Assembly: GCF_040730185.1 (NCBI RefSeq)
Contig: NZ_CP160402.1
Location: 8,060,001 to 8,124,000, forward strand
From: Streptomyces sp. Je 1-332
GTDB taxonomy: Bacteria; Actinomycetota; Actinomycetes; Streptomycetales; Streptomycetaceae
Direction of reading: 5' to 3'
Length of the DNA stretch: 64,000 bases
The position numbers and the translations under genes are program-made. The notes under the pieces are model-generated. The model saw only the letters and a program-made list of their open reading frames with translations, searched no databases and was not told the origin of the DNA. Positions 1-64,000 of the stretch are shown here, in pieces; position 1 is the first letter of the stretch; every line of letters begins with the position of its first letter.

Positions 1-2
1 AG

Positions 3-464
3 GGCGAGGGTGTGTGGCCGCCCCGGGAGTGGAGCAAGCTCAAGAAGCTGCCCACCGACCCGAAGAAGCTGATACCGAAGATCATCGGTGTCGGCACGTC
101 CAGCAAGCCGCTCAGCGACTTCACCCCACACGACTGGTACGACGCCCACTTCATGCTCGGCGAACTCCTGAAGTGGCCGGTGCTGCCCGAGGGGCTGCGT
201 CCCGCCGCGTACGAGGCGATGGCGCTGGCGCCGGGGGTCAGAGCGATACCGGGGGTGAAGGACTCCGCCGGGCGCACCGGGGTGGGGATCTCCTACCCCA
301 AGAGTCCGTTCGCGCAGGGCAAGTACCTCATCTTCGATGCGGAAACCTACGAGTTCCTCGGCTTCCGGGACGAGCGGACTTCGGCGTCCGGCGACAAGAC
401 GTACACCCAGCTGTCACACGTGGTGGACTGGGCGATAGTCGACCGACTGAGGCAGCGCCCCTAG
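3..464 (+). CDS. CU044_5270 family protein, C-terminal part
   Basis: The frame is open from the first bases of the window to a TAG at 462-464, so only the C-terminal half is present and the true start lies upstream. The end has the layout I know from the actinobacterial CU044_5270 family: a helical stretch ending in 'APGVRAIPGVKD', then 'AGRTGVGI' and a beta strand 'YLIFDAETYEFLGFRDE'. In that family this part probably folds as a small secreted or membrane-anchored domain of unknown function, often encoded near an ECF sigma factor. No sigma factor can be seen because the window begins here. The stop runs directly into a 19-bp tandem repeat. Confidence 0.75.
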   Translation, partial: GEGVWPPREWSKLKKLPTDPKKLIPKIIGVGTSSKPLSDFTPHDWYDAHFMLGELLKWPVLPEGLRPAAYEAMALAPGVRAIPGVKDSAGRTGVGISYPKSPFAQGKYLIFDAETYEFLGFRDERTSASGDKTYTQLSHVVDWAIVDRLRQRP

Positions 465-533
465 CCACGGCGGGCGCCGCTGGCCACGGCGGGCGCGTCT
501 GGCCACGGCGGGCGCGCCTGGCCACGGCGGGAG
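465..533. repeat. 19-bp tandem repeat, 3.6 copies
   Basis: The unit begins CCACGGCGGGCGC and ends CTGG. It is repeated at 465, 484 and 503, with a partial copy at 522. Differences between units are confined to two or three bases. It fills the short gap between two convergent genes and starts one base after the stop of the first. It is GC-rich and could form alternative hairpins, so it may act as a terminator, but no U-tract follows. Confidence 0.85.
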
Positions 534-541
534 GGGCATCA

Positions 542-1507
542 TCAGGAACGTGGCAAACCGGCGTTGAGGAGATCGGCGCCCAACTGCGTGAGGGTGTGCC
601 GGACTTGCTGGCGCACCCGCACGCTGGCCACCAGCCCTGCGCTGCGCAGTACCGCCGCATGCTCACTGGCCGATGACAGCGAAACACCGGCGTGCCGCGC
701 CAGTTCGGAGGTGGTGCGGGGGTCTTGCAGTGTCTGCAGCACCGCGGCCCGGGTGTGCCCCAGCAGCGGCGCCAGCCTGAAGTGTGGCGTGCTCGCCTCC
801 TCCGGCACAGGTGGGCAGGCGGGGTAGACCAGAACGGGCAGCAACTGTTCGTCCAGGAGCGCCACGGGTGTACGGCGGCAGAAGTACGAAGGGACGAGCA
901 GTAGCCCGCGCCCGCCCAGGTGCACGTCCCTGTCGACCGGATACTCGGCGGAGAGCACGGAGGACTGCCAGCTCAGCATGGGCCCGAAGGTGTGCAGCAT
1001 GGCCTCGGTCCCTGCGCGGCACTGCATCCCGGTGCGGTACTGGCGGTCGGCCTCGACGCGGGCGGCGATGTCTGGCCACCGGGGCCCCAGGACGTACGAG
1101 TGGTACCGGCGCAGGGCCCGGCCCACCCCGTGCAGCGCGGTTACTTCGCCGTCGGCGAGGCGTCGTGTCCAGGAGGGCAGCGGGTTGTGCTGCGCCAGCA
1201 GGGAGAGCTCGTCGCGCAGGCGGCTCTTGGGGGTGGACAGTACGGCGTCGATCCCGCTCTCCAGGCCGCCCGACGCTGCCGCGGGGGTGAGGAAATCCGG
1301 GAAATAGCCGCGGGCCGGCATCAGCGGAGTCAGTGCGCTCATCATGTGCCGCCGGTCGTGACATGTCCGCTCGGCGTGGCCGGCCTGGGCCCTCCCTCGT
1401 CCTTCGCGGAGTTGGTGCATGCTCAGGACGATCTCCCACAGAGGGTCCGGGCCGTCGGCGACCCGGGTTCGTGACAGATCTCCCACAGTGAAGTGCATAC
1501 GCAGCAC
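542..1507 (-). CDS. ArsR-like winged-helix transcriptional regulator
   Basis: A 321-residue protein. The last 80 residues carry a winged-helix DNA-binding domain ('TSELARHAGVSLSSASEHAA' is the helix-turn-helix, followed by a wing rich in R/V/Q). The first 230 residues form the effector-type domain common in Streptomyces DUF5937/ArsR-like proteins and contain no recognisable metal-binding cysteine motif, so metal sensing is not indicated. A GTG start at 1507 has GGGGGA four bases upstream; an ATG three codons inside (1498) is an alternative. It is monocistronic, convergent with the CU044_5270 gene, and its target is not evident from the neighbourhood. Confidence 0.8.
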   Translation of the reverse strand: MLRMHFTVGDLSRTRVADGPDPLWEIVLSMHQLREGRGRAQAGHAERTCHDRRHMMSALTPLMPARGYFPDFLTPAAASGGLESGIDAVLSTPKSRLRDELSLLAQHNPLPSWTRRLADGEVTALHGVGRALRRYHSYVLGPRWPDIAARVEADRQYRTGMQCRAGTEAMLHTFGPMLSWQSSVLSAEYPVDRDVHLGGRGLLLVPSYFCRRTPVALLDEQLLPVLVYPACPPVPEEASTPHFRLAPLLGHTRAAVLQTLQDPRTTSELARHAGVSLSSASEHAAVLRSAGLVASVRVRQQVRHTLTQLGADLLNAGLPRS

Positions 1508-1674
1508 GGTTTCCCCCGATGGTCCGCTACGGCGTTGTCTTGATGTGAGCCGCCGATCCTGGTCAGGGCTCGGCGCTGTGTCGCGCGCGGGCGGTCACTG
1601 TAACGCTAGAAGTCACCGCGGCCAGGGGCCAATGTGCACGGTGCTCAATTCCGGGCGGTGGTTGTGCACGTTGC

Positions 1675-3240
1675 TCAGATGGCTCGCGCCGCGGCGATGC
1701 GCAGGGCGTGGACGACGTCGTGGGTGCCGGTGCTGGTGGTGAGCAGATCGAGGCCCAGGGCGGCCTCGGCGGTCCGCAGGTGTGCGCGGACCGTGTTGCG
1801 GCTGATGTCCATGCGGGAAGCGGCTTGCTGGGCGTCGGCGTTGGCGTCGATCCATGTCTGGAGGGTGCGGCGGTGGCGGTCCTGCAGAGGGCGCAGGATC
1901 GTCTGGGCCCAGGCAGCGGCGGACTCGGAGCTCAGCAGGTCGGCCAGAGCGGGCGGCCGTTGGGGGCCGGGCTCGGCGGGTGGGCAGGAGCTGGTGAGAG
2001 TGAGAGCCAGGTGGACGTCGGCGCGGGAGCGGACGTCGGTAAGGTCCTGCCCGAGAGCTTGCTGTGCACGTCTGAGATGCGCGGTGACGGTGTTGCGGCT
2101 GAGGCCGAGCAGACGGGCCACGCCGGAGCGGGGCATGGTTATGGCGAGGCGGGTGATGTCGGCGCTGTTCTTGGGGGCGGCGTCCAGCGGCCGAAGAAAC
2201 GCACGGGCCCAGGCGAGGGCCGGCTGAGGGGGAAGAATGCCCGTCAGAGATGTCTGACCGTGGTGGTAAGCCACACGGTCGGCCGTGGTGCGGGCGGAGG
2301 CCAACGCGTGGGTGGCCTGCGTGTAGGCCTCGGCTGTCGCGTGCAGGGGCTGTACATCGCTGACGCCCAGCGCGTAGCGCGGGTTGTCGCGGACGAGACG
2401 GCGCAGTACGTCACCCAGAGCGGGCCCCGGGCTACTGGCGCCGGTGTCGCCGTCGCCGTCGGCGCCGTCGTCCTCGGCGATGAGGCAGATCAAGTGCTCC
2501 TTGAACACGGGGCAGTGCACCATCAGGGCCGTCCCCTGGTAGCCGGAAGGGTCCTGATGGGTCTGGGCGATCTCGTCACGGTCGGCCGATGGGCAGCGCA
2601 GCAGATGGACGCGCAGCCGGTCGGCGTCGAGCAGCGGGGGAACGGTCCCGGTCGTCATCCGGCGTGCCAGCAGCGGTCCTCCTGCCAGCAGCCCGTGCAG
2701 TACGGCGAACCGCAACTGCCGCGCCTTGTCCTGGTAGCCGCGCCGATTTCGGTCGCCGGCCTCAGCATGGCGCAGCAAGGTCAGCACGCTGCCTGTGTGC
2801 GACGTCAGCGCGACGGTCTGCGACGTTGGCTCCGCACGGGAGACCACCACCAGAACAGCGCGAGGACCGTGTGGCCCCAGCGCCTCACAGCGCACATGCA
2901 GTGCTTCGGCCTCTGTCGCGGCCGCGGCCAGGTGCCCATCGGAAAGGCGCGCGACCATCCCGGCGAGCGGGGCCAGCACCCTGCGCGGAAAATCTGCCGT
3001 GGACGACTCCACCGTGACCGCGTCCTCCGCGATCACCGCGGCGTCGAGGCCGGTCTGCCGGTGCAGCCAGTCGAGCAATCTGCCGACGCCCGGCCCGGCC
3101 TCGCAGGATGCCTGCCGCCTCACCTCACGCAGCAGACCGCCCAGTTGACCTTCCCACCCGCGCCCCTCGTCACGCTCCACGGCCCCGCCCCTCTGCCGGC
3201 ATCTCGTACCTCCCGGCGCGCCACTCAACGCCCCAGCCAC
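1675..3240 (-). CDS. PucR-type regulator with two C-terminal helix-turn-helix domains
   Basis: A 521-residue regulator. The N-terminal 300 residues resemble the sensory part of PucR/CdaR-like proteins. The C-terminus carries two similar DNA-binding segments about 100 residues apart: one around 'VARLLGLSRNTVTAHLRRAQ' (about residue 375-395), the other around 'ASRMDISRNTVRAHLRTAEA' (about 470-490). Each is followed by 'ALG.DL', the usual end of the PucR C-terminal HTH (HTH_30). Family members normally have one such domain, so this looks like an internal duplication. The start is uncertain; a GTG at 3180 (VERDEGRG) may be the real one. It stands alone between two other regulators. Confidence 0.75.
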   Translation of the reverse strand: MAGALSGAPGGTRCRQRGGAVERDEGRGWEGQLGGLLREVRRQASCEAGPGVGRLLDWLHRQTGLDAAVIAEDAVTVESSTADFPRRVLAPLAGMVARLSDGHLAAAATEAEALHVRCEALGPHGPRAVLVVVSRAEPTSQTVALTSHTGSVLTLLRHAEAGDRNRRGYQDKARQLRFAVLHGLLAGGPLLARRMTTGTVPPLLDADRLRVHLLRCPSADRDEIAQTHQDPSGYQGTALMVHCPVFKEHLICLIAEDDGADGDGDTGASSPGPALGDVLRRLVRDNPRYALGVSDVQPLHATAEAYTQATHALASARTTADRVAYHHGQTSLTGILPPQPALAWARAFLRPLDAAPKNSADITRLAITMPRSGVARLLGLSRNTVTAHLRRAQQALGQDLTDVRSRADVHLALTLTSSCPPAEPGPQRPPALADLLSSESAAAWAQTILRPLQDRHRRTLQTWIDANADAQQAASRMDISRNTVRAHLRTAEAALGLDLLTTSTGTHDVVHALRIAAARAI

Positions 3241-3449
3241 CCACAGTCTTCGAGCCGGCCCGAGCCCTCACAGCTTCTCATCGGCTGGTGAGCGCTGGGA
3301 GCGAGGAATCCGGCCCCGGATGGGGATGCGGATGCGGGGCGGGGGGAACGGGGGCGTCAGCCTGGCATCCGACGACGCGGACCTCGACTCCGATCGTCGG
3401 AGCTACGGCGGTGCACCGGCATACCGGCACACCGCGAGGGGATGTTGGT

Positions 3450-4145
3450 TCAGCTGGGCGCCCGGGAGTTCTCGGCAGGGGCGACCGCGTCGTTGATCGC
3501 ATCGCCGATCGCGCCTCCGGTGGCGTCGCGAACGGCCCGTGCCACGTGGCGGATCACCTCACCTTCGAGACCCTCGGGTTCTACCCCGCGCAGCGCGGCG
3601 GCGCCGAGTTCCTCGTTGACGACCCGGAAGGCGGCGGAGGCCGCCGCGCCGTGCAGTCGCATCGCGAGCTCGTCGGGTGAGCGCCCGAGACGCTGCGCGA
3701 TGATGCCGGTCATCTCGCGCTCCACCTGGTCACAGGCCATGAGCCAGGCCGTCCGGATCGACGGCTCGTGGTCCGCGAGGCGGATCATTCTGACCGCGAG
3801 CAGGGTGTCGGCCTGCGCTCCGGCATCAGCGGCGTTGTCGTACCTGACGACCTCCGCGGCGAGATGGTCCTCAAGGGAGAGGTGGCGCGGCCAGCTCCGC
3901 AACGCGCGCAACTCCCACTCCACGCCCTGCGTGACGATGGGCTCGGCGCAGCTTTCCTTGCTGCGGAAGTGGCGCCAGATGGTGCGGGTGGACAGGCCCA
4001 CCGCCTCGGCGATCCGGTCGCCGCTGGTCGCTGCCACGCCGTGCTCCCAGAACAGGCGGGAGGCCTCGCGGGAGATTTCCAGACGCAGCCGGTGGCGCCG
4101 TCGCTCACTCATACCTCTGGCAGAGGGGCTCGGGAGCGTTGCCAT
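3450..4145 (-). CDS. TetR family transcriptional regulator (tandem copy 1)
   Basis: A 231-residue TetR protein. The DNA-binding domain is in the first 65 residues ('DRIAEAVGLSTRTIWRHFRS'), followed by a variable ligand-binding domain. It is about 6 bases downstream of its paralogue. The ATG at 4145 is preceded by GGGGGTGA, which also contains the TGA stop of the upstream gene, so the two regulators are probably translationally coupled. An internal Met at 4112 matches the paralogue but has poor ribosome-binding spacing. About 185 bp encoding the HTH region is nearly identical in DNA to the second copy, pointing to recent duplication or gene conversion. Confidence 0.88.
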   Translation of the reverse strand: MATLPSPSARGMSERRRHRLRLEISREASRLFWEHGVAATSGDRIAEAVGLSTRTIWRHFRSKESCAEPIVTQGVEWELRALRSWPRHLSLEDHLAAEVVRYDNAADAGAQADTLLAVRMIRLADHEPSIRTAWLMACDQVEREMTGIIAQRLGRSPDELAMRLHGAAASAAFRVVNEELGAAALRGVEPEGLEGEVIRHVARAVRDATGGAIGDAINDAVAPAENSRAPS

Positions 4146-4151
4146 GCGGTA

Positions 4152-4811
4152 TCACCCCCGCACAGCTACCGGGTCCCCCACGGCCCCTCCCGTAGCCCTG
4201 CGGACGGCGCGTGCGATGCGTTCGGACGCGTCGGCGAACTGGGCGGGGTCGGCGCCGTCGAGGAGAGCCGCGCCGATGTCCTCGTTGAGGACGCGGATGG
4301 CGGCGGAGGCCGCCGCGGCATGCAGGCGCACATCGAGGTCGTCGGCAGGGCGGCCCAGACGCTTCGCGATGATGTCGGCCATCTCCCGCTCCACCAGGTC
4401 GCAGGCCATCAACCAGGCGGTACGCAGGGCAGGTTCCGTGTCGGCGAGTCGGATCATCCGCATCGCGAGCCCGGTGTCGGCCAGCTCGACCGCACTGGCC
4501 TCGCGCCGGAACCGGCTCGCCTCGGTGCTGAAGCGCTCTTCGAGCGACAGGTCGGCGGGCCAGTCCCGCAGCGTGCGCATCTCCCATTCCACGCCCTGTG
4601 TGACGATGGGTTCGGCGCAGCTTTCCTTGCTGCGGAAGTGGCGCCAGATGGTGCGGGTGGACAGGCCCACCGCCTCGGCGATCTGGTCCCCACTGGTGGC
4701 GTCCACGCCCTGATCCCAGAACAGGCGGGAGGCCTCGCGGGAGATCTCCAGACGCAGCCGGTGGCGCCGCTGGTCGCTCATTCCGTTGCCGCCACGCTTG
4801 GCCGCCGCCAT
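4152..4811 (-). CDS. TetR family transcriptional regulator (tandem copy 2)
   Basis: A paralogue of the adjacent TetR, 219 residues from the ATG at 4811, chosen because GGAGG lies eight bases upstream; a GTG at 4835 is possible. The HTH is almost identical to copy 1 ('IAEAVGLSTRTIWRHFRSKE'). The ligand-binding halves also align but are more diverged ('MIRLADTEPALRTAWLMACD'), so the two may bind the same DNA with different ligands or as heterodimers. Operator-like palindromes lie at 4848-4872 in front of the gene, consistent with autoregulation. Confidence 0.88.
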   Translation of the reverse strand: MAAAKRGGNGMSDQRRHRLRLEISREASRLFWDQGVDATSGDQIAEAVGLSTRTIWRHFRSKESCAEPIVTQGVEWEMRTLRDWPADLSLEERFSTEASRFRREASAVELADTGLAMRMIRLADTEPALRTAWLMACDLVEREMADIIAKRLGRPADDLDVRLHAAAASAAIRVLNEDIGAALLDGADPAQFADASERIARAVRRATGGAVGDPVAVRG

Positions 4812-4847
4812 GCCGGCCACCTCCGCTCGGTCCACTGCCAGCCCGTC

Positions 4848-4872
4848 AGTGTCATAATGACACTAAGTGACT
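4848..4872. promoter_or_regulatory. TetR operator pair in front of the tandem TetR genes
   Basis: A 17-bp inverted repeat (AGTGTCATAATGACACT, 4848-4864) overlaps a second site centred on 4865 that contains CACTAAGTGAC. The same CACTAAGTGA core occurs at 7058-7067 and 7237-7246, each in a promoter region of this locus. The position 37 bp upstream of the TetR start fits autoregulation by one or both TetR proteins. The sites are read from sequence; binding is inferred. Confidence 0.7.
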
Positions 4873-4907
4873 CCTGTTTCCACTCGGGTCGGCGGCCGCG
4901 CGGCCCG

Positions 4908-6233
4908 CTACCGGGAGCTCGGCGAGTGTTCAGGGCCCGTCCGCCCCGTCCGCCCCGCCCCGTCCGCCCTGTCGCCCGACTCGGCGCACGCTTCAGCCAG
5001 TACGGCGGCGATGTCCCCGACCAGCCCGGCGACAGGATCGTGGGTGAGCTCCGTCATCCGGAGCCGCCCGGCAACGGTGACGACGCCGAGCACGTGCTCG
5101 CCGCGCAGCTGGGTGATCTGCCCCGGGCCCCACAGGGCGGTGAGCGTGCCCGTGCGCCGGAGCCGCGGTTCCGCCGCTCCGAGGTTGGTGATCTGGATGT
5201 CGGCGGCCGTGGCCGCGCCCATCATGGCCTCGGCCTCGCCCGCGCTGGTGGGGGCGTGCGCCGCCAGCGCCGCACCGGCGGCCTTGAGGGCGCCCGGACC
5301 GCGCTGCCGCGCGAGTGACTCGCGGGTTCGGCGGGCGAGCTTCCAGAAGTCGTCGGCCTCGTACGCCTCGCTCGCGGTCCGCGCCCCGGCGAAGCGGTTC
5401 ACCACCTCGTCGGGCAGGCCGCAGGCCCGGCGCAGGTCCACCGGCGTCAGCACCCGTACGAACTCCCGTCCGCGCCGGTGGAACACCACTGCGGCAGCGG
5501 CACAGAGCGCGGCGTGCGCCGACGTGCTCTCCTGGCGGCAGCGGTGGAGGAGCCGGGTGGTCAGCTCCCGGTCGAGGGCCAGAGCCTGCAGGTGCGGCAA
5601 CTGCCCGGAGAACGGCGCGAGTTCGCCGCCCGCGCTCATGCGCGGATCGTCCGGCGGTGCGGCGGCGGCCGTGGTGTCCGGTGCCGTGACGTCGCGGGCG
5701 AGCAGGTCTTCCAGGGCCTCCGGCATGCTGCCGGGCGCCAGTTCCTCGCCGTCCAGTACCGCCACCAGGTCCAGCAGCGCCCGCAGCCCGCCGACCCCGT
5801 CGGTGATCTGGTGGGCGAACGTGAGCACGATGTCGCACCGTTGGCCGCGAGGCAGAAGGACGGCGCGCACCGAAGGGCCGCCCGGAGCCGGGGAGATGGG
5901 ACGAATCTGCTCGGCGGCCATGACGGCCTGCCAGGGCGTGCCCTCGGCGAGCGTCGTCACCGGGGTCGCGGCGCCGGTCTTCCGGTAGACGGCCTCGGGC
6001 CCCGTGCGGTCCACGCTCACCCCGAGCATCGGGTGCCGGTCGCGCAGCTTCACCAGCGCCGAGGCCAGCTCGGACTCCGGTATGTGCCGGTCGAGCTCGG
6101 CGACCAGGGAGAACTGGAGGGGGTTGTGGCGCATGTAGAGGTCGATGGTGCGCTCGAACGCGCCCAGCGGGCGGACTGCTTCTCCTCGGACTACTTCTCC
6201 TTGAACTACTTCTCCTTGGCTCCTCGTCGCCAT
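4908..6233 (-). CDS. Condensation-domain / PapA- or WS/DGAT-like acyltransferase
   Basis: A 441-residue acyltransferase of the chloramphenicol-acetyltransferase-like fold. It carries the HxxxDG catalytic motif ('TFAHQITDGVGG', about residue 137-148) and the typical N-terminal 'MRHNPLQFSLVAELDR...LRDRHPMLGVSV' pattern of condensation and PapA-type enzymes. A C-terminal 'RGEHVLGVVTVAGRLRMT' strand is also seen. Such enzymes transfer an acyl group from CoA or a carrier protein to an alcohol or amine; the substrate cannot be told here. The ATG at 6233 was chosen because the upstream frame overlaps the DUF3159 gene. It lies 83 bp downstream of DUF3159, so the two are probably cotranscribed from the operator-bearing promoter near 7054. 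Confidence 0.8.
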   Translation of the reverse strand: MATRSQGEVVQGEVVRGEAVRPLGAFERTIDLYMRHNPLQFSLVAELDRHIPESELASALVKLRDRHPMLGVSVDRTGPEAVYRKTGAATPVTTLAEGTPWQAVMAAEQIRPISPAPGGPSVRAVLLPRGQRCDIVLTFAHQITDGVGGLRALLDLVAVLDGEELAPGSMPEALEDLLARDVTAPDTTAAAAPPDDPRMSAGGELAPFSGQLPHLQALALDRELTTRLLHRCRQESTSAHAALCAAAAVVFHRRGREFVRVLTPVDLRRACGLPDEVVNRFAGARTASEAYEADDFWKLARRTRESLARQRGPGALKAAGAALAAHAPTSAGEAEAMMGAATAADIQITNLGAAEPRLRRTGTLTALWGPGQITQLRGEHVLGVVTVAGRLRMTELTHDPVAGLVGDIAAVLAEACAESGDRADGAGRTGRTGPEHSPSSR

Positions 6234-6316
6234 GTCTGTCCTTCTTTCCGGGGGAGAGGGGGAGGGGAGAGCGGGCGGGCTCTGCCGTCCGAGGTCAGCC
6301 GCGCCCGGCGAGGAGG

Positions 6317-7000
6317 TCAGGTGCGCTTGGCGGGCAGCAGGCCGATGGCCACAAGTCGCTTGTTCGAGCTCCGGGCGGCCCAGGCGACCACCAGGAGCGC
6401 CAGAGCGAGCAGGGGAAAGCCCATGGCGATCTTGGCGGCGCCCAGCGAGCCGACCTGGTCCGTGGCGTAGAAGTACTGCTGGACGGCGAACCGGGCACCG
6501 AAGACGGCGGCGAGCACCAGGGTGGCGACGTCGTAGTAGAACCGCGAACGCTTGTCCGCGCGCCAGACGTTGCCCTTGCCGGTGGCCGCGTTCCAGATGA
6601 CCCCTGCCAGCGGCCACCGCACCAGGACGGAGGCGAGGAAGAGGACCGCGCCGGCGAGACTCGCCCAGATGCCGATGAGGAAGTAGTCCTTGGCGGAGCC
6701 GGTGAACCAGACGATGCCGACGGCGATCACGACGCCGAACACGCCGCCGATCGCGGGCTGCACCGACTCCTTGCGCACCATCCGCAGCACGCCGATGGCC
6801 ACCGCGACGCCGAGGGCGGCGATGACCGCCACCCGCATTCCGCCGGCGCTGTTGGCGACGACGAAGGCCAGTGCGGGCAGCGCCGAGTAGATGACCCCTT
6901 CGGTGCCTCCCGCCTGTTCGAGGACCGAGGGGCGTCGCTGGGGTGCCGTCTGCTCCGCCTGTGCGTCGGTTTCTGTCTCCAGGAAGCTCTTGGTCTTCAT
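6317..7000 (-). CDS. DUF3159 family membrane protein
   Basis: A 227-residue integral membrane protein with a short charged N-terminus, then about five hydrophobic segments. The first pair are separated by 'RMVRKESVQPAIGGVFG', a hallmark of the actinobacterial DUF3159 family; the middle carries 'WPLAGVIWN.ATGKG..WR', also typical. The molecular function is unknown. It is the first gene of a probable two-gene operon with the acyltransferase. Its promoter region contains two TetR-type palindromes (7054-7086), placing it under the neighbouring TetR regulators. Confidence 0.85.
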   Translation of the reverse strand: MKTKSFLETETDAQAEQTAPQRRPSVLEQAGGTEGVIYSALPALAFVVANSAGGMRVAVIAALGVAVAIGVLRMVRKESVQPAIGGVFGVVIAVGIVWFTGSAKDYFLIGIWASLAGAVLFLASVLVRWPLAGVIWNAATGKGNVWRADKRSRFYYDVATLVLAAVFGARFAVQQYFYATDQVGSLGAAKIAMGFPLLALALLVVAWAARSSNKRLVAIGLLPAKRT

Positions 7001-7053
7001 GGTGGTCAGTTCTCCCGAGTTCGTTTGGGGGCAAGGTGCGATGCCTCAATAGC

Positions 7054-7086
7054 TGTCACTAAGTGAAAGCTTGGCATTAAGTGACA
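7054..7086. promoter_or_regulatory. Two TetR-type operators upstream of DUF3159
   Basis: Two imperfect 15-bp palindromes, TGTCACTAAGTGAAA (7054-7068) and TGGCATTAAGTGACA (7072-7086), with centres 18 bp apart. They match the motif found in front of the tandem TetR genes and the S9 peptidase. They lie 54-86 bp upstream of the DUF3159 start. Confidence 0.7.
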
Positions 7087-7232
7087 CGGATGGCCACCCC
7101 TCGGTGTATGTGGCGTGCGTCACTCAGTGGCCTTCCTGGCCGACTGCCCCGGCGGGGCGGTCGTACCCCTCAGAGGTTTTACGGAGGGCTGCTTGCGAGC
7201 GCCCGGAGGCACCCGCAGGCGCTTGCAGATCG

Positions 7233-7263
7233 TGTCACTAAGTGACAGTGTCATTAAGTGACA
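7233..7263. promoter_or_regulatory. Two TetR-type operators upstream of the S9 peptidase
   Basis: A perfect palindrome TGTCACTAAGTGACA (7233-7247) is followed one base later by TGTCATTAAGTGACA (7249-7263). The centres are 16 bp apart, and the pair lies 65-95 bp upstream of the peptidase start. The 327-bp gap between the divergent genes (7001-7327) therefore carries four copies of the motif and is otherwise without a gene. Confidence 0.75.
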
Positions 7264-7327
7264 GGCGGGGCGCTCACGGCTCCCGCCTCCCCAGCGCCGC
7301 CGGGCGCCCACCGCAGGAAGGACCGAC

Positions 7328-9250
7328 ATGGCACAGCGGAAGACGATCTCCGTCGAGGAGTTCTTCGGACCGCCGCCTCGCGCGAAGGCCACCCTTTCGC
7401 CTGACGGCAAGCAGATGGCGTACCTGGCGCCCTGGAAGAACCGGATGAACGTCTGGACAGAAAGGGTCGACGCACCGGGAGACGCGCGGTGCGTGACCAC
7501 CGAGGACCGCGGAGTGGTGAGCTACCACTGGACCCGCGACCCGCGGTGGCTGCTCTACTCCCGGGACCAGGGCGGCGACGAGAACCTGCACCTCTACCGC
7601 GTAGACCTGCAGGACCCGGACGCCACCGCGGTGAACCTCACGCCCTATCCCGGTGTGCGCACCGCCGGCCTGGACCTGCCCGCCGGGCGCCCCGGCAAGG
7701 TGATCACCCAGCTGAACCTGCGCGACCGGGCCCGGTTCGACCTGGTCGAACTGGACATCGCCACCGGCGACCTCACGACCCTCGCCCAGAACCCCGGCGG
7801 CGTCGAAGGATGGCTGTACAGCGAGCGCGAGCTGTTCGCGGTGGCGATGACGGCCGACGGCGACATCGAACTGTCACGGTGGGACGGGGCGACAGGAGCC
7901 CTGGACTTCGTGGCGCGGTTCGAGGGCGGCGACGCCCCGCTGGGGGTCTACCCCACGGAGGTCACGCCGGACGGCACCGGAGTGTGGCTCGGCTCGCACC
8001 TCGGGAGCGACCGTCTGCGCCTGGCCCGGCTCGACCTGGCCACCGGCGAGGAGGAAGAGGTCGACTCCCACCCGCAGTTCGACCTGGACACGCGGGCACG
8101 GGTCTTCCCGGCCCTGCCCTCCCCGCTGATCCGCAGCCGGCGCACGGGTGAGCTGCTCGGAGTCCGCTATCTCGGGGAGCGGCAGGTCATTCACGCTCTC
8201 GACCCGCACTTCGCCGCGGTCCTGGAGAACCTGGAGAAGCTGTCCGACGGCGATCTCGCAGGCCTGTCCTCCGACGAGAGCGGGCAGCGCTGGGTGGCCG
8301 CCTTCACCCACGACCGCGACCCCGGGGTCACTTACCTCTACGACCACACCACGGGCGAGAGCCGCCTGCTTCACCGGGCGAAGCCGCACCTCGACCCCGA
8401 GTCCCTGGCACCGATGCGAACGGTGTCGATCACCTCCCGCGACGGTCTGACGCTTCCCTCACACCTGACGCTGCCGGTCGGGTCCGAGCCCTCCGGGCTG
8501 CCGCTGGTGCTGTTCGTCCACGGCGGTCCCTGGACCCGGGACAGTTGGGGGTACAACCCCGCCGCGCAGCTCTTCGCCAACCGCGGCTGCGCGGTGCTCC
8601 AGGTCAGCTTCCGGGGCTCGACCGGTTATGGCAAGGCGTTCACCAGGGCCGGCATCGGGGAGTTCGCGGGCAAGATGCACGACGACCTCATCGACGGCGT
8701 GCGCTGGGCGGTCGATCAGGGGTATGCCGATCCGGACCGCGTGGCCATCATGGGCGGCTCCTACGGCGGTTACGCGGCCCTGGTCGGTGCCGCCTTCACC
8801 CCGGACGTGTTCGCCGCCGCCGTCGACGTCGTCGGCATCTCGGACCTGGCCAACTTCATGCGCAACCAGCCCGACTTCGTCAAACCGATGCTCGCCTACA
8901 ACTGGTTCACGTACGTCGGTGACCCGGCCGACCCGGAGCAGGAGGCCGACATGCTGGCCCGCTCCCCGATCAGCCGCGTCGACCAGATCCGCACCCCGCT
9001 GATGGTCGCCCACGGAGCCAACGACGCCCGCGTCGTCCTCGCCGAGTCCGACCGGCTCGTCGAAGCCCTCCGCGCACGAAGCGTTCCCGTCGAGTACATC
9101 GTCATGGAGGACGAAGGTCACGCCATCGAGAACCCGGAGAACGTGATCGCCCTCTACACCGCCGCGGAACGCTTCCTCGCCGAACACCTCGGCTTCGAGG
9201 CCCACGAGGCCCACGAGGCCCACGAGGCCCACGAGGCCCACGAGGCATGA
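7328..9250 (+). CDS. S9 family prolyl oligopeptidase / acylaminoacyl-peptidase-like
   Basis: A 640-residue serine peptidase. Residues 1-370 form the beta-propeller (repeated strands such as 'SPDGKQMAYLAPW'). The C-terminal alpha/beta hydrolase has the nucleophile motif GGSYGGY with Ser478, the acid near 'GANDARV' and the histidine in 'MEDEGHAIENPEN'. No signal peptide is seen, so it is probably cytosolic and cleaves short or N-acylated peptides. AGGAAGGA precedes the ATG. The protein ends in an unusual (HEA)n tail encoded by a 9-bp tandem repeat. It is divergent from DUF3159 and its promoter carries two strong TetR-type operators. Confidence 0.92.
   Translation: MAQRKTISVEEFFGPPPRAKATLSPDGKQMAYLAPWKNRMNVWTERVDAPGDARCVTTEDRGVVSYHWTRDPRWLLYSRDQGGDENLHLYRVDLQDPDATAVNLTPYPGVRTAGLDLPAGRPGKVITQLNLRDRARFDLVELDIATGDLTTLAQNPGGVEGWLYSERELFAVAMTADGDIELSRWDGATGALDFVARFEGGDAPLGVYPTEVTPDGTGVWLGSHLGSDRLRLARLDLATGEEEEVDSHPQFDLDTRARVFPALPSPLIRSRRTGELLGVRYLGERQVIHALDPHFAAVLENLEKLSDGDLAGLSSDESGQRWVAAFTHDRDPGVTYLYDHTTGESRLLHRAKPHLDPESLAPMRTVSITSRDGLTLPSHLTLPVGSEPSGLPLVLFVHGGPWTRDSWGYNPAAQLFANRGCAVLQVSFRGSTGYGKAFTRAGIGEFAGKMHDDLIDGVRWAVDQGYADPDRVAIMGGSYGGYAALVGAAFTPDVFAAAVDVVGISDLANFMRNQPDFVKPMLAYNWFTYVGDPADPEQEADMLARSPISRVDQIRTPLMVAHGANDARVVLAESDRLVEALRARSVPVEYIVMEDEGHAIENPENVIALYTAAERFLAEHLGFEAHEAHEAHEAHEAHEA
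9197..9247 (+). repeat. 9-bp tandem repeat encoding an (EAH)n tail
   Basis: Five exact copies of GAGGCCCAC plus a partial sixth end right at the TGA of the S9 peptidase. They add a histidine-, glutamate- and alanine-rich tail. The copies are identical in DNA, which suggests slippage and recent expansion, so the length probably varies between strains. Confidence 0.9.
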
Positions 9251-9310
9251 GGGCACCGGCCCCCCGCCGTGCGCCACCTGCACCCCCGCCCCTTCCTCAT
9301 GGGAGACGCC

Positions 9311-9964
9311 ATGCCCCAGACGCTGCCGCAACGCCTGTACCTGCTCTGCTACACCGTGGACCAGGGCAAGTTCCAGCTCGACAACCTCCAGGGCCGCGGC
9401 CAGCTGCTCCGTGCCGGCGCCCTGGCCGAGCTGGCTCGCGACGGGCTGCTCGACGCCACGGGAGGGAGGGTGATGCGCAGGCCCGGGAAGGCGCCGGAAG
9501 ACGCCTTCATCGCCTCGGTATGGGATGAACTGCCCGACAACAAGCCCAAGGGCTGGCTGCAGTTCATACACAACAAGGCCCACACCGCGGAGACACCCGT
9601 CCGCGACCAGCTGGCCGCCAGGGGAGAGGTCGACGTCTCCCCTGGCAAGGTGATGGGACTCATCCCCGCCGACCGGGTCACCGTCGCCCACCCGCAAGAG
9701 GTGCGCGCTCTCCAGGACCGCGTACGCGACACCGTGCTCGGCGGAGCCGACCCCGCATCGATCGCGTTGGACGAGCTGGCGATGGCCGTGTTCGCCGCCG
9801 AGCTCGAAGTGACCTGCGTATGGAGCCGCGGAGACCGCCGCACCCACAAGGCGGCACTCAAAGCGCGCGCCGCGCGGTTCGATGAGCTCGTCCCCGGCCT
9901 ACGTAGGGCGCTGCGCGACTCCTACCTGTCGAGCCGGGCGGTCGGCGGCGGCTGGAGTGCGTGA
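9311..9964 (+). CDS. GPP34 (Golgi phosphoprotein 3-like) family protein
   Basis: A 217-residue GPP34 protein. It begins 'LPQRLYLLCYTVDQGKF', then 'LQGRGQLLRAGALAELARDG', the conserved N-terminal segment of the family, and ends with the helical 'FDELVPGLRRALRDSYLSS'. Eukaryotic GPP34 (GOLPH3) binds phosphatidylinositol-4-phosphate; in Streptomyces the role is unknown, though many copies are usual. The ATG at 9311 was chosen for the GGGAGA at 9301-9306. It follows the S9 peptidase by about 60 bp and could be cotranscribed. Confidence 0.88.
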   Translation: MPQTLPQRLYLLCYTVDQGKFQLDNLQGRGQLLRAGALAELARDGLLDATGGRVMRRPGKAPEDAFIASVWDELPDNKPKGWLQFIHNKAHTAETPVRDQLAARGEVDVSPGKVMGLIPADRVTVAHPQEVRALQDRVRDTVLGGADPASIALDELAMAVFAAELEVTCVWSRGDRRTHKAALKARAARFDELVPGLRRALRDSYLSSRAVGGGWSA

Positions 9965-10047
9965 GCGCTGGGAGCGCTGGGGAGGGGGAGTTGGCGCTGG
10001 ATGTCGTCCTTTTAGCTTGTTCTTTATCGTCTGCGACTTCGTTGAGG

Positions 10048-10356
10048 TCAGCAGCGCACGCGGGCGATGTCACCGTCGATACGGACGATGCACTCTTTGA
10101 AGAGCGCCATGGGCTGACCTTCGTCTTCGGGAACCAGCGTTAGTCCGAGGTCCATGATGGGCTTGATGGCCTGCGCTGTTCGAGAGCCGTCGGGGTCCGG
10201 GCCGTGCAGGGCCGTCCAGCTCTCGAACAGCACACGGACCCCTTCCCATCCGGGCCCTGGGCTGAAGTGGCAGACGAACGTTGGCTGAACAATTGCGTAC
10301 TGCCGTAGTCCGCCGATCCGGGTGTCGCCCAGTGTGAGCCACCACGTCCCGTTCAC
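10048..10356 (-). CDS. Hypothetical 102-residue protein
   Basis: No family recognised. From a GTG at 10356 with GGGAG six bases upstream, it encodes a compact protein starting 'MNGTWWLTLGDTRIGG' and ending 'ALFKECIVRIDGDIARVRC', apparently mostly beta strand. The frame is open further upstream, so a longer start or loss of an N-terminus to the neighbouring transposase insertion cannot be excluded. The surrounding DNA is AT-richer than the rest of the window, as expected for acquired DNA. Confidence 0.45.
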   Translation of the reverse strand: MNGTWWLTLGDTRIGGLRQYAIVQPTFVCHFSPGPGWEGVRVLFESWTALHGPDPDGSRTAQAIKPIMDLGLTLVPEDEGQPMALFKECIVRIDGDIARVRC

Positions 10357-10532
10357 TACCGCTCCCTTCAGCTCCGCCACGACTTCAAGCAGGTTGCCTG
10401 AGCTCCCGAGCTCCGCAGTGTCGTCCGTCGAACTGGCTCCCTCACGCAGAAGTTCACCAGCCGTGTGGGCGGCCTCCGTCCGATTCTGTGCTCCGACCAA
10501 GGGTGCACCGAACCAGAACGAAGGCCGTGGGG

Positions 10533-11987
10533 ATGAGCCTGCCGCACCTCGATGTCCCAGGGGGTGCCTTCGCCGAAGCGTCACGCTTCCGGGACGACTT
10601 CTTCGACTGCCTGACCACCCGCGGGGACGAAACCACCCGCGGGGACGAACTGTTCGAGCTGGCCGACGCGCTGCTGTGCGTGGACGGTCCGGTGACCTCG
10701 CCGGTGGACCTCACGCTGGTGGCCGAGCACCGGCGTGGGCACGGCGCGATGTACGAGGCGTTGAACCACGGGTACGTGGACGTGCCCCGGCTGCGGCAGG
10801 TGCTGGCCGGTCTGCCGATACCATGGGTCACCGACCGGCGCCTGGTCCTGGCGGTCGACGTCAGCAACTGGCTCCGCCCCGACGCGCCGACCAGCGCGGA
10901 GCGTCTGTTCTGCCACGTCTACGGCCGCAGCGGACGGTCCTCGGACCAGTTCGTGCCCGGCTGGCCGTACTCGTTCGTCGCCGCCCTCGAATCGGGCCGG
11001 ACGTCCTGGTGCCAGCTGCTGGATGCCGTCCGTCTCGGGCCCCAGGACGACGTCGTCGAGGTCACCGCCACCCAGCTCCACCGGGTGGTCACGAACTCGA
11101 CCGAGATGGGCCGCTGGCACGTCGGTGACCGCGACATCCGCATCGTCTTCGACGCCGGCTACGCGCTCCGCGCATGGCCCACCCCCTCGACGGCCACCCG
11201 GTCGAGGTGCTGGGCCTGATGCGCTCCGACCGCGTCATGCGACGACCGACGCCCTCGCTCAAGGAGTACTCCCTGACCTATCCCCAGGGCGGGCGACCGT
11301 CGCGGCACGGCAAGGAGCTCCGCTTCGCCAAGCCGGAGACCTGGGGTCGACCAGACGTGGCATCCGTGCAGGCCACCGACTGGTACGGCACCGCCCGCGC
11401 GATGGCCTGGGATCGCATCCACCCCGCCTGACCACCCGCTCCGCGTGGATCGACCACGCCGGTGAACTCCCCATCATCGAAGGCACGCTGATCCGCCTCC
11501 AGGTCGATCGCCTGCCCGGCGGAGGCGACCCGCTCCCGCTCTGGCTCCGGCCTTCCGCCACCGGCCTGAACAGCGAGGACGTCGACGTGCGCTGGCAGGT
11601 GTTCCTGAGGAGGTTCGACATCGAGCACCTGTTCAGCTGATGAAACAGACCTCGGGTGAACCCGTCCGAAGCTGCGAACCCCCGAGGCCGGCGAGCGCTG
11701 GACCTGGCTGATCATCGACGCGCACACCCAGATCCGTCTTCTGCGCGAAGCCGCCGCCGACTTGCGGCGGCCGTGGGAGAAGCCCACCGAGACCGGCCGA
11801 CTCTCTCTCCCCCCCCCGAGTCCGCCGGGGTTTTCGGAACCACCGCCCGCACCTGCACAGTCCGGCCCGCGCACCGAAACGCTCAACTCTTGGCCCTGGC
11901 AGGCCACTTGGATCGAAGAACCAGCGGCCCGCCACCCGCTACGACGAGGGCAAGACCGTGAAACGGCCCGAGAGTATCCTCGAATGA
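10533..11987 (+). pseudogene. Decayed transposase (IS701-like, NF041680-type)
   Basis: A full-length but broken transposase. The intact N-terminal part runs from 'MSLPHLDVPGG' (10533) to about 11160 and includes the catalytic-core stretch 'RRLVLAVDVSNWLRPDA'. The frame then shifts near 11160-11175, again near 11430 ('AWDRIHP' to 'LTTRSAWIDHAGELP') and again near 11637, where a stop replaces the junction to 'MKQT'. Later fragments include 'RTPEAGERWTWLIIDAHTQ' and the C-terminal 'ATRYDEGKTVKRPESILE' ending in TGA at 11985. There is a C-run at about 11808 and an 18-bp tandem duplication at 10614-10649. I see no clear terminal inverted repeats or target duplication. It cannot make an active enzyme. 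Confidence 0.85.
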
Positions 11988-12016
11988 AACAGACTCAGAC
12001 CATAAAGAACAAGTTA

Positions 12017-12061
12017 AGAACCCGTCTTGGAACCCGATTCGAGGGGTTTAAGACAGTTTTC
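12017..12061 (+). repeat. 45-bp palindromic repeat, copy A
   Basis: It begins AGAACCCGTCTTGGAACCCG and matches, at roughly 36 of 45 positions, the reverse complement of 13276-13320. It lies 30 bp after the end of the decayed transposase. The arms here are degenerate, so its hairpin is weaker than that of copy B. Confidence 0.75.
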
Positions 12062-12250
12062 AGCACCGCGAGCGACGCACTCACCGCCAGACCGCCGCGC
12101 CCCTGGCGCAGCGGCACGGCGGATCGCCCGCACCTGGGAACGCCTCCTGGCCCAGGCGCGCGCGGACACGGCGTGATCGACGCCCGCGCAGGCCGCTAGC
12201 ATCGGCGGCTCGGGTACTGCTTTGGTGCGAGATCGGCGGGGGACTTCGAA

Positions 12251-12487
12251 GTGAGCGGTGGACTGATTTTCGCCATCATCATGGCTGTCGTATTCGTGGC
12301 TCTTGGCTCGGCTGATCAGTGCAAGGTGTGGTGGTGCTTCAGGGGTAGGTGATATCGCAACCCGGAGGCCGATGAGCCGTGTGACGCCGCCATGAAGACC
12401 ATGCGCATGCTGTTCTTAATTGGTGCTGCGGTGATTCTCTTGTTCGGGGCAAATGCAGGCGGCTCAGAACGGCTTAGATCGGATTGA
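12251..12487 (+). pseudogene. DUF6199-like two-helix membrane protein with an in-frame TGA
   Basis: From a GTG at 12251 (GGGGA eight bases upstream) the frame encodes 'MSGGLIFAIIMAVVFVALGS', a membrane segment, then 'KVWWCFRGR', a TGA at 12350-12352, and continues in the same frame as 'YRNPEADEPCDAAMKTMRM' plus a second membrane segment 'LFLIGAAVILLFGA', ending at TGA 12485. The PEA.EPxDAA stretch before the second helix is what I recall for the DUF6199 family, so this was probably one 78-codon gene. The TGA sits where Arg or Trp would be expected. An internal ATG at 12392 could restart the second half. Confidence 0.5.
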
Positions 12488-12597
12488 GCGAGAGATGGAT
12501 TCCCACAACGGTTGGGACCAGAGAGTGTCAGACCGGCCGAATAGCTGAACCGCGTACACCATGCCAACAACACAACTCCCTTGAAGTGTCAGGAAAA

Positions 12598-13152
12598 ATG
12601 GCTGACTTGCGCCGAAATGCTGTGCGCGCACTGACTCCCGCGCTTGCGGTCGCCGCCCTGGCGGCCGTGGCTTCTTGCAGCGGTGCGCCTGACGAGGACA
12701 TTCCGCGTCGGATTTGCGAAACGAACATCAGTCCAGAGATCACACGCCCTCTAATCGGACGGGCCGGGGCGTTTGACGAATACAGCCGTCTCGACAACAA
12801 GGGCGCCCACACCGCGCCTTGCGTTCTCCTGCTTGACGAAAAAGCTGTCATGCGTTTCAGGTTTGCTTGGTCGTCGGATCGGGTTGACCCCATGAAGTAC
12901 GCAGAATCCACGCTCTCCGTCAGCAACCTGACGGAACCGCGCCGAACAGAAGGCAGGTACAGAAGCGTCGTCGGCAACGAGGGAGCCATGTCTACTGTTG
13001 CCTGCAAGAAGGCTGGCGAATCCTACTTCACTCTCACCATGAAACTTCCGGAAGCACCTACGTCTGACTCGCAACTGCGCGGCGATATCGAGGAGTTCAT
13101 GACCGCGTACATGAATGCGACCGTGAAGAAACTTGGCTGCCGTGGCAAGTGA
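12598..13152 (+). CDS. Small lipoprotein, function unknown
   Basis: A 184-residue protein from the ATG at 12598, preceded by AGGAAAA. The N-terminus is a lipoprotein signal: basic 'MADLRRNAVR', a hydrophobic core, and a lipobox ending 'AAVASC', so Cys24 would be lipidated and the protein anchored outside the membrane. Three further cysteines may form disulfides (within 'RRICETN', 'APCVLLL', 'TVACKKAG'), and one lies near the C-terminus ('KKLGCRGK'). The spacing is reminiscent of DUF3558-type lipoproteins but I cannot assign it firmly. Codon use is less GC-rich than its neighbours. A hairpin follows the stop. Confidence 0.75.
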   Translation: MADLRRNAVRALTPALAVAALAAVASCSGAPDEDIPRRICETNISPEITRPLIGRAGAFDEYSRLDNKGAHTAPCVLLLDEKAVMRFRFAWSSDRVDPMKYAESTLSVSNLTEPRRTEGRYRSVVGNEGAMSTVACKKAGESYFTLTMKLPEAPTSDSQLRGDIEEFMTAYMNATVKKLGCRGK

Positions 13153-13154
13153 GC

Positions 13155-13176
13155 CCTCCCCCACCGAGAGGGGAGG
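13155..13176 (+). terminator. Hairpin after the lipoprotein gene
   Basis: CCTCCCC (13155-13161) pairs with GGGGAGG (13170-13176) around an eight-base loop, three bases after the lipoprotein stop. There is no T-run, as is common in Streptomyces. Confidence 0.5.
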
Positions 13177-13275
13177 CGAACGACCGCCTCGCATAGCGCG
13201 GCGCCCTTGCCGTCGGTTGCGGCCGTCGACCTATGAGCTCCACTCTCGCTCCCTAGGCCGACGGCCGCTTCCAGG

Positions 13276-13320
13276 AGAACCTGTCTCGGACCCCTTGAAG
13301 CGGGTTCCGAGACGGGTTCT
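13276..13320 (-). repeat. 45-bp palindromic repeat, copy B (strong hairpin)
   Basis: AGAACCTGTCTCGGA pairs with TCCGAGACGGGTTCT, with three more G-C pairs after a single-base bulge, giving a stem of about 18 bp and a short loop. The reverse complement matches copy A at 12017-12061. It overlaps the TAG of the minus-strand 2'-5' RNA ligase-like gene and could terminate transcription from both sides. Confidence 0.8.
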
Positions 13321-13855
13321 AAGCGGTGAGAGGCAACTCGGCGAGGGTTTGCCAGCCCTCGGGTGCGAGGGCGACCACGTGCACGGCGGACACTTCGGTG
13401 GAGATCGGTAGTCGGCCGGTGACGCGGCGCGCGACTTCGGCGGCGGTGGAGGGAGCTGCCGCGTCCAGTGCCACAGTGACGTGCACCGGCGGGTCCTGCC
13501 CGAACCGGCCTCCGTAGGGGACCTGTTCGGGGAACGCGGCGCGAACGGCAGTGGCGAGGGGGCACAGTTCGGGCGCCGGGACACTGACGAAAGAATGGCC
13601 CGGCACGACCTCGGCCAGGCGTAGGAGGATCCGGCCGGCTTCCGGCGAGGCCCGTACCAGAACGGCCCGCAGTCGCTCCAACTCCGTCGGGCCGATCTGG
13701 TCGGCCGGCAGCCACGGGTAGAGCAGCGTCGCGTGGGCGGGCACACCCGGTCGCACCACCAGCGCGTCCACCTGGGCGGCCAGCTCCAGCAGCGGTTCGG
13801 CATCCGGCAGTAGAGCCAGAACAGCCGTGGTTCCAGAAACCGGCATCGCAACCAC
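13319..13855 (-). CDS. 2'-5' RNA ligase family (2H phosphoesterase) protein
   Basis: A 178-residue protein with the two HxT/S motifs that define the 2H phosphoesterase superfamily: 'HATLLYPW' near residue 42 and 'HVTVAL' near residue 125. The layout ('GTTAVLALLPDAEPLL' at the start, then the first HxT about 30 residues later) is that of bacterial LigT-like proteins, which act on 2',3'-cyclic phosphates of RNA or small nucleotides. The substrate is unknown. It is divergent from snapalysin and ends inside the palindromic repeat. Confidence 0.85.
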   Translation of the reverse strand: MVAMPVSGTTAVLALLPDAEPLLELAAQVDALVVRPGVPAHATLLYPWLPADQIGPTELERLRAVLVRASPEAGRILLRLAEVVPGHSFVSVPAPELCPLATAVRAAFPEQVPYGGRFGQDPPVHVTVALDAAAPSTAAEVARRVTGRLPISTEVSAVHVVALAPEGWQTLAELPLTA

Positions 13856-14178
13856 CCCCCGGGTCTCCCAGCAGTGTCACCGACAGTGCCGTTCCCTGTC
13901 ACATCGCCCTCCCGCCGTATCGGGGGCGGGCATGTCGGTCGACAGCTCGTCCAGTGTCCCGGGCGCAGACCAAGTCCCCGCCTACGCACCGCAGTTGATG
14001 CTCTCCCGCTATCACCGATCGGTATCGGTACGAACGGGCCCCGCCGTCCCGATACTCGTCCCGACCACAGGGCGCACCGCAGGCCCTCGGTCCCGGGATC
14101 CCGGGCATCGCGTGCCCCGAAGTTCCCGGCAGCCCCGGCCATACAGGCCACCGGACATCGGGAAGGGACACACCCCCC
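13856..14178. other. Divergent intergenic region upstream of snapalysin
   Basis: A 323-bp gap without a credible gene. It holds an inverted repeat ACCGAT-CGGT-ATCGGT at 14014-14029, which could be a regulator site. In known snpA loci a LysR-type gene lies divergent; none is present here. Confidence 0.4.
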
Positions 14179-14883
14179 ATGAACATTTCCCGCACCAGAT
14201 CCCGCACCAGATCCCGCACCAGATCGCTCGCCATCCTCGGCGCCGTCGCTCTCGTCGGCTCGCTCGCCGCCGCCCCCTCGGCGTTCGCCGCGCCCTCGCC
14301 CGAGGTGGTCAAGCCCCTCTCCACGAGCGCCACGTCGGCGTACGCGGGCTCCGCCGAGAACGAGGCCGCCAACCGGAAGTTCTTCGACGCCGTCATGAAG
14401 TCGGCGCTGAAGAAGCAGGCGGCGCAACCGGGCATCCAGGTCGTCACCGTCCGGTACCGCACGACCCGGGCGCCGAGCTTCCGTAGCCAGATAGCGCAGA
14501 GCACGCAGATCTGGAACTCCTCGGTCAGTAACGTGAAGCTCCAGGAGACCAGCTCGACCGCCGACTTCGAGTACCGCGAGGGCAACGACTCGCGTGGCTC
14601 GTACGCCTCCACCGACGGGCGGGGCCACGGCTACATCTTCCTGGACTACCGGCAGAACCAGCAGTACAACTCCACCCGTGTGACGTCTCACGAAACGGGG
14701 CACGTGCTCGGCCTGCCCGACCACTACTCGGGCCCGTGCAGCGAGCTGATGTCCGGCGGCGGCCCCGGCACGTCCTGCACCAACGCCTACCCGAACGCGC
14801 AGGAGCGCCAGCGGGTCAACAGCCTCTGGGCCAGGGGGATCGCCACCCTCAAGGACAAGGGTGAGCTGACGAAGGTCCGCTGA
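14179..14883 (+). CDS. snpA: Snapalysin-type extracellular zinc metalloprotease
   Basis: A 234-residue secreted protease. The N-terminus is a basic signal peptide with 'RTRS' three times, then a hydrophobic core ending 'APSAFAA'. A short propeptide follows, then the M7 catalytic domain with the zinc motif '[15 protein letters not shown]' (HExxH plus the third ligand Asp). The following '[14 protein letters not shown]' holds the conserved disulfide pair. This matches small neutral proteases (SnpA) of Streptomyces in order and length. The N-terminal repeat is encoded by a 12-bp tandem repeat (CGCACCAGATCC) starting at 14191. Confidence 0.93.
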
Positions 14884-15042
14884 CCGAGCACGCCACCCGC
14901 CTGGCACACCGCCACGTACCGCAGGCAACCTCCGTACCAACCCGGCCGCGCGCGGCGCGCTCTCCTCCGACGTGGGCATTGACGCTCAGCAGGGAGTCGC
15001 GCCGCCGCGGTCGGCTGCGGTGAGCGGCCCAGTCGCGCTGGG

Positions 15043-15642
15043 TCACCATGATCTCGGAGGTGGCTGAGTTGGCGAGTGACGGCAGGTCATACGGCGCAGA
15101 AGGTGGTCGCGGTCGACCAGTTGATGCTTGAGCACCAGACCGACGTGGACCGCCAGAGCCGCGAAGAAGAGGATCTGCGCGGCGACATGCACAGCGAGCA
15201 GCCCGTCACCCGACAGCACCAGTGCGATGCCCGTGGCCGGGACGGCGAGCATGGCCGCGTACAACGCCGTCTCGGTGCCGTGCGCGATACGTCGCTCTCG
15301 TTGGGTAAGAGTCGGCGCCCACGGGGGCAGTGGCGTGGCCAGCCGCCAGGCGATCCGGACGACACCCAGGAGGAGGACCGCGGCGCCGAGTACGACGTGC
15401 ACGGTCAGCAGCGAATCGTCGCCGAAGGGCTCATACCCCTCCTCCGAGCCCCGGCCACGGCCTCGCCCTCGGCCCGAGTCCTCACCACGCCCACGGCCGC
15501 GCCCCCGACCGTGGCCGCCGTCGTCCGGGTCGAGCAGGTACCCCACGACGAACTGCGCGGCCATGGCCACGAAGACCACCCAGTGAAGCGTCTTCGTGAC
15601 CACTCCATAGCCGTGCGGACCGTTGCGCAGGTGGGTTCTCAT
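15043..15642 (-). CDS. Cytochrome b561 / b-type cytochrome domain protein
   Basis: A 199-residue membrane protein with four predicted helices. Candidate haem ligands are the His in 'VTKTLHWVVF', 'LLTVHVVLGA', 'GLLAVHVAAQ' and 'ALAVHVGLVLKH', the usual positions in bacterial cytochrome b561. It would carry electrons from quinol or other donors across the membrane. Between helices 1 and 2 there is an unusual loop of about 35 residues made of Gly-Arg repeats broken by acidic residues ('EDSG', 'SEEGYEPFGDD'). It converges on snapalysin; no redox partner is adjacent. Confidence 0.85.
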   Translation of the reverse strand: MRTHLRNGPHGYGVVTKTLHWVVFVAMAAQFVVGYLLDPDDGGHGRGRGRGRGEDSGRGRGRGRGSEEGYEPFGDDSLLTVHVVLGAAVLLLGVVRIAWRLATPLPPWAPTLTQRERRIAHGTETALYAAMLAVPATGIALVLSGDGLLAVHVAAQILFFAALAVHVGLVLKHQLVDRDHLLRRMTCRHSPTQPPPRSW

Positions 15643-15709
15643 CCCTGCAACGTGCCCTTCAACGGGGTCCCCTAGTCAGACGGGCGCCCGGCCGTCGCAC
15701 GGGCGCTCA

Positions 15710-16006
15710 TCACTCATCGCCTCCGAAACGGTCGCGGAACGCGTCGCCGCAGTCGTCGTTCTCGGGGCCGGCGTGGACTCCCGCGAGGGCCACCACTCCG
15801 TCTTCCTTGCCTTCCTGCTCGGCCTTGGCCAGTTGCGTCTCGATGTCCGAGATGTACTTGTCGCACTCGGCGCTGACGGACTTCTCGGGCTGCTGGTCCC
15901 GAGCGGAGGAGGCGTCCAGCGCGGCGGTCACGGCGAGGCCGGCCACGCACAGCCCGGCCCACGCGGCAACCCACTTGCGGCGGCTCATCGATATCGGCTT
16001 GAGCAT
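15710..16006 (-). CDS. Small secreted or membrane-anchored protein, unknown
   Basis: A 98-residue protein with a basic N-terminus ('SMSRRKW') and one hydrophobic segment ('VAAWAGLCVAGLAVTAAL'), followed by an acidic, soluble tail with two cysteines ('AECDKYISD', 'DDCGDAFRD'). A second ATG seven codons in (MSRRKW) may be the real start. No family recognised; it may form a disulfide outside the cell. It lies 22 bp after the AI-2E transporter gene and may share its transcript. Confidence 0.65.
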   Translation of the reverse strand: MLKPISMSRRKWVAAWAGLCVAGLAVTAALDASSARDQQPEKSVSAECDKYISDIETQLAKAEQEGKEDGVVALAGVHAGPENDDCGDAFRDRFGGDE

Positions 16007-16028
16007 CCCGGCATCTTACGAGAGGTGG

Positions 16029-17153
16029 CTACGACGGGACCGCTGCGCCCGGCGACGTATCGTCGGCCTCCGGTTCCTGCGGCGGGTCGCTGAGCTGCTC
16101 CCGCAGATAGTTCCAGACCACCGCGATCAGGGCGGCTGCCGGTACCGCGAGCAGGCTGCCCACGACGCCGGCCAGGTTCGCGCCCAGGGTGACGGCCAGC
16201 AGGACCACCGCCGCGTGCAGGCCAAGACCGCGACTTTGGATGATCGGCTGGAACACGTTGCCCTCGAGTTGCTGCACCACGACGATGATCGCCAGCACGA
16301 TCAGCGCGTCCGTCAGGCCGTTGGACACCAGCGCGATCAGCACCGCCACGAAGCCGGCGAACAGGGCGCCCACGATCGGCACGAACGCGGACACGAACGT
16401 CAGCACGGCCAGCGGGAGCACGAGGGGCACTCCCAGGATCCACAGGCCCAGACCGATGAAGACCGCGTCGAGCAGGCCGACGAAGGCCTGGGAACGCACG
16501 AACGCGCCCAGAGTGTTCCAGCTGCGCGTCGCCACGATCGGGATGTCGTCGGCGAGCCGGCCGGGGAGCTGACGGGCGAGCCACGGGAGGAACCGCGGTC
16601 CGTCCTTGAGGAAGAAGAACATCAGGAAGAGCGCCAGGATCGCGGTGACCAGACCGTTCAACACGGTGCTCAGTCCGGTGAACAGAGTGGTGACCATGCT
16701 GCCGACGCTGTCCTGGATCCGGGAGGTCGCCGAGTCGACGCCGTCCGAGATCTGGGCGTCGTCGATGTTCAGGGGCGGCCCGGCGGCCCATTCGCGCAGT
16801 TTCTCGATGCCATCGGCCACGCCGTCGGCCAGTTCACCGGACTCGGAGGCCACCGGTACCGCGATCAGCGCCACGATGCCCGCGGCGACCAGAAGGAACA
16901 GCACGGTCACCACCGAGGCGGCCAGGGCGGGGCGCCACCCGCGTCGGCGCAGGAAGTGGGCCGCAGGCCAGGTCAGTGTGGTGAGCAGGAGTCCCACTAT
17001 GAGCGGCCAGACGACCGACCACATCCGGCCCAGAACCCACAGGGCCACCGCGGCGGCGACAACAACCAGCAGCAACTCGACGGAGACCCGCGCCGATCTG
17101 CGGAGCGCGGCGGCGGACTTTGTGGAACTCAGCGTGGCAGGCATGGGGGACAC
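16029..17153 (-). CDS. AI-2E family transporter (PerM/TqsA-like)
   Basis: A 374-residue polytopic membrane protein with about eight helices. The AI-2E family pattern is clear: two N-terminal helices, a soluble segment of about 100 residues with amphipathic helices, then 'LFLMFFFLKDGPRFLPWLA' and the C-terminal 'QLEGNVFQPIIQSRGLGLH', a highly conserved family signature. Despite the family name, members export diverse small molecules, and some act in ion exchange; the substrate is unknown. Confidence 0.9.
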   Translation of the reverse strand: MSPMPATLSSTKSAAALRRSARVSVELLLVVVAAAVALWVLGRMWSVVWPLIVGLLLTTLTWPAAHFLRRRGWRPALAASVVTVLFLLVAAGIVALIAVPVASESGELADGVADGIEKLREWAAGPPLNIDDAQISDGVDSATSRIQDSVGSMVTTLFTGLSTVLNGLVTAILALFLMFFFLKDGPRFLPWLARQLPGRLADDIPIVATRSWNTLGAFVRSQAFVGLLDAVFIGLGLWILGVPLVLPLAVLTFVSAFVPIVGALFAGFVAVLIALVSNGLTDALIVLAIIVVVQQLEGNVFQPIIQSRGLGLHAAVVLLAVTLGANLAGVVGSLLAVPAAALIAVVWNYLREQLSDPPQEPEADDTSPGAAVPS

Positions 17154-17191
17154 CCTATTGATACTCCAGCCGTACTCTGCAAAGCGGGCGG

Positions 17192-18109
17192 CTACGACGC
17201 GTCGGTGCTCTCCCGCAGCACGTCCATCACCGCGCGCGCCCGCGCGGTCTGCGTCATGCCGTCCAGCGTCGCGATCCTGACCTCCAACGGGCGCCCGGCA
17301 TCCCGGAGTTCGAGCTCCGCGATCTCGCCGCCGCCGTAGGTCCGGTCGGTCGCGGGGCGCTGGTTGAGCACGGAGTAGCCGAGTCCGCGGGCCACCATGG
17401 AGCGCACCGTCTCGTAACTACGGGTGCGGTAGCGGACGTCGGGGGCGGTGCCGGTGGCGGCGACGAGGGAGCGGAAGTAGTCGCGGCTGTGCGGGAGGTC
17501 GAGGAGGACCAGCGGTTCCGTGGACAGTTCGGCGAGGCGCACGCTGCCCCGGCCCGCCAGTGGGTGGTCGGCCGCGACGATGACGTAGGCGGGGGCGCGG
17601 GCGATCGTCTCGCTGCGCAGCTCCGGCTCGGTGGAAAGGCCCAGATCGTAGGTGAGGGCGAAGTCGATGCGCCCCGCGGTCAGGGCCTCGACGAGCTGAT
17701 CCGCCTCCGCCTCCACCACGTCGATCTCGATGCCCGGGTGCAGGCGCGTGCACTCGCTGAACAGACGCGGCAGATAGTACGGGGCCAGGGTCACGAAGCA
17801 CCCGACGGTCACCGGACCGGAGAGCGCCGCGCCGTCCCCCCGCGCCTCCCGCTCGACCTCGCGCGCGCGGGCGATGAGGTCACGGCCCTGCGTCCGCAGC
17901 CGTTCCCCCGCCGGGGTCAGGGTCAGGCCCCGCCCCCGGCGGCGGATGAACAGCTGCACCTGGAGGTCCCGCTCCAGATTGTGGATGGCGGCGGACACGG
18001 CGGACTGCGCGATGTGCAGCTGCGCCGACGCCTCCGTCATCGAGCCGCGTTCGGCGGCGACCAGGAAGTAGCGCAGCTGAACGAGCGTGAAACCCAACGG
18101 CGACGTCAT
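17192..18109 (-). CDS. LysR family transcriptional regulator
   Basis: A 305-residue LysR regulator. The N-terminal HTH ('EASAQLHIAQSAVSAAIHNL', residues about 20-40) is followed by a linker helix and the periplasmic-binding-like effector domain. It lies only 39 bp after the MFS gene and in the same direction, so it is probably the last gene of the FMO-RidA-DUF1028-M20-MFS operon and controls it. Confidence 0.92.
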   Translation of the reverse strand: MTSPLGFTLVQLRYFLVAAERGSMTEASAQLHIAQSAVSAAIHNLERDLQVQLFIRRRGRGLTLTPAGERLRTQGRDLIARAREVEREARGDGAALSGPVTVGCFVTLAPYYLPRLFSECTRLHPGIEIDVVEAEADQLVEALTAGRIDFALTYDLGLSTEPELRSETIARAPAYVIVAADHPLAGRGSVRLAELSTEPLVLLDLPHSRDYFRSLVAATGTAPDVRYRTRSYETVRSMVARGLGYSVLNQRPATDRTYGGGEIAELELRDAGRPLEVRIATLDGMTQTARARAVMDVLRESTDAS

Positions 18110-18148
18110 ACGAGCCCTCGTGCTAGGTGACCGGGTGCGGGCCCGACT

Positions 18149-19516
18149 CTAGGCGCCGTCCACGTCCGATCCAGGCGTCGTCCGCGTCCGAGCCGCCACG
18201 TCCTCGGCATGCAGCAGCGCCGAGCCGGCCGTCTCCTTCAGGGAGAGCGCCGCGATCAGGCCGCCCACGGCGAACACCATCAGATACGGGCCCGGCACCA
18301 GCGTGCTCCCGGTCGCCGAGATGAGCAGCGTCATCAAGTACGGCACGGTGCCCGCGAACAGCGCCGCCGTCACGTTGTACGAGATGGAGAGCCCGCTCTG
18401 CCGGGTGCGCGTGGGGAAGACCTCCGCCGACCACACCGCGTACGTGCCGAGGATCGCGGCCAGGATCGCGCCGAGCGTGAGACCGGCGATCCACGTTCCG
18501 GCCATCCCGGTCCGCATCAGCCAGAACGCGGGGGTGGCGACGACGAGGAGGGCCGCCGTCGCCCCGATGAACACCGGCTTGCGGCCCACCCGGTCGGACA
18601 GCCTGCCGGACAGGGGTACCAGCACGAGGCCGAGCAGGGAGATGACGGTGGACAGCAGGGCCGCGCTGTCGGCCGAGTGACCGAGGTGGTCGGTCTCGTA
18701 GGTGACCAGGTAGGTAAGGACCGCGTAGAAGGGGACATGCATGGCTGCCATCAGGCCCGCCGCCTGGAGAAGTTGGCGCTTGTGGGAGCGGAGCAGCTCG
18801 CGGGCCGGGCTGCGCGGGACGGTGTCGTTCTCCTCAAGCGCCCGGTACTCCGGGGTGTCCTCGATCTTGTTGCGGATTACCACGCCGATGATGCCGAGCG
18901 GCGCCGCGACGAGGAACGGGATACGCCAGCCCCAGGAGGTGAGCTGGGCGTCGTCGAGCCCCGTCGACAGGAGCAGGAAGACGAACGAGCCGGCCAGGAA
19001 GCCGAGCAGTGAGCCGACCTCCAGCCAGCTCACACCGAATCCGCGCCGCCGGCGCGGCGCGCTCTCCGCGAGGAAGCTGGCCGCGCTGCCGAACTCGCCG
19101 CCCGCCGCGAACCCCTGGATCAGACGGAGGACCACCAGGAGCACCGGGGCGGCGACCCCGATCGAGTCGTAGCCCGGCAGCAGGCCGATCGCCAGCGTCG
19201 CGCCGGACATCATGAAGATGACCAGGGACAGCGTGCGCTTGCGGCCGATCCTGTCGCCGAGCGGCCCGAAGACGAGCGCGCCGATCGGCCGTACACCGAA
19301 GGAGACGGCGAAGACGCCGAACACCGCGAGCAGCCCGGTCGTGCTGTCACCGGCGGGGAAGAACACCTTCGCCACTGTGCCGGCGAGATAGGCGTACGCG
19401 GCCCAGTCGAACCAGTGCACGAAGACGCCGACGGCCCCCGCCGCGATACTGCGACGCAACGTGGCCACGTCGGTGGGGACCTCGGCCGTGGTGCCCTGAG
19501 GCTCGGTCACGGTCAT
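18149..19516 (-). CDS. MFS transporter, metabolite:H+ symporter (MHS) type
   Basis: A 455-residue transporter with 12 predicted helices. MHS signatures are present: 'FGVRPIGALVFGPLGDRIGRK' after helix 2, 'LRLIQGFAAGGEFGSAASF' in helix 4, and 'PLSGRLSDRVGRKPVF' in the second half. The subfamily imports organic acids, betaines and related solutes with protons. The ATG at 19516 overlaps the stop of the M20 gene by four bases (ATGA), so translation is coupled. It would import the substrate of the operon. Confidence 0.9.
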   Translation of the reverse strand: MTVTEPQGTTAEVPTDVATLRRSIAAGAVGVFVHWFDWAAYAYLAGTVAKVFFPAGDSTTGLLAVFGVFAVSFGVRPIGALVFGPLGDRIGRKRTLSLVIFMMSGATLAIGLLPGYDSIGVAAPVLLVVLRLIQGFAAGGEFGSAASFLAESAPRRRRGFGVSWLEVGSLLGFLAGSFVFLLLSTGLDDAQLTSWGWRIPFLVAAPLGIIGVVIRNKIEDTPEYRALEENDTVPRSPARELLRSHKRQLLQAAGLMAAMHVPFYAVLTYLVTYETDHLGHSADSAALLSTVISLLGLVLVPLSGRLSDRVGRKPVFIGATAALLVVATPAFWLMRTGMAGTWIAGLTLGAILAAILGTYAVWSAEVFPTRTRQSGLSISYNVTAALFAGTVPYLMTLLISATGSTLVPGPYLMVFAVGGLIAALSLKETAGSALLHAEDVAARTRTTPGSDVDGA

Positions 19517-20658
19517 GTCGACGCCTCCTCTGCCGGTTGGCCGCGGTCCACGCCCGTCCACGCCAGCGCCGTCGCCGCGTCGAGCAGCGCCCGCTGTGCG
19601 GTGGAGCCCACGCAGTACGCGGCGAACTCGTGCTGGTGGTTGGTGGCGGGCAGGGAGCCGATGCCGATGTAGGGGTGGATGGCGGGCACCACCTGCGACA
19701 CGTTGCCCATGTCGGTGGAGGCCCGGTTCATGCGCGCGGCCTGGCCCGGCGGGGCGAATGCGCGCCCCAGGGCGACGGCGTTGGAACGGTAGTGCGCCAG
19801 AGCCTTCTCGTCCGCGCGGAACTCCGCGTACGGCTTGCTCTCCGGTTCGATCTCCAGGTCGCAGCCGGTCGCCAGCGCACCCGCCTCGAAGGCCCGCATG
19901 ACGCGCGGCTCCAACTCGGCGAGTTCCGCGAGGGTTTCGGCCCGTACGTACCAGCGGCCCGAGGAGCGCTCCGGGATGGCGTTCGGTGCGTCCCCCGCGT
20001 GCGTCACGACGCCGTGCACGCGCGCGGAGGCCGGGAGTTGCTGGCGCAGCAGGCCGATGGCGACCTGCGCCACGGTGAAGGCGTCGGCCGCGTTGATCCC
20101 GGCCTCCGGGTAAGCGGCGGCGTGCGCGGACTTTCCGGTGTAGGCGACCTTCGAGTGGCTGACGGCGAAGGGGCGGGCCTCGGCTACGTCGACGGGCGCC
20201 GGGTGCGCCATCATCGCGAGATCGACTCCGGCGAAGGCGCCCCGGTCGAGCAGCTCGATCTTGCCGCCACCGCCCTCCTCGGCGGGAGTGCCGTAGACCT
20301 CGACGGTGAGCCCGGCGTCGTCGGCCACGGCGGCGAGGCCGAGCGCGGCGCCTACCGAACTCGCGGCGATGAGGTTGTGCCCGCACGCGTGCCCGAGGCC
20401 GGGCAGCGCGTCGTATTCGGCGCACAGCGCGATCCGGGTGGGCCCGCTGCCGAAGGAGGCGTGGAACGCGGTGTCCAGGCCCAGGTAGGACGCGGTGACG
20501 TCGAACCCGGCCCGGTCGAGCAGCTCCGGCACGCGGGCGGCCGCTCGGTGTTCCTCCCAGGCGGTCTCCGGGTCGGCGTGCAGGCATTCGGACAACGCGA
20601 CCAGTTCGTCGGCGTGCCGGTCGACGGCCGAGCGGGCGGCCTCTTTCAGGGCGCTCAT
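19513..20658 (-). CDS. M20 family amidohydrolase (AbgA/AbgB-like)
   Basis: A 381-residue metallo-amidohydrolase. Metal-ligand regions are visible: 'GLGHACGHNLIAASS' (about residue 88), 'TPAEEGGGGK' with the catalytic/metal Glu (about 124) and 'AMMAHPAPVD' (about 150). A small dimerisation domain starts at 'AYTGKSAHAAAYPEAGINA'. The pattern is closest to p-aminobenzoyl-glutamate hydrolase and amino-acid amidase-type M20D enzymes, so cleavage of an N-acyl or amide bond in the cytosol is expected. The stop-start overlaps on both sides (four bases each) show tight operon packing. Confidence 0.9.
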   Translation of the reverse strand: MSALKEAARSAVDRHADELVALSECLHADPETAWEEHRAAARVPELLDRAGFDVTASYLGLDTAFHASFGSGPTRIALCAEYDALPGLGHACGHNLIAASSVGAALGLAAVADDAGLTVEVYGTPAEEGGGGKIELLDRGAFAGVDLAMMAHPAPVDVAEARPFAVSHSKVAYTGKSAHAAAYPEAGINAADAFTVAQVAIGLLRQQLPASARVHGVVTHAGDAPNAIPERSSGRWYVRAETLAELAELEPRVMRAFEAGALATGCDLEIEPESKPYAEFRADEKALAHYRSNAVALGRAFAPPGQAARMNRASTDMGNVSQVVPAIHPYIGIGSLPATNHQHEFAAYCVGSTAQRALLDAATALAWTGVDRGQPAEEAST

Positions 20659-21332
20659 CGTTCGTCTCCGGGTACGCCGTACGAGGGCGAGGTCGCCGGG
20701 TCGAGGCCGCGCGTCACGTAGTCGTCGCGCTGCGGCAGCCAGACGTCGAGGAGCTCGCCGAGCCGGTCGATCGGGTCGGAGGCCCAGTCGATGCGCAGGT
20801 CGGTGACCCGCCAGCCGACGTCCGCGACGACCGCCAACCCCGCCGAACGCACCGGCCCCTGCTCGCCGCCCGCGGCGACGGCGGCCTTCATCGCGGTGAT
20901 CAGCCGCTCCTCGAGCTCTCCGGTGGCTTCCTGATACGCCGCAAGGAGTACGCCGGGGATGTGCTTCCCCGACAGCATGTTGCCGGCCGCCACGGCGCCG
21001 TCAGCGGTGGCCGACGCGTAGGTGCCTAGCGTGTGCGGGCCGCTGTAGGCGAAGCCGGGGCCTTGCCGTCCCAGGACGGTCAACTGCCGGTAGGCGATGG
21101 TCTTTTCGTTGGTTGCGGCGCCGGTGACCTCGGCCAGGGCGCGCTCGGCGTCACCGTGCGCGGAAAGGCCGTCGAGGAGGGCCGTGCCGAGCATGGGGTC
21201 GGTGATGTTCTGCGAGCTCGCGGCGCCGACGCCGGGCCGCAGATGGGCGATGCGGGCGGCCACCGCGGGGCTGGAGGAGCTGCCCGCGATGCCGAACCGC
21301 TCACCGTCGCGTACGACAAGGGAGAACGTCAT
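20655..21332 (-). CDS. DUF1028 family protein (Ntn-hydrolase-like)
   Basis: A 225-residue DUF1028 protein. It begins 'MTFSLVVRDGERFGIAGSSS', and carries 'GVGAASSQNITDPMLG' and 'ATADGAVAAGNMLSG', all conserved in the family. DUF1028 proteins have an Ntn-hydrolase-like fold and often occur with RidA and amidohydrolases, but their reaction is not established. The ATG at 21332 was chosen over upstream frame because it overlaps the RidA stop by four bases. Confidence 0.9.
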   Translation of the reverse strand: MTFSLVVRDGERFGIAGSSSSPAVAARIAHLRPGVGAASSQNITDPMLGTALLDGLSAHGDAERALAEVTGAATNEKTIAYRQLTVLGRQGPGFAYSGPHTLGTYASATADGAVAAGNMLSGKHIPGVLLAAYQEATGELEERLITAMKAAVAAGGEQGPVRSAGLAVVADVGWRVTDLRIDWASDPIDRLGELLDVWLPQRDDYVTRGLDPATSPSYGVPGDER

Positions 21333-21793
21333 GCCCGCTCCTCCTTCGGAACGACGACGGCCCTCGGAATGACGGCGACGGCATCGATCTCGCACAGCCA
21401 CTCGGGACGGGCGAGCGCCGAGACGACCAGGCCGGTGGAGATGGGGTGGACGCCCTTGGTCCAGCGCCCGACCGTGCGGTACACGGCTTCCCGATACCGC
21501 GGATCGACCAGGTAGATCGTCAGCTTGACCAGGTGTTCCATCCGGCTGCCGGACTCTTCGAGCAGCATCTTGATGTTGGCCATGGCCTGCTCGGCCTGCG
21601 CCTCGGCGTCGCCGACGCCGACGGATTCGCTGGTGTCGAGGTCCTGGCCGATCTGGCCGCGCACGTACACCGTGTCACCGGCGACGACGGCCTGGCAGAG
21701 GTCGTTGTCGAGGCTCTGCTCGGGATAGGTGTCGCGGGTGTTGAACGGCCGGATCCGGGTGTGCCCGCCGGCCACGATCGGGGCGTTTGCCAT
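21329..21793 (-). CDS. RidA/YjgF family enamine/imine deaminase-like protein
   Basis: A 154-residue Rid-family protein. Central features are 'DTVYVRGQIGQDLD', 'DAEAQAEQAMANIKMLLEES' and the C-terminal 'LARPEWLCEIDAVAVIP', where the usual Rid arginine position is shifted. Rid proteins hydrolyse reactive enamine or imine intermediates or act as specialised hydrolases. Its place beside DUF1028 and an amidohydrolase suggests a pathway-specific role rather than housekeeping RidA. It starts at the ATG 21793, 31 bp after the monooxygenase gene. Confidence 0.88.
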   Translation of the reverse strand: MANAPIVAGGHTRIRPFNTRDTYPEQSLDNDLCQAVVAGDTVYVRGQIGQDLDTSESVGVGDAEAQAEQAMANIKMLLEESGSRMEHLVKLTIYLVDPRYREAVYRTVGRWTKGVHPISTGLVVSALARPEWLCEIDAVAVIPRAVVVPKEERA

Positions 21794-21824
21794 GGTCTGC
21801 TCCTCAGCTGGTGCCGTACGCGGG

Positions 21825-23075
21825 TCAGTTGGATCCGTACGCGAGGTATCCGCGCCGGGTCGTGATGTGATCGGCGATGTACCGGGCGTCGTGCCAGACA
21901 CCCCAGATGAAGCTCGACCCGCGGCGGGACAGCCAGGGAAGGCCCAGGAAGTAGACGCCGGGCTCGCGGGAGATGCCCCGGCGCTGGTCGGGCCGGCCGT
22001 TCTCGTCGAACGCGTCGACGTCGAGCCAGCCGTAGTCGGCCGCGAAGCCGGTGGCCCAGACGATCGAGGTGACCCCGGCCTCCGCCAGGTCGAGTTCGAG
22101 CCGGGGGTCGCTCACGCACGCCGGGTCGGGGCCAAGGACGTGCGCCTGCGGCTCCTCGGGAAGGTCGAGCCCATTGCGCTCGACATACGCGTCGGCCGCC
22201 CGCAGCAGCGCGAGGTACTTCTCGTCGCCGGCCGCGATGTTCGCGGCGAGGTCGGGCACGAAGCGCAGCACACCCTTGTCGTACGCCGCGGTCATGCCGA
22301 CGAGTTCGACACCGGTATCGGCGAGCGCGCGGAAGTCCACGGTATGGCCGCCGTGCGCACCGCTGACCGCGATGGTGACATGGGCGGCGCCCTGCGGTGG
22401 CGTGGTCAGGTCCCAGAGCCCGAGCACCCCGAGCCACCAGCAGAAGTCACGCCCCCGGTACTCGCGCGGCGGCCGGTCGTGCGGGCCCACGGACAGGAAC
22501 ACACGGCGCCCGGCCCTGCGCAGCTCGTCGGCGATCTGCACCCCGGAGGAGCCGGCACCGACCACGAGGACGGCGCCCTCGGGCAGTTGCTCCGGATTAC
22601 GGTAACCGCTGGAGTGGATCTGCGTCGCCACGGCGCCGTCCGGGACGATCGGCGGGATCACGGGCCGCTGGAAGGGGCCGGTCGCGGCGACGACGAACCG
22701 TGCGTCGATGGAACCCTCGGACGTCTCGACCCGGAAGCCCGCCCGGCCCTCGTGCTTGCGCACCGAGGTCACCTCGACACCGCAGCGGACCGGGGCGCCG
22801 ATCTTCTCGGCGTACGCGACGAAGTACTCCGCCACCTGTTCCTTCGTCGCGAAGGCGTCGGGGGCGATGTCGGGGAACTCGAGGTTGGGGAACCGGTCGT
22901 GCCAGGCGGGCCCGTTCGCGACCAGGGAGTCCCAGCGTTCCGTGCGCCAGCGCTCGGCGATCCGGTGCCGCTCGATGACGATGTGCGGTATGCCCTCGGC
23001 CCCCAGGTGCTCGCTCATCGCGACACCGGCCTGGCCCGCCCCCACGACGACAACTTCCGTCTCTTCACTCGCCAT
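21825..23075 (-). CDS. Flavin-containing monooxygenase (CzcO-like)
   Basis: A 416-residue flavoprotein with two Rossmann motifs: 'VVVVGAGQAGVAMSEHLG' at the N-terminus for FAD and 'VLVVGAGSSGVQIADELR' near residue 168 for NAD(P)H. 'IVWATGFAADYGWLDVD' is the ATG motif. Together these define the class B/FMO-like group (CzcO, YUCCA-like, N-hydroxylating or Baeyer-Villiger enzymes). The exact FxGxxxHxxxW fingerprint is only partly visible. It is the first gene of the operon and probably starts oxidation of the imported compound. The promoter lies in 23076-23186. Confidence 0.88.
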   Translation of the reverse strand: MASEETEVVVVGAGQAGVAMSEHLGAEGIPHIVIERHRIAERWRTERWDSLVANGPAWHDRFPNLEFPDIAPDAFATKEQVAEYFVAYAEKIGAPVRCGVEVTSVRKHEGRAGFRVETSEGSIDARFVVAATGPFQRPVIPPIVPDGAVATQIHSSGYRNPEQLPEGAVLVVGAGSSGVQIADELRRAGRRVFLSVGPHDRPPREYRGRDFCWWLGVLGLWDLTTPPQGAAHVTIAVSGAHGGHTVDFRALADTGVELVGMTAAYDKGVLRFVPDLAANIAAGDEKYLALLRAADAYVERNGLDLPEEPQAHVLGPDPACVSDPRLELDLAEAGVTSIVWATGFAADYGWLDVDAFDENGRPDQRRGISREPGVYFLGLPWLSRRGSSFIWGVWHDARYIADHITTRRGYLAYGSN

Positions 23076-23186
23076 TTCGGCCTCCAGTCAGGCGGTAGTG
23101 CACCTATCTTTGGGCGCCTCCGAAACCCTGTCCAACAGATGTTTCAGTGGAGAGTGATCTGATTTTTCGATGCAACCCCGCAGACG

Positions 23187-23223
23187 CACACTGCCCGCCG
23201 AGCGACACTCGGCGGGCAGTGTG
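23187..23223 (-). terminator. Strong hairpin after the dehydratase operon
   Basis: CACACTGCCCGCCGAG (23187-23202) and CTCGGCGGGCAGTGTG (23208-23223) form a perfect 16-bp stem with a five-base loop. It lies 52 bp downstream of the IlvD-like stop and upstream of the monooxygenase promoter, so it separates the two minus-strand operons. Confidence 0.85.
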
Positions 23224-23275
23224 GTCCGGTTCCATCGGCCGCCAGGGCGTACTTCGGCGCCTGCGGCTGTCGACG

Positions 23276-24922
23276 TCACACGGTGATCGCGCCGTCCGAC
23301 GCCGAGCCGACGGCAGCCGCGTACTTGCTGAGGACGCCGCGTTCGACCGTGCGGTCCGGGCGGGTCCAGCGCGCCCGGCGCTCCGCGAGTTCCTCGGCCG
23401 GGACGTCGAGGTCGAGCGTGCGGCGCGCGGAGTCGACGACGACCGTGTCACCGTCCGCCACCAGCGCGATGGGGCCCCCGTGCCACGCCTCGGGGGCGAC
23501 ATGGCCGATCACGAGGCCGCGGGAGACGCCGCTGAAGCGTCCGTCGGTGACCAAGGTGACCGATTCCCCGAGGCCCTGCCCGACCAGGGCGCCGGTGATC
23601 GACAGCATCTCCCGCATGCCCGGACCGCCCGCCGGGCCCTCGTAGCGGACGATCACCACGTCGCCCTCCGTGATCCGGCCGCCCTGAATGGCCTCGAAGC
23701 ACTCCTCCTCGGAGTCGAAGACCCGGGCCGGGCCCTGCCGGACGAAGTCGGGGCGCCCTCCCAGCTTGAGCACGCAGCCGTCCGGAGAGAGCGAGCCGCG
23801 CAGGATCGCCAGTGCGCCCGCCGGTTTGACGGGGGACTTCACCTCGCGCACCACCGTCTGCCCCTCCGTCCCCACGGCGGTCGCGGCGATGTCCGCCGGT
23901 GAACGGCCGTCGATCAGGGTCACCGACTCGCGCAGCACACCGGCCTCCAGCAGCCGCGCCGCCACCAGCGAAGTGCCGCCGGCCCGCCACAGATCCGCCG
24001 CCGTGTGGGGTCCGGACGGCTTCAGCGCGGTGATGATCGGCACCTCACGGCACACCGTGCCGATCGTGTCGATGGAGAGGTCGATGCCGGCCTCGCGGGC
24101 GATGGCCAGCAGATGCAGTACGGCGTTGGTGGAACCGCCCATGGCGGCCACGGAGACGATCGCGTTGTGGAAGGCGTCCTCGGTCAGGATCGAGGAAGGC
24201 CGCAGACCGCGGGCCAGCGCATCGAGGGCGATTTCGCCCACACGTTCGGCCGCGGCGGTCTTCTCCCCGGCCGTGGCCGGAATGTCGCCGACGCCGAACG
24301 GTGCGAGGCCGAGGAAGTCCGCGACGGTGCCCATCGTGTTCGCGGTGTACTGCGCCGCGCAGGTTCCGGCACCCGGGCAGGCGTGCCGGGCCAGATCGTC
24401 CACGTCATCCTGGCTGACGCGGCCGACGGCCCGCTCGCCGAGGGCCTCCCACATGTCCTGGATGGTCACCTCGCGCCCACGCCACGTACCCGGCATCATG
24501 CTGCCGCTGTAGAGGAGCACGGAAGGGATGTCGAGGCGCGCCATGGCCATCATCGCGGCCGGCACCGTCTTGTCGCAGCCGACGATGCAGACCATGGCGT
24601 CGAACTGATGGGCCCGCCCCATGAGTTCGATCGAGTCCGCGATGACTTCGCGGCTGACGAGCGAGGCCCGCATGCCGGGCGTACCCATCGTCAGGTTGTC
24701 CGAGACGGCGATGGTGTTGAACTCCATGGGTGTCCCGCCCGCCCGGCGCACACCGGTGGCGACATGACGTGCCAGGTCACGGTGCGTGAGGTTGCACGGC
24801 ATCGTCCCGGTCCAGGTCGAGGCGATACCGACGGTGGGCTGTCGCATCTCCTCCTCGGTCAGGCCCATCGCGTACAGGTGTGAGCGGGCCGGTGCGCGGT
24901 CGGGATCGTCGGCGATGTTCAT
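23276..24922 (-). CDS. IlvD/Edd family dehydratase (dihydroxyacid or sugar-acid dehydratase)
   Basis: A 548-residue iron-sulfur dehydratase. Cluster-ligand cysteines lie in '[10 protein letters not shown]', '[15 protein letters not shown]' and '[16 protein letters not shown]'. The C-terminal beta-barrel has '[22 protein letters not shown]'-type sequence. The length fits IlvD or sugar-acid dehydratases such as arabinonate or gluconate dehydratase. As the last gene of a sugar operon beside an FAH-family enzyme and far from other ilv genes, dehydration of an aldonic acid to a 2-keto-3-deoxy acid is more likely than branched-chain amino acid synthesis. GAAGGAG precedes the ATG. Confidence 0.85.
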
Positions 24923-24997
24923 GGCGGCTCCTTCAACGGAGAGGGGGGTGGAGCGGGGGAGGGGTCCGCCGTGGGCGGCGGCGGGTCCGGGCGGTTG

Positions 24998-25846
24998 TCA
25001 GCCGGTGACGTGGATCGGGTTGTGCAGGACGCCGAGCCCTTCGACCTCCACCTCCACGACGTCCCCGTCGGACAGCCACAGTTGCGGATCGCGGCCCATG
25101 CCCACGCCGTGCGGGGTCCCCGTGGCGATGACGTCCCCGGGATACAGCGTCATGTACCGGGACAGGTAGGCAATGGTCTCGGCCACGCCGAAAATCATCT
25201 CCTTGGTCGAACTGTTCTGCACCGTCCGGCCGTTGACGCGGGCGCAGATGGCCAGGCCCTGCGGGTCCGGCACGTCGGAGGCGGTGGCGATCCACGGGCC
25301 GAGCGGGCAGAACCCGTCGAAGTTCTTGCCCCGGAACCACTGCCCGTCGGAGAACTGGGCATCCCGTGCCGACACGTCGTTGGCCACGGTGTAACCGAAG
25401 ACGTACGACATGGCGTTCTCCGCGCTCACCTCGCGCGCCGTGCGGCCGATGACGACGGCCAGCTCGGCCTCCCAGTCCAGCTGCTCGGTGGTGCCACGCG
25501 GCACGCGGACGGTGGCCTGGGGGCCGGTCAGGCAGTGGGCGGTCTTGACGAAGGCAAGCGGGACCTCCGGTGTCTGGAGACCGGTCTCGCGGATGTGGTC
25601 GGCGTAGTTCAGTCCGATGCAGACGATCTTCTGCGGAGCGGCAAGCGGGCTGAGGAGTTCGACGTCGGCGAGGGGCACCCCCGGCACGTCAGCACTCAGC
25701 ACTTCCTCGGCCCTACCGTCAGCGATCAGGTCGCGCACGGCGTCGGACATGTGCCGCTCGTCCTCCGCGACGACGGGAAACACTGTCCCGCCTTCCACAC
25801 GGGCCGCCAGGACCCGGCCCTCGTACCGTACTCGGGCAATCTTCAC
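24998..25846 (-). CDS. Fumarylacetoacetate hydrolase (FAH) family protein
   Basis: A 282-residue FAH-fold enzyme. Motifs: 'IVCIGLNYADHIRETG', the metal-binding 'DWEAELAVVIGRTAREVS', 'GYTVANDVSARDAQ', 'GKNFDGFCPLGPWI' and 'YPGDVIATGTPHGVG', all diagnostic. Members cleave or dehydrate 2-keto acids, including 2-keto-3-deoxy sugar acids. The GTG start at 25846 has GGAG five bases upstream. With the adjacent IlvD-like dehydratase it suggests an oxidative branch: aldonic acid to 2-keto-3-deoxy acid to smaller products. Confidence 0.9.
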   Translation of the reverse strand: MKIARVRYEGRVLAARVEGGTVFPVVAEDERHMSDAVRDLIADGRAEEVLSADVPGVPLADVELLSPLAAPQKIVCIGLNYADHIRETGLQTPEVPLAFVKTAHCLTGPQATVRVPRGTTEQLDWEAELAVVIGRTAREVSAENAMSYVFGYTVANDVSARDAQFSDGQWFRGKNFDGFCPLGPWIATASDVPDPQGLAICARVNGRTVQNSSTKEMIFGVAETIAYLSRYMTLYPGDVIATGTPHGVGMGRDPQLWLSDGDVVEVEVEGLGVLHNPIHVTG

Positions 25847-25920
25847 AGTCGCTCCAGGCTCGTGGGCGTGCTGGCCGTTCGGAAACGGCGGTGGGGAAAG
25901 GGCGGTTGGGGACGGGCAAT

Positions 25921-27300
25921 TCAGGAGAAGCGGGGCAGGAAGCGGCTCTGGGCCTGCAGCAGGTCGTCCGTCAGGGCGGCGGCCGCGTCCCGGCCGGTGA
26001 CCGCGCCGTCGGCGATCACGGCCTCGACCACCATGTCGCGATCGCCCGTCATCGCGGCCTCGACCGCCAGCTCCACGGGCGCGAGGCGCCGGGCGAGGAT
26101 CGCGGTCAGCGGGGCCGACAGGTCCGGGACCCGCAGCTGACGCAGCCCCCGCGCGGTGGCCACAGCCGGAATCTCCAGGGCGGCCCCGTCGGGCAGGCCC
26201 GGCACGCTGCCCCGGTTGGGCACGTTCACCGAGAACATCTCCCGCCGGTCGAACGTGATCGACCGGATGATCGCGAGGAGCTGCTCCTGCTCCCCGGTGG
26301 AACGGTCGAACGCGGACTCGTCCAGCGACGCGCCCCCCTCGGCCTGGGCGCGCATCGACTGGTAGCGCTCCTCGCCCCACGCGAGGATCTCCGGTACGGA
26401 GAAGGCGTCGACGCCCAGCTTCTTGCCGTAGTAGTCACCGCCCGCCCAGCGCTCGGGAAAGAACTCCACGACGTGCCGGTCGTTGGCCGCGGGGTACGCG
26501 CCGTAGGTGCGGAAGAACTCCCAGGAGAACGGGTTGTGCCACGCCTTGCCGTTCTCCCAGATCGCGCCGATGTCGGCGGGGTCGGCCGGCTCGGCGAGTT
26601 CGCGTTCCATCCGTGCGCGCACGACGGGCCAGGCGTCTTCGCCGTTGTGCCGGAAGTCGTAGATGAACGTGAGGTGGTTGATCCCCGCATACAGCGTCGA
26701 CGTCTCCTCGAAGGGCAGCCCGGCGAAGGCGGCGAGCTCCCGCTGCACGTGGTGCATCCCGTGGCACAGGCCGATGACCTCCGCGCCCGCGTGGCGTGTC
26801 ATGGCCTGGATGTTGGCCGTCATCGGATTGCTGTAGTTGAAGAAGTAGGCGTGCGGGGCGAGTTCGACGACGTCGCGCGCGATGTCGACCATGACGGGCG
26901 TGGTGCGCAGCACTCGGGAGATCCCGCCGGGCAGCACGGAGTCGCCGACCGGCTGGAAGACGCCGTGCCGCTGGCAGATCTCGTGGTCCGTCTGCCAGGC
27001 GGGCCGGCCGCCGACGCCCACGCAGGTCACGACGTAGTCCGCACCGGGCAGTTCGCTGCGCCGGTCGGATGACGAGCGCACGGTGATGCGCTTCTCGGCG
27101 CCCCGTGCCTCGACCATGCGCTCGGCGAGGCGGGTGGTGACCGAGAGCGCCTCGGGATTGACGTCGACGAGCCGGATCTCCCAGGAGCCCAGGTCGTCCG
27201 CGCTGATCAGATCGGCGAGCACGCCGCGGGTGAAGACGGCGCTGCCGGCCCCGATGAGCACGAGGGAGCGGCGGTCGGAGTTGCTGACGGGCACGAGCAT
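25921..27300 (-). CDS. GH4 family glycosidase (alpha-glucosidase/alpha-galactosidase-like)
   Basis: A 459-residue GH4 enzyme. It starts with the NAD-binding motif 'LVLIGAGSAVFTRGVLADL', then 'YVVTCVGVGGRPAWQTD', 'YFFNYSNPMTANIQAM' and 'VIGLCHGMHHVQRELA', where Cys and His bind the divalent metal, and 'YAGINHLTFIYDFRH'. GH4 enzymes split glycosides by NAD-dependent oxidation-elimination rather than ordinary hydrolysis; some act on phosphorylated sugars, others on free alpha-glucosides, alpha-galactosides or glucuronides. No signal peptide, so it acts on imported oligosaccharide. GAAAGGA precedes the ATG. Confidence 0.92.
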   Translation of the reverse strand: MLVPVSNSDRRSLVLIGAGSAVFTRGVLADLISADDLGSWEIRLVDVNPEALSVTTRLAERMVEARGAEKRITVRSSSDRRSELPGADYVVTCVGVGGRPAWQTDHEICQRHGVFQPVGDSVLPGGISRVLRTTPVMVDIARDVVELAPHAYFFNYSNPMTANIQAMTRHAGAEVIGLCHGMHHVQRELAAFAGLPFEETSTLYAGINHLTFIYDFRHNGEDAWPVVRARMERELAEPADPADIGAIWENGKAWHNPFSWEFFRTYGAYPAANDRHVVEFFPERWAGGDYYGKKLGVDAFSVPEILAWGEERYQSMRAQAEGGASLDESAFDRSTGEQEQLLAIIRSITFDRREMFSVNVPNRGSVPGLPDGAALEIPAVATARGLRQLRVPDLSAPLTAILARRLAPVELAVEAAMTGDRDMVVEAVIADGAVTGRDAAAALTDDLLQAQSRFLPRFS

Positions 27301-27425
27301 GTCCTTTCGGGTGACTCCGCCGCCCGGTCCCGCGGGGAAAGCGGCGGCGCGGATGAAGTGTGTGCGTGGGGCGGTCAGTTGGCGGTCAGTCGAAGGGGCA
27401 GGGCCTCATGTGAAGGCTCAGGGAC

Positions 27426-28361
27426 TCATGCGTTCAGAGGTTCACCGGCGAGCCGGGCTGCCAGCAGAGCCGCGCCGTTGACGGGAGCGCCCAGTGGCGG
27501 CCGGGCGTCGTACGGCTCCGGGAAGGCGGTCAGAGCGCGGGTGAACGCCTCACGCACGCGCGGGACGGTGAACACCCCACCCGACCAGGAGACGGGAACT
27601 TTCTCGTCGGGCGCGGCGCTGAGCGCGCGCCGGGCGGCGCGGGCGAGTTCGGCCAGCTCTTCCCCCGCCCGGGTGAGGATGCGCGCGCAGTGCGTGTCAC
27701 CCTCCGCCGCGGCTTCGGAGACGTGGCGGCTCACCGCGGCGACGGCGGTGCGGTCGGGCCGGCCCAGGAGCATGACGTCGACGAGGTCCAGGTCGGTGTC
27801 GAGACCGAGACGGCGCCGAAGGACCGCGAGGAGGGGGCCTGGAGGTGTCCGGCCGTCGCTCATGCGCGTGAAGAGGTTCAGCGCTTGGACCGCGATCCAG
27901 TGCGCCGAGCCCTCGTCACCGAAGAGCTCCCCCCAGCCGCCGGTGCGCGCTTCCCGTCCGCGCAGGACGCCGTACGCCATCGAACCCGTACCGCTGATCA
28001 CGTTGATGCCGTCCGCGAGACCGAGCGATCCGGCCCAGCCGCACACCATGTCGTTGCCCACCGCGAACCGGTCGTGCCCGAGGATCTGCTCGGGCAGCGC
28101 GTCCAACGCGGCGGACAGGGACGGGGACTCACCGTGGCCGGGCAGCCCGAAGAACGCGTGACGCAGCCGCATGGGCTCGGTGCCCGCCAGCCGACAGACC
28201 TCTGTGATGCCGTCGCGCAGCACGGCCTGCGCGGTCTCCAAGCCGTGCTCCCCGAGCGCGGGAGCGGTGGACGGCCCGTCGGCCGCGCCGAGCACCGTCC
28301 CGGCGGCGTCCACGATGACGAAGGCCGTCTTCGTGCCGCCGGCGTCAACTCCGAGATACAT
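27426..28361 (-). CDS. BadF/BadG-type sugar kinase (N-acetylglucosamine kinase-like)
   Basis: A 311-residue ASKHA-fold kinase. The N-terminal phosphate loop 'MYLGVDAGGTKTAFVIVD' and the second 'INVISGTGSMAYGVLRGR' are both present, followed by 'GGWGELFGDEGSAHWIA', typical of N-acetylglucosamine kinases of the BadF/BadG/BcrA family. It would phosphorylate a hexosamine released by the GH4 enzyme. ATG at 28361 was chosen because the frame upstream belongs to the SIS gene region. It lies between GH4 and the AgaS-like gene with gaps of 74-125 bp. Confidence 0.9.
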   Translation of the reverse strand: MYLGVDAGGTKTAFVIVDAAGTVLGAADGPSTAPALGEHGLETAQAVLRDGITEVCRLAGTEPMRLRHAFFGLPGHGESPSLSAALDALPEQILGHDRFAVGNDMVCGWAGSLGLADGINVISGTGSMAYGVLRGREARTGGWGELFGDEGSAHWIAVQALNLFTRMSDGRTPPGPLLAVLRRRLGLDTDLDLVDVMLLGRPDRTAVAAVSRHVSEAAAEGDTHCARILTRAGEELAELARAARRALSAAPDEKVPVSWSGGVFTVPRVREAFTRALTAFPEPYDARPPLGAPVNGAALLAARLAGEPLNA

Positions 28362-28435
28362 GGCGTCACTTCTCTCCGATGGGTCCAGGTCTGGTGCTGT
28401 GTCCGGCGTCCTGCTCAGAGCGTCGTCAGGGGATC

Positions 28436-29602
28436 TCAGCGCGCCGGCAGGGGGTGGATCGTGACGCCCTGGACGACCCGGTTGACCTCCCCGTCGGGGA
28501 AGGGATTGTCGGGCCGCATGCCGCAGGCCAACGAAGCTGCCAGTGCGATGAGTTGGGCGCACAGCACGGCGGGCAGTGCCAGCGCGGCGTCCTCGGCCTC
28601 GGCCATGCCCTCCAGGAGCCAGGTGTGTTCGGCCGGGAGCCCGTCGGGCCGGGCGGCGACGGCCACCACCTGGCCGGCGGGCAGGGCGCCGCTCAGCTCC
28701 CGGAAGATGTCCAGGTCGTACTGGCGCGTGTAGGGGTTGTTCGACACATAGACGATGGCCGCCGTGCGCTGGGTGAGGAACGCCTTGGGGCCGTGCCGGA
28801 AGCCCAGCGACGATTCGGGCAGAGCGGTGACCGCGCCTCCGGTCAGCTCGAGCAGCTTGAGCGCGGACTCGCCGGCGAGGGCTTGCAGCGCGCCACTTCC
28901 CAGGTAGACGAAACGGTCCGGAGCGCGATCGGTCAGTTCCGCGATCCTTGCGGGCACATCGCCGGACAGCAGGGCCCTGGCCGCGGCGGCGCAGTCCTCC
29001 AGCCCTTGGACGTGGCTGCCGCCCAGCGCACTGAGCGCCCCGAGGAGCATGCACGTCAGGCTGGAGGTCATCGCGAAGCCCTGGTCCTCGGCCTCCGGCG
29101 GCGTCTGGAGCACGTAGGAGTCGGCGCGGTCCCGATGCCGGGCGGCCAGGGCGCCGTCCGCGTTGCACGTGATGACGAGGTGGGCACAGTGGTCGAGCAG
29201 CCGATCGGCGATCTCGGTCGCCGCGATGCTCTCGGGGCTGTTGCCGGAGCGAGCGAAGGACACCAGCAGGGTCGGCCGGTCGGGCTCCTCGAAGCATGTG
29301 TCGGGGTGGGCCGTGATGTCCGTCGTGGCGACGGCCTCGACCGCGCGGCCCGTCGCTCGCGCGAGGGCCGACCGTGCGATCTGCCCCGCGTAGGCGGAGG
29401 TCCCCGCGCCCGTGAGGACGATACGCAGCCGTGCCTCAGCGAGCAGGGGGGCGAGGAACACGTCGAGTGCGGAGTGTTCCTGCGTAAGGCGGGAGTCCAT
29501 CTCGGCCCACAGGCGCGGTTGTTGGAGGATTTCGCGGTGCGTGTGGGCGGCGCCTTGCGGCACGGACGGGCCCTCGGTGGTTTCGGGGACGGCGGTCTTC
29601 AC
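28436..29602 (-). CDS. SIS-domain sugar isomerase/deaminase (AgaS-like)
   Basis: A 388-residue protein with two SIS domains. The first has 'RIVLTGAGTSAYAGQIA' and 'LLVSFARSGNSPESIAA'; the second has 'RFVYLGSGALQALAGESALK' and 'ESSLGFRHGPKAFL', the phosphosugar-binding signature of the AgaS and GlmS isomerase family. AgaS converts galactosamine-6-phosphate to tagatose-6-phosphate with release of ammonia, so a hexosamine-6-phosphate deaminase role fits the nearby kinase and class II aldolase. GTG start at 29602 with AAGGAG five bases upstream. Confidence 0.88.
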   Translation of the reverse strand: MKTAVPETTEGPSVPQGAAHTHREILQQPRLWAEMDSRLTQEHSALDVFLAPLLAEARLRIVLTGAGTSAYAGQIARSALARATGRAVEAVATTDITAHPDTCFEEPDRPTLLVSFARSGNSPESIAATEIADRLLDHCAHLVITCNADGALAARHRDRADSYVLQTPPEAEDQGFAMTSSLTCMLLGALSALGGSHVQGLEDCAAAARALLSGDVPARIAELTDRAPDRFVYLGSGALQALAGESALKLLELTGGAVTALPESSLGFRHGPKAFLTQRTAAIVYVSNNPYTRQYDLDIFRELSGALPAGQVVAVAARPDGLPAEHTWLLEGMAEAEDAALALPAVLCAQLIALAASLACGMRPDNPFPDGEVNRVVQGVTIHPLPAR

Positions 29603-29725
29603 GCGAGCTCCTTCGAGCAGGTGCGGGGGTGGGGCGGGTGCGGATGGTTGATGGGTTAGGGACGCGGAGGCCGGGAGGCCCCGCGTCGGGCGTGACGGGC
29701 GCGTCGGGCGAGGAGAACAGCGCTC

Positions 29726-30937
29726 TCACATCTGCTGTTGCTCACGCATGCCCCAGGGGGCGCCGTACTCCGCGAGCAGTCCGAGGAAGGGCTCGGCGGG
29801 CAGCGCCTCGGGCCCGAGGACGCCGCTGCCCTTCCACTGCCCGCCCGAGAGCAGTTCGAGAGCGACCACCGGGTTGAGAGCGGTCTGCCAGACCACCGCC
29901 TGGGAGCCGTACTCCGTCATCGACCACTCGTTGTCGACCACGTGGTACAGGTACACCTCGCGGGGAGCGCCGTCGCGGACGCCCTTCACCCAGGTCCCGG
30001 CGCAGGTCTTGCCGCGCATCCGGTCACCGAGGCCGGCCGGGTCCGGCAGGCAGGCGGCGACCACGTCACGCGGGGAGACCTCCAGGTCGCCGACGCGCAC
30101 CTTGTCCGTGCGGTCAAGGCCCAGTTTGTGCAGCGTGCGCAGGACGTCGATGAACTCCTGCCCGAGCCCGTACTTGAAGGTCACGCGCCGGGCGTCCACC
30201 CATCGCGGGATGAGCAGAACCTCCTCGTGCTCGACATTGACGCACTGCACTTCGCCGATCCCCTCCGGGAAGTCGAAGACCTCCGGCTCGGAGAACGGCT
30301 CGGTGGTGAACCAGCCGCGTTCCTTCTCCCACACGACCGGCGGGTTCAGACATTCCTCGATCGTCGTCCAGATGGAGAAGGATGGCGCGAAGTCGTGCCC
30401 ATCGACGGTCAGATTGGCGCCGTCGCGTACGCCGATCTCGTCGATGGTGTCGAAGAGGTGGTCGGCGGCGTAGCGGGCGAACACGTCGGAGAGGCCGGGC
30501 TCGACGCCCATGCCCACCAGGGCGAGGCGGTCGCTGCTCTCCCACGCGGTGGCCAGAGCGAACTGCTCGTCGCCGAGCATGACGCCGGTCCGGGAGTACG
30601 GGTGGTCGGGGTGGGGCCGGGAGAGCGACATCGCCATGTCGAGGTAATGAATGCGAGCGGCCAGCGCCGCGCGGAACAGCGGCATGACGAACCGCGGATC
30701 CGTCGCGTTCAGGAGCACGTCACAGCGGTGCCGGCGCAGCAGGTCGGCGACCGCCTCTTCGTCCGAGGCGTCGACGCGGGCAGCGACGAAACGCGCGTCC
30801 TCGGTGGCTTCGGCCGCCCGCACGGCCCGGTCGAGCACGTAGTCGGCCACCACGCAGTGCTCGAAGAAGTCGCGTCGGGCGGCGATCCCGGCCGCGGCCG
30901 TGCCCACGCCTCCGGCGCCGACGATGAGAATGCGCAT
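29726..30937 (-). CDS. Saccharopine dehydrogenase family oxidoreductase
   Basis: A 403-residue protein. It opens with a Rossmann fold 'MRILIVGAGGVGTAAAGIAA', followed by 'CDVLLNATDPRFVMPLFRA' and 'LALVGMGVEPGLSDVFARYA', characteristic of saccharopine dehydrogenase-like proteins including lysine-epsilon-oxidase and carboxynorspermidine synthase relatives. The substrate is unknown; in a sugar operon it may oxidise or reduce an amino or keto sugar derivative. Its 5' leader contains an 18-bp tandem duplication. Confidence 0.85.
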   Translation of the reverse strand: MRILIVGAGGVGTAAAGIAARRDFFEHCVVADYVLDRAVRAAEATEDARFVAARVDASDEEAVADLLRRHRCDVLLNATDPRFVMPLFRAALAARIHYLDMAMSLSRPHPDHPYSRTGVMLGDEQFALATAWESSDRLALVGMGVEPGLSDVFARYAADHLFDTIDEIGVRDGANLTVDGHDFAPSFSIWTTIEECLNPPVVWEKERGWFTTEPFSEPEVFDFPEGIGEVQCVNVEHEEVLLIPRWVDARRVTFKYGLGQEFIDVLRTLHKLGLDRTDKVRVGDLEVSPRDVVAACLPDPAGLGDRMRGKTCAGTWVKGVRDGAPREVYLYHVVDNEWSMTEYGSQAVVWQTALNPVVALELLSGGQWKGSGVLGPEALPAEPFLGLLAEYGAPWGMREQQQM

Positions 30938-30947
30938 GCTGATTCCT

Positions 30948-30983
30948 CGGTCTCTTTGCTGAAGTCGGTCTCTTCGCTGAAGG
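30948..30983. repeat. 18-bp tandem duplication in the leader of the saccharopine dehydrogenase-like gene
   Basis: CGGTCTCTTTGCTGAAGT (30948-30965) is followed by CGGTCTCTTCGCTGAAGG (30966-30983), differing at two positions. It lies just upstream of the ribosome-binding site GAGGAA on the minus strand. Confidence 0.8.
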
Positions 30984-31021
30984 TGGTGGGGAGTTGGGCG
31001 TGCGCCCTGAGGAGTGGGCGC

Positions 31022-32011
31022 TCAGCCCCGGTGCACGGGACGCGGGCCGTTTCCCGGTGCGGGTGTCAGCCTGCTCATGACTTCGGTGGCGGTCACGGCG
31101 TCCTCGCGGCCGGTGTCGCGCAGATGCCAGAGCCGTCCGCCACGGCGTACGACGATGTCGGTGCTGCCTGGTTCGTGGGCGAGGGGAGTGGCCGCGAGGG
31201 CGGTGATCTCTCCGGATCCCGGGAGCGGCAGGCGGCGTATCGCGTCGGCGGACCCTGGCGCCAGAACGGTCAGCCACGCGCCTTCGGACCACGAGTACAT
31301 CCGTGCGCCGCCGTCGGCGGGGACCGCGGCGACGGCCGCGCTCGCTGGCAGTGGACGCGTGGCGCCGGTGGGGGAGAGGCAGAGGCCTTCGCGGTCTCCC
31401 ACCAGCACGACCGCCGGGCGCTTTTCGTGTGCGACCGCGACGAGGGTTATCGCCGTCCATCTGCTGTCGGCGGGCAGGTCCCGCGCCCAAGTCGCGTCGG
31501 ACCATGTGAGATGCGGGTAGGTGGTGGTGTCGGCCCGCAGGAGGCGCGGTTCACCGTCCTCTGTGAGGACACCGGCCCACAGGGTGCCGTTCGCGCTCTC
31601 CGCTGTGTCGACGGCGCGGGCGGGCGGGAACGGCGGGGGTCGCTCCGTGGTGAACGCCGCCCCGGGGCTCCAGCGCAGGCGGTGCGTCGTGGTGTCACAG
31701 CGGGCGACGAGCTCGAGGTGGTGCGGTCCGTGCCGGCTCTGCAGCACCGTGACGTCGTCGTAGCGCCGACCGGTCGCGAAGCGCAGCGCGCCGCTCCACT
31801 CGCCCGGCGGAGGGCCGCCGGGCTCGGGGGACGTCTCCTGGGGGTCGCTGTTGCACCACAGCACCCACAGTCCGTCCTGTTCGTCGCAGAGTACGAGTTC
31901 GAGGTTGCCGCGGATGCCGTAGCGCCCCTGCGCAAGACCGATGCCACCCAGTGAGACGGGTGGCGGGGCGGTCCGCAGAGTCCGGGGAGAGGAGGGTGAG
32001 GGAAGAGCCAT
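31022..32011 (-). CDS. Unknown 329-residue protein, possible beta-propeller
   Basis: No family recognised. There is no signal peptide or membrane segment. The sequence is a run of short beta strands with repeated 'LW' and 'W..G' motifs ('GLWVLWCNSDPQET', 'WSGALRFATGRRYDD', 'GTLWAGVLTEDGEPRLL', 'RMYSWSEGAWLTVL', 'RGGRLWHLRDTG'), spaced about 45-55 residues. This suggests a beta-propeller of about six blades, possibly a binding or lactonase-like protein. It is the first gene of the seven-gene sugar operon, directly under the GAGC operator array, with GAGGTG before its ATG. Confidence 0.65.
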   Translation of the reverse strand: MALPSPSSPRTLRTAPPPVSLGGIGLAQGRYGIRGNLELVLCDEQDGLWVLWCNSDPQETSPEPGGPPPGEWSGALRFATGRRYDDVTVLQSRHGPHHLELVARCDTTTHRLRWSPGAAFTTERPPPFPPARAVDTAESANGTLWAGVLTEDGEPRLLRADTTTYPHLTWSDATWARDLPADSRWTAITLVAVAHEKRPAVVLVGDREGLCLSPTGATRPLPASAAVAAVPADGGARMYSWSEGAWLTVLAPGSADAIRRLPLPGSGEITALAATPLAHEPGSTDIVVRRGGRLWHLRDTGREDAVTATEVMSRLTPAPGNGPRPVHRG

Positions 32012-32100
32012 GGGACACCTCGCGGGCGGGGCGACGAGAACGTCGGCGCTGATACTGGGCCGTCGGCCGTCAGCGCCACATCCGCACCCTATTCACTCGC

Positions 32101-32144
32101 ATCAACAAGCGTCAATGAGCAGAAACGAGCAACAGTGAGCGATG
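32101..32144. promoter_or_regulatory. GAGC direct-repeat operator array (candidate DeoR site)
   Basis: Three GAGC cores occur exactly 10 bp apart at 32117, 32127 and 32137 in the contexts AATGAGCAGA, AACGAGCAAC and AGTGAGCGAT. A degenerate fourth (AACAAGCGTC) is one turn upstream. It lies in the 254-bp gap between the sugar operon (minus) and the Rossmann-fold gene (plus). Head-to-tail repeats at helical spacing are typical of DeoR-family operators; binding is inferred. Confidence 0.65.
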
Positions 32145-32242
32145 ATGGGTGGGTGGAGCGTGGGTGGAGCCGCGGCTCCCACGTGCCATGGACCCGCCGA
32201 CGTGGACGCGCTGAACTGCCCCTGACGAAGGAGACGAGCCCG

Positions 32243-32269
32243 ATGACTGAAAGGCGACGAGCCCGATGA
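32243..32269 (+). CDS. Eight-residue leader ORF (MTERRRAR) overlapping the next start
   Basis: A 23-bp-period duplication (GACGAGCCCGATGACTGAA at 32233-32251 and 32256-32274) creates two ATGs. AAGGAGA at 32228 is well spaced for the first ATG (32243), whose short frame ends in a TGA that overlaps the second ATG (32266) as ATGA. The main protein would thus be translated by re-initiation after the leader. Confidence 0.45.
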   Translation: MTERRRAR

Positions 32270-32901
32270 CTGAACAGCCCCCAGGCGAACAGCCCTCAGG
32301 CCCAAGCCCTGCCCGCACGTCAAAGGCCGCACGTGTGCTGGTCGTTGGAGCCACTCGTATCCTGCGTCCCGCGGTCACGGCGCTGACCGGACGGTCCGTG
32401 TCCGTGACCGCCGTCGCCCGATCCGCGCCCGACCTGCGAGAACTCGCCGACGAACAAGCGGGCCGCGTCACCCCGCTCGCAGCGGACGTCACGACGGACG
32501 CCTTCGGCGCGGAGCTGCGCCGCGCCGCCGAACAGGCCCCGCTGACCGGTGCCTTGGTGTACGCCTCCGCCATGCCCCCCGGCACGTTGGCCGAACTCGT
32601 CCGTCCCGTCGTCGCCGGCCCCGTCGTTCTCCTGGTGACGAGTGAATGGGCGGCGCCGAGCCATACCAACACCGACTCCGAGGCCTGGCTCCCCAATGTC
32701 CTATCCGCCGCGGCCAGTTCGGGAGCGGTGAGCAGACTGCTCGTACTGGGCTGGCACGGGCACGGGCGCGGGCACGGGCACACGGCACGCTGGCACACGC
32801 CGCAGGAGATCTCCGCCGCCGCCCTCGCTCTCCTGGACGCCCCGGCGGACCAGGACGCCGTGTTGGGGAGGGTCCGCCCGTGGGCGTCGCGGCCGAAGTG
32901 A
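32266..32901 (+). CDS. Rossmann-fold, short-chain-dehydrogenase-like protein
   Basis: A 211-residue protein. After a Pro-rich lead it has 'AARVLVVGATRILRPAVTAL', a Rossmann beta-alpha unit without the classic TGxxxGIG motif, then 'VTPLAADVTTDAFG' and 'LTGALVYASAMPPGTLAEL'. It resembles truncated SDR-like proteins in Streptomyces; the catalytic YxxxK is not evident, so enzymatic activity is doubtful. A His-Gly stretch ('GWHGHGRGHGHTARWH') near residue 165 is unusual. It precedes the DeoR gene by about 200 bp. Confidence 0.7.
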   Translation: MTEQPPGEQPSGPSPARTSKAARVLVVGATRILRPAVTALTGRSVSVTAVARSAPDLRELADEQAGRVTPLAADVTTDAFGAELRRAAEQAPLTGALVYASAMPPGTLAELVRPVVAGPVVLLVTSEWAAPSHTNTDSEAWLPNVLSAAASSGAVSRLLVLGWHGHGRGHGHTARWHTPQEISAAALALLDAPADQDAVLGRVRPWASRPK

Positions 32902-33103
32902 GCGTGCGCGGGCCGTCCGCCGCACGCATCTGAGCCAACACACGCAGTTGAGCCATCGCACACATCCGAGTCACATTCCGGCAAGGATGAGCATCCCCAG
33001 TAAGCTGCCGGGGCGGCAGGCGGGCCACCGTCGGCCCAAGATGCCACGGGTGCCGAGGCCGAGCGGGGCGTCGGGACCATGTCGAGGGAAGAGAGACCAG
33101 GCC

Positions 33104-33862
33104 ATGCTGGGCGCCGAGCGAAGGAAGAGGCTGCTCCACGCGGTGCGCGCGGAGGGCGTCGCCCATGTGGGCACGCTCGCCGAGCGTCTGGACGTCAGTC
33201 CTTCGACCATTCGCAGGGACCTGTCCGCGCTGCAGTCCCAGGGCCTGCTGAACCGTACCCACGGCGGGGCAATGGCCGAGGCGGTCCAAGCGGACGAGGC
33301 GGACCGTCCCCAGCGCAGCGGATTCGCCTCCTGGGAGAAGAGCAAGCTGGCGAGCGCCGCCGTGGAGCACATCGCCCCCGGCGCCACGATCCTCGTCACG
33401 GGCGGCACGACCACCGCCGCGATGGTGCCGCTGCTCGACGGGATCGAGCGGCTGACCGTCGTGACCAACTCGCTCCATCTGGCCGGTGAGCTCGCCCAGT
33501 TCGAGGACATCAGTACCGTGGTGCTCGGTGGATACCTGCGCCACCGCGAGATGTCCCTGCTGGGTCACCTGACACGTCAGGCCCTTGAAGAGCTGCAGGT
33601 GGACGAGGCGTTCGTGGGCGCCTACGGCATCACGGGCGCCGGGATCAGCGGCGCGCACGTGGACGAGGCGGAGACCGACCGCTGGCTGCTCTCGCGCGTC
33701 CGGCGGGTCACGGCCCTGGTCGACGGATCGAAGTTCAGCCGCTCGGGACCCGTGCGGATCGCCCCCGCCGACCGGCTGTACCGGGTGATCACCGATGGCT
33801 CGGCGCCCGAGAACGAGCTGGGCGCGCTGCGCGCCGCCGGTGTGGACGTCGTGCAGGTCTGA
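33104..33862 (+). CDS. DeoR/GlpR family regulator 1
   Basis: A 252-residue DeoR protein. The N-terminal HTH 'AERLDVSPSTIRRDLSALQ' and 'LNRTHGGAM' are classic, as is the C-terminal sugar-phosphate sensing domain with 'ILVTGGTTTAAMVPLL', 'VVTNSLHLAGEL' and 'ALVDGSKFSRSGPVRIAP'. These regulators usually repress sugar operons until a phosphosugar binds. The ATG at 33104 was chosen by comparison with the family; upstream frame is not conserved. It is a good candidate to bind the GAGC repeats. Confidence 0.93.
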   Translation: MLGAERRKRLLHAVRAEGVAHVGTLAERLDVSPSTIRRDLSALQSQGLLNRTHGGAMAEAVQADEADRPQRSGFASWEKSKLASAAVEHIAPGATILVTGGTTTAAMVPLLDGIERLTVVTNSLHLAGELAQFEDISTVVLGGYLRHREMSLLGHLTRQALEELQVDEAFVGAYGITGAGISGAHVDEAETDRWLLSRVRRVTALVDGSKFSRSGPVRIAPADRLYRVITDGSAPENELGALRAAGVDVVQV

Positions 33863-33885
33863 CCGGCCTCAGCCGGGCCCGGTCA
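33860..33885. terminator. Bidirectional hairpin between convergent genes
   Basis: TGACCGG (33860-33866) pairs with CCGGTCA (33879-33885). The stems contain the stop codons of both the DeoR gene and the convergent tautomerase gene. Confidence 0.5.
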
Positions 33886-34209
33886 GGCGGCCGTCGGCCG
33901 CAGGCCCGCCCACTCGACCCAGACCTCCCCGCGCGGGACGCCCCACCCTTCGGCCAACGCCCCCGCTGCTGCGTCCAGCGCCCCGCGCGTCAACTCACTG
34001 CCCCGGTCGGATCCGTGCACGACAGCCAGCGGCCAGGCAGCCACGATCCCGTCACCCGTGCTGGTCAGCACGGCCTCGCAGAGCACCGCGACCACCCCTG
34101 AGGGCGGCAGCCCCAGAGCCGCGGCGACCTGGGCGCAGAGCTGCTCGAGCCGCGCCGCGTCGTGCGCGCCGTCGGCTGCCCTGGGGGCGGTCACCTGGAT
34201 CACCGGCAT
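33883..34209 (-). CDS. 4-oxalocrotonate tautomerase-like small protein
   Basis: A 108-residue protein whose ATG at 34209 gives 'MPVIQVTAP', leaving Pro as the N-terminal residue after Met removal. Pro1 is the catalytic base of the tautomerase superfamily. The rest ('RLEQLCAQVAAALGLPPSGV', 'DRGSELTRGALDAAAGALAE') matches the helix-strand layout of the family. It could tautomerise a keto/enol intermediate in this sugar locus. It is divergent from the ABC transporter operon. The longer frame to 34302 is unlikely because it would bury the Pro. Confidence 0.7.
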   Translation of the reverse strand: MPVIQVTAPRAADGAHDAARLEQLCAQVAAALGLPPSGVVAVLCEAVLTSTGDGIVAAWPLAVVHGSDRGSELTRGALDAAAGALAEGWGVPRGEVWVEWAGLRPTAA

Positions 34210-34283
34210 ACGTGTACTCCCTACTCGGAATCGCGGGACAAGGGCGCTGAGGCTAAGCGGGCCCTCAGACTGCGTCAAGAAAT

Positions 34284-34294
34284 AGTGAGCAATT
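34284..34294. promoter_or_regulatory. GAGC-type operator upstream of the ABC transporter
   Basis: AGTGAGCAATT lies just upstream of the -35 hexamer of the transporter promoter. The same 11 bases occur, inverted, at 42731-42741 upstream of the second deacetylase-like gene, and AGTGAGCGAT occurs at 32134-32143. Confidence 0.6.
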
Positions 34295-34315
34295 AAAATC
34301 ACGCGCTGCTTGTTA

Positions 34316-34345
34316 TTGACTGACCTTGGTCGCGGCGACTACAAA
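34316..34345 (+). promoter_or_regulatory. Promoter of the sugar ABC transporter operon
   Basis: TTGACT (34316-34321) and TACAAA (34340-34345) are 18 bp apart, close to the vegetative sigma factor consensus. Transcription would start near 34352, about 50 bp before the ATG. Confidence 0.55.
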
Positions 34346-34402
34346 ACAGGCATCAAGGCCCACGCGGCCGAATCTCCCCCCTGACGACGGAGGTTGTGCA
34401 CC

Positions 34403-35704
34403 ATGGCTGTCGGCAGACGAGCGCTCCTTGCCACCGCGGTGGCAGGCGCCGGAGCGGTCGGCATCGCCCGGCGCTCCGGCTTCTCGCCCTCGAACACGGG
34501 CTCGGCGGGAGCGGACACGCTCACCTTCTCGCTGTGGGGGAGCGACGGCGAGATCGCGGCCTTCCAGGCCCTGGCCCGTGCGTACGAACGCCGCCACCGC
34601 GGCATCCGGGTGCAGATCCGGATGGAGTCCTACCAGCAGATGTACACCAACATGGACGCGCTGCTCGCCGGCGGTCGGGCCCCCGACCTGTTCCGCTGCG
34701 ACTACGCGAACCTGGGGATGTACAGCGCCAGCGGCCAACTCCTCGACCTCAGCCCCTACTTCGGCGAGCAGGACCGCAAGGCCTTCCTGCCCGCTCTGTG
34801 GGAGGCCGTCTGCCACGAGGGCAAGCCGTACGCCGTCCCCCACCACACCGACACGACGGCGGTCCTCTACCGCAAGGACATGTTCCGCACCGCGGGGATC
34901 ACGTCCGTGCCCACCTCACTGGACGAGGCCTGGTCGTGGGACGAGTTCACCGAGATCTGCGCACGACTGCGCAAGAAACTGCACGGGGTCTATCCCTTCG
35001 TCTACGGCTGGCAGCAGGCCGGCGCGTTCCGCTGGCTGACATGGCTGTGGCAGGCCGGCGGCCGGATCCTTGACGAGAGCCGCACCGCACCGGCCATCGA
35101 ATCCGAAGCCGGACTGCGCGCCCTGCGCTTCACACAGGACTTCTTCCGGCAGGGCTTCGTCCCGCCCAACAGCTCGGTCAAGAGCGCCGCGTACCCCGAC
35201 CCGCTGTTCACCGCGGGCACCGTCGCCATGAGCTTCGCCGGCGACTTCCTGCTGCCGACCATCGACCCGGCGCTGAAGAAGGACCTGTACGGCGTCACCT
35301 ACCAGCCGCGCGGACGCCAGGCGGCCACCGACCTCGGCGGCAACGCCGTGGCCGCCACCCGCACCACCGAGAACCCCGAACTCGCCGCAGACTTCCTCAA
35401 GTTCCTCGCGAACGAGGAGAACATGGTCCGCTTCTGCGAGCAGTGCGTCGTGCTGCCCACCCGCCGCTCGCTGCTCAACCAGCATCTCGACTACGCGGTG
35501 CGGCCCGACCTCATGCCGGTGTACGCGGAGCAGGCCACGGTGCTCACCCCGGCCATGACCGAACAGATCGCCGTGCCCGGGTTCGGCCGCATCAACTCCG
35601 CGCTGCAGGACGAACTGGAAGCCGCCTTCGTCAACCGCCAGCCCGCCGACGTGACCCTGCGCAACATCGCCGCATCCACCCGGACCGCGCTGGCCTCCGC
35701 GTAA
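34403..35704 (+). CDS. Sugar ABC transporter solute-binding protein
   Basis: A 433-residue CUT1-type binding protein. The N-terminus 'MAVGRRALLATAVAGAGAVG' has a twin-arginine-like signal ('GRRALL') and no lipobox cysteine, unusual for a Streptomyces binding protein, so export by Tat is likely and the anchoring is unclear. The core has 'LTFSLWGSDGEIAAFQAL', 'LLAGGRAPDLFRCDYANLG' and 'GTVAMSFAGDFLLPTIDP', family hallmarks. GACGGAGG precedes the ATG by nine bases. It is first in the operon with two permeases. Confidence 0.92.
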   Translation: MAVGRRALLATAVAGAGAVGIARRSGFSPSNTGSAGADTLTFSLWGSDGEIAAFQALARAYERRHRGIRVQIRMESYQQMYTNMDALLAGGRAPDLFRCDYANLGMYSASGQLLDLSPYFGEQDRKAFLPALWEAVCHEGKPYAVPHHTDTTAVLYRKDMFRTAGITSVPTSLDEAWSWDEFTEICARLRKKLHGVYPFVYGWQQAGAFRWLTWLWQAGGRILDESRTAPAIESEAGLRALRFTQDFFRQGFVPPNSSVKSAAYPDPLFTAGTVAMSFAGDFLLPTIDPALKKDLYGVTYQPRGRQAATDLGGNAVAATRTTENPELAADFLKFLANEENMVRFCEQCVVLPTRRSLLNQHLDYAVRPDLMPVYAEQATVLTPAMTEQIAVPGFGRINSALQDELEAAFVNRQPADVTLRNIAASTRTALASA

Positions 35705-35733
35705 GGCCCTGTCCACCGCACCCAGGAGCTGCC

Positions 35734-36687
35734 ATGGCCACCATCGCCTCGTCGCCGCGCGACGTGCGCCCGACCACACCCGCGCCGGCACCACCCCCGC
35801 CGGGCGCCCGCAGAGCAGCGCGCTTTCGCGAGACCCTCGCTGCCTATTGCACGCTCGGACCGAACCTCGTCCTCGTCACCGTCTTCCTGCTGGTCCCGCT
35901 GGTCATGGCCGTCGTACTGAGCTTCCAGTACAGCACCGGGCTCGCCTCCCTGACCTGGGCAGGCCTGGCCAACTACCGCCAGCTGGCCGGTGATCCCGTC
36001 TTCTGGCGCACGGTCCTCAACACCGCGGTCTTCTGCGTGGCGACCGTACCCGTCGAGATGGCACTTGGGCTCGGCATCGCGCTGCTGTTCAACAAGGTGA
36101 TGCCCGCGCGCCCGCTGTGGCGCACCCTCGTCTACCTGCCCATGGTCATCTCCGGCGTGGCGACCGCCCTCATCGGAACCCTGATGTTCGACCAGAACAT
36201 CGGCCTGCTCAACAAGCTGCTCGCCACCCTCGGACTGCCTGCCGCCCCCTGGCAGACCAGCGGCAGCGCCGCCATGGCGTCCGTCGTGCTGATCACGCTG
36301 TGGATGCGGATCGGCTTCAACATGGTGATCTACCTGGCCGGTCTGCAGGGCATCTCACCCGAGATGTACGAGGCGGCCGAAGTGGAGGGCGCGGGCCCCT
36401 GGCAGCGGCTGCGCAACATCACCGTCCCGCTGCTGGGACCGTCCACGTTCTTCCTGCTCATCATGAACGTCATCTATTCGTTCCAAGTCTTCGACACCGT
36501 CTACGTGATGACCCTCGGCGGTCCTGGCCACGCCACCGACGTCATGATCACCTACGCCTACCGCAACGGCTTCGAAGGACGGCAGCAGGGCTACGCGGCC
36601 GCCATCGGCATCGTCCTGTACGTCATCGTCATGATCTTCACGGCGCTGCAGTGGCGCTTCAGCCGCAACAGGGACACGGTCGGCTGA
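35734..36687 (+). CDS. Sugar ABC transporter permease (MalF-like)
   Basis: A 317-residue permease with six helices. The inner-membrane EAA loop is 'EMYEAAEVEGAGPWQRLRNI', the docking site for the ATPase. It starts at the ATG 35734 after CAGGAG and follows the binding protein by 29 bp. No ATPase gene is present in the locus; in Streptomyces the shared MsiK ATPase usually energises such importers. Confidence 0.93.
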   Translation: MATIASSPRDVRPTTPAPAPPPPGARRAARFRETLAAYCTLGPNLVLVTVFLLVPLVMAVVLSFQYSTGLASLTWAGLANYRQLAGDPVFWRTVLNTAVFCVATVPVEMALGLGIALLFNKVMPARPLWRTLVYLPMVISGVATALIGTLMFDQNIGLLNKLLATLGLPAAPWQTSGSAAMASVVLITLWMRIGFNMVIYLAGLQGISPEMYEAAEVEGAGPWQRLRNITVPLLGPSTFFLLIMNVIYSFQVFDTVYVMTLGGPGHATDVMITYAYRNGFEGRQQGYAAAIGIVLYVIVMIFTALQWRFSRNRDTVG

Positions 36688-36731
36688 CCTAGCACCCCGC
36701 CGCATCCCTCCCGCCTCCCCAAAGGACACCG

Positions 36732-37613
36732 ATGTCCGTGACCTCCTCAGCCAGACGCCCCGGATCCCCTCCCCTAGCCCCCGCAGCGACACACCCGAGA
36801 CGACGCGACCGCCACCGTCCGCTGCGCGTGGCGGCAGCGGTGATCATCGGTCTGGCCATGGCCCTGCCCCTGTTCTGGATGATCCTGGTCGCCTTCTCGC
36901 CCATCGCGGACCTGCACACCTCGCAGCTGCGGTTCTGGCCGAGCGCACCGACCCTGGACAACTTCCGCCGCGTGTTCCGGCTGCCGGTGGGGACCTGGGC
37001 GATGAACTCGACCGTGATCACCTGCCTGGTCGTCCTGATCACGGTCTCCTGCAACCTGCTGGCCGGATACGCCTTCGCCAAGATGCGCTTCCGCGGCCGC
37101 AACCTGATCTTTCTGCTGTTGCTCAGCACCATGACCGTGCCGGTCCAGGTACTGATGGTGCCTCAGTTCAAACTCGTCAGTGCCATGGGCATGTTCGGCA
37201 GCTTCTGGGCCGTCATCGTCCCCGCCTCCTCCACCGCCTTCGGGGTCTTCCTCGCCCGGCAGTTCATGCTCGGCATCCCCGACGAAGTCATCGAGGCCGC
37301 GCGGATGGACGGCGCCGGACAGCTGCGCACCTTCTTCACCGTCGTCCTGCCGCTGTGCAAGCCGCTCATCGCGGTTCTCTCGCTGCTGACCTTCCTCTAC
37401 CAGTGGAACGACTTCGCCTGGCCGCTGACCGTCCTGAAGGACGAGCGGCTGTACACCCTCGCCGTCGGCATGCAGTTCGTCAACGGCCAGTACACCGCCG
37501 ACTACGGCGCCATCATGGCGCTCGCTCTCCTCTCCGTACTGCCCATGGTCGTTCTCTTCCTCTGCTTCCAGAAGTACTTCGTCCAGGGCTTCGCACGATC
37601 GGGAATCAAGTGA
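36732..37613 (+). CDS. Sugar ABC transporter permease (MalG-like)
   Basis: A 293-residue permease with six helices. The EAA loop 'DEVIEAARMDGAGQLRTFFT' and the C-terminal 'CFQKYFVQGFARSGIK' are typical of the MalG type. It lies 44 bp after the first permease. Its TGA overlaps the GTG start of the dehydrogenase gene, so the operon continues. Confidence 0.93.
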   Translation: MSVTSSARRPGSPPLAPAATHPRRRDRHRPLRVAAAVIIGLAMALPLFWMILVAFSPIADLHTSQLRFWPSAPTLDNFRRVFRLPVGTWAMNSTVITCLVVLITVSCNLLAGYAFAKMRFRGRNLIFLLLLSTMTVPVQVLMVPQFKLVSAMGMFGSFWAVIVPASSTAFGVFLARQFMLGIPDEVIEAARMDGAGQLRTFFTVVLPLCKPLIAVLSLLTFLYQWNDFAWPLTVLKDERLYTLAVGMQFVNGQYTADYGAIMALALLSVLPMVVLFLCFQKYFVQGFARSGIK

Positions 37614-38632
37614 CCTCTTCGTCCCCCGTCCACTACCTGAGCACTCTCTCCTTTCCCGACTGGTGGCTCGACGAGCTGCGCGCACGCCACCCGCGGCTCA
37701 GCGTCACCCAGATCCCCGCCACCTCCCCGAAGGACGTGCCCGAAGAGGTGTGGCGCCGGACGCAGATCCTGCACACCGGCGCCGTCTTCCCGGCCACCGA
37801 ACACCCGGCACCTGACCTGCGCTGGATCCAGCTGGACACTTCCGGCGCGGACCACCTGAAGGACACGGAGGTATGGGACCTCCCGGTGCCGCTCACCTCC
37901 ATCGGAGGCATCTCGCCCGTGCCCATGGCCGAGTACGTGCTGATGATGCTGCTCGGCCTCGCACATCGCCTGCCCCGCGCCATCGAGGTGCAGCACAGCG
38001 GCACGTGGCCCTCGCCCGCCGAACGCTGGAACACCCTCATGCCGCGCCGGTTGCGTGGCGCGACCGTCGGTGTCGTCGGCTACGGGCGCATCGGCCGCGA
38101 AATAGGCCGTCTCGCAGGCGAGTTCGGCATGACCGTGCTCGGCCTCAAGCGCGGCAGCGGACCACGGGCCGGTGAGTTCTTCGGAACGCCCGCCGACGAC
38201 TCACCGCAGCCGGCCGAGCTCTACACCCCGGACGCCCTCCACACGTTCCTGAGCCGCTGTGACTACCTCGTGGTCACCTGCCCGCTCACGGACGAGACGC
38301 GCGGCATGATCGACGCCGCGGCGCTCGACGCACTCAAGGACGGCGCGATGGTCGTCAACGTCTCGCGCGGCGGCATCGTCGACGAACACGCCCTGCGCGC
38401 TGGGCTCCGCTCGGGCCGCATCGCGGGAGCCGCCCTCGACGTCTTCGACGAAGAACCCCTGCCCGCGGACCACGCCTGGTGGAACGAGCCAGGAGTCATC
38501 CTGACACCGCACGTCGCCGGTTTCGCGCCGGACTACGAGGAGCAGACCCTCGAACTCGTCGGCTCGAACGTGGAGCGCTTCCTCGTGGGCCGGGATCTGA
38601 TCAACCTGGTGGACCGGTCCCGTGGCTACTGA
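37610..38632 (+). CDS. D-2-hydroxyacid dehydrogenase family protein
   Basis: A 340-residue NAD-dependent dehydrogenase. Rossmann motif 'TVGVVGYGRIGREIGRLAG' is near residue 150; the catalytic region has 'NVSRGGIVDEHALRAGL' (Arg), 'DVFDEEPLPADH' (Glu) and 'TPHVAGFAPDYEE' (His). The GTG start overlaps the permease stop as GTGA. In a sugar-uptake operon it would reduce a keto acid or oxidise a hydroxyacid derived from the sugar. Confidence 0.9.
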   Translation: MTSSSPVHYLSTLSFPDWWLDELRARHPRLSVTQIPATSPKDVPEEVWRRTQILHTGAVFPATEHPAPDLRWIQLDTSGADHLKDTEVWDLPVPLTSIGGISPVPMAEYVLMMLLGLAHRLPRAIEVQHSGTWPSPAERWNTLMPRRLRGATVGVVGYGRIGREIGRLAGEFGMTVLGLKRGSGPRAGEFFGTPADDSPQPAELYTPDALHTFLSRCDYLVVTCPLTDETRGMIDAAALDALKDGAMVVNVSRGGIVDEHALRAGLRSGRIAGAALDVFDEEPLPADHAWWNEPGVILTPHVAGFAPDYEEQTLELVGSNVERFLVGRDLINLVDRSRGY

Positions 38633-39395
38633 TCACCTGCTCGCCCCCCAGCGCCGGCACGCCGTGCTGACCTGGCTGCGACGCCGAGGCACGGTCAACG
38701 TCCAGGAACTGTCGGACCTGCTGCGCATCAGCGCCTCCACGGTCCGGCGCGACCTGCGCGACCTCGAACTGCAGGGCATGCTGCGCCGCGTACACGGCGG
38801 CGCAACCACCGTGGACGGCGCCTTCGAGCCGGACCAACCGCAGCGGGCATCCACCCAACCGGAGGAGAAGGGCCGGATCGCCGAAGCCGCTCTGCGCCTG
38901 ATCCCCGACCACAGCACCGTCCTCATCAGCGGAGGCACGACGACCGAGGCCCTCGCCGCCAGGCTGGGGGAGCGACGCGGCCTCACCGTGGTGACCAACG
39001 CCCTGCCGATCGCCCAAGTCCTCTCGGCCACCTCCAACGTCGACGTCATCGTGCTCGGCGGCATCCTGCGCCACCGGGAGCAGTCGCTCCTCGGCCACCT
39101 GACCGAGCACGCGCTGCACGAACTGCAGATCAGCCAGATCCTCACCAGCGCCTTCGGTCTCGACGACGACGCGGGACTCACCGGGGCCCACGTCGACGAG
39201 GCCCAGACCGACCGTGCCCTCCTGGCCGCCGCACGCAGCGTCGTCGTACTCGCCGACAAGTCCAAGCTGGGACGCCGCGGGCCGGTGCGCCTGGCACCGC
39301 TGGACCGCGTGGCCACCCTGGTCACCGACGCCGCTCCCGAACACCCCGTGTGCCGGGCCCTCGACAGCCGCAGCCGAACCGTCATCAGCGCCTGA
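38622..39395 (+). CDS. DeoR/GlpR family regulator 2
   Basis: A 257-residue DeoR protein, similar in plan to regulator 1: HTH 'SDLLRISASTVRRDLRDLEL', then 'LRRVHGGATTVDG', 'VLISGGTTTEALAARL' and 'VVLADKSKLGRRGPVRLAP'. The GTG start at 38622 overlaps the dehydrogenase gene by 11 bases. Two DeoR proteins in one locus suggest either paralogous repressors sharing GAGC sites or separate control of the two operons. Confidence 0.92.
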   Translation: MATDHLLAPQRRHAVLTWLRRRGTVNVQELSDLLRISASTVRRDLRDLELQGMLRRVHGGATTVDGAFEPDQPQRASTQPEEKGRIAEAALRLIPDHSTVLISGGTTTEALAARLGERRGLTVVTNALPIAQVLSATSNVDVIVLGGILRHREQSLLGHLTEHALHELQISQILTSAFGLDDDAGLTGAHVDEAQTDRALLAAARSVVVLADKSKLGRRGPVRLAPLDRVATLVTDAAPEHPVCRALDSRSRTVISA

Positions 39396-39440
39396 GCCCC
39401 ATGCCCACTCCGCCCGGCCCCAGCCACACAGAGGTGCCCC

Positions 39441-40289
39441 ATGCCCCTGGTCCCCACCGCCAGTCTGATGGACCACGCCGTACGCACGGATTCCGCGGTC
39501 CTCGCCTTCAACATCGTGACCCTGGAACAGGCCGAGGCCGTCGCCCAGGCCTGCGAGGCCGCGAAGTCACCGGCCATCCTCGCCGTCAGCCACAACGCGG
39601 TCCGCTACCACCGCGACGACCCCGCGCCGCTGCTCAGTGCCGCCGCGGCCATCGCCCGGCGCTGCGGTATGCCACTCGCCCTGCACCTCGACCACGTAGA
39701 GGACGAGGAGCTCGTGCTGCGCGCGCGGGAACTCGGCTGCGGCTCGGTCATGTTCGACGCATCACGGCTGCCGCACACGGAAAACGTCGCCAGGACGGCC
39801 GCCGTCACCGCACGCCTCCATGACGAAGGCATCTGGGTCGAGGCCGAGTTGGGCGAGATCGGCGGCAAGGACGGGGTCCACTCCGCCACGGCGCGCACGG
39901 ACCCCACCGAAGCCGCCGACTACGTACGCGCCACCGGAGTGGACGCGCTCGCGGTGGCGGTCGGCAGCTCCCACGCCATGACCGAACGCAACGCCTCGCT
40001 CGACCAGAACCTCATCGCCCGGCTGCGCGCGGCCATCGACGTGCCGCTCGTCCTGCACGGTTCATCCGGCGTGCCGGACCAGGAAATCCGGTCGGCGATC
40101 ACCCACGGCATGCGGAAAATCAACTTCGGCACGCATCTGAGCGCGGCCTTCACCCGGGCTGTCCGCATCGGCCTCGACGACTACAGCGGCGTGGACCCAC
40201 GGCGCTACCTCGCGGCGGGCCGCGAGGCGGTCGCACGCGCCACGGAACAACAGCTCCGCCTCCTCACCCCAGAGCCGGCCACCGCCTAG
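39441..40289 (+). CDS. Class II (zinc) aldolase, fructose/tagatose-bisphosphate type
   Basis: A 282-residue class II aldolase. Zinc-ligand regions are 'PLALHLDHVEDEELVLRARE', with the catalytic Asp, 'GIWVEAELGEIGGKDG', 'HGSSGVPDQEI' and 'GMRKINFGTHLS'. The pattern is that of GatY/KbaY tagatose-bisphosphate aldolases. With the AgaS-like isomerase and the kinase, it supports amino-sugar breakdown to triose phosphates, although no tagatose-6-phosphate kinase was found here. The stop falls in a 30-bp tandem repeat. Confidence 0.9.
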   Translation: MPLVPTASLMDHAVRTDSAVLAFNIVTLEQAEAVAQACEAAKSPAILAVSHNAVRYHRDDPAPLLSAAAAIARRCGMPLALHLDHVEDEELVLRARELGCGSVMFDASRLPHTENVARTAAVTARLHDEGIWVEAELGEIGGKDGVHSATARTDPTEAADYVRATGVDALAVAVGSSHAMTERNASLDQNLIARLRAAIDVPLVLHGSSGVPDQEIRSAITHGMRKINFGTHLSAAFTRAVRIGLDDYSGVDPRRYLAAGREAVARATEQQLRLLTPEPATA

Positions 40290-40357
40290 CAGGCCATCGC
40301 CGGGCCGGCCACCGCCTAGCAGGCCACCCTCGGACTGGCCACCGCCAAGCCGGCCAC
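40274..40357 (+). repeat. 30-bp tandem repeat, about 2.8 copies
   Basis: The unit starting GCCGGCCACCGCCTAGCAGG begins at 40274 and 40304, and a diverged copy at 40334. The first unit includes the aldolase stop codon, so each repeat copy carries a stop in the same frame. Confidence 0.85.
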
Positions 40358-40409
40358 CCCCTGACACCAGCCAATCCCGCCAGCACTTCGACCTCACAGG
40401 AGTCAATGC

Positions 40410-40739
40410 ATGACCAGTCCCGCGCCCCGCCATGAACCCGTCCCCGACCCTCGGGCGCTGCTCACCGCACTGGGCGAGCGGGTCCTCGAACGTGAGGGCA
40501 TCCCCATGATCCTGGCCCTGCAGGTTCCCTCACGCGACGGCAACCAGCAGTCAGAACCGGCACAGCCGGACCCCGAAGGTGAGGAACTCGCCGGGCTGCT
40601 CCGCCACTACCAGGGCACGCTCGCACCCGACGCGCCGGACGACGCCGAACCCTCCTTGATCGAAGTCCTCCAGCTCATGGGAGCAGTCCACTTCACACCC
40701 CCCACCGCCACCGCGCAGAAGGACGGGACCCAGCGATGA
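40410..40739 (+). CDS. Small protein homologous to the N-terminal domain of the downstream paralogue
   Basis: A 109-residue protein with no named family. It aligns well with the first 100 residues of the fused deacetylase-like protein on the opposite strand (41565-42644): 'LEREGIPMILALQVPS' against 'VNRRRGVPMFVSLRST', and 'EPSLIEVLQLMGAVHFTPP' against a similar 'EETVVRTLQALAYTSLGPH' segment. ACAGGAG precedes the ATG. Its stop overlaps the next start as ATGA, so it is made together with the deacetylase-like protein and is probably its partner subunit. Confidence 0.75.
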   Translation: MTSPAPRHEPVPDPRALLTALGERVLEREGIPMILALQVPSRDGNQQSEPAQPDPEGEELAGLLRHYQGTLAPDAPDDAEPSLIEVLQLMGAVHFTPPTATAQKDGTQR

Positions 40740-41440
40740 ACACCAACACCACCCCGCAGACCCGGCTCCCGTCCTTCTCCGTCCAGGAACAGGCCTTCCG
40801 CTCCGGCCAGTACCTGCGCGTGGTCAACTACCACAACACCCCGCACGCCGACAGGGACAAGATCCGCGGCGAACTGAAGGCTCTGGCCGAACACTTCTCC
40901 GCCGTCACCCTGGAGGATCTCGACCTGTTCCGGACCACCGGCCGCTGGCACAAGAGCCGCCCCGGCGTCATCCCGGTCTTCTACGAGGGCTACCGCAACA
41001 ACGCCGAGGTCGCCGCGCCCCTTGCCGAGGAGGCAGGTCTGACCGCCTGGTTCTTCATCTGCACCGCATTCCTGGACGTGCCCGTCGAGGACCAGTACGA
41101 GTACGCCAACGGGCACCACATCGATCTGGTGCAGGAAAACCGCGATGGCGAACGCCTCGCCATGACCTGGGACGACGTCGCGGAACTCAGCCAACGGCAC
41201 GTGGTCACCCCGCACACCGCCAACCACGCCGCGGCCGCCTCCCTGCACACCGGCCAGGACTTCGAGCGCGAGATCGCCGAGCCCAAACGCCGGATGGACG
41301 CGGTCACCGGCCAGGACGCCGCGTGCACGGCCTTCCTGTGGGGCACGCCGCACGGAGCGGACCCGGCGGTGGACGCGGCGCTGCGTGAGGCGGGCTACCG
41401 CTACCAGTTCGGCAACACCATGATCCAGTACATCGGGTAG
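40736..41440 (+). CDS. NodB-fold polysaccharide-deacetylase-like protein (split form)
   Basis: A 234-residue protein with no signal peptide, so cytosolic. The NodB-homology order is visible: 'QYLRVVNYHNTP', then 'PGVIPVFYEGYRNNAEVAAP', 'EEAGLTAWFFICTAFLD', 'WDDVAELSQRHVVTPHTANH' and 'REAGYRYQFGNTMIQ'. Motif 2 (HTxxH) is intact. Motif 1, normally TFDDG with the catalytic and metal Asp, reads VFYEG. This recalls PuuE-type (allantoinase) relatives more than true chitin deacetylases. It may cleave an N-acetyl or cyclic amide bond of the sugar substrate. Confidence 0.75.
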   Translation: MNTNTTPQTRLPSFSVQEQAFRSGQYLRVVNYHNTPHADRDKIRGELKALAEHFSAVTLEDLDLFRTTGRWHKSRPGVIPVFYEGYRNNAEVAAPLAEEAGLTAWFFICTAFLDVPVEDQYEYANGHHIDLVQENRDGERLAMTWDDVAELSQRHVVTPHTANHAAAASLHTGQDFEREIAEPKRRMDAVTGQDAACTAFLWGTPHGADPAVDAALREAGYRYQFGNTMIQYIG

Positions 41441-41481
41441 CGGGGCTCGGCAGGAGACGGGGCAGCGGGACGCGGCCAGCG

Positions 41482-41519
41482 GGACTGCGGGGCGGCACAC
41501 GCGTGCCGCACCGCAGTCC
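41482..41519. terminator. Bidirectional hairpin between the convergent deacetylase-like genes
   Basis: GGACTGCGGGGCGGCAC (41482-41498) pairs with GTGCCGCACCGCAGTCC (41503-41519), with one G-A mismatch in 17 pairs and a four-base loop. It lies in the gap between the two convergent paralogues and can terminate both. Confidence 0.85.
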
Positions 41520-41527
41520 AGTTCCCT

Positions 41528-41563
41528 GCTCTCCGCGCTCTCCGCGCTCTCCGCGCTCTCCGG
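41528..41563. repeat. 9-bp tandem repeat, four copies
   Basis: GCTCTCCGC is repeated at 41528, 41537, 41546 and 41555 (the last ends in G). It ends two bases before the stop of the minus-strand gene. Confidence 0.85.
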
Positions 41564-41564
41564 A

Positions 41565-42644
41565 TCAGTCGGGCAGCCTCTGCACCATGGTGTTGCTGAA
41601 CACGAAGCGATAGCCGGCCTCGACCAGGGCCCGGTCGGCCGGCGATTCGCCCGTCCAGGAGGTGCCCTCCAGCCATGCGGTGCACAGCGCGGATCCGCCC
41701 GTGACGCGGTCCATCAGCCGCTTCGGCTCGACCACTTCACGCTCGATGTGCTCCTGCGTGAGCACCTTGCGGGCGAGGGCGTGGGAGGCGGTGTGCGGAG
41801 TGACCACATGGCCGCGCCGGTGCAGGTCGCCTATCTCGTCCCAGCTCATGGCGATGCGTTCACCGCGCGGGTTCTCCGGCACGAGCTTGATCCGGTGGGC
41901 GAGGGCGTAGTCGTACTGGGCCTCGGCGGGGGTGTCCACGAAGGCTGTGCAGACGAAGAACCAGCCGACGACCCCGGCCTCATCGCAGGCAGCCGCGGCG
42001 ACTTCGTAGTTGTCCCGATACCCCTCGTAGAAGACTGGCAGCAGCCCAGGGCGGGACTTGTGCCACACTCCCGTTCGCGAGAAGCGGTCGAGATCGGCGA
42101 CAGTGACTGTCTCGAAGTCCTCCGCGTAGCGGCGCAGTTCCGCCACCAGCTCGCCTTTCCAACTGGCCGGAGTGTTGTGGTAGTTCACCATGCGCAGGAA
42201 CTGGCCCGCACGCAGGTCGTCCGCCGTGTGCTCCGCGCTGACGCCCAACTCGGCCGACAACTCCCGACGCGAGCCGTGTGCGTGGCCCGGCGGCGGTGTC
42301 GGACTCGGAGTCGGAGTCGGAGTCGACGGTTGGGGTGGAACGCGGTGGGGCCCGAGGCTGGTATAGGCGAGGGCCTGCAGCGTACGCACCACTGTTTCTT
42401 CTTCTGTTTCTTCTTCAGCGTGCCCTTCGAGCTGATCGCGGTAGACGCAGAAGGCGTCGGCGAGTGCGGAGTCGTCGGACTGTGGGGGAGCAGGGGGTGG
42501 ATCGCTCGTTTCGGTACGCGGATCGCCGACGGGCGAAGTGGAACGCAAGGAGACGAACATCGGCACGCCCCGGCGTCGGTTCACCAGGTCCTGACTGGCC
42601 TCCAGGGCGTGGCGTGGACTGACCGAGGAGAGATGGTGCGGCAA
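41565..42644 (-). CDS. NodB-fold polysaccharide-deacetylase-like protein (fused form)
   Basis: A 359-residue paralogue of the two genes at 40410-41440. Residues 1-110 match the small protein; a Pro/Thr-rich linker ('STPTPTPSPTPPPG') follows; residues 140-359 match the NodB-fold protein. Motif 1 again reads VFYEG ('LLPVFYEGYRDNYEVA') and motif 2 is 'TPHTASHA'. It starts with TTG at 42644, with GAGGAG five bases upstream; an internal Met (MFVSLR) is possible. No signal peptide is visible. A GAGC-type operator lies about 90 bp upstream, linking it to the sugar regulon. Confidence 0.78.
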   Translation of the reverse strand: MPHHLSSVSPRHALEASQDLVNRRRGVPMFVSLRSTSPVGDPRTETSDPPPAPPQSDDSALADAFCVYRDQLEGHAEEETEEETVVRTLQALAYTSLGPHRVPPQPSTPTPTPSPTPPPGHAHGSRRELSAELGVSAEHTADDLRAGQFLRMVNYHNTPASWKGELVAELRRYAEDFETVTVADLDRFSRTGVWHKSRPGLLPVFYEGYRDNYEVAAAACDEAGVVGWFFVCTAFVDTPAEAQYDYALAHRIKLVPENPRGERIAMSWDEIGDLHRRGHVVTPHTASHALARKVLTQEHIEREVVEPKRLMDRVTGGSALCTAWLEGTSWTGESPADRALVEAGYRFVFSNTMVQRLPD

Positions 42645-42730
42645 GGAAACTCCTCAATGCCGTGATCAACTGACGCTGCCACTGTGCTGGTTCGCGCGAC
42701 TGGCGGCAACGATGCGCACGCCTTGACTGA

Positions 42731-42746
42731 AATTGCTCACTTGAGC
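42731..42746. promoter_or_regulatory. GAGC-type operator upstream of the fused deacetylase-like gene
   Basis: AATTGCTCACT (42731-42741) is the exact reverse complement of AGTGAGCAATT at 34284-34294. It overlaps a palindrome GCTCACTTGAGC (42735-42746). Confidence 0.6.
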
Positions 42747-42771
42747 GTGGCGGCCGCTTCGCGATCAGCGA

Positions 42772-43254
42772 TCAGCGAGCAAGAGCGCGGAGCAGCCGCA
42801 CGTATCGACCCCGTCGGGCAGAGCGCGCGACCGCTCCCGTGCAGGCGAGTTCGGCGCGGTCCAGGCTGTCCTCCAGGAGCGCGTCGTGGAGTGGCCGCCA
42901 GACCGGCGGCCAGGTGAGCCGGGCCGGGCCGCGAGCGTTCATGGCGAGGGTGTGGCGCAGCAGTGTGTGCTCCTCGTCGACGGCCAGGACGGCGTACTCG
43001 TGGAAGCCGTGAAAGCCGCGTGGCCCGCTGAAGGTGAACCGCACCCACGTGGAGGGGACGTAGGTGGCGACGGTGTACCTGACAGGGCCGTGGCCACCTA
43101 CCGCCCCGGCGGCCAACGGGCGGTCGAACTCCATGGGGGGCCATTCCTCACGCGGCCACAGCGCGTCCTCGGATCCGGCCAGGGTGTCGATCAGCGCACC
43201 CACCTCGCTCTCCGTCGCGGCCAACAGGCGCTCGTGAACGTTGTAGATGCCCAT
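42772..43254 (-). CDS. SRPBCC-like (START-fold) small protein
   Basis: A 160-residue protein. 'MGIYNVHERLLAATESEVGAL' at the start, 'WVRFTFSGPRGFHGFHEYAV' in the middle and a C-terminal helix ('PVWRPLHDALLEDSLDRAE') fit the SRPBCC lipid- or ligand-binding fold. No catalytic residues can be named. It is divergent from a TetR gene, with a palindrome between them that could control both. Confidence 0.65.
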   Translation of the reverse strand: MGIYNVHERLLAATESEVGALIDTLAGSEDALWPREEWPPMEFDRPLAAGAVGGHGPVRYTVATYVPSTWVRFTFSGPRGFHGFHEYAVLAVDEEHTLLRHTLAMNARGPARLTWPPVWRPLHDALLEDSLDRAELACTGAVARSARRGRYVRLLRALAR

Positions 43255-43287
43255 TTGGTCTCCCGGGGCTCGTTATGGAGAGCATTA

Positions 43288-43303
43288 TAGAGAGGAGTCT
43301 CTA
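43288..43303. promoter_or_regulatory. Inverted repeat between the SRPBCC-like and TetR genes
   Basis: TAGAGA-GGAG-TCTCTA in the short 75-bp divergent gap, a plausible operator for the adjacent TetR regulator. Confidence 0.55.
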
Positions 43304-43329
43304 ATACGTTTGAGAATACCCTCTGGGTC

Positions 43330-43941
43330 ATGGCAAGACCACCCCGATTCGACGTGCACCAGCTCCTCGACGCCGCCGTGCGGCGGGCCGCCGCCGCAGG
43401 GCCGACCGGCGTCACCATGTCCGCCGTGGCCAAGGAGGTAGGAGCCCCGAGCGGTTCGGTGTACCACCGGTTCGACGGACGGACGGCTCTGCTGGCGGAG
43501 GTGTGGCTGCGGACGGTCGAGAGGTTCCAGGAGGGGTACCTCGCGACACTCGAAGCAGACGCCGACGTGCAGCGGGCCGGGGCGGCGGCAGCCCGCCAGG
43601 TCGTCGCCTGGGCCCGGGCCAACCCAGAGGAAGCCGCTCTGCTCCTCTACGGCGCCGAGGACTTCGGGCGCCCGGACTGGCCCGAGGAACTCATCCGGCG
43701 CGCGGACCGCGGCAACCAGCGCGTCTACACCGCACTCGCATCCGTCGCCGCAGCTCTGGGCGCAGAGGACCCCCAGGCCACGGAAGGCGTCATGCTCGCC
43801 CTGGTCGACCTGCCCCTGGCGCTGGTACGCCGCCACCTGCGCGCCGGCAAGCCCCTCCCCGCCCATGCCGAGGATCTGGCCGAGGAATCCGCCACCGCGC
43901 TGCTCAGCATGGCTTCTGCGACGTCGGCCGCCACCGGCTGA
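43330..43941 (+). CDS. TetR family transcriptional regulator
   Basis: A 203-residue TetR protein with the HTH 'AVAKEVGAPSGSVYHRFDG' in the first 50 residues and a helical C-terminal domain ending 'EDLAEESATALLSMA'. It is divergent from the SRPBCC-like gene, which is its likely target together with itself. Confidence 0.9.
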   Translation: MARPPRFDVHQLLDAAVRRAAAAGPTGVTMSAVAKEVGAPSGSVYHRFDGRTALLAEVWLRTVERFQEGYLATLEADADVQRAGAAAARQVVAWARANPEEAALLLYGAEDFGRPDWPEELIRRADRGNQRVYTALASVAAALGAEDPQATEGVMLALVDLPLALVRRHLRAGKPLPAHAEDLAEESATALLSMASATSAATG

Positions 43942-44001
43942 GGGGTTGCCGACGCTGTCGGCGTCCGGCTGTTGTCAGTGCCTGCTGGCAGGATCACCGC
44001 C

Positions 44002-44436
44002 ATGAAACCGTTGCTTATCACCGACATCGAACGAGCCGTTCGCAGCAGTTGGAGTGCCGAGACGTGCACGCCTGAGTTCCGGTCGGACTGGTCCGAGGAC
44101 AACCCGGCCCGGGATCAGTGCGGGGTGACCGCCATGGTGCTCAACGACCTGCTGGGAGGCGAGTTGATCCGGGGAGAGGTCCACGTGGACGGAGAGCGTG
44201 TGGACTACCACTGGTGGAACCGTCTGGGCATGGGCATCGAGATCGACCTCACGCGCGAGCAGTTTCGTCCGGAGGAGATCGTCACCGGAGGCGTCGTGAT
44301 TCCCCGCCCGCCCGTGACCGAATGGCGCAGGCTCCGACAGGAGTACGAGCTGCTCCGCGACCGCGTCCTGGAGAAGCTCGATCGGCAGCAGGCGACGGCC
44401 TCTGTGGCTGCGCCCGGGGCTGACCAGCCGGCCTGA
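44002..44436 (+). CDS. YunG family protein
   Basis: A 144-residue protein from the ATG at 44002. 'SEDNPARDQCGVTAMVLNDL' followed by 'GGELIRGEVHVDGERVDYHWWN' and 'GIEIDLTREQF' is the YunG signature known from Bacillus. The conserved Cys, His and Asp would suit a papain-like or transglutaminase-like fold, but the function is unknown. It stands alone. Confidence 0.82.
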   Translation: MKPLLITDIERAVRSSWSAETCTPEFRSDWSEDNPARDQCGVTAMVLNDLLGGELIRGEVHVDGERVDYHWWNRLGMGIEIDLTREQFRPEEIVTGGVVIPRPPVTEWRRLRQEYELLRDRVLEKLDRQQATASVAAPGADQPA

Positions 44437-44488
44437 ACCTCCAGAAGGGGGCGTTGGCACGACCGTGACCGCCCGAGGGCGAGCAAAA

Positions 44489-45295
44489 TCACTGTCCAGG
44501 AGCGAGGTCGTCGGAGTGTCCGGCGTCGAGTCGCGGCCACTGGGCGACGGGCCGTCCGCCCGACTCCTCCGACACCGGCCGCCACGTGGGTGAGCCGCTG
44601 TGGGTCCTCATGGAGCAGTGTTGTGGCCAGCCGGGCGGTGAGTCCTCCCAAGGCTCCTGACGTCCGTAGACGGCGAGGTCCATGAGCGCGTAGCTGTAGT
44701 CCATCGCCTCCACGCCGCGGCGGTTCGTCCAGTAGGTCTCGAAGACGCGGTCACCGTCCCGGAGGTAGCACACGAGGTGGAACAACCCTTGCTCGCGGCC
44801 GACGAGGAGCGCATCGAGGGAGGGCTGCGCCGAGTACCACGGCATGGTCCAGCCCATGAAGTCCCGGTAGCGCAGGCTCTCGTCGTACGAGACCTGCGGG
44901 TCGCCGGGGCCGAACGCGGTGTTGCGCCCCTGGCTGAAGACGGCGTAGGTGATGTCACGGGAGTGCAGGTAGGACAGCTCGGCGACCTGGCTGAGGAACA
45001 GCGTGCACCCTTCGCACTGCTCCGGCGCGGGCCGGGTGGGCCACCACATGAAGTAGTAGGCGGCGAGCTCTCGGCGGCCTTCGAACGCGTCGCGCAGGGT
45101 GAGTGGACCGTTCGGTCCGATCAGCTCGAGCCCGGGGTCGACCTCGACCATGGGGAGGCGCCGACGGGTCGCGGCGATCGCGTCGCCTTCCCGGGTGTGC
45201 GCTTTCTCCCGGGCCCGCAGGTTGTCGAGTTCGGCCTGAAAGGTGGCGCGGTCGACGACCGCCGGTTTGCCGAGGATGGCTGATTCATCCGTCAT
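44489..45295 (-). CDS. DUF899 family thioredoxin-like protein
   Basis: A 268-residue DUF899 protein. Characteristic stretches are 'RREKAHTREGDAIAATRR' type sequence near residue 30, 'AAYYFMWWPTRPAPEQCEGC', with the two cysteines of the thioredoxin-like site, and 'FSQGRNTAF' and 'MGWTMPWYSAQ'. The family has a thioredoxin fold but no settled function. Convergent with the YunG gene and divergent from the carbamoyltransferase gene. Confidence 0.88.
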   Translation of the reverse strand: MTDESAILGKPAVVDRATFQAELDNLRAREKAHTREGDAIAATRRRLPMVEVDPGLELIGPNGPLTLRDAFEGRRELAAYYFMWWPTRPAPEQCEGCTLFLSQVAELSYLHSRDITYAVFSQGRNTAFGPGDPQVSYDESLRYRDFMGWTMPWYSAQPSLDALLVGREQGLFHLVCYLRDGDRVFETYWTNRRGVEAMDYSYALMDLAVYGRQEPWEDSPPGWPQHCSMRTHSGSPTWRPVSEESGGRPVAQWPRLDAGHSDDLAPGQ

Positions 45296-45562
45296 GGCTG
45301 CTTCTCTCCTTCACCCGCTGATTCACCGCTGCATCCCTTGGAACTCAACTAGAACTCAACGACGGTCGCCGGCGGCACGCAACGGTGCCGCGGCGTGGCG
45401 CGCGTGTGGCACCCCAGCGACCGGTCGGCTCCTCCGGTGCTGCCGGTGCGGATGAGGACCCCGGAAGGTTCATCCGATCGGACGGGTGAGGGTGCCCGCT
45501 CTTTCGTCCGGGTACAGGCTCGGGCTGTGCCGCCTGGTGGAAACCTGAATCGGAGACGTGCC

Positions 45563-46564
45563 ATGCCCCCTCCTCCCCCTCCTCCCGCACCTTCCGTCAC
45601 CGACTCGCCGCTCACGCGAGGCAAGATTCCGGATCATCTGCTGCGGGTCAGCGACCTGGACCCGGGGGTCCTGCCGACTCTGCTCGATCTGGCGGACGAC
45701 ATGAAGCGCGAGCCGCTGGGCTGGCTCGACAGCCTTCGTGGCGCAACGGTCGGGTGTGTCTTCGAGAAGCCGTCCACACGTACGCGGGTGTCGCTGGCCA
45801 CAGCCGCTCAACGACTCGGCATGGCCGCCATCGTGCTGAACCGGGACGAGCTTCAGCTCGGCCACGGGGAGACCGTCGCCGACACCGCCCGCGTCCTGTC
45901 CTCCTACCTCGACGCCATCACGGTGCGCACGTACGAGCACTCCACGGTGGAGGAGGTGGCTGAATCCTCCTCGGTCCCGGTCATCAACGCCCTGACCAAC
46001 AGCCACCACCCCTGCCAGTCCCTGGCTGATCTGATGGCTCTGCGCGAGCACTTCGGGACACTTGCCGGATTGAGGGCCGCCTTCATCGGAGACGGGAAGA
46101 GCAACACCTGCAATTCCTTCCTGTCCGCATGCGCCGCCTCAGGCATGCACCTGGTCATCGCCAGCCCTCCCGGCTACGAGACCGACGCGGACCTCCTGGA
46201 GGAGGCCCGGCAGACGGCGGACCAGACTGGCGGGTCCGTCTCTGTCACCACAGAGCCCGAAGAGGCCGTCCGCGACGCGCAGGCTCTCTACGCCGAAGTG
46301 TGGGTGGCCATGGACCAGCACGACCAGGCCGCGGAGCGCACGACACATCTGGCGCGGTACCGGGTCGATGACCTGCTTCTGTCCCAGGCGCCCCAGGACG
46401 CGATGGTCCTGCACTGCCTGCCCGCCGTACGTGGGCAGGAGATCACCTCGGACATCCTCGACGGCCCACGCTGCCTGGCCTGGCAGCAGGCAGCGAACCG
46501 ACTCCCCACCGCCCAGGCCGTACTGCACACCCTGATCACCACGTCTCAGCAGCGGGCCGGCTGA
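45563..46564 (+). CDS. argF: Ornithine carbamoyltransferase
   Basis: A 333-residue carbamoyltransferase. The carbamoyl-phosphate site is 'FEKPSTRTRVSL', then 'HPCQSLADLMAL' and the ornithine-side 'MVLHCLPAVRGQEI'. The ATG at 45563 has CGGAGA six bases upstream. The N-terminus has a run of seven prolines. The enzyme makes citrulline from ornithine in arginine synthesis. No other arg genes are near, so this may be a second copy; an ornithine-like alternative substrate is possible since the SMG loop is not clearly visible. Confidence 0.88.
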   Translation: MPPPPPPPAPSVTDSPLTRGKIPDHLLRVSDLDPGVLPTLLDLADDMKREPLGWLDSLRGATVGCVFEKPSTRTRVSLATAAQRLGMAAIVLNRDELQLGHGETVADTARVLSSYLDAITVRTYEHSTVEEVAESSSVPVINALTNSHHPCQSLADLMALREHFGTLAGLRAAFIGDGKSNTCNSFLSACAASGMHLVIASPPGYETDADLLEEARQTADQTGGSVSVTTEPEEAVRDAQALYAEVWVAMDQHDQAAERTTHLARYRVDDLLLSQAPQDAMVLHCLPAVRGQEITSDILDGPRCLAWQQAANRLPTAQAVLHTLITTSQQRAG

Positions 46565-46622
46565 AGACAGCCGCCGAGTGGGGGAGCGCCAGTGCGAGAG
46601 CACGGTTAAAGGGAACCCGCGG

Positions 46623-47519
46623 TCAAACGCCCGTCAGGACACGATCAAGGGCCGCCCGGCCCGCAGGGCCCCAGCGCGGCTTGCCACCCGGAAGGCCTCG
46701 ATCTCCGTTCTGCCCCATGAGCATCAGGAACAGGCTCTTCGTGGCGGCGAGCCCGCGGGCGCGCCGGATCGCCGCTTCGTCTGCGTGCGCGTACGTGTCG
46801 AAGAACCGTGGGGCTGTGCCTTCGGGTAGCAGCACCCATGCGGCTGCGAGGTCCCAGGCCGGGTCGCCGGCGAACATGGCACCGAAGTCGACGATGCCCG
46901 AGAGCGTTCCGTCAGAGACGACGACGTTCGCGGGATGGAGGTCGCCGTGCACCCAGACCGGCGGACCCTCCCACTCGGGGGCCGCGACGGCGTCGTCCCA
47001 GACAGCCCGGACGTCGGCAGCGATGTCGTCGGGCGCGACAGCCTGGAAGAAGTTCTCGAAGCCGCGCGTGCAGTGTTTGGGGTGAGCGCCGAAGTCCGTG
47101 CTGCTCGGCGCCTCGGCGGGTGCCTCCACGTGGAGTGCCCTGAGGAAGCGCGCCAGTGTGTCGGCCGCGTGGCCGCTGCGGCTGATCGAGGCATGGTCCA
47201 GCGGCTCGCCGGGGACCCACGTCATCACGGTCCAGTGCTTGGGGAAGAGCTCGGACGGTGCACCGAACCGCACGGGGTTCGGGACGGGGAGCGGCAGGCG
47301 CGGGGCCAGCACGGGCAGCCACTGCCGTTCCTTGAGCTGGAGCTCCGGAGTGGGGTCCATGCGCTGCATGCGCACGGCCAACTCGTCACCGAGGCGCCAC
47401 ATTTGGTTCCCCCAGCCGCCCGCGACCTCGCGGATGGCCAGCCCTGCGAGGTCTGGATGCTGTTCCCGTAGCAGGTCGCGGACCAGGTCTGCGGTGATCT
47501 CGATCTCGGAGTCGGTCAT
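46623..47519 (-). CDS. Aminoglycoside phosphotransferase (APH) family kinase
   Basis: A 298-residue APH-fold kinase. The Brenner motif 'VWVHGDLHPANVVV' holds the catalytic Asp; 'GIVDFGAMFAGDPAWDLAAA' holds the metal-binding Asp. 'NQMWRLGDELAVRM' is the nucleotide-binding lobe. The family includes antibiotic-resistance kinases and others acting on choline, homoserine or macrolides; the substrate cannot be told. Confidence 0.9.
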   Translation of the reverse strand: MTDSEIEITADLVRDLLREQHPDLAGLAIREVAGGWGNQMWRLGDELAVRMQRMDPTPELQLKERQWLPVLAPRLPLPVPNPVRFGAPSELFPKHWTVMTWVPGEPLDHASISRSGHAADTLARFLRALHVEAPAEAPSSTDFGAHPKHCTRGFENFFQAVAPDDIAADVRAVWDDAVAAPEWEGPPVWVHGDLHPANVVVSDGTLSGIVDFGAMFAGDPAWDLAAAWVLLPEGTAPRFFDTYAHADEAAIRRARGLAATKSLFLMLMGQNGDRGLPGGKPRWGPAGRAALDRVLTGV

Positions 47520-47630
47520 GCGAAGCCACAGTACTGAGGCGGCAGACGGAGCGGGCGCCGGGCGTGGGGCGGGGCATGGCGCGGGGTGAGGGTCTTGCGC
47601 TCAACCCAGAAGCTGCGAAGCCCAGTTCCG

Positions 47631-48581
47631 TCAGTTCTGGCCGAAGGTGCGTCGGTAGGCGCCGGGTGTGGTGCCGAGGTGTGCTCGGAAACGGCGGCGC
47701 AGATTGACTGCCGAAGTGAGTCCGACGCGGTTGGCGATGGCTTCGACCGGCAGGTCGGTCTGTTCCAGCAAGACACGTGCCCCGTCGAGGCGTTGACCGA
47801 GCAGCCACTGTCCCGGGCTGGTGCCGAGTTGTTCGGTGAACCGCCGAGCAAGGGTCCGGCTGGAAAGCCCGGCCTGTTCGGCGAGCCGGTCGAGGGTCAG
47901 TCGGGTGTCGAGTCGGGAGGCTGCCCACTCCAGTAGGGGTGCCAATGACTCGTCCGCCCTGGCCGGCGTGGGCTGTGCGGCGTACTGGAGTTGGCTGCCC
48001 TCCCGGTGTGGCGGCAGGACCATGTTTCTGGCGATCTGAGTGGCGTAAGCAGAGCCGTGGTCAGAACGGACCAGGTGCAGGCACAGGTCGATACCCGCAC
48101 CGGTTCCGGCACTGGTGGCCACGTCTCCGTGGTCCACGAAGAGCACATCCTGGTCGACGCGCACCCTGGGGAAGGCGGCGGCGAGCCGAGCGGTGTCTCG
48201 CCAGTGGGTGGTGGCGCGGCGGCCGTCGAGCAGTCCGGCCTGGGCGAGGACGAAGGCGCCCGTGCAGATGGCGACGATCCTCGCACCGCGCCGGTGGGCG
48301 GCCCGCAGCGCCGCGGTGACGGCCGGTGATGCGGCGGCGCCGGCCGGTTGCCAGCCGGGGACGACTACGGTGTCCGCTTGCTCCAAGGCCTCCAGCGCGG
48401 CGTCGACGACCATCGCGTAACCGGCGGTGGTCGGCAGCGGGCCGGGGTGCTCGGCGCAGATCCCGAAGCTGTAGCGAGGCGGCCCTTCCTGCGGGGCGGT
48501 GCCGAAGACCTCGGTGACGCAGGAGAGTTCGAAGGGCGACTGAGGAGGATTGAGCAGGGCCACCACCCGATGAGGACGCAT
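47631..48581 (-). CDS. GlxA-type regulator (DJ-1/PfpI domain plus AraC HTH)
   Basis: A 316-residue regulator. Residues 1-180 form a DJ-1/PfpI-like domain ('RIVAICTGAFVLAQAGLLDG' around the nucleophile-elbow Cys). Residues 210-316 form the AraC domain with two HTHs ('LAEQAGLSSRTLARRFTEQ' and 'AIANRVGLTSAVNLRRRFR'). It is divergent, with a 70-bp gap, from an alpha/beta hydrolase gene that it may control. Confidence 0.92.
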   Translation of the reverse strand: MRPHRVVALLNPPQSPFELSCVTEVFGTAPQEGPPRYSFGICAEHPGPLPTTAGYAMVVDAALEALEQADTVVVPGWQPAGAAASPAVTAALRAAHRRGARIVAICTGAFVLAQAGLLDGRRATTHWRDTARLAAAFPRVRVDQDVLFVDHGDVATSAGTGAGIDLCLHLVRSDHGSAYATQIARNMVLPPHREGSQLQYAAQPTPARADESLAPLLEWAASRLDTRLTLDRLAEQAGLSSRTLARRFTEQLGTSPGQWLLGQRLDGARVLLEQTDLPVEAIANRVGLTSAVNLRRRFRAHLGTTPGAYRRTFGQN

Positions 48582-48651
48582 GGCAAGAATGTACCCCTAG
48601 GTGTCTTTCTCGACACTCGGCCGGACAGCCCACACGGGACACAGTGGCCCA

Positions 48652-49536
48652 ATGAGCGAAACCACTGGAACCACCGAAACCAGCGAGCCCTCCGAATCAA
48701 CCGTGGTGAGGACCGCAGTCCAGGTGGACGGCGACCCAGCCAGCTACTTGACCGCAGGGCGGCAGGACGCCCCGCCCGTGCTGATGCTGCACGGAACGTA
48801 CTGGAGCCGTGTCTGGCTCCCCGTACTCGGCCACCTCGCCGAAGCAGGGCTGCGGCCCCTCGCCGTCGACCTCCCCGGGCTTGGACGCTCAGGAGGCCGC
48901 CTCACGCCGGAAACGGCCACGGTTCCGGCCCTCGCCGACTGGGTGACGCGATTCGCCGCCGCGCTGAACCTCTCCGGCCCCATCGCCGTGGCAGGACATG
49001 ACATCGGCGGCGCCATCGCCCAGCACCTCCTCGCCCACAAGGAGCTCGACGTGTCCCGGTTGGCCTTGGTGAACTCGGTCCTCTACGACTCCTGGCCCGC
49101 GCCCCACGTGGCCCAATTCCGGGACGGGGGCGCGGAAGAGGGCGTACGCGCCGCCCGTCGGCAGGCGATCACGAGAGTCCTGGCCGGTGTCGCCACTGAG
49201 CCGTTGATCACGGACTACTTGGACCCGTGGACGGACGAACGAGTGCGCCGTTCCTGGATGGCTTTGGCCGCCGCCGCCGACAACCGATACACGCTCGACC
49301 TCGTTCCCGCCCTGAAGCGGTCCACGACGCCCAAGCTGTTGATCTGGGGGGAAGACGACCTCCACGAAACAGTGCAATACGCCGAACAGTTCGCCTCAGA
49401 GATGCCCGGCACGACGCTCATCCGCATCCCAGATGCGGACCACATCCCCACAGAGAACGCCCCTGCCCAAATCGGCCACGAACTCGCCAACTTCTTCGCG
49501 ACGCCGATGCCGACGCCGACGCCTTCGGACTCGTAA
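48652..49536 (+). CDS. Alpha/beta hydrolase, epoxide-hydrolase/dehalogenase-like
   Basis: A 294-residue hydrolase. The nucleophile elbow 'AVAGHDIGGAIAQ' has Asp, not Ser, as in epoxide hydrolases and haloalkane dehalogenases. The oxyanion motif is 'LMLHGTYWS', and 'DADHIPTENAP' gives the catalytic His. The ATG at 48652 was chosen over 48601 because conservation begins after it. The C-terminus has a short TPTPTP tail. Confidence 0.85.
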   Translation: MSETTGTTETSEPSESTVVRTAVQVDGDPASYLTAGRQDAPPVLMLHGTYWSRVWLPVLGHLAEAGLRPLAVDLPGLGRSGGRLTPETATVPALADWVTRFAAALNLSGPIAVAGHDIGGAIAQHLLAHKELDVSRLALVNSVLYDSWPAPHVAQFRDGGAEEGVRAARRQAITRVLAGVATEPLITDYLDPWTDERVRRSWMALAAAADNRYTLDLVPALKRSTTPKLLIWGEDDLHETVQYAEQFASEMPGTTLIRIPDADHIPTENAPAQIGHELANFFATPMPTPTPSDS

Positions 49537-49641
49537 TGCGATCACGAGCTCGCCCTTTCGAGGCTGCGACTGCGGCGAGCCAACGCCGAATACGACGGCC
49601 GAGCGAACCGGGACCCGGACGAGTCGGGGCGGTCGGCAGCT

Positions 49642-50304
49642 CTAGTGCAGAGGCCGCCAAGCAGGATGCCGCATCAGGGGTTCACGTGGGTCCTGCCATG
49701 TCAGGCAGCCTTTCTCCAGTCCCGGCACCTGCCTGTCGGTGACCAGCGGCCCTCCGCCGTGTGTGATGCCCTCGACCGTCTGCTCCAGCAGATCAGCGAT
49801 CGACGGAAAGCAGGTACCACCGCCTATCTGCAGGCCCGCCATCGCATCCCAACGGCCCACGGGGCTCGGCGAAAGCGCGGCATCGACGTAACGGCCGAAG
49901 ACACCCCCTTCCCAGTGCTCGCCCAAGAACGGCACCCACTGGATCTCCGGCGGTTTCGACTCGTCTGCAAAGCCGTCGGAGCGGAAGCACGCATGGACAG
50001 CCCACCCTGGGGAGAGCAGATCCCCTTCCGGGATGAACCCGTGCGGGTTCAGGTCACCGTCGTCCTCGTCTTCCTCCGGCAGATCAACTGGCTGGAGCCC
50101 TCCACACAGCGACCACAAGGACTTCAGCTCGGCCGGGAAGCCGTGCCCGGCGTAGTCGCGCAGCTTCTGCTCGGCTGCGACGACCTCCTGCGGAGGTGCG
50201 GGCGGCAGCAGCGCCTCGCTCGACAACGGGGCGTGTTCCGCGAGCCAACTACTTATCTGTCCCCACGCTGCTGCGACTCTGTCCACGTTCATCTGATCAG
50301 ACAT
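49642..50304 (-). CDS. SMI1/KNR4 family protein
   Basis: A 220-residue SUKH/SMI1-KNR4 protein. 'PPQEVVAAEQKLRDYAGHG', then 'FPAELKSLWSLCGGLQPVDL' and 'IQWVPFLGEHWEGGVFG' match the family. SMI1/KNR4 proteins often serve as immunity proteins against polymorphic toxins. No toxin gene is visible nearby. ATG at 50304. It lies 109 bp downstream of an unknown gene in the same direction. Confidence 0.88.
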   Translation of the reverse strand: MSDQMNVDRVAAAWGQISSWLAEHAPLSSEALLPPAPPQEVVAAEQKLRDYAGHGFPAELKSLWSLCGGLQPVDLPEEDEDDGDLNPHGFIPEGDLLSPGWAVHACFRSDGFADESKPPEIQWVPFLGEHWEGGVFGRYVDAALSPSPVGRWDAMAGLQIGGGTCFPSIADLLEQTVEGITHGGGPLVTDRQVPGLEKGCLTWQDPREPLMRHPAWRPLH

Positions 50305-50413
50305 GTCGGCCACACTAGCGAGCGCGGCCCTCTCGCCAGGGGCCTCCGCCCGCCGACCGGGGCCGCGGCTTCGCCGTCGACAAGTCGGGTCAGTGCTGAA
50401 GCGCACCCACCGC

Positions 50414-51520
50414 TCAGCCCGCCCAGTCCCAGTCCTCGTCTCCACCGCCCCGCATGGTGCGCCACCCCTTGAAGTTCTCCAGAGCCTTTCGTGCCAACTG
50501 GGCGTACTGCACCGGGCATTCCCACAACTCGCGGGCCGAGAGTTCGGCGGGCACGGGGGTGTCGGGGTGGTCCTGCGGTGCGTAGAGGTGCACCACTGCG
50601 CGGTAGCGGGACTGCACGGTCGAGTCGGCTGCGGACCAGGGGTGTTGCGGGTGCTCGCAGGAGGCATCCAAGTCGATGGTGTCCACGGCTGCGGCCAAGT
50701 CGCGCGCATACGAGGGGGGCAGGCCCTCGTATGTCTGGGCGATGCCCATCCACATGCACAGGAACAAGCCGATCCGCTCCTCTTCCCGCACCTGCCCGGA
50801 GAGCCAGCGGCGAGCGGACCACAAGGCGACCGGGCCGGTGTTGTTCTCCCAGGTACGGCGGATCGCCTCCTGCATGGCGACGATGTCGAGGCTGCCGCTG
50901 CCTCGGACGAACTGTGCGTCCAGATGGGACACATCGATGCCGCCGAAGAGCTCCCGGTGCGCCTCGCGCATGCGGTCCAGGGCTTGATCGGCCAGGTCTG
51001 AGAGGAACCCCTCGCAGCCGAACGCCGCCAGCTCCTGGGCGTCGAGGCCACCGTCCTCGGCGAACGCGGCCTGGCCTGCCTCGGTCAGCATGCTCACCCC
51101 GGCCTCGACCGCGTACTCCGAGTCGAGGTCGACGGGGTGGGCGCTCGCCGGGCAGGTGCAGGATGCCCGGTCCAACTCGGCGCGGAACCCGTCCAGGACC
51201 TGTATGTAGGCCGCGAACAGGGACTTGTTGAAGACGCGTGCAGCGACGTACCAGCAGGTTGCGTGGAGGAGGATCGTGTACCCGGTCCGCTCGCGGCGGC
51301 CCTGCGGGGTGGCGTTGCGGCCCAGTGCCTCCGCCGCGTCGCCGGCCAGGACAGTGAGGGTCGATTCAGGATCCACGTAGGGGTAGTCGCTGACGATCCC
51401 GGACAGCTCGGAGATCAGTTCGCGGTGGTCGGCTTGCAGGGCGGCGGGCGTCACTTCAGTCACATCCGTACCTGACGACCGGGCTGTACGCGGTGGTTCC
51501 CCCAACGACTGGTACATCAC
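50414..51520 (-). CDS. Unknown 368-residue protein beside SMI1/KNR4
   Basis: No family recognised. Soluble and mostly helical, with a Cys pair 'SCTCPASAHP' near residue 120, and single Cys residues at 'ATCWYVA' and 'FGCEGFL'. The central part 'EERIGLFLCMWMGIAQTYEG' is hydrophobic but not a membrane segment. In front of the SMI1/KNR4 gene on the same strand, it could be a partner or an immunity-type protein. The start could also be one codon in (second Met). Confidence 0.6.
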   Translation of the reverse strand: MMYQSLGEPPRTARSSGTDVTEVTPAALQADHRELISELSGIVSDYPYVDPESTLTVLAGDAAEALGRNATPQGRRERTGYTILLHATCWYVAARVFNKSLFAAYIQVLDGFRAELDRASCTCPASAHPVDLDSEYAVEAGVSMLTEAGQAAFAEDGGLDAQELAAFGCEGFLSDLADQALDRMREAHRELFGGIDVSHLDAQFVRGSGSLDIVAMQEAIRRTWENNTGPVALWSARRWLSGQVREEERIGLFLCMWMGIAQTYEGLPPSYARDLAAAVDTIDLDASCEHPQHPWSAADSTVQSRYRAVVHLYAPQDHPDTPVPAELSARELWECPVQYAQLARKALENFKGWRTMRGGGDEDWDWAG

Positions 51521-51551
51521 CGAGTGAATCCGACGAACCGGGTGCCAAGCG

Positions 51552-52019
51552 CTACTTGGCGCTCGTGCTCCCCTCGCCGGTGAGGAGCGGGCGCGTAGGG
51601 CCCCACTTGCGCAGCGCGGCGTACCCCACGCCGATGGCCGCGGCTGTCGGTCCGCCCACCGCGCCGACGGCGGCCAGACCGCCGAGCCCGAGGTAGACGG
51701 GCATGCCGTCGCGAGAGGGCAGCGCCCGGCCCGCGGAGGCCAGGGGAGTGGAGACGGCGTCCACGAGACCGCGAGCCATGCGCTCGACCGGAATGGACAT
51801 GGTGTAGCCGTCCTGTGAGCCGGAGCCTCGCGTACGGGTCGTGGATCCGCCGGCGGAAGACTTGGCCTTCGCGGCGGTCTTGGAGGCGGCCTTCGTCGAC
51901 TTGGAGGCCTTCGTCGAGCGGGAGGCCGTCTTCTTTGCCGCCGGTCGGGACGAGGTCTTCTTCGCCGAGCGGGAGGCAGCCGTCTTCTTGGCCGGGGTCT
52001 GCTTGCGCGCTGTAGCCAT
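51552..52019 (-). CDS. Lys/Ala-rich protein with glycine-rich hydrophobic C-terminus
   Basis: A 155-residue protein. Residues 1-70 are strongly basic with repeated AKK, SKS and KTA motifs ('TPAKKTAASRSAKKTSSRPA'), like the histone-H1-like tails of actinobacterial HupS or Lsr2-associated proteins. Residues 95-145 are neutral and hydrophobic ('VYLGLGGLAAVGAVGGPTAA'). ATG 52019 has AAGGAG nine bases upstream. DNA or polyanion binding is likely; the hydrophobic half could be membrane-associated. It is 32 bp before the unknown 368-residue gene in the same direction. Confidence 0.72.
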   Translation of the reverse strand: MATARKQTPAKKTAASRSAKKTSSRPAAKKTASRSTKASKSTKAASKTAAKAKSSAGGSTTRTRGSGSQDGYTMSIPVERMARGLVDAVSTPLASAGRALPSRDGMPVYLGLGGLAAVGAVGGPTAAAIGVGYAALRKWGPTRPLLTGEGSTSAK

Positions 52020-52147
52020 TGGGCATTGCTCCTTCTGATCGCGGCAGATGTCCATCTTGAAATGGATCGTTCCGCCCCGCACCTCCTGCGCGTTCGGATG
52101 TCACGGTGTGTAGCGCTCTTGGGGTGAGGCCCGGGGGAGTGGACCTG

Positions 52148-55100
52148 TCAGTGCCCTTCCGGTCCTGCCGGGCTTTCTGGAACTTCCGAGCCTGCCGAGC
52201 CTTCCAGGCCTTCCGCGTGCAAACGCTCCTCGTCCGCTTTCCTCGCCCACTGCGTGCCCGCCGTGATCGCGACTGCCGTGGCGGCCGCGCAGGAGCCCAC
52301 GGCCACTGCCCAGGAACCGGCCCGCAGAGGGCGGCATCCGAAGAAGCGGCTGATGACCGGCGTCTGAACGCCGGCCAGCAGGGCCAGTCCCGAAACCCCA
52401 CTGGTCAGAATGACCAGTCGGCTGTGGCGGGCCATCATCAGGGTCTGCCCCAATTGGGTGCCGATGAGTGCGACCAGGCCCATCGTGCTGGCCTCGTGCA
52501 CGCGCCCGGTGGCTTTGCCCGCGCCCCAGGCGAGGGTCGCGCCCAGCGTGGTGGCCCCGCCGCGGACGGCGAGGGTGTGGGCCAGGGACGTACCCCAGAC
52601 GGTGGTGACGGGGCCGGAGTGGAGCGGGTCTTGGGCGTACTCGTCCTGTTGCGGTTGTTCCGGCCGTTCGGGTGCTGAGTCCTGCATCTCGCGCTGTGTC
52701 TCGCGCTGCATCTCGCCGCCGGTGACGTTCTCGGTCCCGTCGCCGGGAGGCGGCGTGGACGGTGCCAGCGCGACCGCGAGGGCAGGCAGCATGTCGGTGA
52801 GCATGTTGACCAGGAGCAGCTGACGGGTGGACAGCGGCGAGCGGCCGTCGACCGCGGTGCCCAGGACGGTGAAGGCGACCTCGCCCGCGTTGCCGCCCAC
52901 CAGGATGGACACCGAGTCCCGCACTCGGCCCCACAGGGCCCGGCCCTCGCTCATGGCGGTGGCGATGCGCGAGGGGTCGGCCTGGGTGAGCACCAGATCG
53001 GCCGCTCGGCGCGCGGCGGTCGACCCGTGTCCCGCGATGGCGATACCAACGTCGGCGAGCCGGATCGCGGGGGCGTCGTTGGTGCCGTCGCCGGTCATGG
53101 CGACGACGTGGCCGGAGCGCTGCAAAGCCTCGACGATACGGGTCTTGTGTTCCGGCGAGACGCGGGCGAACACGGAGGTCTGCGCGATACGGCGGTCGCG
53201 GTCGCGTTTGGGAAGCGTGTCGAGTTCCGCGCCGGTGAGCACCGACTCCGGTGCCAGCAGCCCGAGTTGGGAGGCCACAGCGGTGGCTGTGACCGGGTGG
53301 TCACCTGTGATCATCACGCTGCGGGTACCGGCTTCGGTGAGACGGCGGACAGCGTCGGCGGTCGTGCGCCGTGGGGCGTCCGCGAAGGCGAGGAACCCGA
53401 ACAGGGTGAGGTCGTGGGTGAGTGCCGCGAGATCGTCGCCGTGGTGCGCACGGTCGGCGGGCGGAGTTCCCTCGGCAACGGCGAGGACGCGCAGGCCCGC
53501 TGCCGCCAGTCGCTGCACCGTGCGTTGCGCGCGCAGGCGTCGGGCGGCAGTGAGAGTGACCGTCTCTTGGCCCGCGTCCCACACCGTCGCGCAGCGCTCC
53601 AGGACGACTTCCGGGGCCCCTTTGATCTCCAGGTGCAGCTGGTCGTCGTTGGTGCCCAGCGCGGCCGCGTAACCGCGGTTGGTCTCGAAGGGCAGCTCCC
53701 GGATCAGCTGCCAGGCGTGGTCGGGCTCGCCGTGCTCGCCCACCGCCTCGATGACGGCCCGGTCGGTCGCATGAGCCACGGCTCGGGGTGAGTCGGGGTC
53801 GGCCTGCGGGCAGGCCCGGCCGCTGACGCGCAGCAGCCGGCGGGCATGGGCGCCGTCGAAGGCCACCTCGCCGCCGTAGTCCGCGAGGCGCGTCACCGAC
53901 AGGCGGCCCGCGGTGAGCGTTCCGGTCTTGTCGAAGGCGACGGTGTCGACGCGCCCCAATGCCTCCAGGGCGCGGGCGGAGCGGACAAGGACTTCCTGAT
54001 TGCCGAGCCGTCGCGCGGCGGAGAGCTGGGCGGCGGTGGCGACAAGGGGCAGGCCCTCGGGGACCGCGGCGACCGCGATGGACACGCCGGAGCCGAGCGC
54101 CTGACGCAGGGGCGCGCCGCGCAGCAGGGCGAGTCCGGTGACGAGCGCTCCCGCGGCGGCCGTCGCGGGCAGGGTGATGCGGGTGAGGTCGGCGAGGCGG
54201 GCCTGCACGCCGGTCGCGGGGGCGGCGCGCCCGGTCGCCGCGGAAGCACGGCCGGCTTCGGTGTTCGCGCCGACCGCGGTGACGACGGCGCACCCGTGCC
54301 CGGCGACCACGGTGGTTCCCTCGTAGACCATGCAGGAGCGGTCGGCCAGTGCGGCACCAGGGGTAGGGGCGGGGTCCTTGTCGACCGGAAGCGGTTCGCC
54401 GGTGAGGCTGGACTCGTCGACTTCTAGTTCGGTGGCACTCAGCAGCCGCGCATCGGCCGGTACGACATCGGAGGGGCCCAGCAGCATGACGTCGCCGACG
54501 GCGAGGCGGTCGGCGGTGACCGTCTCGAAGGGCTCCTTGGCCAGGGCAGCCGACCAGCCGCTGTCGCGTGGGGTGGCTGTCAGGAGAGCGCGGCGGACGG
54601 TGACGCGCTCGACGTCGAGCAGTTCGTTCAGGGCCTGTTCGGCCTTCATCCGCTGTGATCCGCTGACCAGGGCGCTGCCCAGCATCACGCCGCCCACGAG
54701 GAGGGCGTCCACACGAGAGCCGACGACGGCGGAGGCGGCCGCGCCGAAGGCGAGCACCGGTGTCAGGGGGTCACGCAGTTCCTCGGCTACGGCCCGGGTG
54801 AGGGCGACGGCTTTCGGCGGCAGCAGGGAGTGGGGCGGCCGGGACTTGGTCCGGGGCTGCGTGACATCGGCCGTGTCGTCGGCGGTGGGGTGCGAGTCAT
54901 CGGCGGCAGGGTGCGAGGCAGCGTACTCGCGGACCCTGAGGAAGGTCGCGCGGCCGGTGAGGCTGTGCCAACTGCCGCGCAGTGCGGGCTTCGGTGCGGG
55001 CAGGGTGCCGACCTTGCGGGCGCTGATGACGCCTCCGAGCAGGGCGAAGGCGGCTGAACTGTGCATCGGTGAGAGCTTGCGGCGCTGGTGCAGAGGGCTG

Positions 55101-56986
55101 GCGTCCACCAAGGTCAGCAGTGCGCCCATGGCTGCTCCGCCGAGGGCCGTCTTGGCCGAGCGGCGGCTGACACGACGGGCGGGGCCCAGGGTGCGCAGGA
55201 GCAGCCAGGCGGAGTCCAGTTCGTAGGCGCAGATGAGGTCGGCCGACCAACTCGCCCCATGGGAGCCGTGCAACACGGACACGCCGACATCCGCCAACGC
55301 CAGGGCGGTGTCCTGACCGGCCGCGATCACCATGACGACGCGGCCCTCGGTCTGCAACTGCCGGACGCTGTCGGACAGATCGCCGGGCGGGAGTACCTCG
55401 TCGGCCAGCGGCAGCAGCTCGCCGATGCCGGCGTGCTCGGTGACGACCACATGCTCGGCGTTGGACCGCGCTGCCTTGAGCACGGCCTCCGCCAGCGGAT
55501 CGAGGCCACAGCCGATGGTGACCGTCCCGCAGTGACGCTCCTGCCTGTCGAGCAGACGGAAGGTCACAGTGCCGGTGCCGTCCAGGAGAGGACGCGCGTG
55601 CGCGCCCTCCAGCTCCAGAGTCCAGCCGTCCCTGCTCCACCGACGCTGTTTCTGAAGCGTCGTCACATCGCTGGAACCGAGCACTCCTTGGGCGGTACGC
55701 CATACCTCCGTGTCGTCGACGTCCGTGTGCACCGACTGCGCCGACAACAGGACGGGGCGACTGCCGCACAACACGAGGGAGTCGATGATGACCGTGTCGA
55801 CCCGGTCGAGCCGGCGCAGCACGGCAGCGTTCATCGGCAGCACTCCGCGCCGGGCCAGGCGCCAGTCCAGAACAGCCGCGTACCCCTCCCGACCGAGCCA
55901 GGCCGCCGGCGGCGCGGTCGTCATCAGGAGCTCGGTGGCCCGGAACGGACTGCGAGTCCCCAGGAGCAGCGCCGCCGCCCCGGCCAGGGAGCCGAGCGCG
56001 GTGCGGTCGGTGACCGTCTCGACGGGGCCGGACGGCAGCGGCTCCGGCCGTGAGGGGCGTTTCACGCACTCGTGCGGCAGCACCGACTGGATGGAATGCA
56101 GATCCATTTCGTGCCGGGCCCAGGCGGCCCGCCGTGCGTGGGCCTCGACGATCTGAGCGCCGCGCCGCAGTACGTCGACGGCGATGGGCGCGGCGTTGTG
56201 GGTGAAGGCGTGGGCCGTGGTGATGGCCAGCGACAGCAGCAGATCGCCGCGGATGCGCCCCAGACGTTCTTCCACGACGTGCCGAAGCCGCAGATGCGCT
56301 TCGGAGAGCACCAAGCACTCGCGGACCCCGTACGGCAGCGGCGGTACCCGCACGAGGCGTCCGGTGGCGGAGATGCCGAGTCCGACCAGGCCGACGGTGA
56401 GGGCGACATAGGCGGCCGTTTGCTCGACGTTGTCGGCGGGGTGCTCCTGCGGAGCAGCCGGAAACGGCTCGCCGGCCACACCGTGGGCGGCTTCCACTTC
56501 CTCGACGACCTCTTCGATGAGGTCAATGCCGACCCGGTTCTCGTTGAAGATGACCAGGAGCCGACGAGTCTCCGCGTTGGCCTCGGCCCAGTAGACGCCG
56601 TCGGTCTCCATCAGCGCCATGATCGCGGCCTTGAGGATGGTGCGATGCGCGGTGCCCCGCCCCGTCAGGCCGCGTACCTGCAGATGGGCGTGACCGTCGT
56701 GCGACCACACCTGACGGGCGACGTGGACATCACCCGAGTCAGCCAGTTCCGTGGCGATGGACCTGAGGTGATGCGGTGCGTCCGCGAGCAGCGATCCGAG
56801 CCGCTGGGGCGAGGCCCCGGCCATCAGCCGCACGGCACCCACGCCGAACTCGATCACTGCGGCCCCACCGCGCGGCACCGCCTGCCCGGCCGCCCGGAGC
56901 CCGCCGTGCACCACACGGCCCACACTCGCGACGGCAGCCAGCGGCAGGCGCACGCTCGGGCGCAGGGGGAGCCGCATGCGAGCCAT
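52148..56986 (-). CDS. Large cation-translocating P-type ATPase (CtpI/CtpH-like)
   Basis: A 1612-residue P-type ATPase, about twice the usual size. The catalytic core is in the C-terminal half: actuator 'SSLTGEPLPVDKDP', phosphorylation 'FDKTGTLTAGR' with Asp1019, and the hinge 'GDGTNDAPAIRLADVGIA' near residue 1297. The TGES motif reads TGEP. The first 600 residues form a long extension with 'GARDNVVV'-free, HMA-like or haloacid-like repeats, as in mycobacterial CtpH/CtpI. The ion is unknown; no CPx metal motif is visible. ATG 56986. It stands upstream of the Lys/Ala-rich gene, 128 bp away. Confidence 0.9.
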   Translation of the reverse strand: MARMRLPLRPSVRLPLAAVASVGRVVHGGLRAAGQAVPRGGAAVIEFGVGAVRLMAGASPQRLGSLLADAPHHLRSIATELADSGDVHVARQVWSHDGHAHLQVRGLTGRGTAHRTILKAAIMALMETDGVYWAEANAETRRLLVIFNENRVGIDLIEEVVEEVEAAHGVAGEPFPAAPQEHPADNVEQTAAYVALTVGLVGLGISATGRLVRVPPLPYGVRECLVLSEAHLRLRHVVEERLGRIRGDLLLSLAITTAHAFTHNAAPIAVDVLRRGAQIVEAHARRAAWARHEMDLHSIQSVLPHECVKRPSRPEPLPSGPVETVTDRTALGSLAGAAALLLGTRSPFRATELLMTTAPPAAWLGREGYAAVLDWRLARRGVLPMNAAVLRRLDRVDTVIIDSLVLCGSRPVLLSAQSVHTDVDDTEVWRTAQGVLGSSDVTTLQKQRRWSRDGWTLELEGAHARPLLDGTGTVTFRLLDRQERHCGTVTIGCGLDPLAEAVLKAARSNAEHVVVTEHAGIGELLPLADEVLPPGDLSDSVRQLQTEGRVVMVIAAGQDTALALADVGVSVLHGSHGASWSADLICAYELDSAWLLLRTLGPARRVSRRSAKTALGGAAMGALLTLVDASPLHQRRKLSPMHSSAAFALLGGVISARKVGTLPAPKPALRGSWHSLTGRATFLRVREYAASHPAADDSHPTADDTADVTQPRTKSRPPHSLLPPKAVALTRAVAEELRDPLTPVLAFGAAASAVVGSRVDALLVGGVMLGSALVSGSQRMKAEQALNELLDVERVTVRRALLTATPRDSGWSAALAKEPFETVTADRLAVGDVMLLGPSDVVPADARLLSATELEVDESSLTGEPLPVDKDPAPTPGAALADRSCMVYEGTTVVAGHGCAVVTAVGANTEAGRASAATGRAAPATGVQARLADLTRITLPATAAAGALVTGLALLRGAPLRQALGSGVSIAVAAVPEGLPLVATAAQLSAARRLGNQEVLVRSARALEALGRVDTVAFDKTGTLTAGRLSVTRLADYGGEVAFDGAHARRLLRVSGRACPQADPDSPRAVAHATDRAVIEAVGEHGEPDHAWQLIRELPFETNRGYAAALGTNDDQLHLEIKGAPEVVLERCATVWDAGQETVTLTAARRLRAQRTVQRLAAAGLRVLAVAEGTPPADRAHHGDDLAALTHDLTLFGFLAFADAPRRTTADAVRRLTEAGTRSVMITGDHPVTATAVASQLGLLAPESVLTGAELDTLPKRDRDRRIAQTSVFARVSPEHKTRIVEALQRSGHVVAMTGDGTNDAPAIRLADVGIAIAGHGSTAARRAADLVLTQADPSRIATAMSEGRALWGRVRDSVSILVGGNAGEVAFTVLGTAVDGRSPLSTRQLLLVNMLTDMLPALAVALAPSTPPPGDGTENVTGGEMQRETQREMQDSAPERPEQPQQDEYAQDPLHSGPVTTVWGTSLAHTLAVRGGATTLGATLAWGAGKATGRVHEASTMGLVALIGTQLGQTLMMARHSRLVILTSGVSGLALLAGVQTPVISRFFGCRPLRAGSWAVAVGSCAAATAVAITAGTQWARKADEERLHAEGLEGSAGSEVPESPAGPEGH

Positions 56987-57524
56987 GTTTGAGGCCTCTC
57001 AGGGGGCGACGTACCGGGGGAGTCGTACAGGGACGGCAACGATCGATACGCCCAGCCTCCTCCGAGCGGCCGGGCAGCGGTCCGCTGGGTTCGGCCGAAC
57101 AGCCGCGGTCTGAACACATACGTGTGGCGGGCAGGAGGGCCGCACGCGCGGGACTGCGTGACGGCGTCGAGCCATCAGTCGCGGGCCGGTGCGCAGAGCC
57201 TTCCGCGTGCGACCGGGCTGCTGTGTGCGGCTCTGGTGGCCCTGAGGGCCTGGTGGCGTGCCCGCTCGCTGGTCCGACTGTGGCCGAATGTCAGTCGCCG
57301 CCGTGGGGCGTGTCGGATGAACTGCGGTCGCTCATCGACTCGTTGGCGGGACGTCTCGACCGTGCGCCGACTCGGGCTGGTTCTCGGAGGTGCGCACGCG
57401 GCCAGCGTCGGCGGACGTGGTGCCTGACGCCTGATCAACTGTCCAGCAGGGTAGGGGCAGAGGCCTAGGGAGGGAGCGTGTGGACGGTCCCGTAGCGACC
57501 CTGTGCCCCGGTCGAGTTCCTGCC
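56987..57524. other. Intergenic region without a credible gene
   Basis: A 538-bp gap. Open frames exist on both strands but lack codon bias, conserved sequence or ribosome-binding sites. It probably contains the ATPase promoter; no clear hairpin, operator or RNA gene is seen. Confidence 0.6.
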
Positions 57525-58085
57525 CTACGTCTCCTCGGGCAGGTGGGCAGCCAGCGACCGCAACCCGGCCAGCACCTCGTCGGCGGTGGGTGCGGACTCG
57601 GGGTCGGTGAGATGCTGCATCATCAGACCGCTGACCAGGGCGAGTTGCACTGAGCCAAGGGTGCGGATGGTCTCTTCGGAGAGCTCGGTCTCGGCGGTTC
57701 CGGTGACCTCCCGCGCCATGCCACTGCGTCCTTGCCGCAGCCCCGCGGCCACCTGCTCACGCAGATCCGGATCCCGCTGCGCACGCAGAACGGTCTCCAG
57801 ATTGGCGATCCAGAAGGTCTTGTTGCCCGAGAACGCCTCGATCAGGCGACGCCACAGCGCGCCTAGGTCGGTGTCGTCCGCCGACGGTCCGAAGGCCTGG
57901 CCTCCGGAGTCGAGTGCCTCGAAGAGCGCGTGGTTGAGCAGCGCCTCCTTCGAGCCGAAGTGATAGCCGATCGCCGCCATGCTGACGCCCGCAGCGGAGG
58001 CGAGGTCGCGAACCGTCGTGCGTTCATAGCCCTTCGTGAAGAGGCATTCTCTGGCGGCCTCCAGCAGCTTCTCCCGATTACCCAT
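57525..58085 (-). CDS. TetR family transcriptional regulator
   Basis: A 186-residue TetR protein from the ATG at 58085. HTH 'LASAAGVSMAAIGYHFGSKEA' and 'CLFTKGYERTTVRD' are in the first 50 residues; the ligand-binding half ends 'EVLAGLRSLAAHLPEET'. It is divergent from a secreted carboxylesterase, with two candidate operators in between. Confidence 0.9.
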   Translation of the reverse strand: MGNREKLLEAARECLFTKGYERTTVRDLASAAGVSMAAIGYHFGSKEALLNHALFEALDSGGQAFGPSADDTDLGALWRRLIEAFSGNKTFWIANLETVLRAQRDPDLREQVAAGLRQGRSGMAREVTGTAETELSEETIRTLGSVQLALVSGLMMQHLTDPESAPTADEVLAGLRSLAAHLPEET

Positions 58086-58108
58086 GACGCGGACCCTAGC
58101 AACAACCT

Positions 58109-58162
58109 GCACGTTTGTGCCAGGCGATCGCATTAGGCAAGCGCCTCAGGCAAACGTCTTGC
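58109..58162. promoter_or_regulatory. Candidate TetR operators between TetR and the carboxylesterase
   Basis: Two inverted repeats share an AACGT-like centre: GCACGTTTGTGC (58109-58120) and GCAAACGTCTTGC (58150-58162). An imperfect AGGCAAGCG/AGGCAAACG direct repeat lies at 58135 and 58148. The 142-bp divergent gap is otherwise empty. Confidence 0.55.
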
Positions 58163-58227
58163 GCATCTGCCCAAATCTTGACTACGGTTCCGGGCCTCGA
58201 ACATCACGCCGATCCCGGAGGTACTTG

Positions 58228-59847
58228 ATGAGCACCACGAAGTCGCGCGTCGCCGCTCTGGCCGCAGCTACCGTCTCCGCGACGCTTGCCGCCACGGCGA
58301 TCACAGTGATCACAGCCGGACCTGTCCCCGCGCTCGCCGGCGCCCACGTCTTCCCCACCCGGGTGGTGACCGCCGAGGGGCCGGTCCAGGGGACGGCCGC
58401 CGGCGCGGTGCGAACGTTCCAGGGCATCCCTTACGCGGCCCCGCCGACCGGAGAACGCAGGTGGAAGGAGCCGCAGCCCGTGCGCCACTGGTCGTCGCCG
58501 CTTGACGCCCGTACGCCGAAGAGCGCCTGCGCGCAGCCGACCGACCAGCCGATCGCGATCGAGGGCGGCGGCAACGAGGACTGCCTCCACCTGAACGTCA
58601 CCACTCCGGCCGGGCGGACCACTGGACCCTTGCCGGTCATCGTCTGGATTCACGGCGGCAGCTTCACCTACGGCGACGGCGCCACCTACCGCGCGGCCAA
58701 ACTGGCCGCCGCGCAACAGGGCGCGATGGTCGTGACGGTCAACTACCGGCTCGGCGCGTTCGGCTTCCTCGCCGCTCCCGGCCTGCGCGCACCAGCCAAC
58801 CTCGGTCTTCTCGACCAGCAGGCAGCGCTGAAATGGGTCAAGCGCAACGCCGGCGCCTTCGGGGGTGACCCCGGCAATGTCACGATCATGGGGCAGTCGG
58901 GCGGGGGCTACAGCGTCTGCGCCCAGTTGGTCTCGCCCGGCGCCCGTGGGCTCTTCAGCAAGGCGATCGTGCAGAGTGCGGGCTGCGTCGGGCCGGACGG
59001 CTCGTTCACCCGCACGCAGGCGAAGGCCAACGGCCTTGCGGTCGCCAAAGCCGCGGGCTGCGACGATCCGCGCACCGCCGACCCCTGCCTACGGCGCAGA
59101 TCCACGGCCGACCTCACCAAGGCGTCCACCTCGGGGCACAACGGCTACCGGCCCGTGGTGGACGGCAAGGTGCTGCCCGAGGCCCCGGCGCGAGCGATCG
59201 CCGCCGGACGGTTCGCCCGCGTACCGGTGTTGCATGGCTCCACGCATGACGAGATGAGCGGGCTGGCCGGGCTCGAGGAGACCCAGACAGGGAAGCCATT
59301 GACCGCTGAGGGGTACACCAAGAAGGTCACAGAGCAATTCGGAAAGGACGCCCACAAGATCCTGGCCGAGTACCCAGCAGCGAACTACCCGGCGCCCGGG
59401 GCCGCACTCTCGGCTGTGCTGACCGACTCGGAATGGTCGACAGCGGCACTCGACACTCAGCGCGCGCTGGCCCGCCACACCCCCGTCTACGCCTACGACT
59501 TCGCCGAGGCCAAGGCCCCCTACTTCAAAAGCGTGCCGCGGCCGGCGAGTTTCTCGCTCGGAACCGGCCACATGACCGACCTGGCCTACCTGTTCGACAA
59601 CGGCCTGTTCGAGCCGCTCGACCCCGCGCAAGCCGGGCTCTCGGACACGGTGACCGCCTACTGGAGCCACTTCGCGCGCACAGGGCAGATGAACACGGAC
59701 GGCTTGCCCACGTGGAAGCGGTTCACGCCGCACAGCCCGTACGTGCAGCGGCTCGCGTCCGGCCGAATCGGGCAGACGGACTTCGCAGCCGACCACCACT
59801 ACGCCTTCTGGAAGGCGCTCAACTCGATGAGCTCGTTGAGGTCGTAG
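58228..59847 (+). CDS. Secreted type-B carboxylesterase
   Basis: A 539-residue carboxylesterase/lipase of the type-B family. The signal peptide is at the N-terminus ('MSTTKSRVAALAAATVSATL...'); then 'VRTFQGIPYAAPPTGERRWK', 'EDCLHLNV', the oxyanion 'VIVWIHGGSFTYG' and the nucleophile 'GQSGGGYSVCAQ', where the usual GESAGG reads GQSGGG. The His is in 'LGTGHMTDLAYLF'. GGAGG lies nine bases before the ATG. It is probably induced by relief of the adjacent TetR. Its stop lies inside an antisense gene remnant, so the C-terminus may be altered. Confidence 0.88.
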   Translation: MSTTKSRVAALAAATVSATLAATAITVITAGPVPALAGAHVFPTRVVTAEGPVQGTAAGAVRTFQGIPYAAPPTGERRWKEPQPVRHWSSPLDARTPKSACAQPTDQPIAIEGGGNEDCLHLNVTTPAGRTTGPLPVIVWIHGGSFTYGDGATYRAAKLAAAQQGAMVVTVNYRLGAFGFLAAPGLRAPANLGLLDQQAALKWVKRNAGAFGGDPGNVTIMGQSGGGYSVCAQLVSPGARGLFSKAIVQSAGCVGPDGSFTRTQAKANGLAVAKAAGCDDPRTADPCLRRRSTADLTKASTSGHNGYRPVVDGKVLPEAPARAIAAGRFARVPVLHGSTHDEMSGLAGLEETQTGKPLTAEGYTKKVTEQFGKDAHKILAEYPAANYPAPGAALSAVLTDSEWSTAALDTQRALARHTPVYAYDFAEAKAPYFKSVPRPASFSLGTGHMTDLAYLFDNGLFEPLDPAQAGLSDTVTAYWSHFARTGQMNTDGLPTWKRFTPHSPYVQRLASGRIGQTDFAADHHYAFWKALNSMSSLRS

Positions 59848-60150
59848 CGGAAGTCCGCGGCCGATCTCAGGGGAGCCGTCGACGGGGGAGGGGATGTAGA
59901 AGGGGAACTGGGGCGGCCCGGCGTACAAGAAGTCGGAAGGCAGCAGCTCCTTGGGCACTCCCGCCCGTGTGAGGTGCTTGTCCAGCAGCCCGAAGAAGGT
60001 GGACGGGCTCGAGTAGCTGCCCAGGGTGTTGGAGTCGGACCCGGTGGAGTCGATGATCTTCTGCAGGGCGGTGTAGTACGTGCGCTGCTGGTCCGCATCA
60101 ACCGCGCCTGGCTCACGGTGAAGTACGGCACCTGGCAATGGTCTTCTGGA
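59799..60150 (-). pseudogene. Frameshifted C-terminal gene remnant, family unknown
   Basis: On the minus strand, coding-like sequence passes through three frames: 'CQVPYFTVSQARL', then 'QQRTYYTALQKIIDSTGSDS' and 'SPSTFFGLLDKHLTRAGVP' to 'FPFYIPSPVDGSPEIG', then 'FRYDLNELIELSAFQKA' to a TAG at 59799. Frame changes fall near 60105 and 59868. It overlaps the end of the carboxylesterase on the other strand. No N-terminus is present. I cannot assign a family. Confidence 0.5.
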
Positions 60151-60273
60151 GAGTGCCGCATCAGGCACTGTTCGCCCTCCAGGCATGACGCTGCAGAGTC
60201 GTGCCGGCGGCACGAGGCACGGAATAGCGACCCCGTGATCTAATCGCTGCGGCCATCGCGAGAAAGGCGGTTC

Positions 60274-61566
60274 GTGTCTACACGTGATGAACGGGAAGGC
60301 GTGACGCCGACTGAGAGCAGGAGGGAACAGAAATTTCCCGGCTTATGGGCCAATCCCAACTACCGGATATTTCTGGTCATCCAGACGCTGTCGGCTCTCG
60401 GGGATTCCTTCTCCTATGTAGCGATCCCACTCCTGGTCCTGCAAAGCACCGGATCGGTCGTGCAGATGGGCCTCGTCACCGGCCTGACGGGCGTGGCCTC
60501 AATCATCACCGGATTGTTCGCCGGGGTGATCGTCGACCGGCTCGACCGGCGCAGAGTCCTCATGGCAGCCGACTGGGCGCGTTGTCTGCTGTTCGCTCTC
60601 ATCCCGCTGGTCTGGCTCTTCGCTACCCCGATGTGGTTGATCTACGCGGTGGTGCCGGCCGCAGGCGCGTTCATGATGCTGTTCCGAGTGACCTATGTGA
60701 CGGTCGTGCCCGCCATCGTCGAGCCAGGTCAGATCACCAAGGCCAACGGTCATCTGTTCGGCACCTACGCGGCTGCCAGCGCGGGAGGCCCGGCGTTGGC
60801 GGGCTTCATAGCCTCCGCCTTCAGCCCAGCTGCAGCCATCGGCTTCGACTCCGCCACCTTCGCGCTCTCCGCCATCGGCATACTCTTCGTAAAGATCCGA
60901 TCTGCCCGACGGAACACCACTGACACTGGGGACGAAAAAGCCAGTGTGCGTGGCGAATTCCTCGCCGGTCTACGGTTTTTGTGGGCCCATCCGGTACTAC
61001 GCCCGCTGACCGCGCTGCTCTCCCTGCTGACCTTTCTCACGTACGGGCTCACCGATCTCATCATCTTCCTCGTCAAGGAGGATCTCGGGCGCCCCGACAG
61101 CACCGTCGGCTTCGTCCTGAGCGCCGGGACTCTCGGCACCTGTCTGGCATCCTTCGCCGTCGCGCGAGTTCGCGAACGCCTCGGCTTCGGCGTCAGCTGG
61201 ATCGGAGCCTTCGTGCTGTGTGGGACCGCCGTGCTGTGCCTGGGCCTGTCGGAGAGCGTCGTCGTGGTCGGGGTGCTCGCTGCCGCGATGCTGTTCTGTA
61301 CCAGCGTCGCGGGCACTTGTTCCATGTCTCTGCGCCAGGAGGTCACCCCCAGCCATCTCTTGGGACGGGTGACTGCCGCGTTCTGGACGACCCACTCCGC
61401 ACTCGGCCCGCTGGGAGCTGCCGCGGTCACGGCCGCGGCAGCCGGGGTCGGTGTCACCGCGACGTGCCTGGGGATCGGCGTCACCGTGGTGTGCGTCGCC
61501 CTGGCCGGAGTTCTGACGGGTGTCGGGAAAAGTCGCCCAGGTCGATCGGCTGTGCAGGGCGTGTGA
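60274..61566 (+). CDS. MFS transporter, enterobactin/drug-exporter-like
   Basis: A 430-residue transporter with about 12 helices. 'WANPNYRIFLVIQTLSALGD' starts helix 1; the MFS loop 'AGVIVDRLDRRRVLMAADWA' follows helix 2; 'FRVTYVTVVPAIV' is in helix 4. It resembles MFS drug or siderophore exporters (MFS_3 type). GTG start at 60274 (AGAAAGGCGG upstream). No regulator is adjacent. Confidence 0.88.
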   Translation: MSTRDEREGVTPTESRREQKFPGLWANPNYRIFLVIQTLSALGDSFSYVAIPLLVLQSTGSVVQMGLVTGLTGVASIITGLFAGVIVDRLDRRRVLMAADWARCLLFALIPLVWLFATPMWLIYAVVPAAGAFMMLFRVTYVTVVPAIVEPGQITKANGHLFGTYAAASAGGPALAGFIASAFSPAAAIGFDSATFALSAIGILFVKIRSARRNTTDTGDEKASVRGEFLAGLRFLWAHPVLRPLTALLSLLTFLTYGLTDLIIFLVKEDLGRPDSTVGFVLSAGTLGTCLASFAVARVRERLGFGVSWIGAFVLCGTAVLCLGLSESVVVVGVLAAAMLFCTSVAGTCSMSLRQEVTPSHLLGRVTAAFWTTHSALGPLGAAAVTAAAAGVGVTATCLGIGVTVVCVALAGVLTGVGKSRPGRSAVQGV

Positions 61567-61753
61567 CATAGGCAGGTCGTCCGGCGCCGCGGAGAAGACC
61601 GGCCGCCGCTGACAAGCTCCTGCATTCTGGTGATGAGGCGCGTGTCGGGCGACGGGTCGCGTCGTATTCCCGCTGTCAGTTCTATGTTGCCCGCACAGCG
61701 CAGAAGTTCGGGCTCCTTCAAGGCCCGGCGCGTCACCAAGGAGAAGCGAAGTC

Positions 61754-62368
61754 ATGGTTCGTAGTGCTGTGAGCGGGTGTGCGGTGGTTGCTCTCGCCTC
61801 TGTGGCGTTCACTGGTGTCGCGCCGGCATCGGCGTCTGATGCTCCGAGGGCGGAGCCGAGGGTCACGGTCACCCCGGCCTCGGTCAAGCAGAAGGCTGCG
61901 GTGACGGTGCGGGTCGTGAACGTCCCCAAGACATGCCGTGCGGTGCGGGCGAAGTCCGACGCGTTCGCCAAGCCGGTGATGCTGGCGAAGAAGACCAAGC
62001 CGCTGATGTACACGGGCCAGGCGGCCGTGAAGGCGAACGCTGCTCCCGGTAGTCACCAGGTCGTGGTGGGCGGAATCGGCTGCGGCAAGTGGGTGGCGAA
62101 GGGCACGTTCACTGTTCCCGCGGCGCCCAACTCGAAGGTGGTCAAGGGAACCGTCACCTCTAAGGCCGGGCTGTTCGTACGTCGGCAGCCGACGTCCAAC
62201 TCGCCCGCGACCGGAACGTACCGCTACCGGCAGACCATCGCTCTGGTCTGCAAGAAGGCCGGGCAGCCGGTCGCCGGTAACCGGACCTGGTACCGGGTCA
62301 ACGTGCCCAAGGGGTGGGTCACCGCTCGCTACGTGAAGGCGCAGGGCTTCGTGCCCAACTGCAAGTAA
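61754..62368 (+). CDS. Secreted protein with a C-terminal SH3-like domain
   Basis: A 204-residue protein. A signal peptide ('AVSGCAVVALASVAFTGVA') ends near 'ASA'. Residues 30-125 hold an immunoglobulin-like strand pattern ('EPRVTVTPASVKQKAAVTVR'). Residues 130-204 match a bacterial SH3-like domain ('TSKAGLFVRRQPTSNSPATG', then 'WYRVNVPKGWVTARYVK'), which usually binds cell-wall peptides. AAGGAGAAGCG precedes the ATG. A strong hairpin follows. Confidence 0.85.
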   Translation: MVRSAVSGCAVVALASVAFTGVAPASASDAPRAEPRVTVTPASVKQKAAVTVRVVNVPKTCRAVRAKSDAFAKPVMLAKKTKPLMYTGQAAVKANAAPGSHQVVVGGIGCGKWVAKGTFTVPAAPNSKVVKGTVTSKAGLFVRRQPTSNSPATGTYRYRQTIALVCKKAGQPVAGNRTWYRVNVPKGWVTARYVKAQGFVPNCK

Positions 62369-62405
62369 ATGCAGGGCGATTGGGCCTTGTAGGAGGCTTG
62401 CAGTG

Positions 62406-62435
62406 TCCGGCCGCCGCGCGGGTGCGGCGGCCGGA
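62406..62435 (+). terminator. Hairpin after the SH3-like gene
   Basis: TCCGGCCGCCGC (62406-62417) pairs perfectly with GCGGCGGCCGGA (62424-62435) around a six-base loop, about 40 bp after the stop. Confidence 0.75.
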
Positions 62436-62597
62436 GCTGTGAAGGGGCCGTCTTGAGGGGGACTCCCGGAGACGCTCAGGCGACGGGTCGAGACCATGGC
62501 CTGCCTCGGCAGAACTCCGTCAGGTCGCGCTCGGCCTTCGAGTGCACAGAGCCGTCCCCCTTAACAGCTGTCGCGCTGGAGGGGTGAGAATCCCTCG

Positions 62598-63740
62598 ATG
62601 CAGACGTTCCGGATCTCCACGACCGAAGAGGCACTCGCCGACTTGCGCGAACGACTCGCGCGCACCCGGTTTCGCGAGGATCTGCCCGGTGAGAGCTGGG
62701 ACCGGGGGACGCCGCAGCCCTGGCTGCGGCAACTCGTCGAGCACTGGTTGCACCGCTACGACTGGCGCCGCACCGAGGCGGAACTGAACGCCCTGCCTCA
62801 GGTCATCGGCGACGTTGCAGGGCTGCGAGTGCACGCCTTCGTGGTGTGCTCACGGCATGAGGACGCCACGCCACTGCTGCTGTGCCACGGCTGGCCGGGA
62901 TCCGTGGTGGAGTTCCTCGACTGTGTGCCCGCGCTGACCGACCCCGTCGCGCACGGCGGGCGCGCCGAGGACGCCTTTCACGTGGTGCTGCCTTCGATGC
63001 CCGGTTTCGGACTGTCCGGGCCGACCTCAGTTGCCGGCGCCGATGTGGTCGCCATTGCCGACGCCTTCGCCGCTCTGATGGGCGAGCTCGGCTACTCCCG
63101 CTTCGTGGCCCAGGGCGGGGACTGGGGAGCCTTCGTAGTGCGTCAGTTGGGTCTGGCGCACGCCGACCGGCTGCTGGGAGCGCACATCAACTTCCCCTGG
63201 GCGGTGCCCCCGCCGGGCATCGAGGACCCTGAGGCCGAGGCGACACCGGCTGAACGCGAGGCGCTGGAACGCAACACCAGGGTGTACGGCGCGGACAACG
63301 GCTACTACATCCAGCAGGCCACCCGGCCGCACAGCGTCGGCGCGGCGCTTGAGGATTCACCGGCAGGGCTGGCGGCCTGGCTGCTGGAGAAGTTCCACAC
63401 CTGGTCCGACACCCGCGAGGGGCTGCCCTTCACGCTCGACCGGCTGCTGGACAACACCATGCTCTACTGGCTCACCGGAACTGCCACATCGTCCGCCCGT
63501 CTGTATGCGGAGTCGGCGGCGTACGGCTCCGACGCGCGAGTATGGGGCCGCAGGGTGGACGTGCCCACCGGCATCGCGCTCTATCCACGGGAGAAGACCC
63601 GGGCTCCGCGCCGGTGGAGCGAACGCCAGTGGAACGTGGTGCACTGGGCGGAACAGCCTCGCGGCGGCCATTTCGCGGCCTTCGAGCAGCCTGGCCTCTT
63701 CACCGCCGACCTGCGGGATTTCGCCCGAAAGCTGCGCTGA
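62598..63740 (+). CDS. Epoxide hydrolase (EHN-domain family)
   Basis: A 380-residue epoxide hydrolase. The N-terminal EHN domain ('LRERLARTRFREDLPGESWD', 'HRYDWRRTEAELNALPQ') is followed by the alpha/beta hydrolase core: 'LLCHGWPGSVVEFLD' (HGWP oxyanion motif), 'AQGGDWGAFVVRQLG' with the nucleophile Asp, and 'RGGHFAAFEQPGLFTADLR' with the catalytic His. It opens epoxides to diols. Monocistronic. Confidence 0.93.
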   Translation: MQTFRISTTEEALADLRERLARTRFREDLPGESWDRGTPQPWLRQLVEHWLHRYDWRRTEAELNALPQVIGDVAGLRVHAFVVCSRHEDATPLLLCHGWPGSVVEFLDCVPALTDPVAHGGRAEDAFHVVLPSMPGFGLSGPTSVAGADVVAIADAFAALMGELGYSRFVAQGGDWGAFVVRQLGLAHADRLLGAHINFPWAVPPPGIEDPEAEATPAEREALERNTRVYGADNGYYIQQATRPHSVGAALEDSPAGLAAWLLEKFHTWSDTREGLPFTLDRLLDNTMLYWLTGTATSSARLYAESAAYGSDARVWGRRVDVPTGIALYPREKTRAPRRWSERQWNVVHWAEQPRGGHFAAFEQPGLFTADLRDFARKLR

Positions 63741-63801
63741 TTGATGCCTGCGGCGCCGTCAGGTCCCTTCGAGCGCGCGGCGCAGACCAAGAAGCTCGGG
63801 A

Positions 63802-64000
63802 TCAGCAGACGCTGTCGGTCGGCTTCGGGTTGCCCAGGCCGAACAGCGGGCGCAGGCGCAGGCCGGCCCAGGTGCCGAGGATCGCTACGGCGGCCCAGAT
63901 CCAGCCGTGCAGCGACCCGGAAGCGATACCGGCCAGGTAGGCGCCGATGTTGCAGCCGCCGGCGAGACGGGCGCCGACGCCCATCAGGATGCCGCCGATG
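63802..64000 (-). CDS. YeeE/YedE family sulfur-compound transporter, C-terminal end
   Basis: Only the last 65 residues or so are in the window; the start is beyond the right edge. 'IGGILMGVGARLAGGCNIGA' and 'HGWIWAAVAILGTWAGL' are conserved YeeE/YedE features, the Cys of 'GGCN' lying in the substrate path. This family imports thiosulfate or related sulfur compounds. TGA at 63802-63804. Confidence 0.85.
   Translation of the reverse strand, partial: IGGILMGVGARLAGGCNIGAYLAGIASGSLHGWIWAAVAILGTWAGLRLRPLFGLGNPKPTDSVC

Follow-up and report, generated by a model that had tools for sequence, protein, structure and literature searches.

PgaB and IcaB are poly-beta-1,6-GlcNAc de-N-acetylases with the NodB2 topology, and PplD is a cell-wall de-N-acetylase of Streptococcus. 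The double aspartate of motif MT1 (FDDG) supplies the catalytic base and a metal ligand. Excerpts of PMC10967932 define the NodB2 class by features that include an MT5 histidine on the N-terminal strand, and describe NodB domains as self-sufficient. The same excerpts present PuuE allantoinase as a NodB-fold protein that has lost the aspartate pair and one histidine and still catalyzes its reaction. Here we describe a NodB2-type family that is encoded beside, or fused to, a small partner domain; in the titles and abstracts covered by a literature search, we found no publication on this pairing.

Split and fused copies in one Streptomyces locus

The window, which is the whole 64,000-nucleotide stretch of Streptomyces sp. 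Je 1-332 analyzed here, occupies 8.06-8.12 Mb of a single contig of 8.27 Mb. The pairing occurs there in two arrangements (Table 1). On the plus strand, the stop of the small gene and the start of the NodB gene share an ATGA overlap; facing them on the minus strand, one gene encodes both domains joined by a Pro/Thr linker (PPQPSTPTPTPSPTPPP; about residues 99-136 of the fused protein, modeled at low pLDDT). These open reading frames are as the sequence-only reading had laid them out. That reading had also matched the larger split product to the C-terminal NodB domain of the fused protein, which is borne out by 57% identity over 214 residues (E 1e-87). Both large proteins match PF01522 (26.3 and 26.7 bits against a gathering score of 23.1), and a search of the genome with its own NodB protein gave two matches at E <= 0.001, both in the window. 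By inspection, the fused gene has a TTG start at 42644 with GAGGAG, a good Shine-Dalgarno sequence, just upstream.

Table 1. Features of the window discussed in the text
Feature	Coordinates	Strand	Remarks
IlvD/Edd-type dehydratase	23291..24886	-	tblastn match limits, 35% identity
Fumarylacetoacetate-hydrolase-family (FAH) stretch	25019..25678	-	tblastn match limits
Glycoside hydrolase family 4 (GH4)	25921..27300	-	
BadF/BadG-type kinase-like protein	27426..28409	-	inside longer ORF 27426-29297
SIS-domain protein related to AgaS family	28436..29602	-	465.7 bits against curated cut-off of 529.2
Saccharopine-dehydrogenase-like protein	29726..30937	-	
Second DeoR-family regulator	32948..33862	+	by similarity to first DeoR
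Sugar ABC substrate-binding protein	34394..35704	+	
Sugar ABC permease	35443..36687	+	by cluster; ORF limits, true start probably further in
Sugar ABC permease	36732..37613	+	by cluster with other loci
D-2-hydroxyacid dehydrogenase	37610..38632	+	start picked by inspection; ORF opens at 37355
DeoR-family regulator	38622..39395	+	
Class II fructose/tagatose-bisphosphate aldolase	39441..40289	+	
Small partner protein, 109 aa	40410..40739	+	without Pfam or NCBIfam family
NodB2-type protein, 234 aa	40736..41440	+	motifs NYHN (H33), FYEG (Y83 E84), HTxxH (H160 H164)
Fused protein, 359 aa	41565..42644	-	small domain, Pro/Thr linker, NodB2 domain (137-359)
Small domain at N-terminus of fused protein	42315..42644	-	about residues 1-110

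The small protein is homologous to the fused N-terminus

Pairwise, the small protein and the N-terminus of the fused protein resemble each other weakly (34% over 50 residues, E 2e-5). A profile of 27 stand-alone small-protein rows, compared by hhalign, matched five Streptomyces fused N-termini at 98.2% (E 2.8e-14), a second fused group of four other actinobacterial rows at 98.1% (E 1.4e-13), and a third of four rows from a distant actinobacterial family at 96.1% (E 3.4e-9), each E-value being that of a single comparison; the control, the small-protein profile against the NodB profile, gave 0.2%. The sequence-only reading had proposed homology between the 109-residue protein and the N-terminal domain of the fused protein and had staked this on profile-profile similarity, which is significant for all three fused groups. 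Chance similarity is ruled out by the three profile comparisons together with the NodB control, and a spurious ORF of high-GC DNA by protein conservation across three phyla.

The conserved core of the small protein reads R..LEREGIPMxLAL. The window protein matches no Pfam or NCBIfam family (best Pfam, a sub-threshold UBA_5 at E 0.11), three relatives match no Pfam family at E 0.1, and comparison by sequence with solved structures gave a single weak match (E 0.27). Modeled alone, the split small protein had no Foldseek match at E <= 0.001, an absence that proves nothing for a model at pLDDT 78.

The small domain and NodB occur together

Within the genus, a strong small/NodB pair is present in 3 of 295 genomes (window included), and all three have it both split and fused; eleven genomes have any match, and the remaining eight are weak (E 3e-6 or worse) and resemble generic NodB. 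A profile search of 396 Actinomycetota genomes found the pair in five at E <= 1e-15, and one of 199 genomes in the family of G554 has it at E <= 1e-40. Public genomes scanned with the patterns LR[VM][VM]NYHN and [IL]PVFYEGY yielded 43 loci, among them three from Rhodobacterales and two from Firmicutes. Conservation of both motifs is partly built into this set; a member caught by one pattern could still vary in the other motif, and neither was required in the 396-genome profile search. The 44 loci (43 public plus the window) are not independent, bearing 24 genus labels with some near copies.

An iterated HMM placed the small domain beside or fused to NodB at 43 of these 44 loci, in Actinomycetota, Rhodobacterales, and Firmicutes; at the exception, L055, the NodB ORF starts at base 181 of the contig, that is, at a contig end. 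The small domain is an ORF of its own in 41 of 50 cases and part of a NodB fusion in the other 9. The fused architecture, which the sequence-only reading had suggested seeking elsewhere, accounts for 13 of 58 tree rows. A 4-base start/stop overlap joins small gene to NodB in 30 of the 41 split pairs, and in the other 11 the nearest NodB start codon lies -13 to +1 bases from the stop. The seven strong small-domain places in the 396 genomes are the seven NodB places. Apart from NodB, we obtained four short partial matches in the Actinomycetota set (E 3e-4 to 8e-4) and two in the 199 genomes (1.8e-4 and 4.1e-4), all taken as chance. When plasmids were searched with the NodB protein alone, one record was returned, Arthrobacter plasmid NZ_CP012478.1, and the small gene is there too (E 3e-25). 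In this record the large gene is annotated as "polysaccharide deacetylase family protein" and its small neighbor as "hypothetical protein", so that the annotation may mislead.

Some loci carry two NodB paralogues per small protein (L054, 9339-10705; L056, 9279-10636; L058, 9279-10657; L057, 9932-11756). Gene order is small, NodB, NodB in three Rhodobacterales and NodB, small, NodB in an Oscillospiraceae locus; such a pair sharing one small protein suggests a heteromer.

On a tree of 58 NodB domains, split and fused states require at least four changes, with four forced by the starred branches; the tree carries a long-branch warning, and the distant family is among those branches. The fused and split clades of Streptomyces are sisters (joined at 100/96), so the fused one looks like a local duplicate. 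Fused rows from L045, L051, L053, L059, and the distant family fall in other parts of the tree. These changes may be gains or losses, and could also reflect a fused ancestor that was split several times. Together, the 43 of 44 loci, the repeated split/fused changes, the overlaps, and the coincidence of all seven places strongly support the proposal, made from the sequence alone, that the small protein serves the NodB-fold protein as a dedicated partner.

A NodB2 fold with an altered active site

The fused protein was modeled at pLDDT 90.5 and pTM 0.89. Its best structural neighbors are PplD, PgaB, and IcaB, which places the NodB part in the NodB2 fold class; the PplD match, at 12% identity, covers model residues 145-357 only, leaving the small domain outside it. 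The N-terminal strand of the NodB2 part spans residues 149-155. In the same model, the small domain forms a helix, one strand, and two helices. A single strand should pair with the NodB barrel, which would give a physical reason for the partnership; this docking by strand pairing is model-based, coming from one prediction on one alignment. The split small protein modeled alone lacks such a strand and shows the conserved segment followed by two helices, a contrast between different sequences and different alignments that is not a clean control. On these models, the small piece probably belongs to the barrel itself and is not a loosely attached regulator.

The double aspartate of MT1 is absent from the family. 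Its first position is Tyr (48) or Phe (10) in all 58 rows, which means that the catalytic base is gone. The second position is Glu (51), Asp (4), or Asn (3), so that the metal-binding aspartate has become Glu or Asn in 54 rows. The resulting forms are FYEG (45), FFDG (4, in the distant family), VFEG (3, in Firmicutes), and FYNG and LFEG (3 each, the two Rhodobacterales paralogues); FYEGY formed part of one public-scan pattern, and the profile search that yielded the FFDG rows did not require it. Other elements are retained: in 234-aa protein numbering, R28, H33, H160, and H164 are invariant in 54 of 54 NodB rows. MT2, H(S/T)xxH, thus keeps both histidines throughout, with Thr after the first in 51 of 54, and H33 supplies the MT5 histidine from the N-terminal strand that is expected of NodB2. 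At the place of MT3, a WLxGxxxG-like segment stands instead of AYPYG, with no fixed proline among the rows listed. The description "deacetylase-like" therefore stands for the fold, given the PF01522 match and the PplD, PgaB, and IcaB neighbors, but fails for the catalytic motif. With the base aspartate missing and the metal aspartate mostly changed, hydrolysis would not be assured.

Genes for sugar uptake and breakdown surround the pair

At most loci the pair stands in a sugar-catabolic cassette (ABC importer, SIS, kinases, GH4, aldolase); Table 1 lists the window genes. Counts over the 44 loci, which are lower bounds, reach at least 33 for SIS, 30 for DeoR, 29 for the substrate-binding protein, and 26 each for GH4 and class II aldolase; further markers are PfkB (at least 21), IlvD/Edd and FAH (at least 11 each), and GatZ/KbaZ (at least 3). 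Six loci have no catabolic marker in the stretch covered, one of them a 4-kb contig; L017 and L019 have the aldolase. The Arthrobacter plasmid carries SIS, kinases, aldolase, importer, dehydrogenase, regulator, small, NodB, FAH, GH4, and IlvD/Edd in one stretch. The NCBIfam matches of the window SIS and kinase proteins, like those of most cassette families, fall below curated cut-offs. Judged from these families, the operon seems to serve to import and degrade an amino-sugar conjugate that has a sugar-acid part.

Several further genes accompany the cassette. Adjoining the AgaS-related gene, the saccharopine-dehydrogenase-like protein has carboxynorspermidine synthase as its best NCBIfam match, below cut-off, and may point to a sugar-amino-acid conjugate. 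Two conserved cassette proteins, at 31022-32011 (18 of 44 loci, cluster C9) and 32266-32901 (22 of 44, cluster C8), have no Pfam family at E 0.001. On the Arthrobacter plasmid, the catabolic cassette (5329-21346) is followed by a Tn3-family transposase at 23492-26629. A YcaO gene occurs in the small/NodB cluster of three lineages, near a sugar ABC importer. It lies directly before NodB at four distant-family loci (L067, 7191-8693; L069, 10537-12039; L070, 160-1494; L068, 7236-7892) and in L059 (8130-9644), and upstream of the importer in L050 (4435-6219); the assignment is by Pfam for the L067 protein and by BLAST for the rest. A plain deacetylase step does not explain these YcaO genes. In L051 (Streptomyces sp. 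NP160), the fused gene is followed at 10686-12017 by what we take, by eye, to resemble a SufS-type cysteine desulfurase.

Proposed function and alternatives

We consider it probable, though far from certain, that the pair works as an obligate two-part enzyme of the NodB2 kind, its active site rebuilt, and acts on an imported amino sugar; its substrate and chemistry we infer. One protein machine would exist as two pieces (40410-41440) and, as a duplicate, as one piece (41565-42644). The large piece would be a NodB2-type barrel of the PgaB/IcaB kind, on which the small piece is predicted to dock with its conserved GIPMxLAL-type strand beside the barrel strands. Once a small sugar had been imported, the complex would act on it in the cytosol; its most likely task would be to take an acyl or other nitrogen-bound group off an amino sugar, ahead of the AgaS-like SIS step. 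For catalysis it would rely on the N-terminal His and the retained His-His site, with no classical catalytic Asp. A bolder version, which we regard as possible without calling it probable, is a natural two-polypeptide (beta-alpha) barrel, in which an incomplete NodB domain receives its missing strand in trans from the small protein. Such heteromers would form an enzyme class spread over at least three phyla, with a rebuilt site and a chemistry other than deacetylation, and evolution would have fused and split them repeatedly.

The chemistry leaves room for two other readings. By analogy with PuuE, which was recruited for allantoin, the complex might perform a different reaction on the sugar or the sugar-nitrogen bond, such as ring opening or a lyase or isomerase step; the altered MT1, the adjoining saccharopine-dehydrogenase-like and SIS proteins, and the YcaO genes adjoining in other lineages are compatible with this, yet both MT2 histidines are kept, unlike in PuuE, and we hold it as a serious if somewhat unlikely contender. 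It is unlikely that the family comprises ordinary metal-dependent N-deacetylases, with Glu as metal ligand, another residue as base, and a small protein that only tunes substrate binding. The missing MT1 pair and the lack of the AYPYG consensus of NodB2 MT3 among the rows listed weigh against such an enzyme, for which the PF01522 score, the PgaB, IcaB, and PplD folds, and the amino-sugar style of the operon can be cited.

Catalysis itself may be questioned. Loss of the base in every row, with the metal aspartate mostly altered, would suit a NodB pseudoenzyme whose complex binds a sugar or a pathway enzyme to regulate or scaffold, stabilized by the small domain; CE4 pseudoenzymes with solved structures exist (BA3943, from entry titles), and where a locus has two NodB paralogues (three Rhodobacterales, one Firmicute), one could be active and the other inactive. 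Retention of both MT2 histidines and the N-terminal histidine in 54 of 54 rows over three phyla argues instead for a working site, and PuuE, in the excerpts of PMC10967932, catalyzes on a NodB fold lacking the DD motif; we find this reading quite doubtful. A merely transient binding of the small protein, as an assembly factor or a translational leader, strikes us as very improbable: its gene does lie just upstream of NodB and is probably coupled to it, but a transient factor need not be fused, and covalent fusion is seen in 13 of 58 tree rows across at least four label changes, while the fused model predicts a fixed place for the domain.

If the two-part enzyme is real, this large carbohydrate-esterase fold would gain a new architecture, a NodB branch that depends on a separate small chain and whose catalytic motif has changed. 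One subunit of a barrel would be donating a strand to the other, and the pair would point to a sugar-catabolic route, as yet uncharacterized, in actinomycetes of soil and in marine bacteria.

Comparison with known systems

Unlike PgaB and IcaB, the NodB proteins of this family have the MT1 aspartates replaced, come with an obligate small domain, lie in what are mostly catabolic operons, and, by inspection, show no signal peptide. The likeness to PplD is confined to the NodB2 part of the fused model, at the low identity given above. Amino-sugar deacetylases of the AgaA/NagA type are amidohydrolases, a family that the NodB protein does not match; its hits are PF01522 and, below threshold, Nha1_C. 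Proteins of the BA3943 type share the NodB fold and are termed pseudoenzymes in their entry titles. PuuE, as presented in excerpts of PMC10967932 and PMC3084791, works as this family is proposed to, using a NodB fold that has lost the DD pair on a small molecule in catabolism. In PuuE the second MT2 histidine is replaced by Trp and the site is metal-free, whereas the family described here keeps H164 in every one of its 54 NodB rows.
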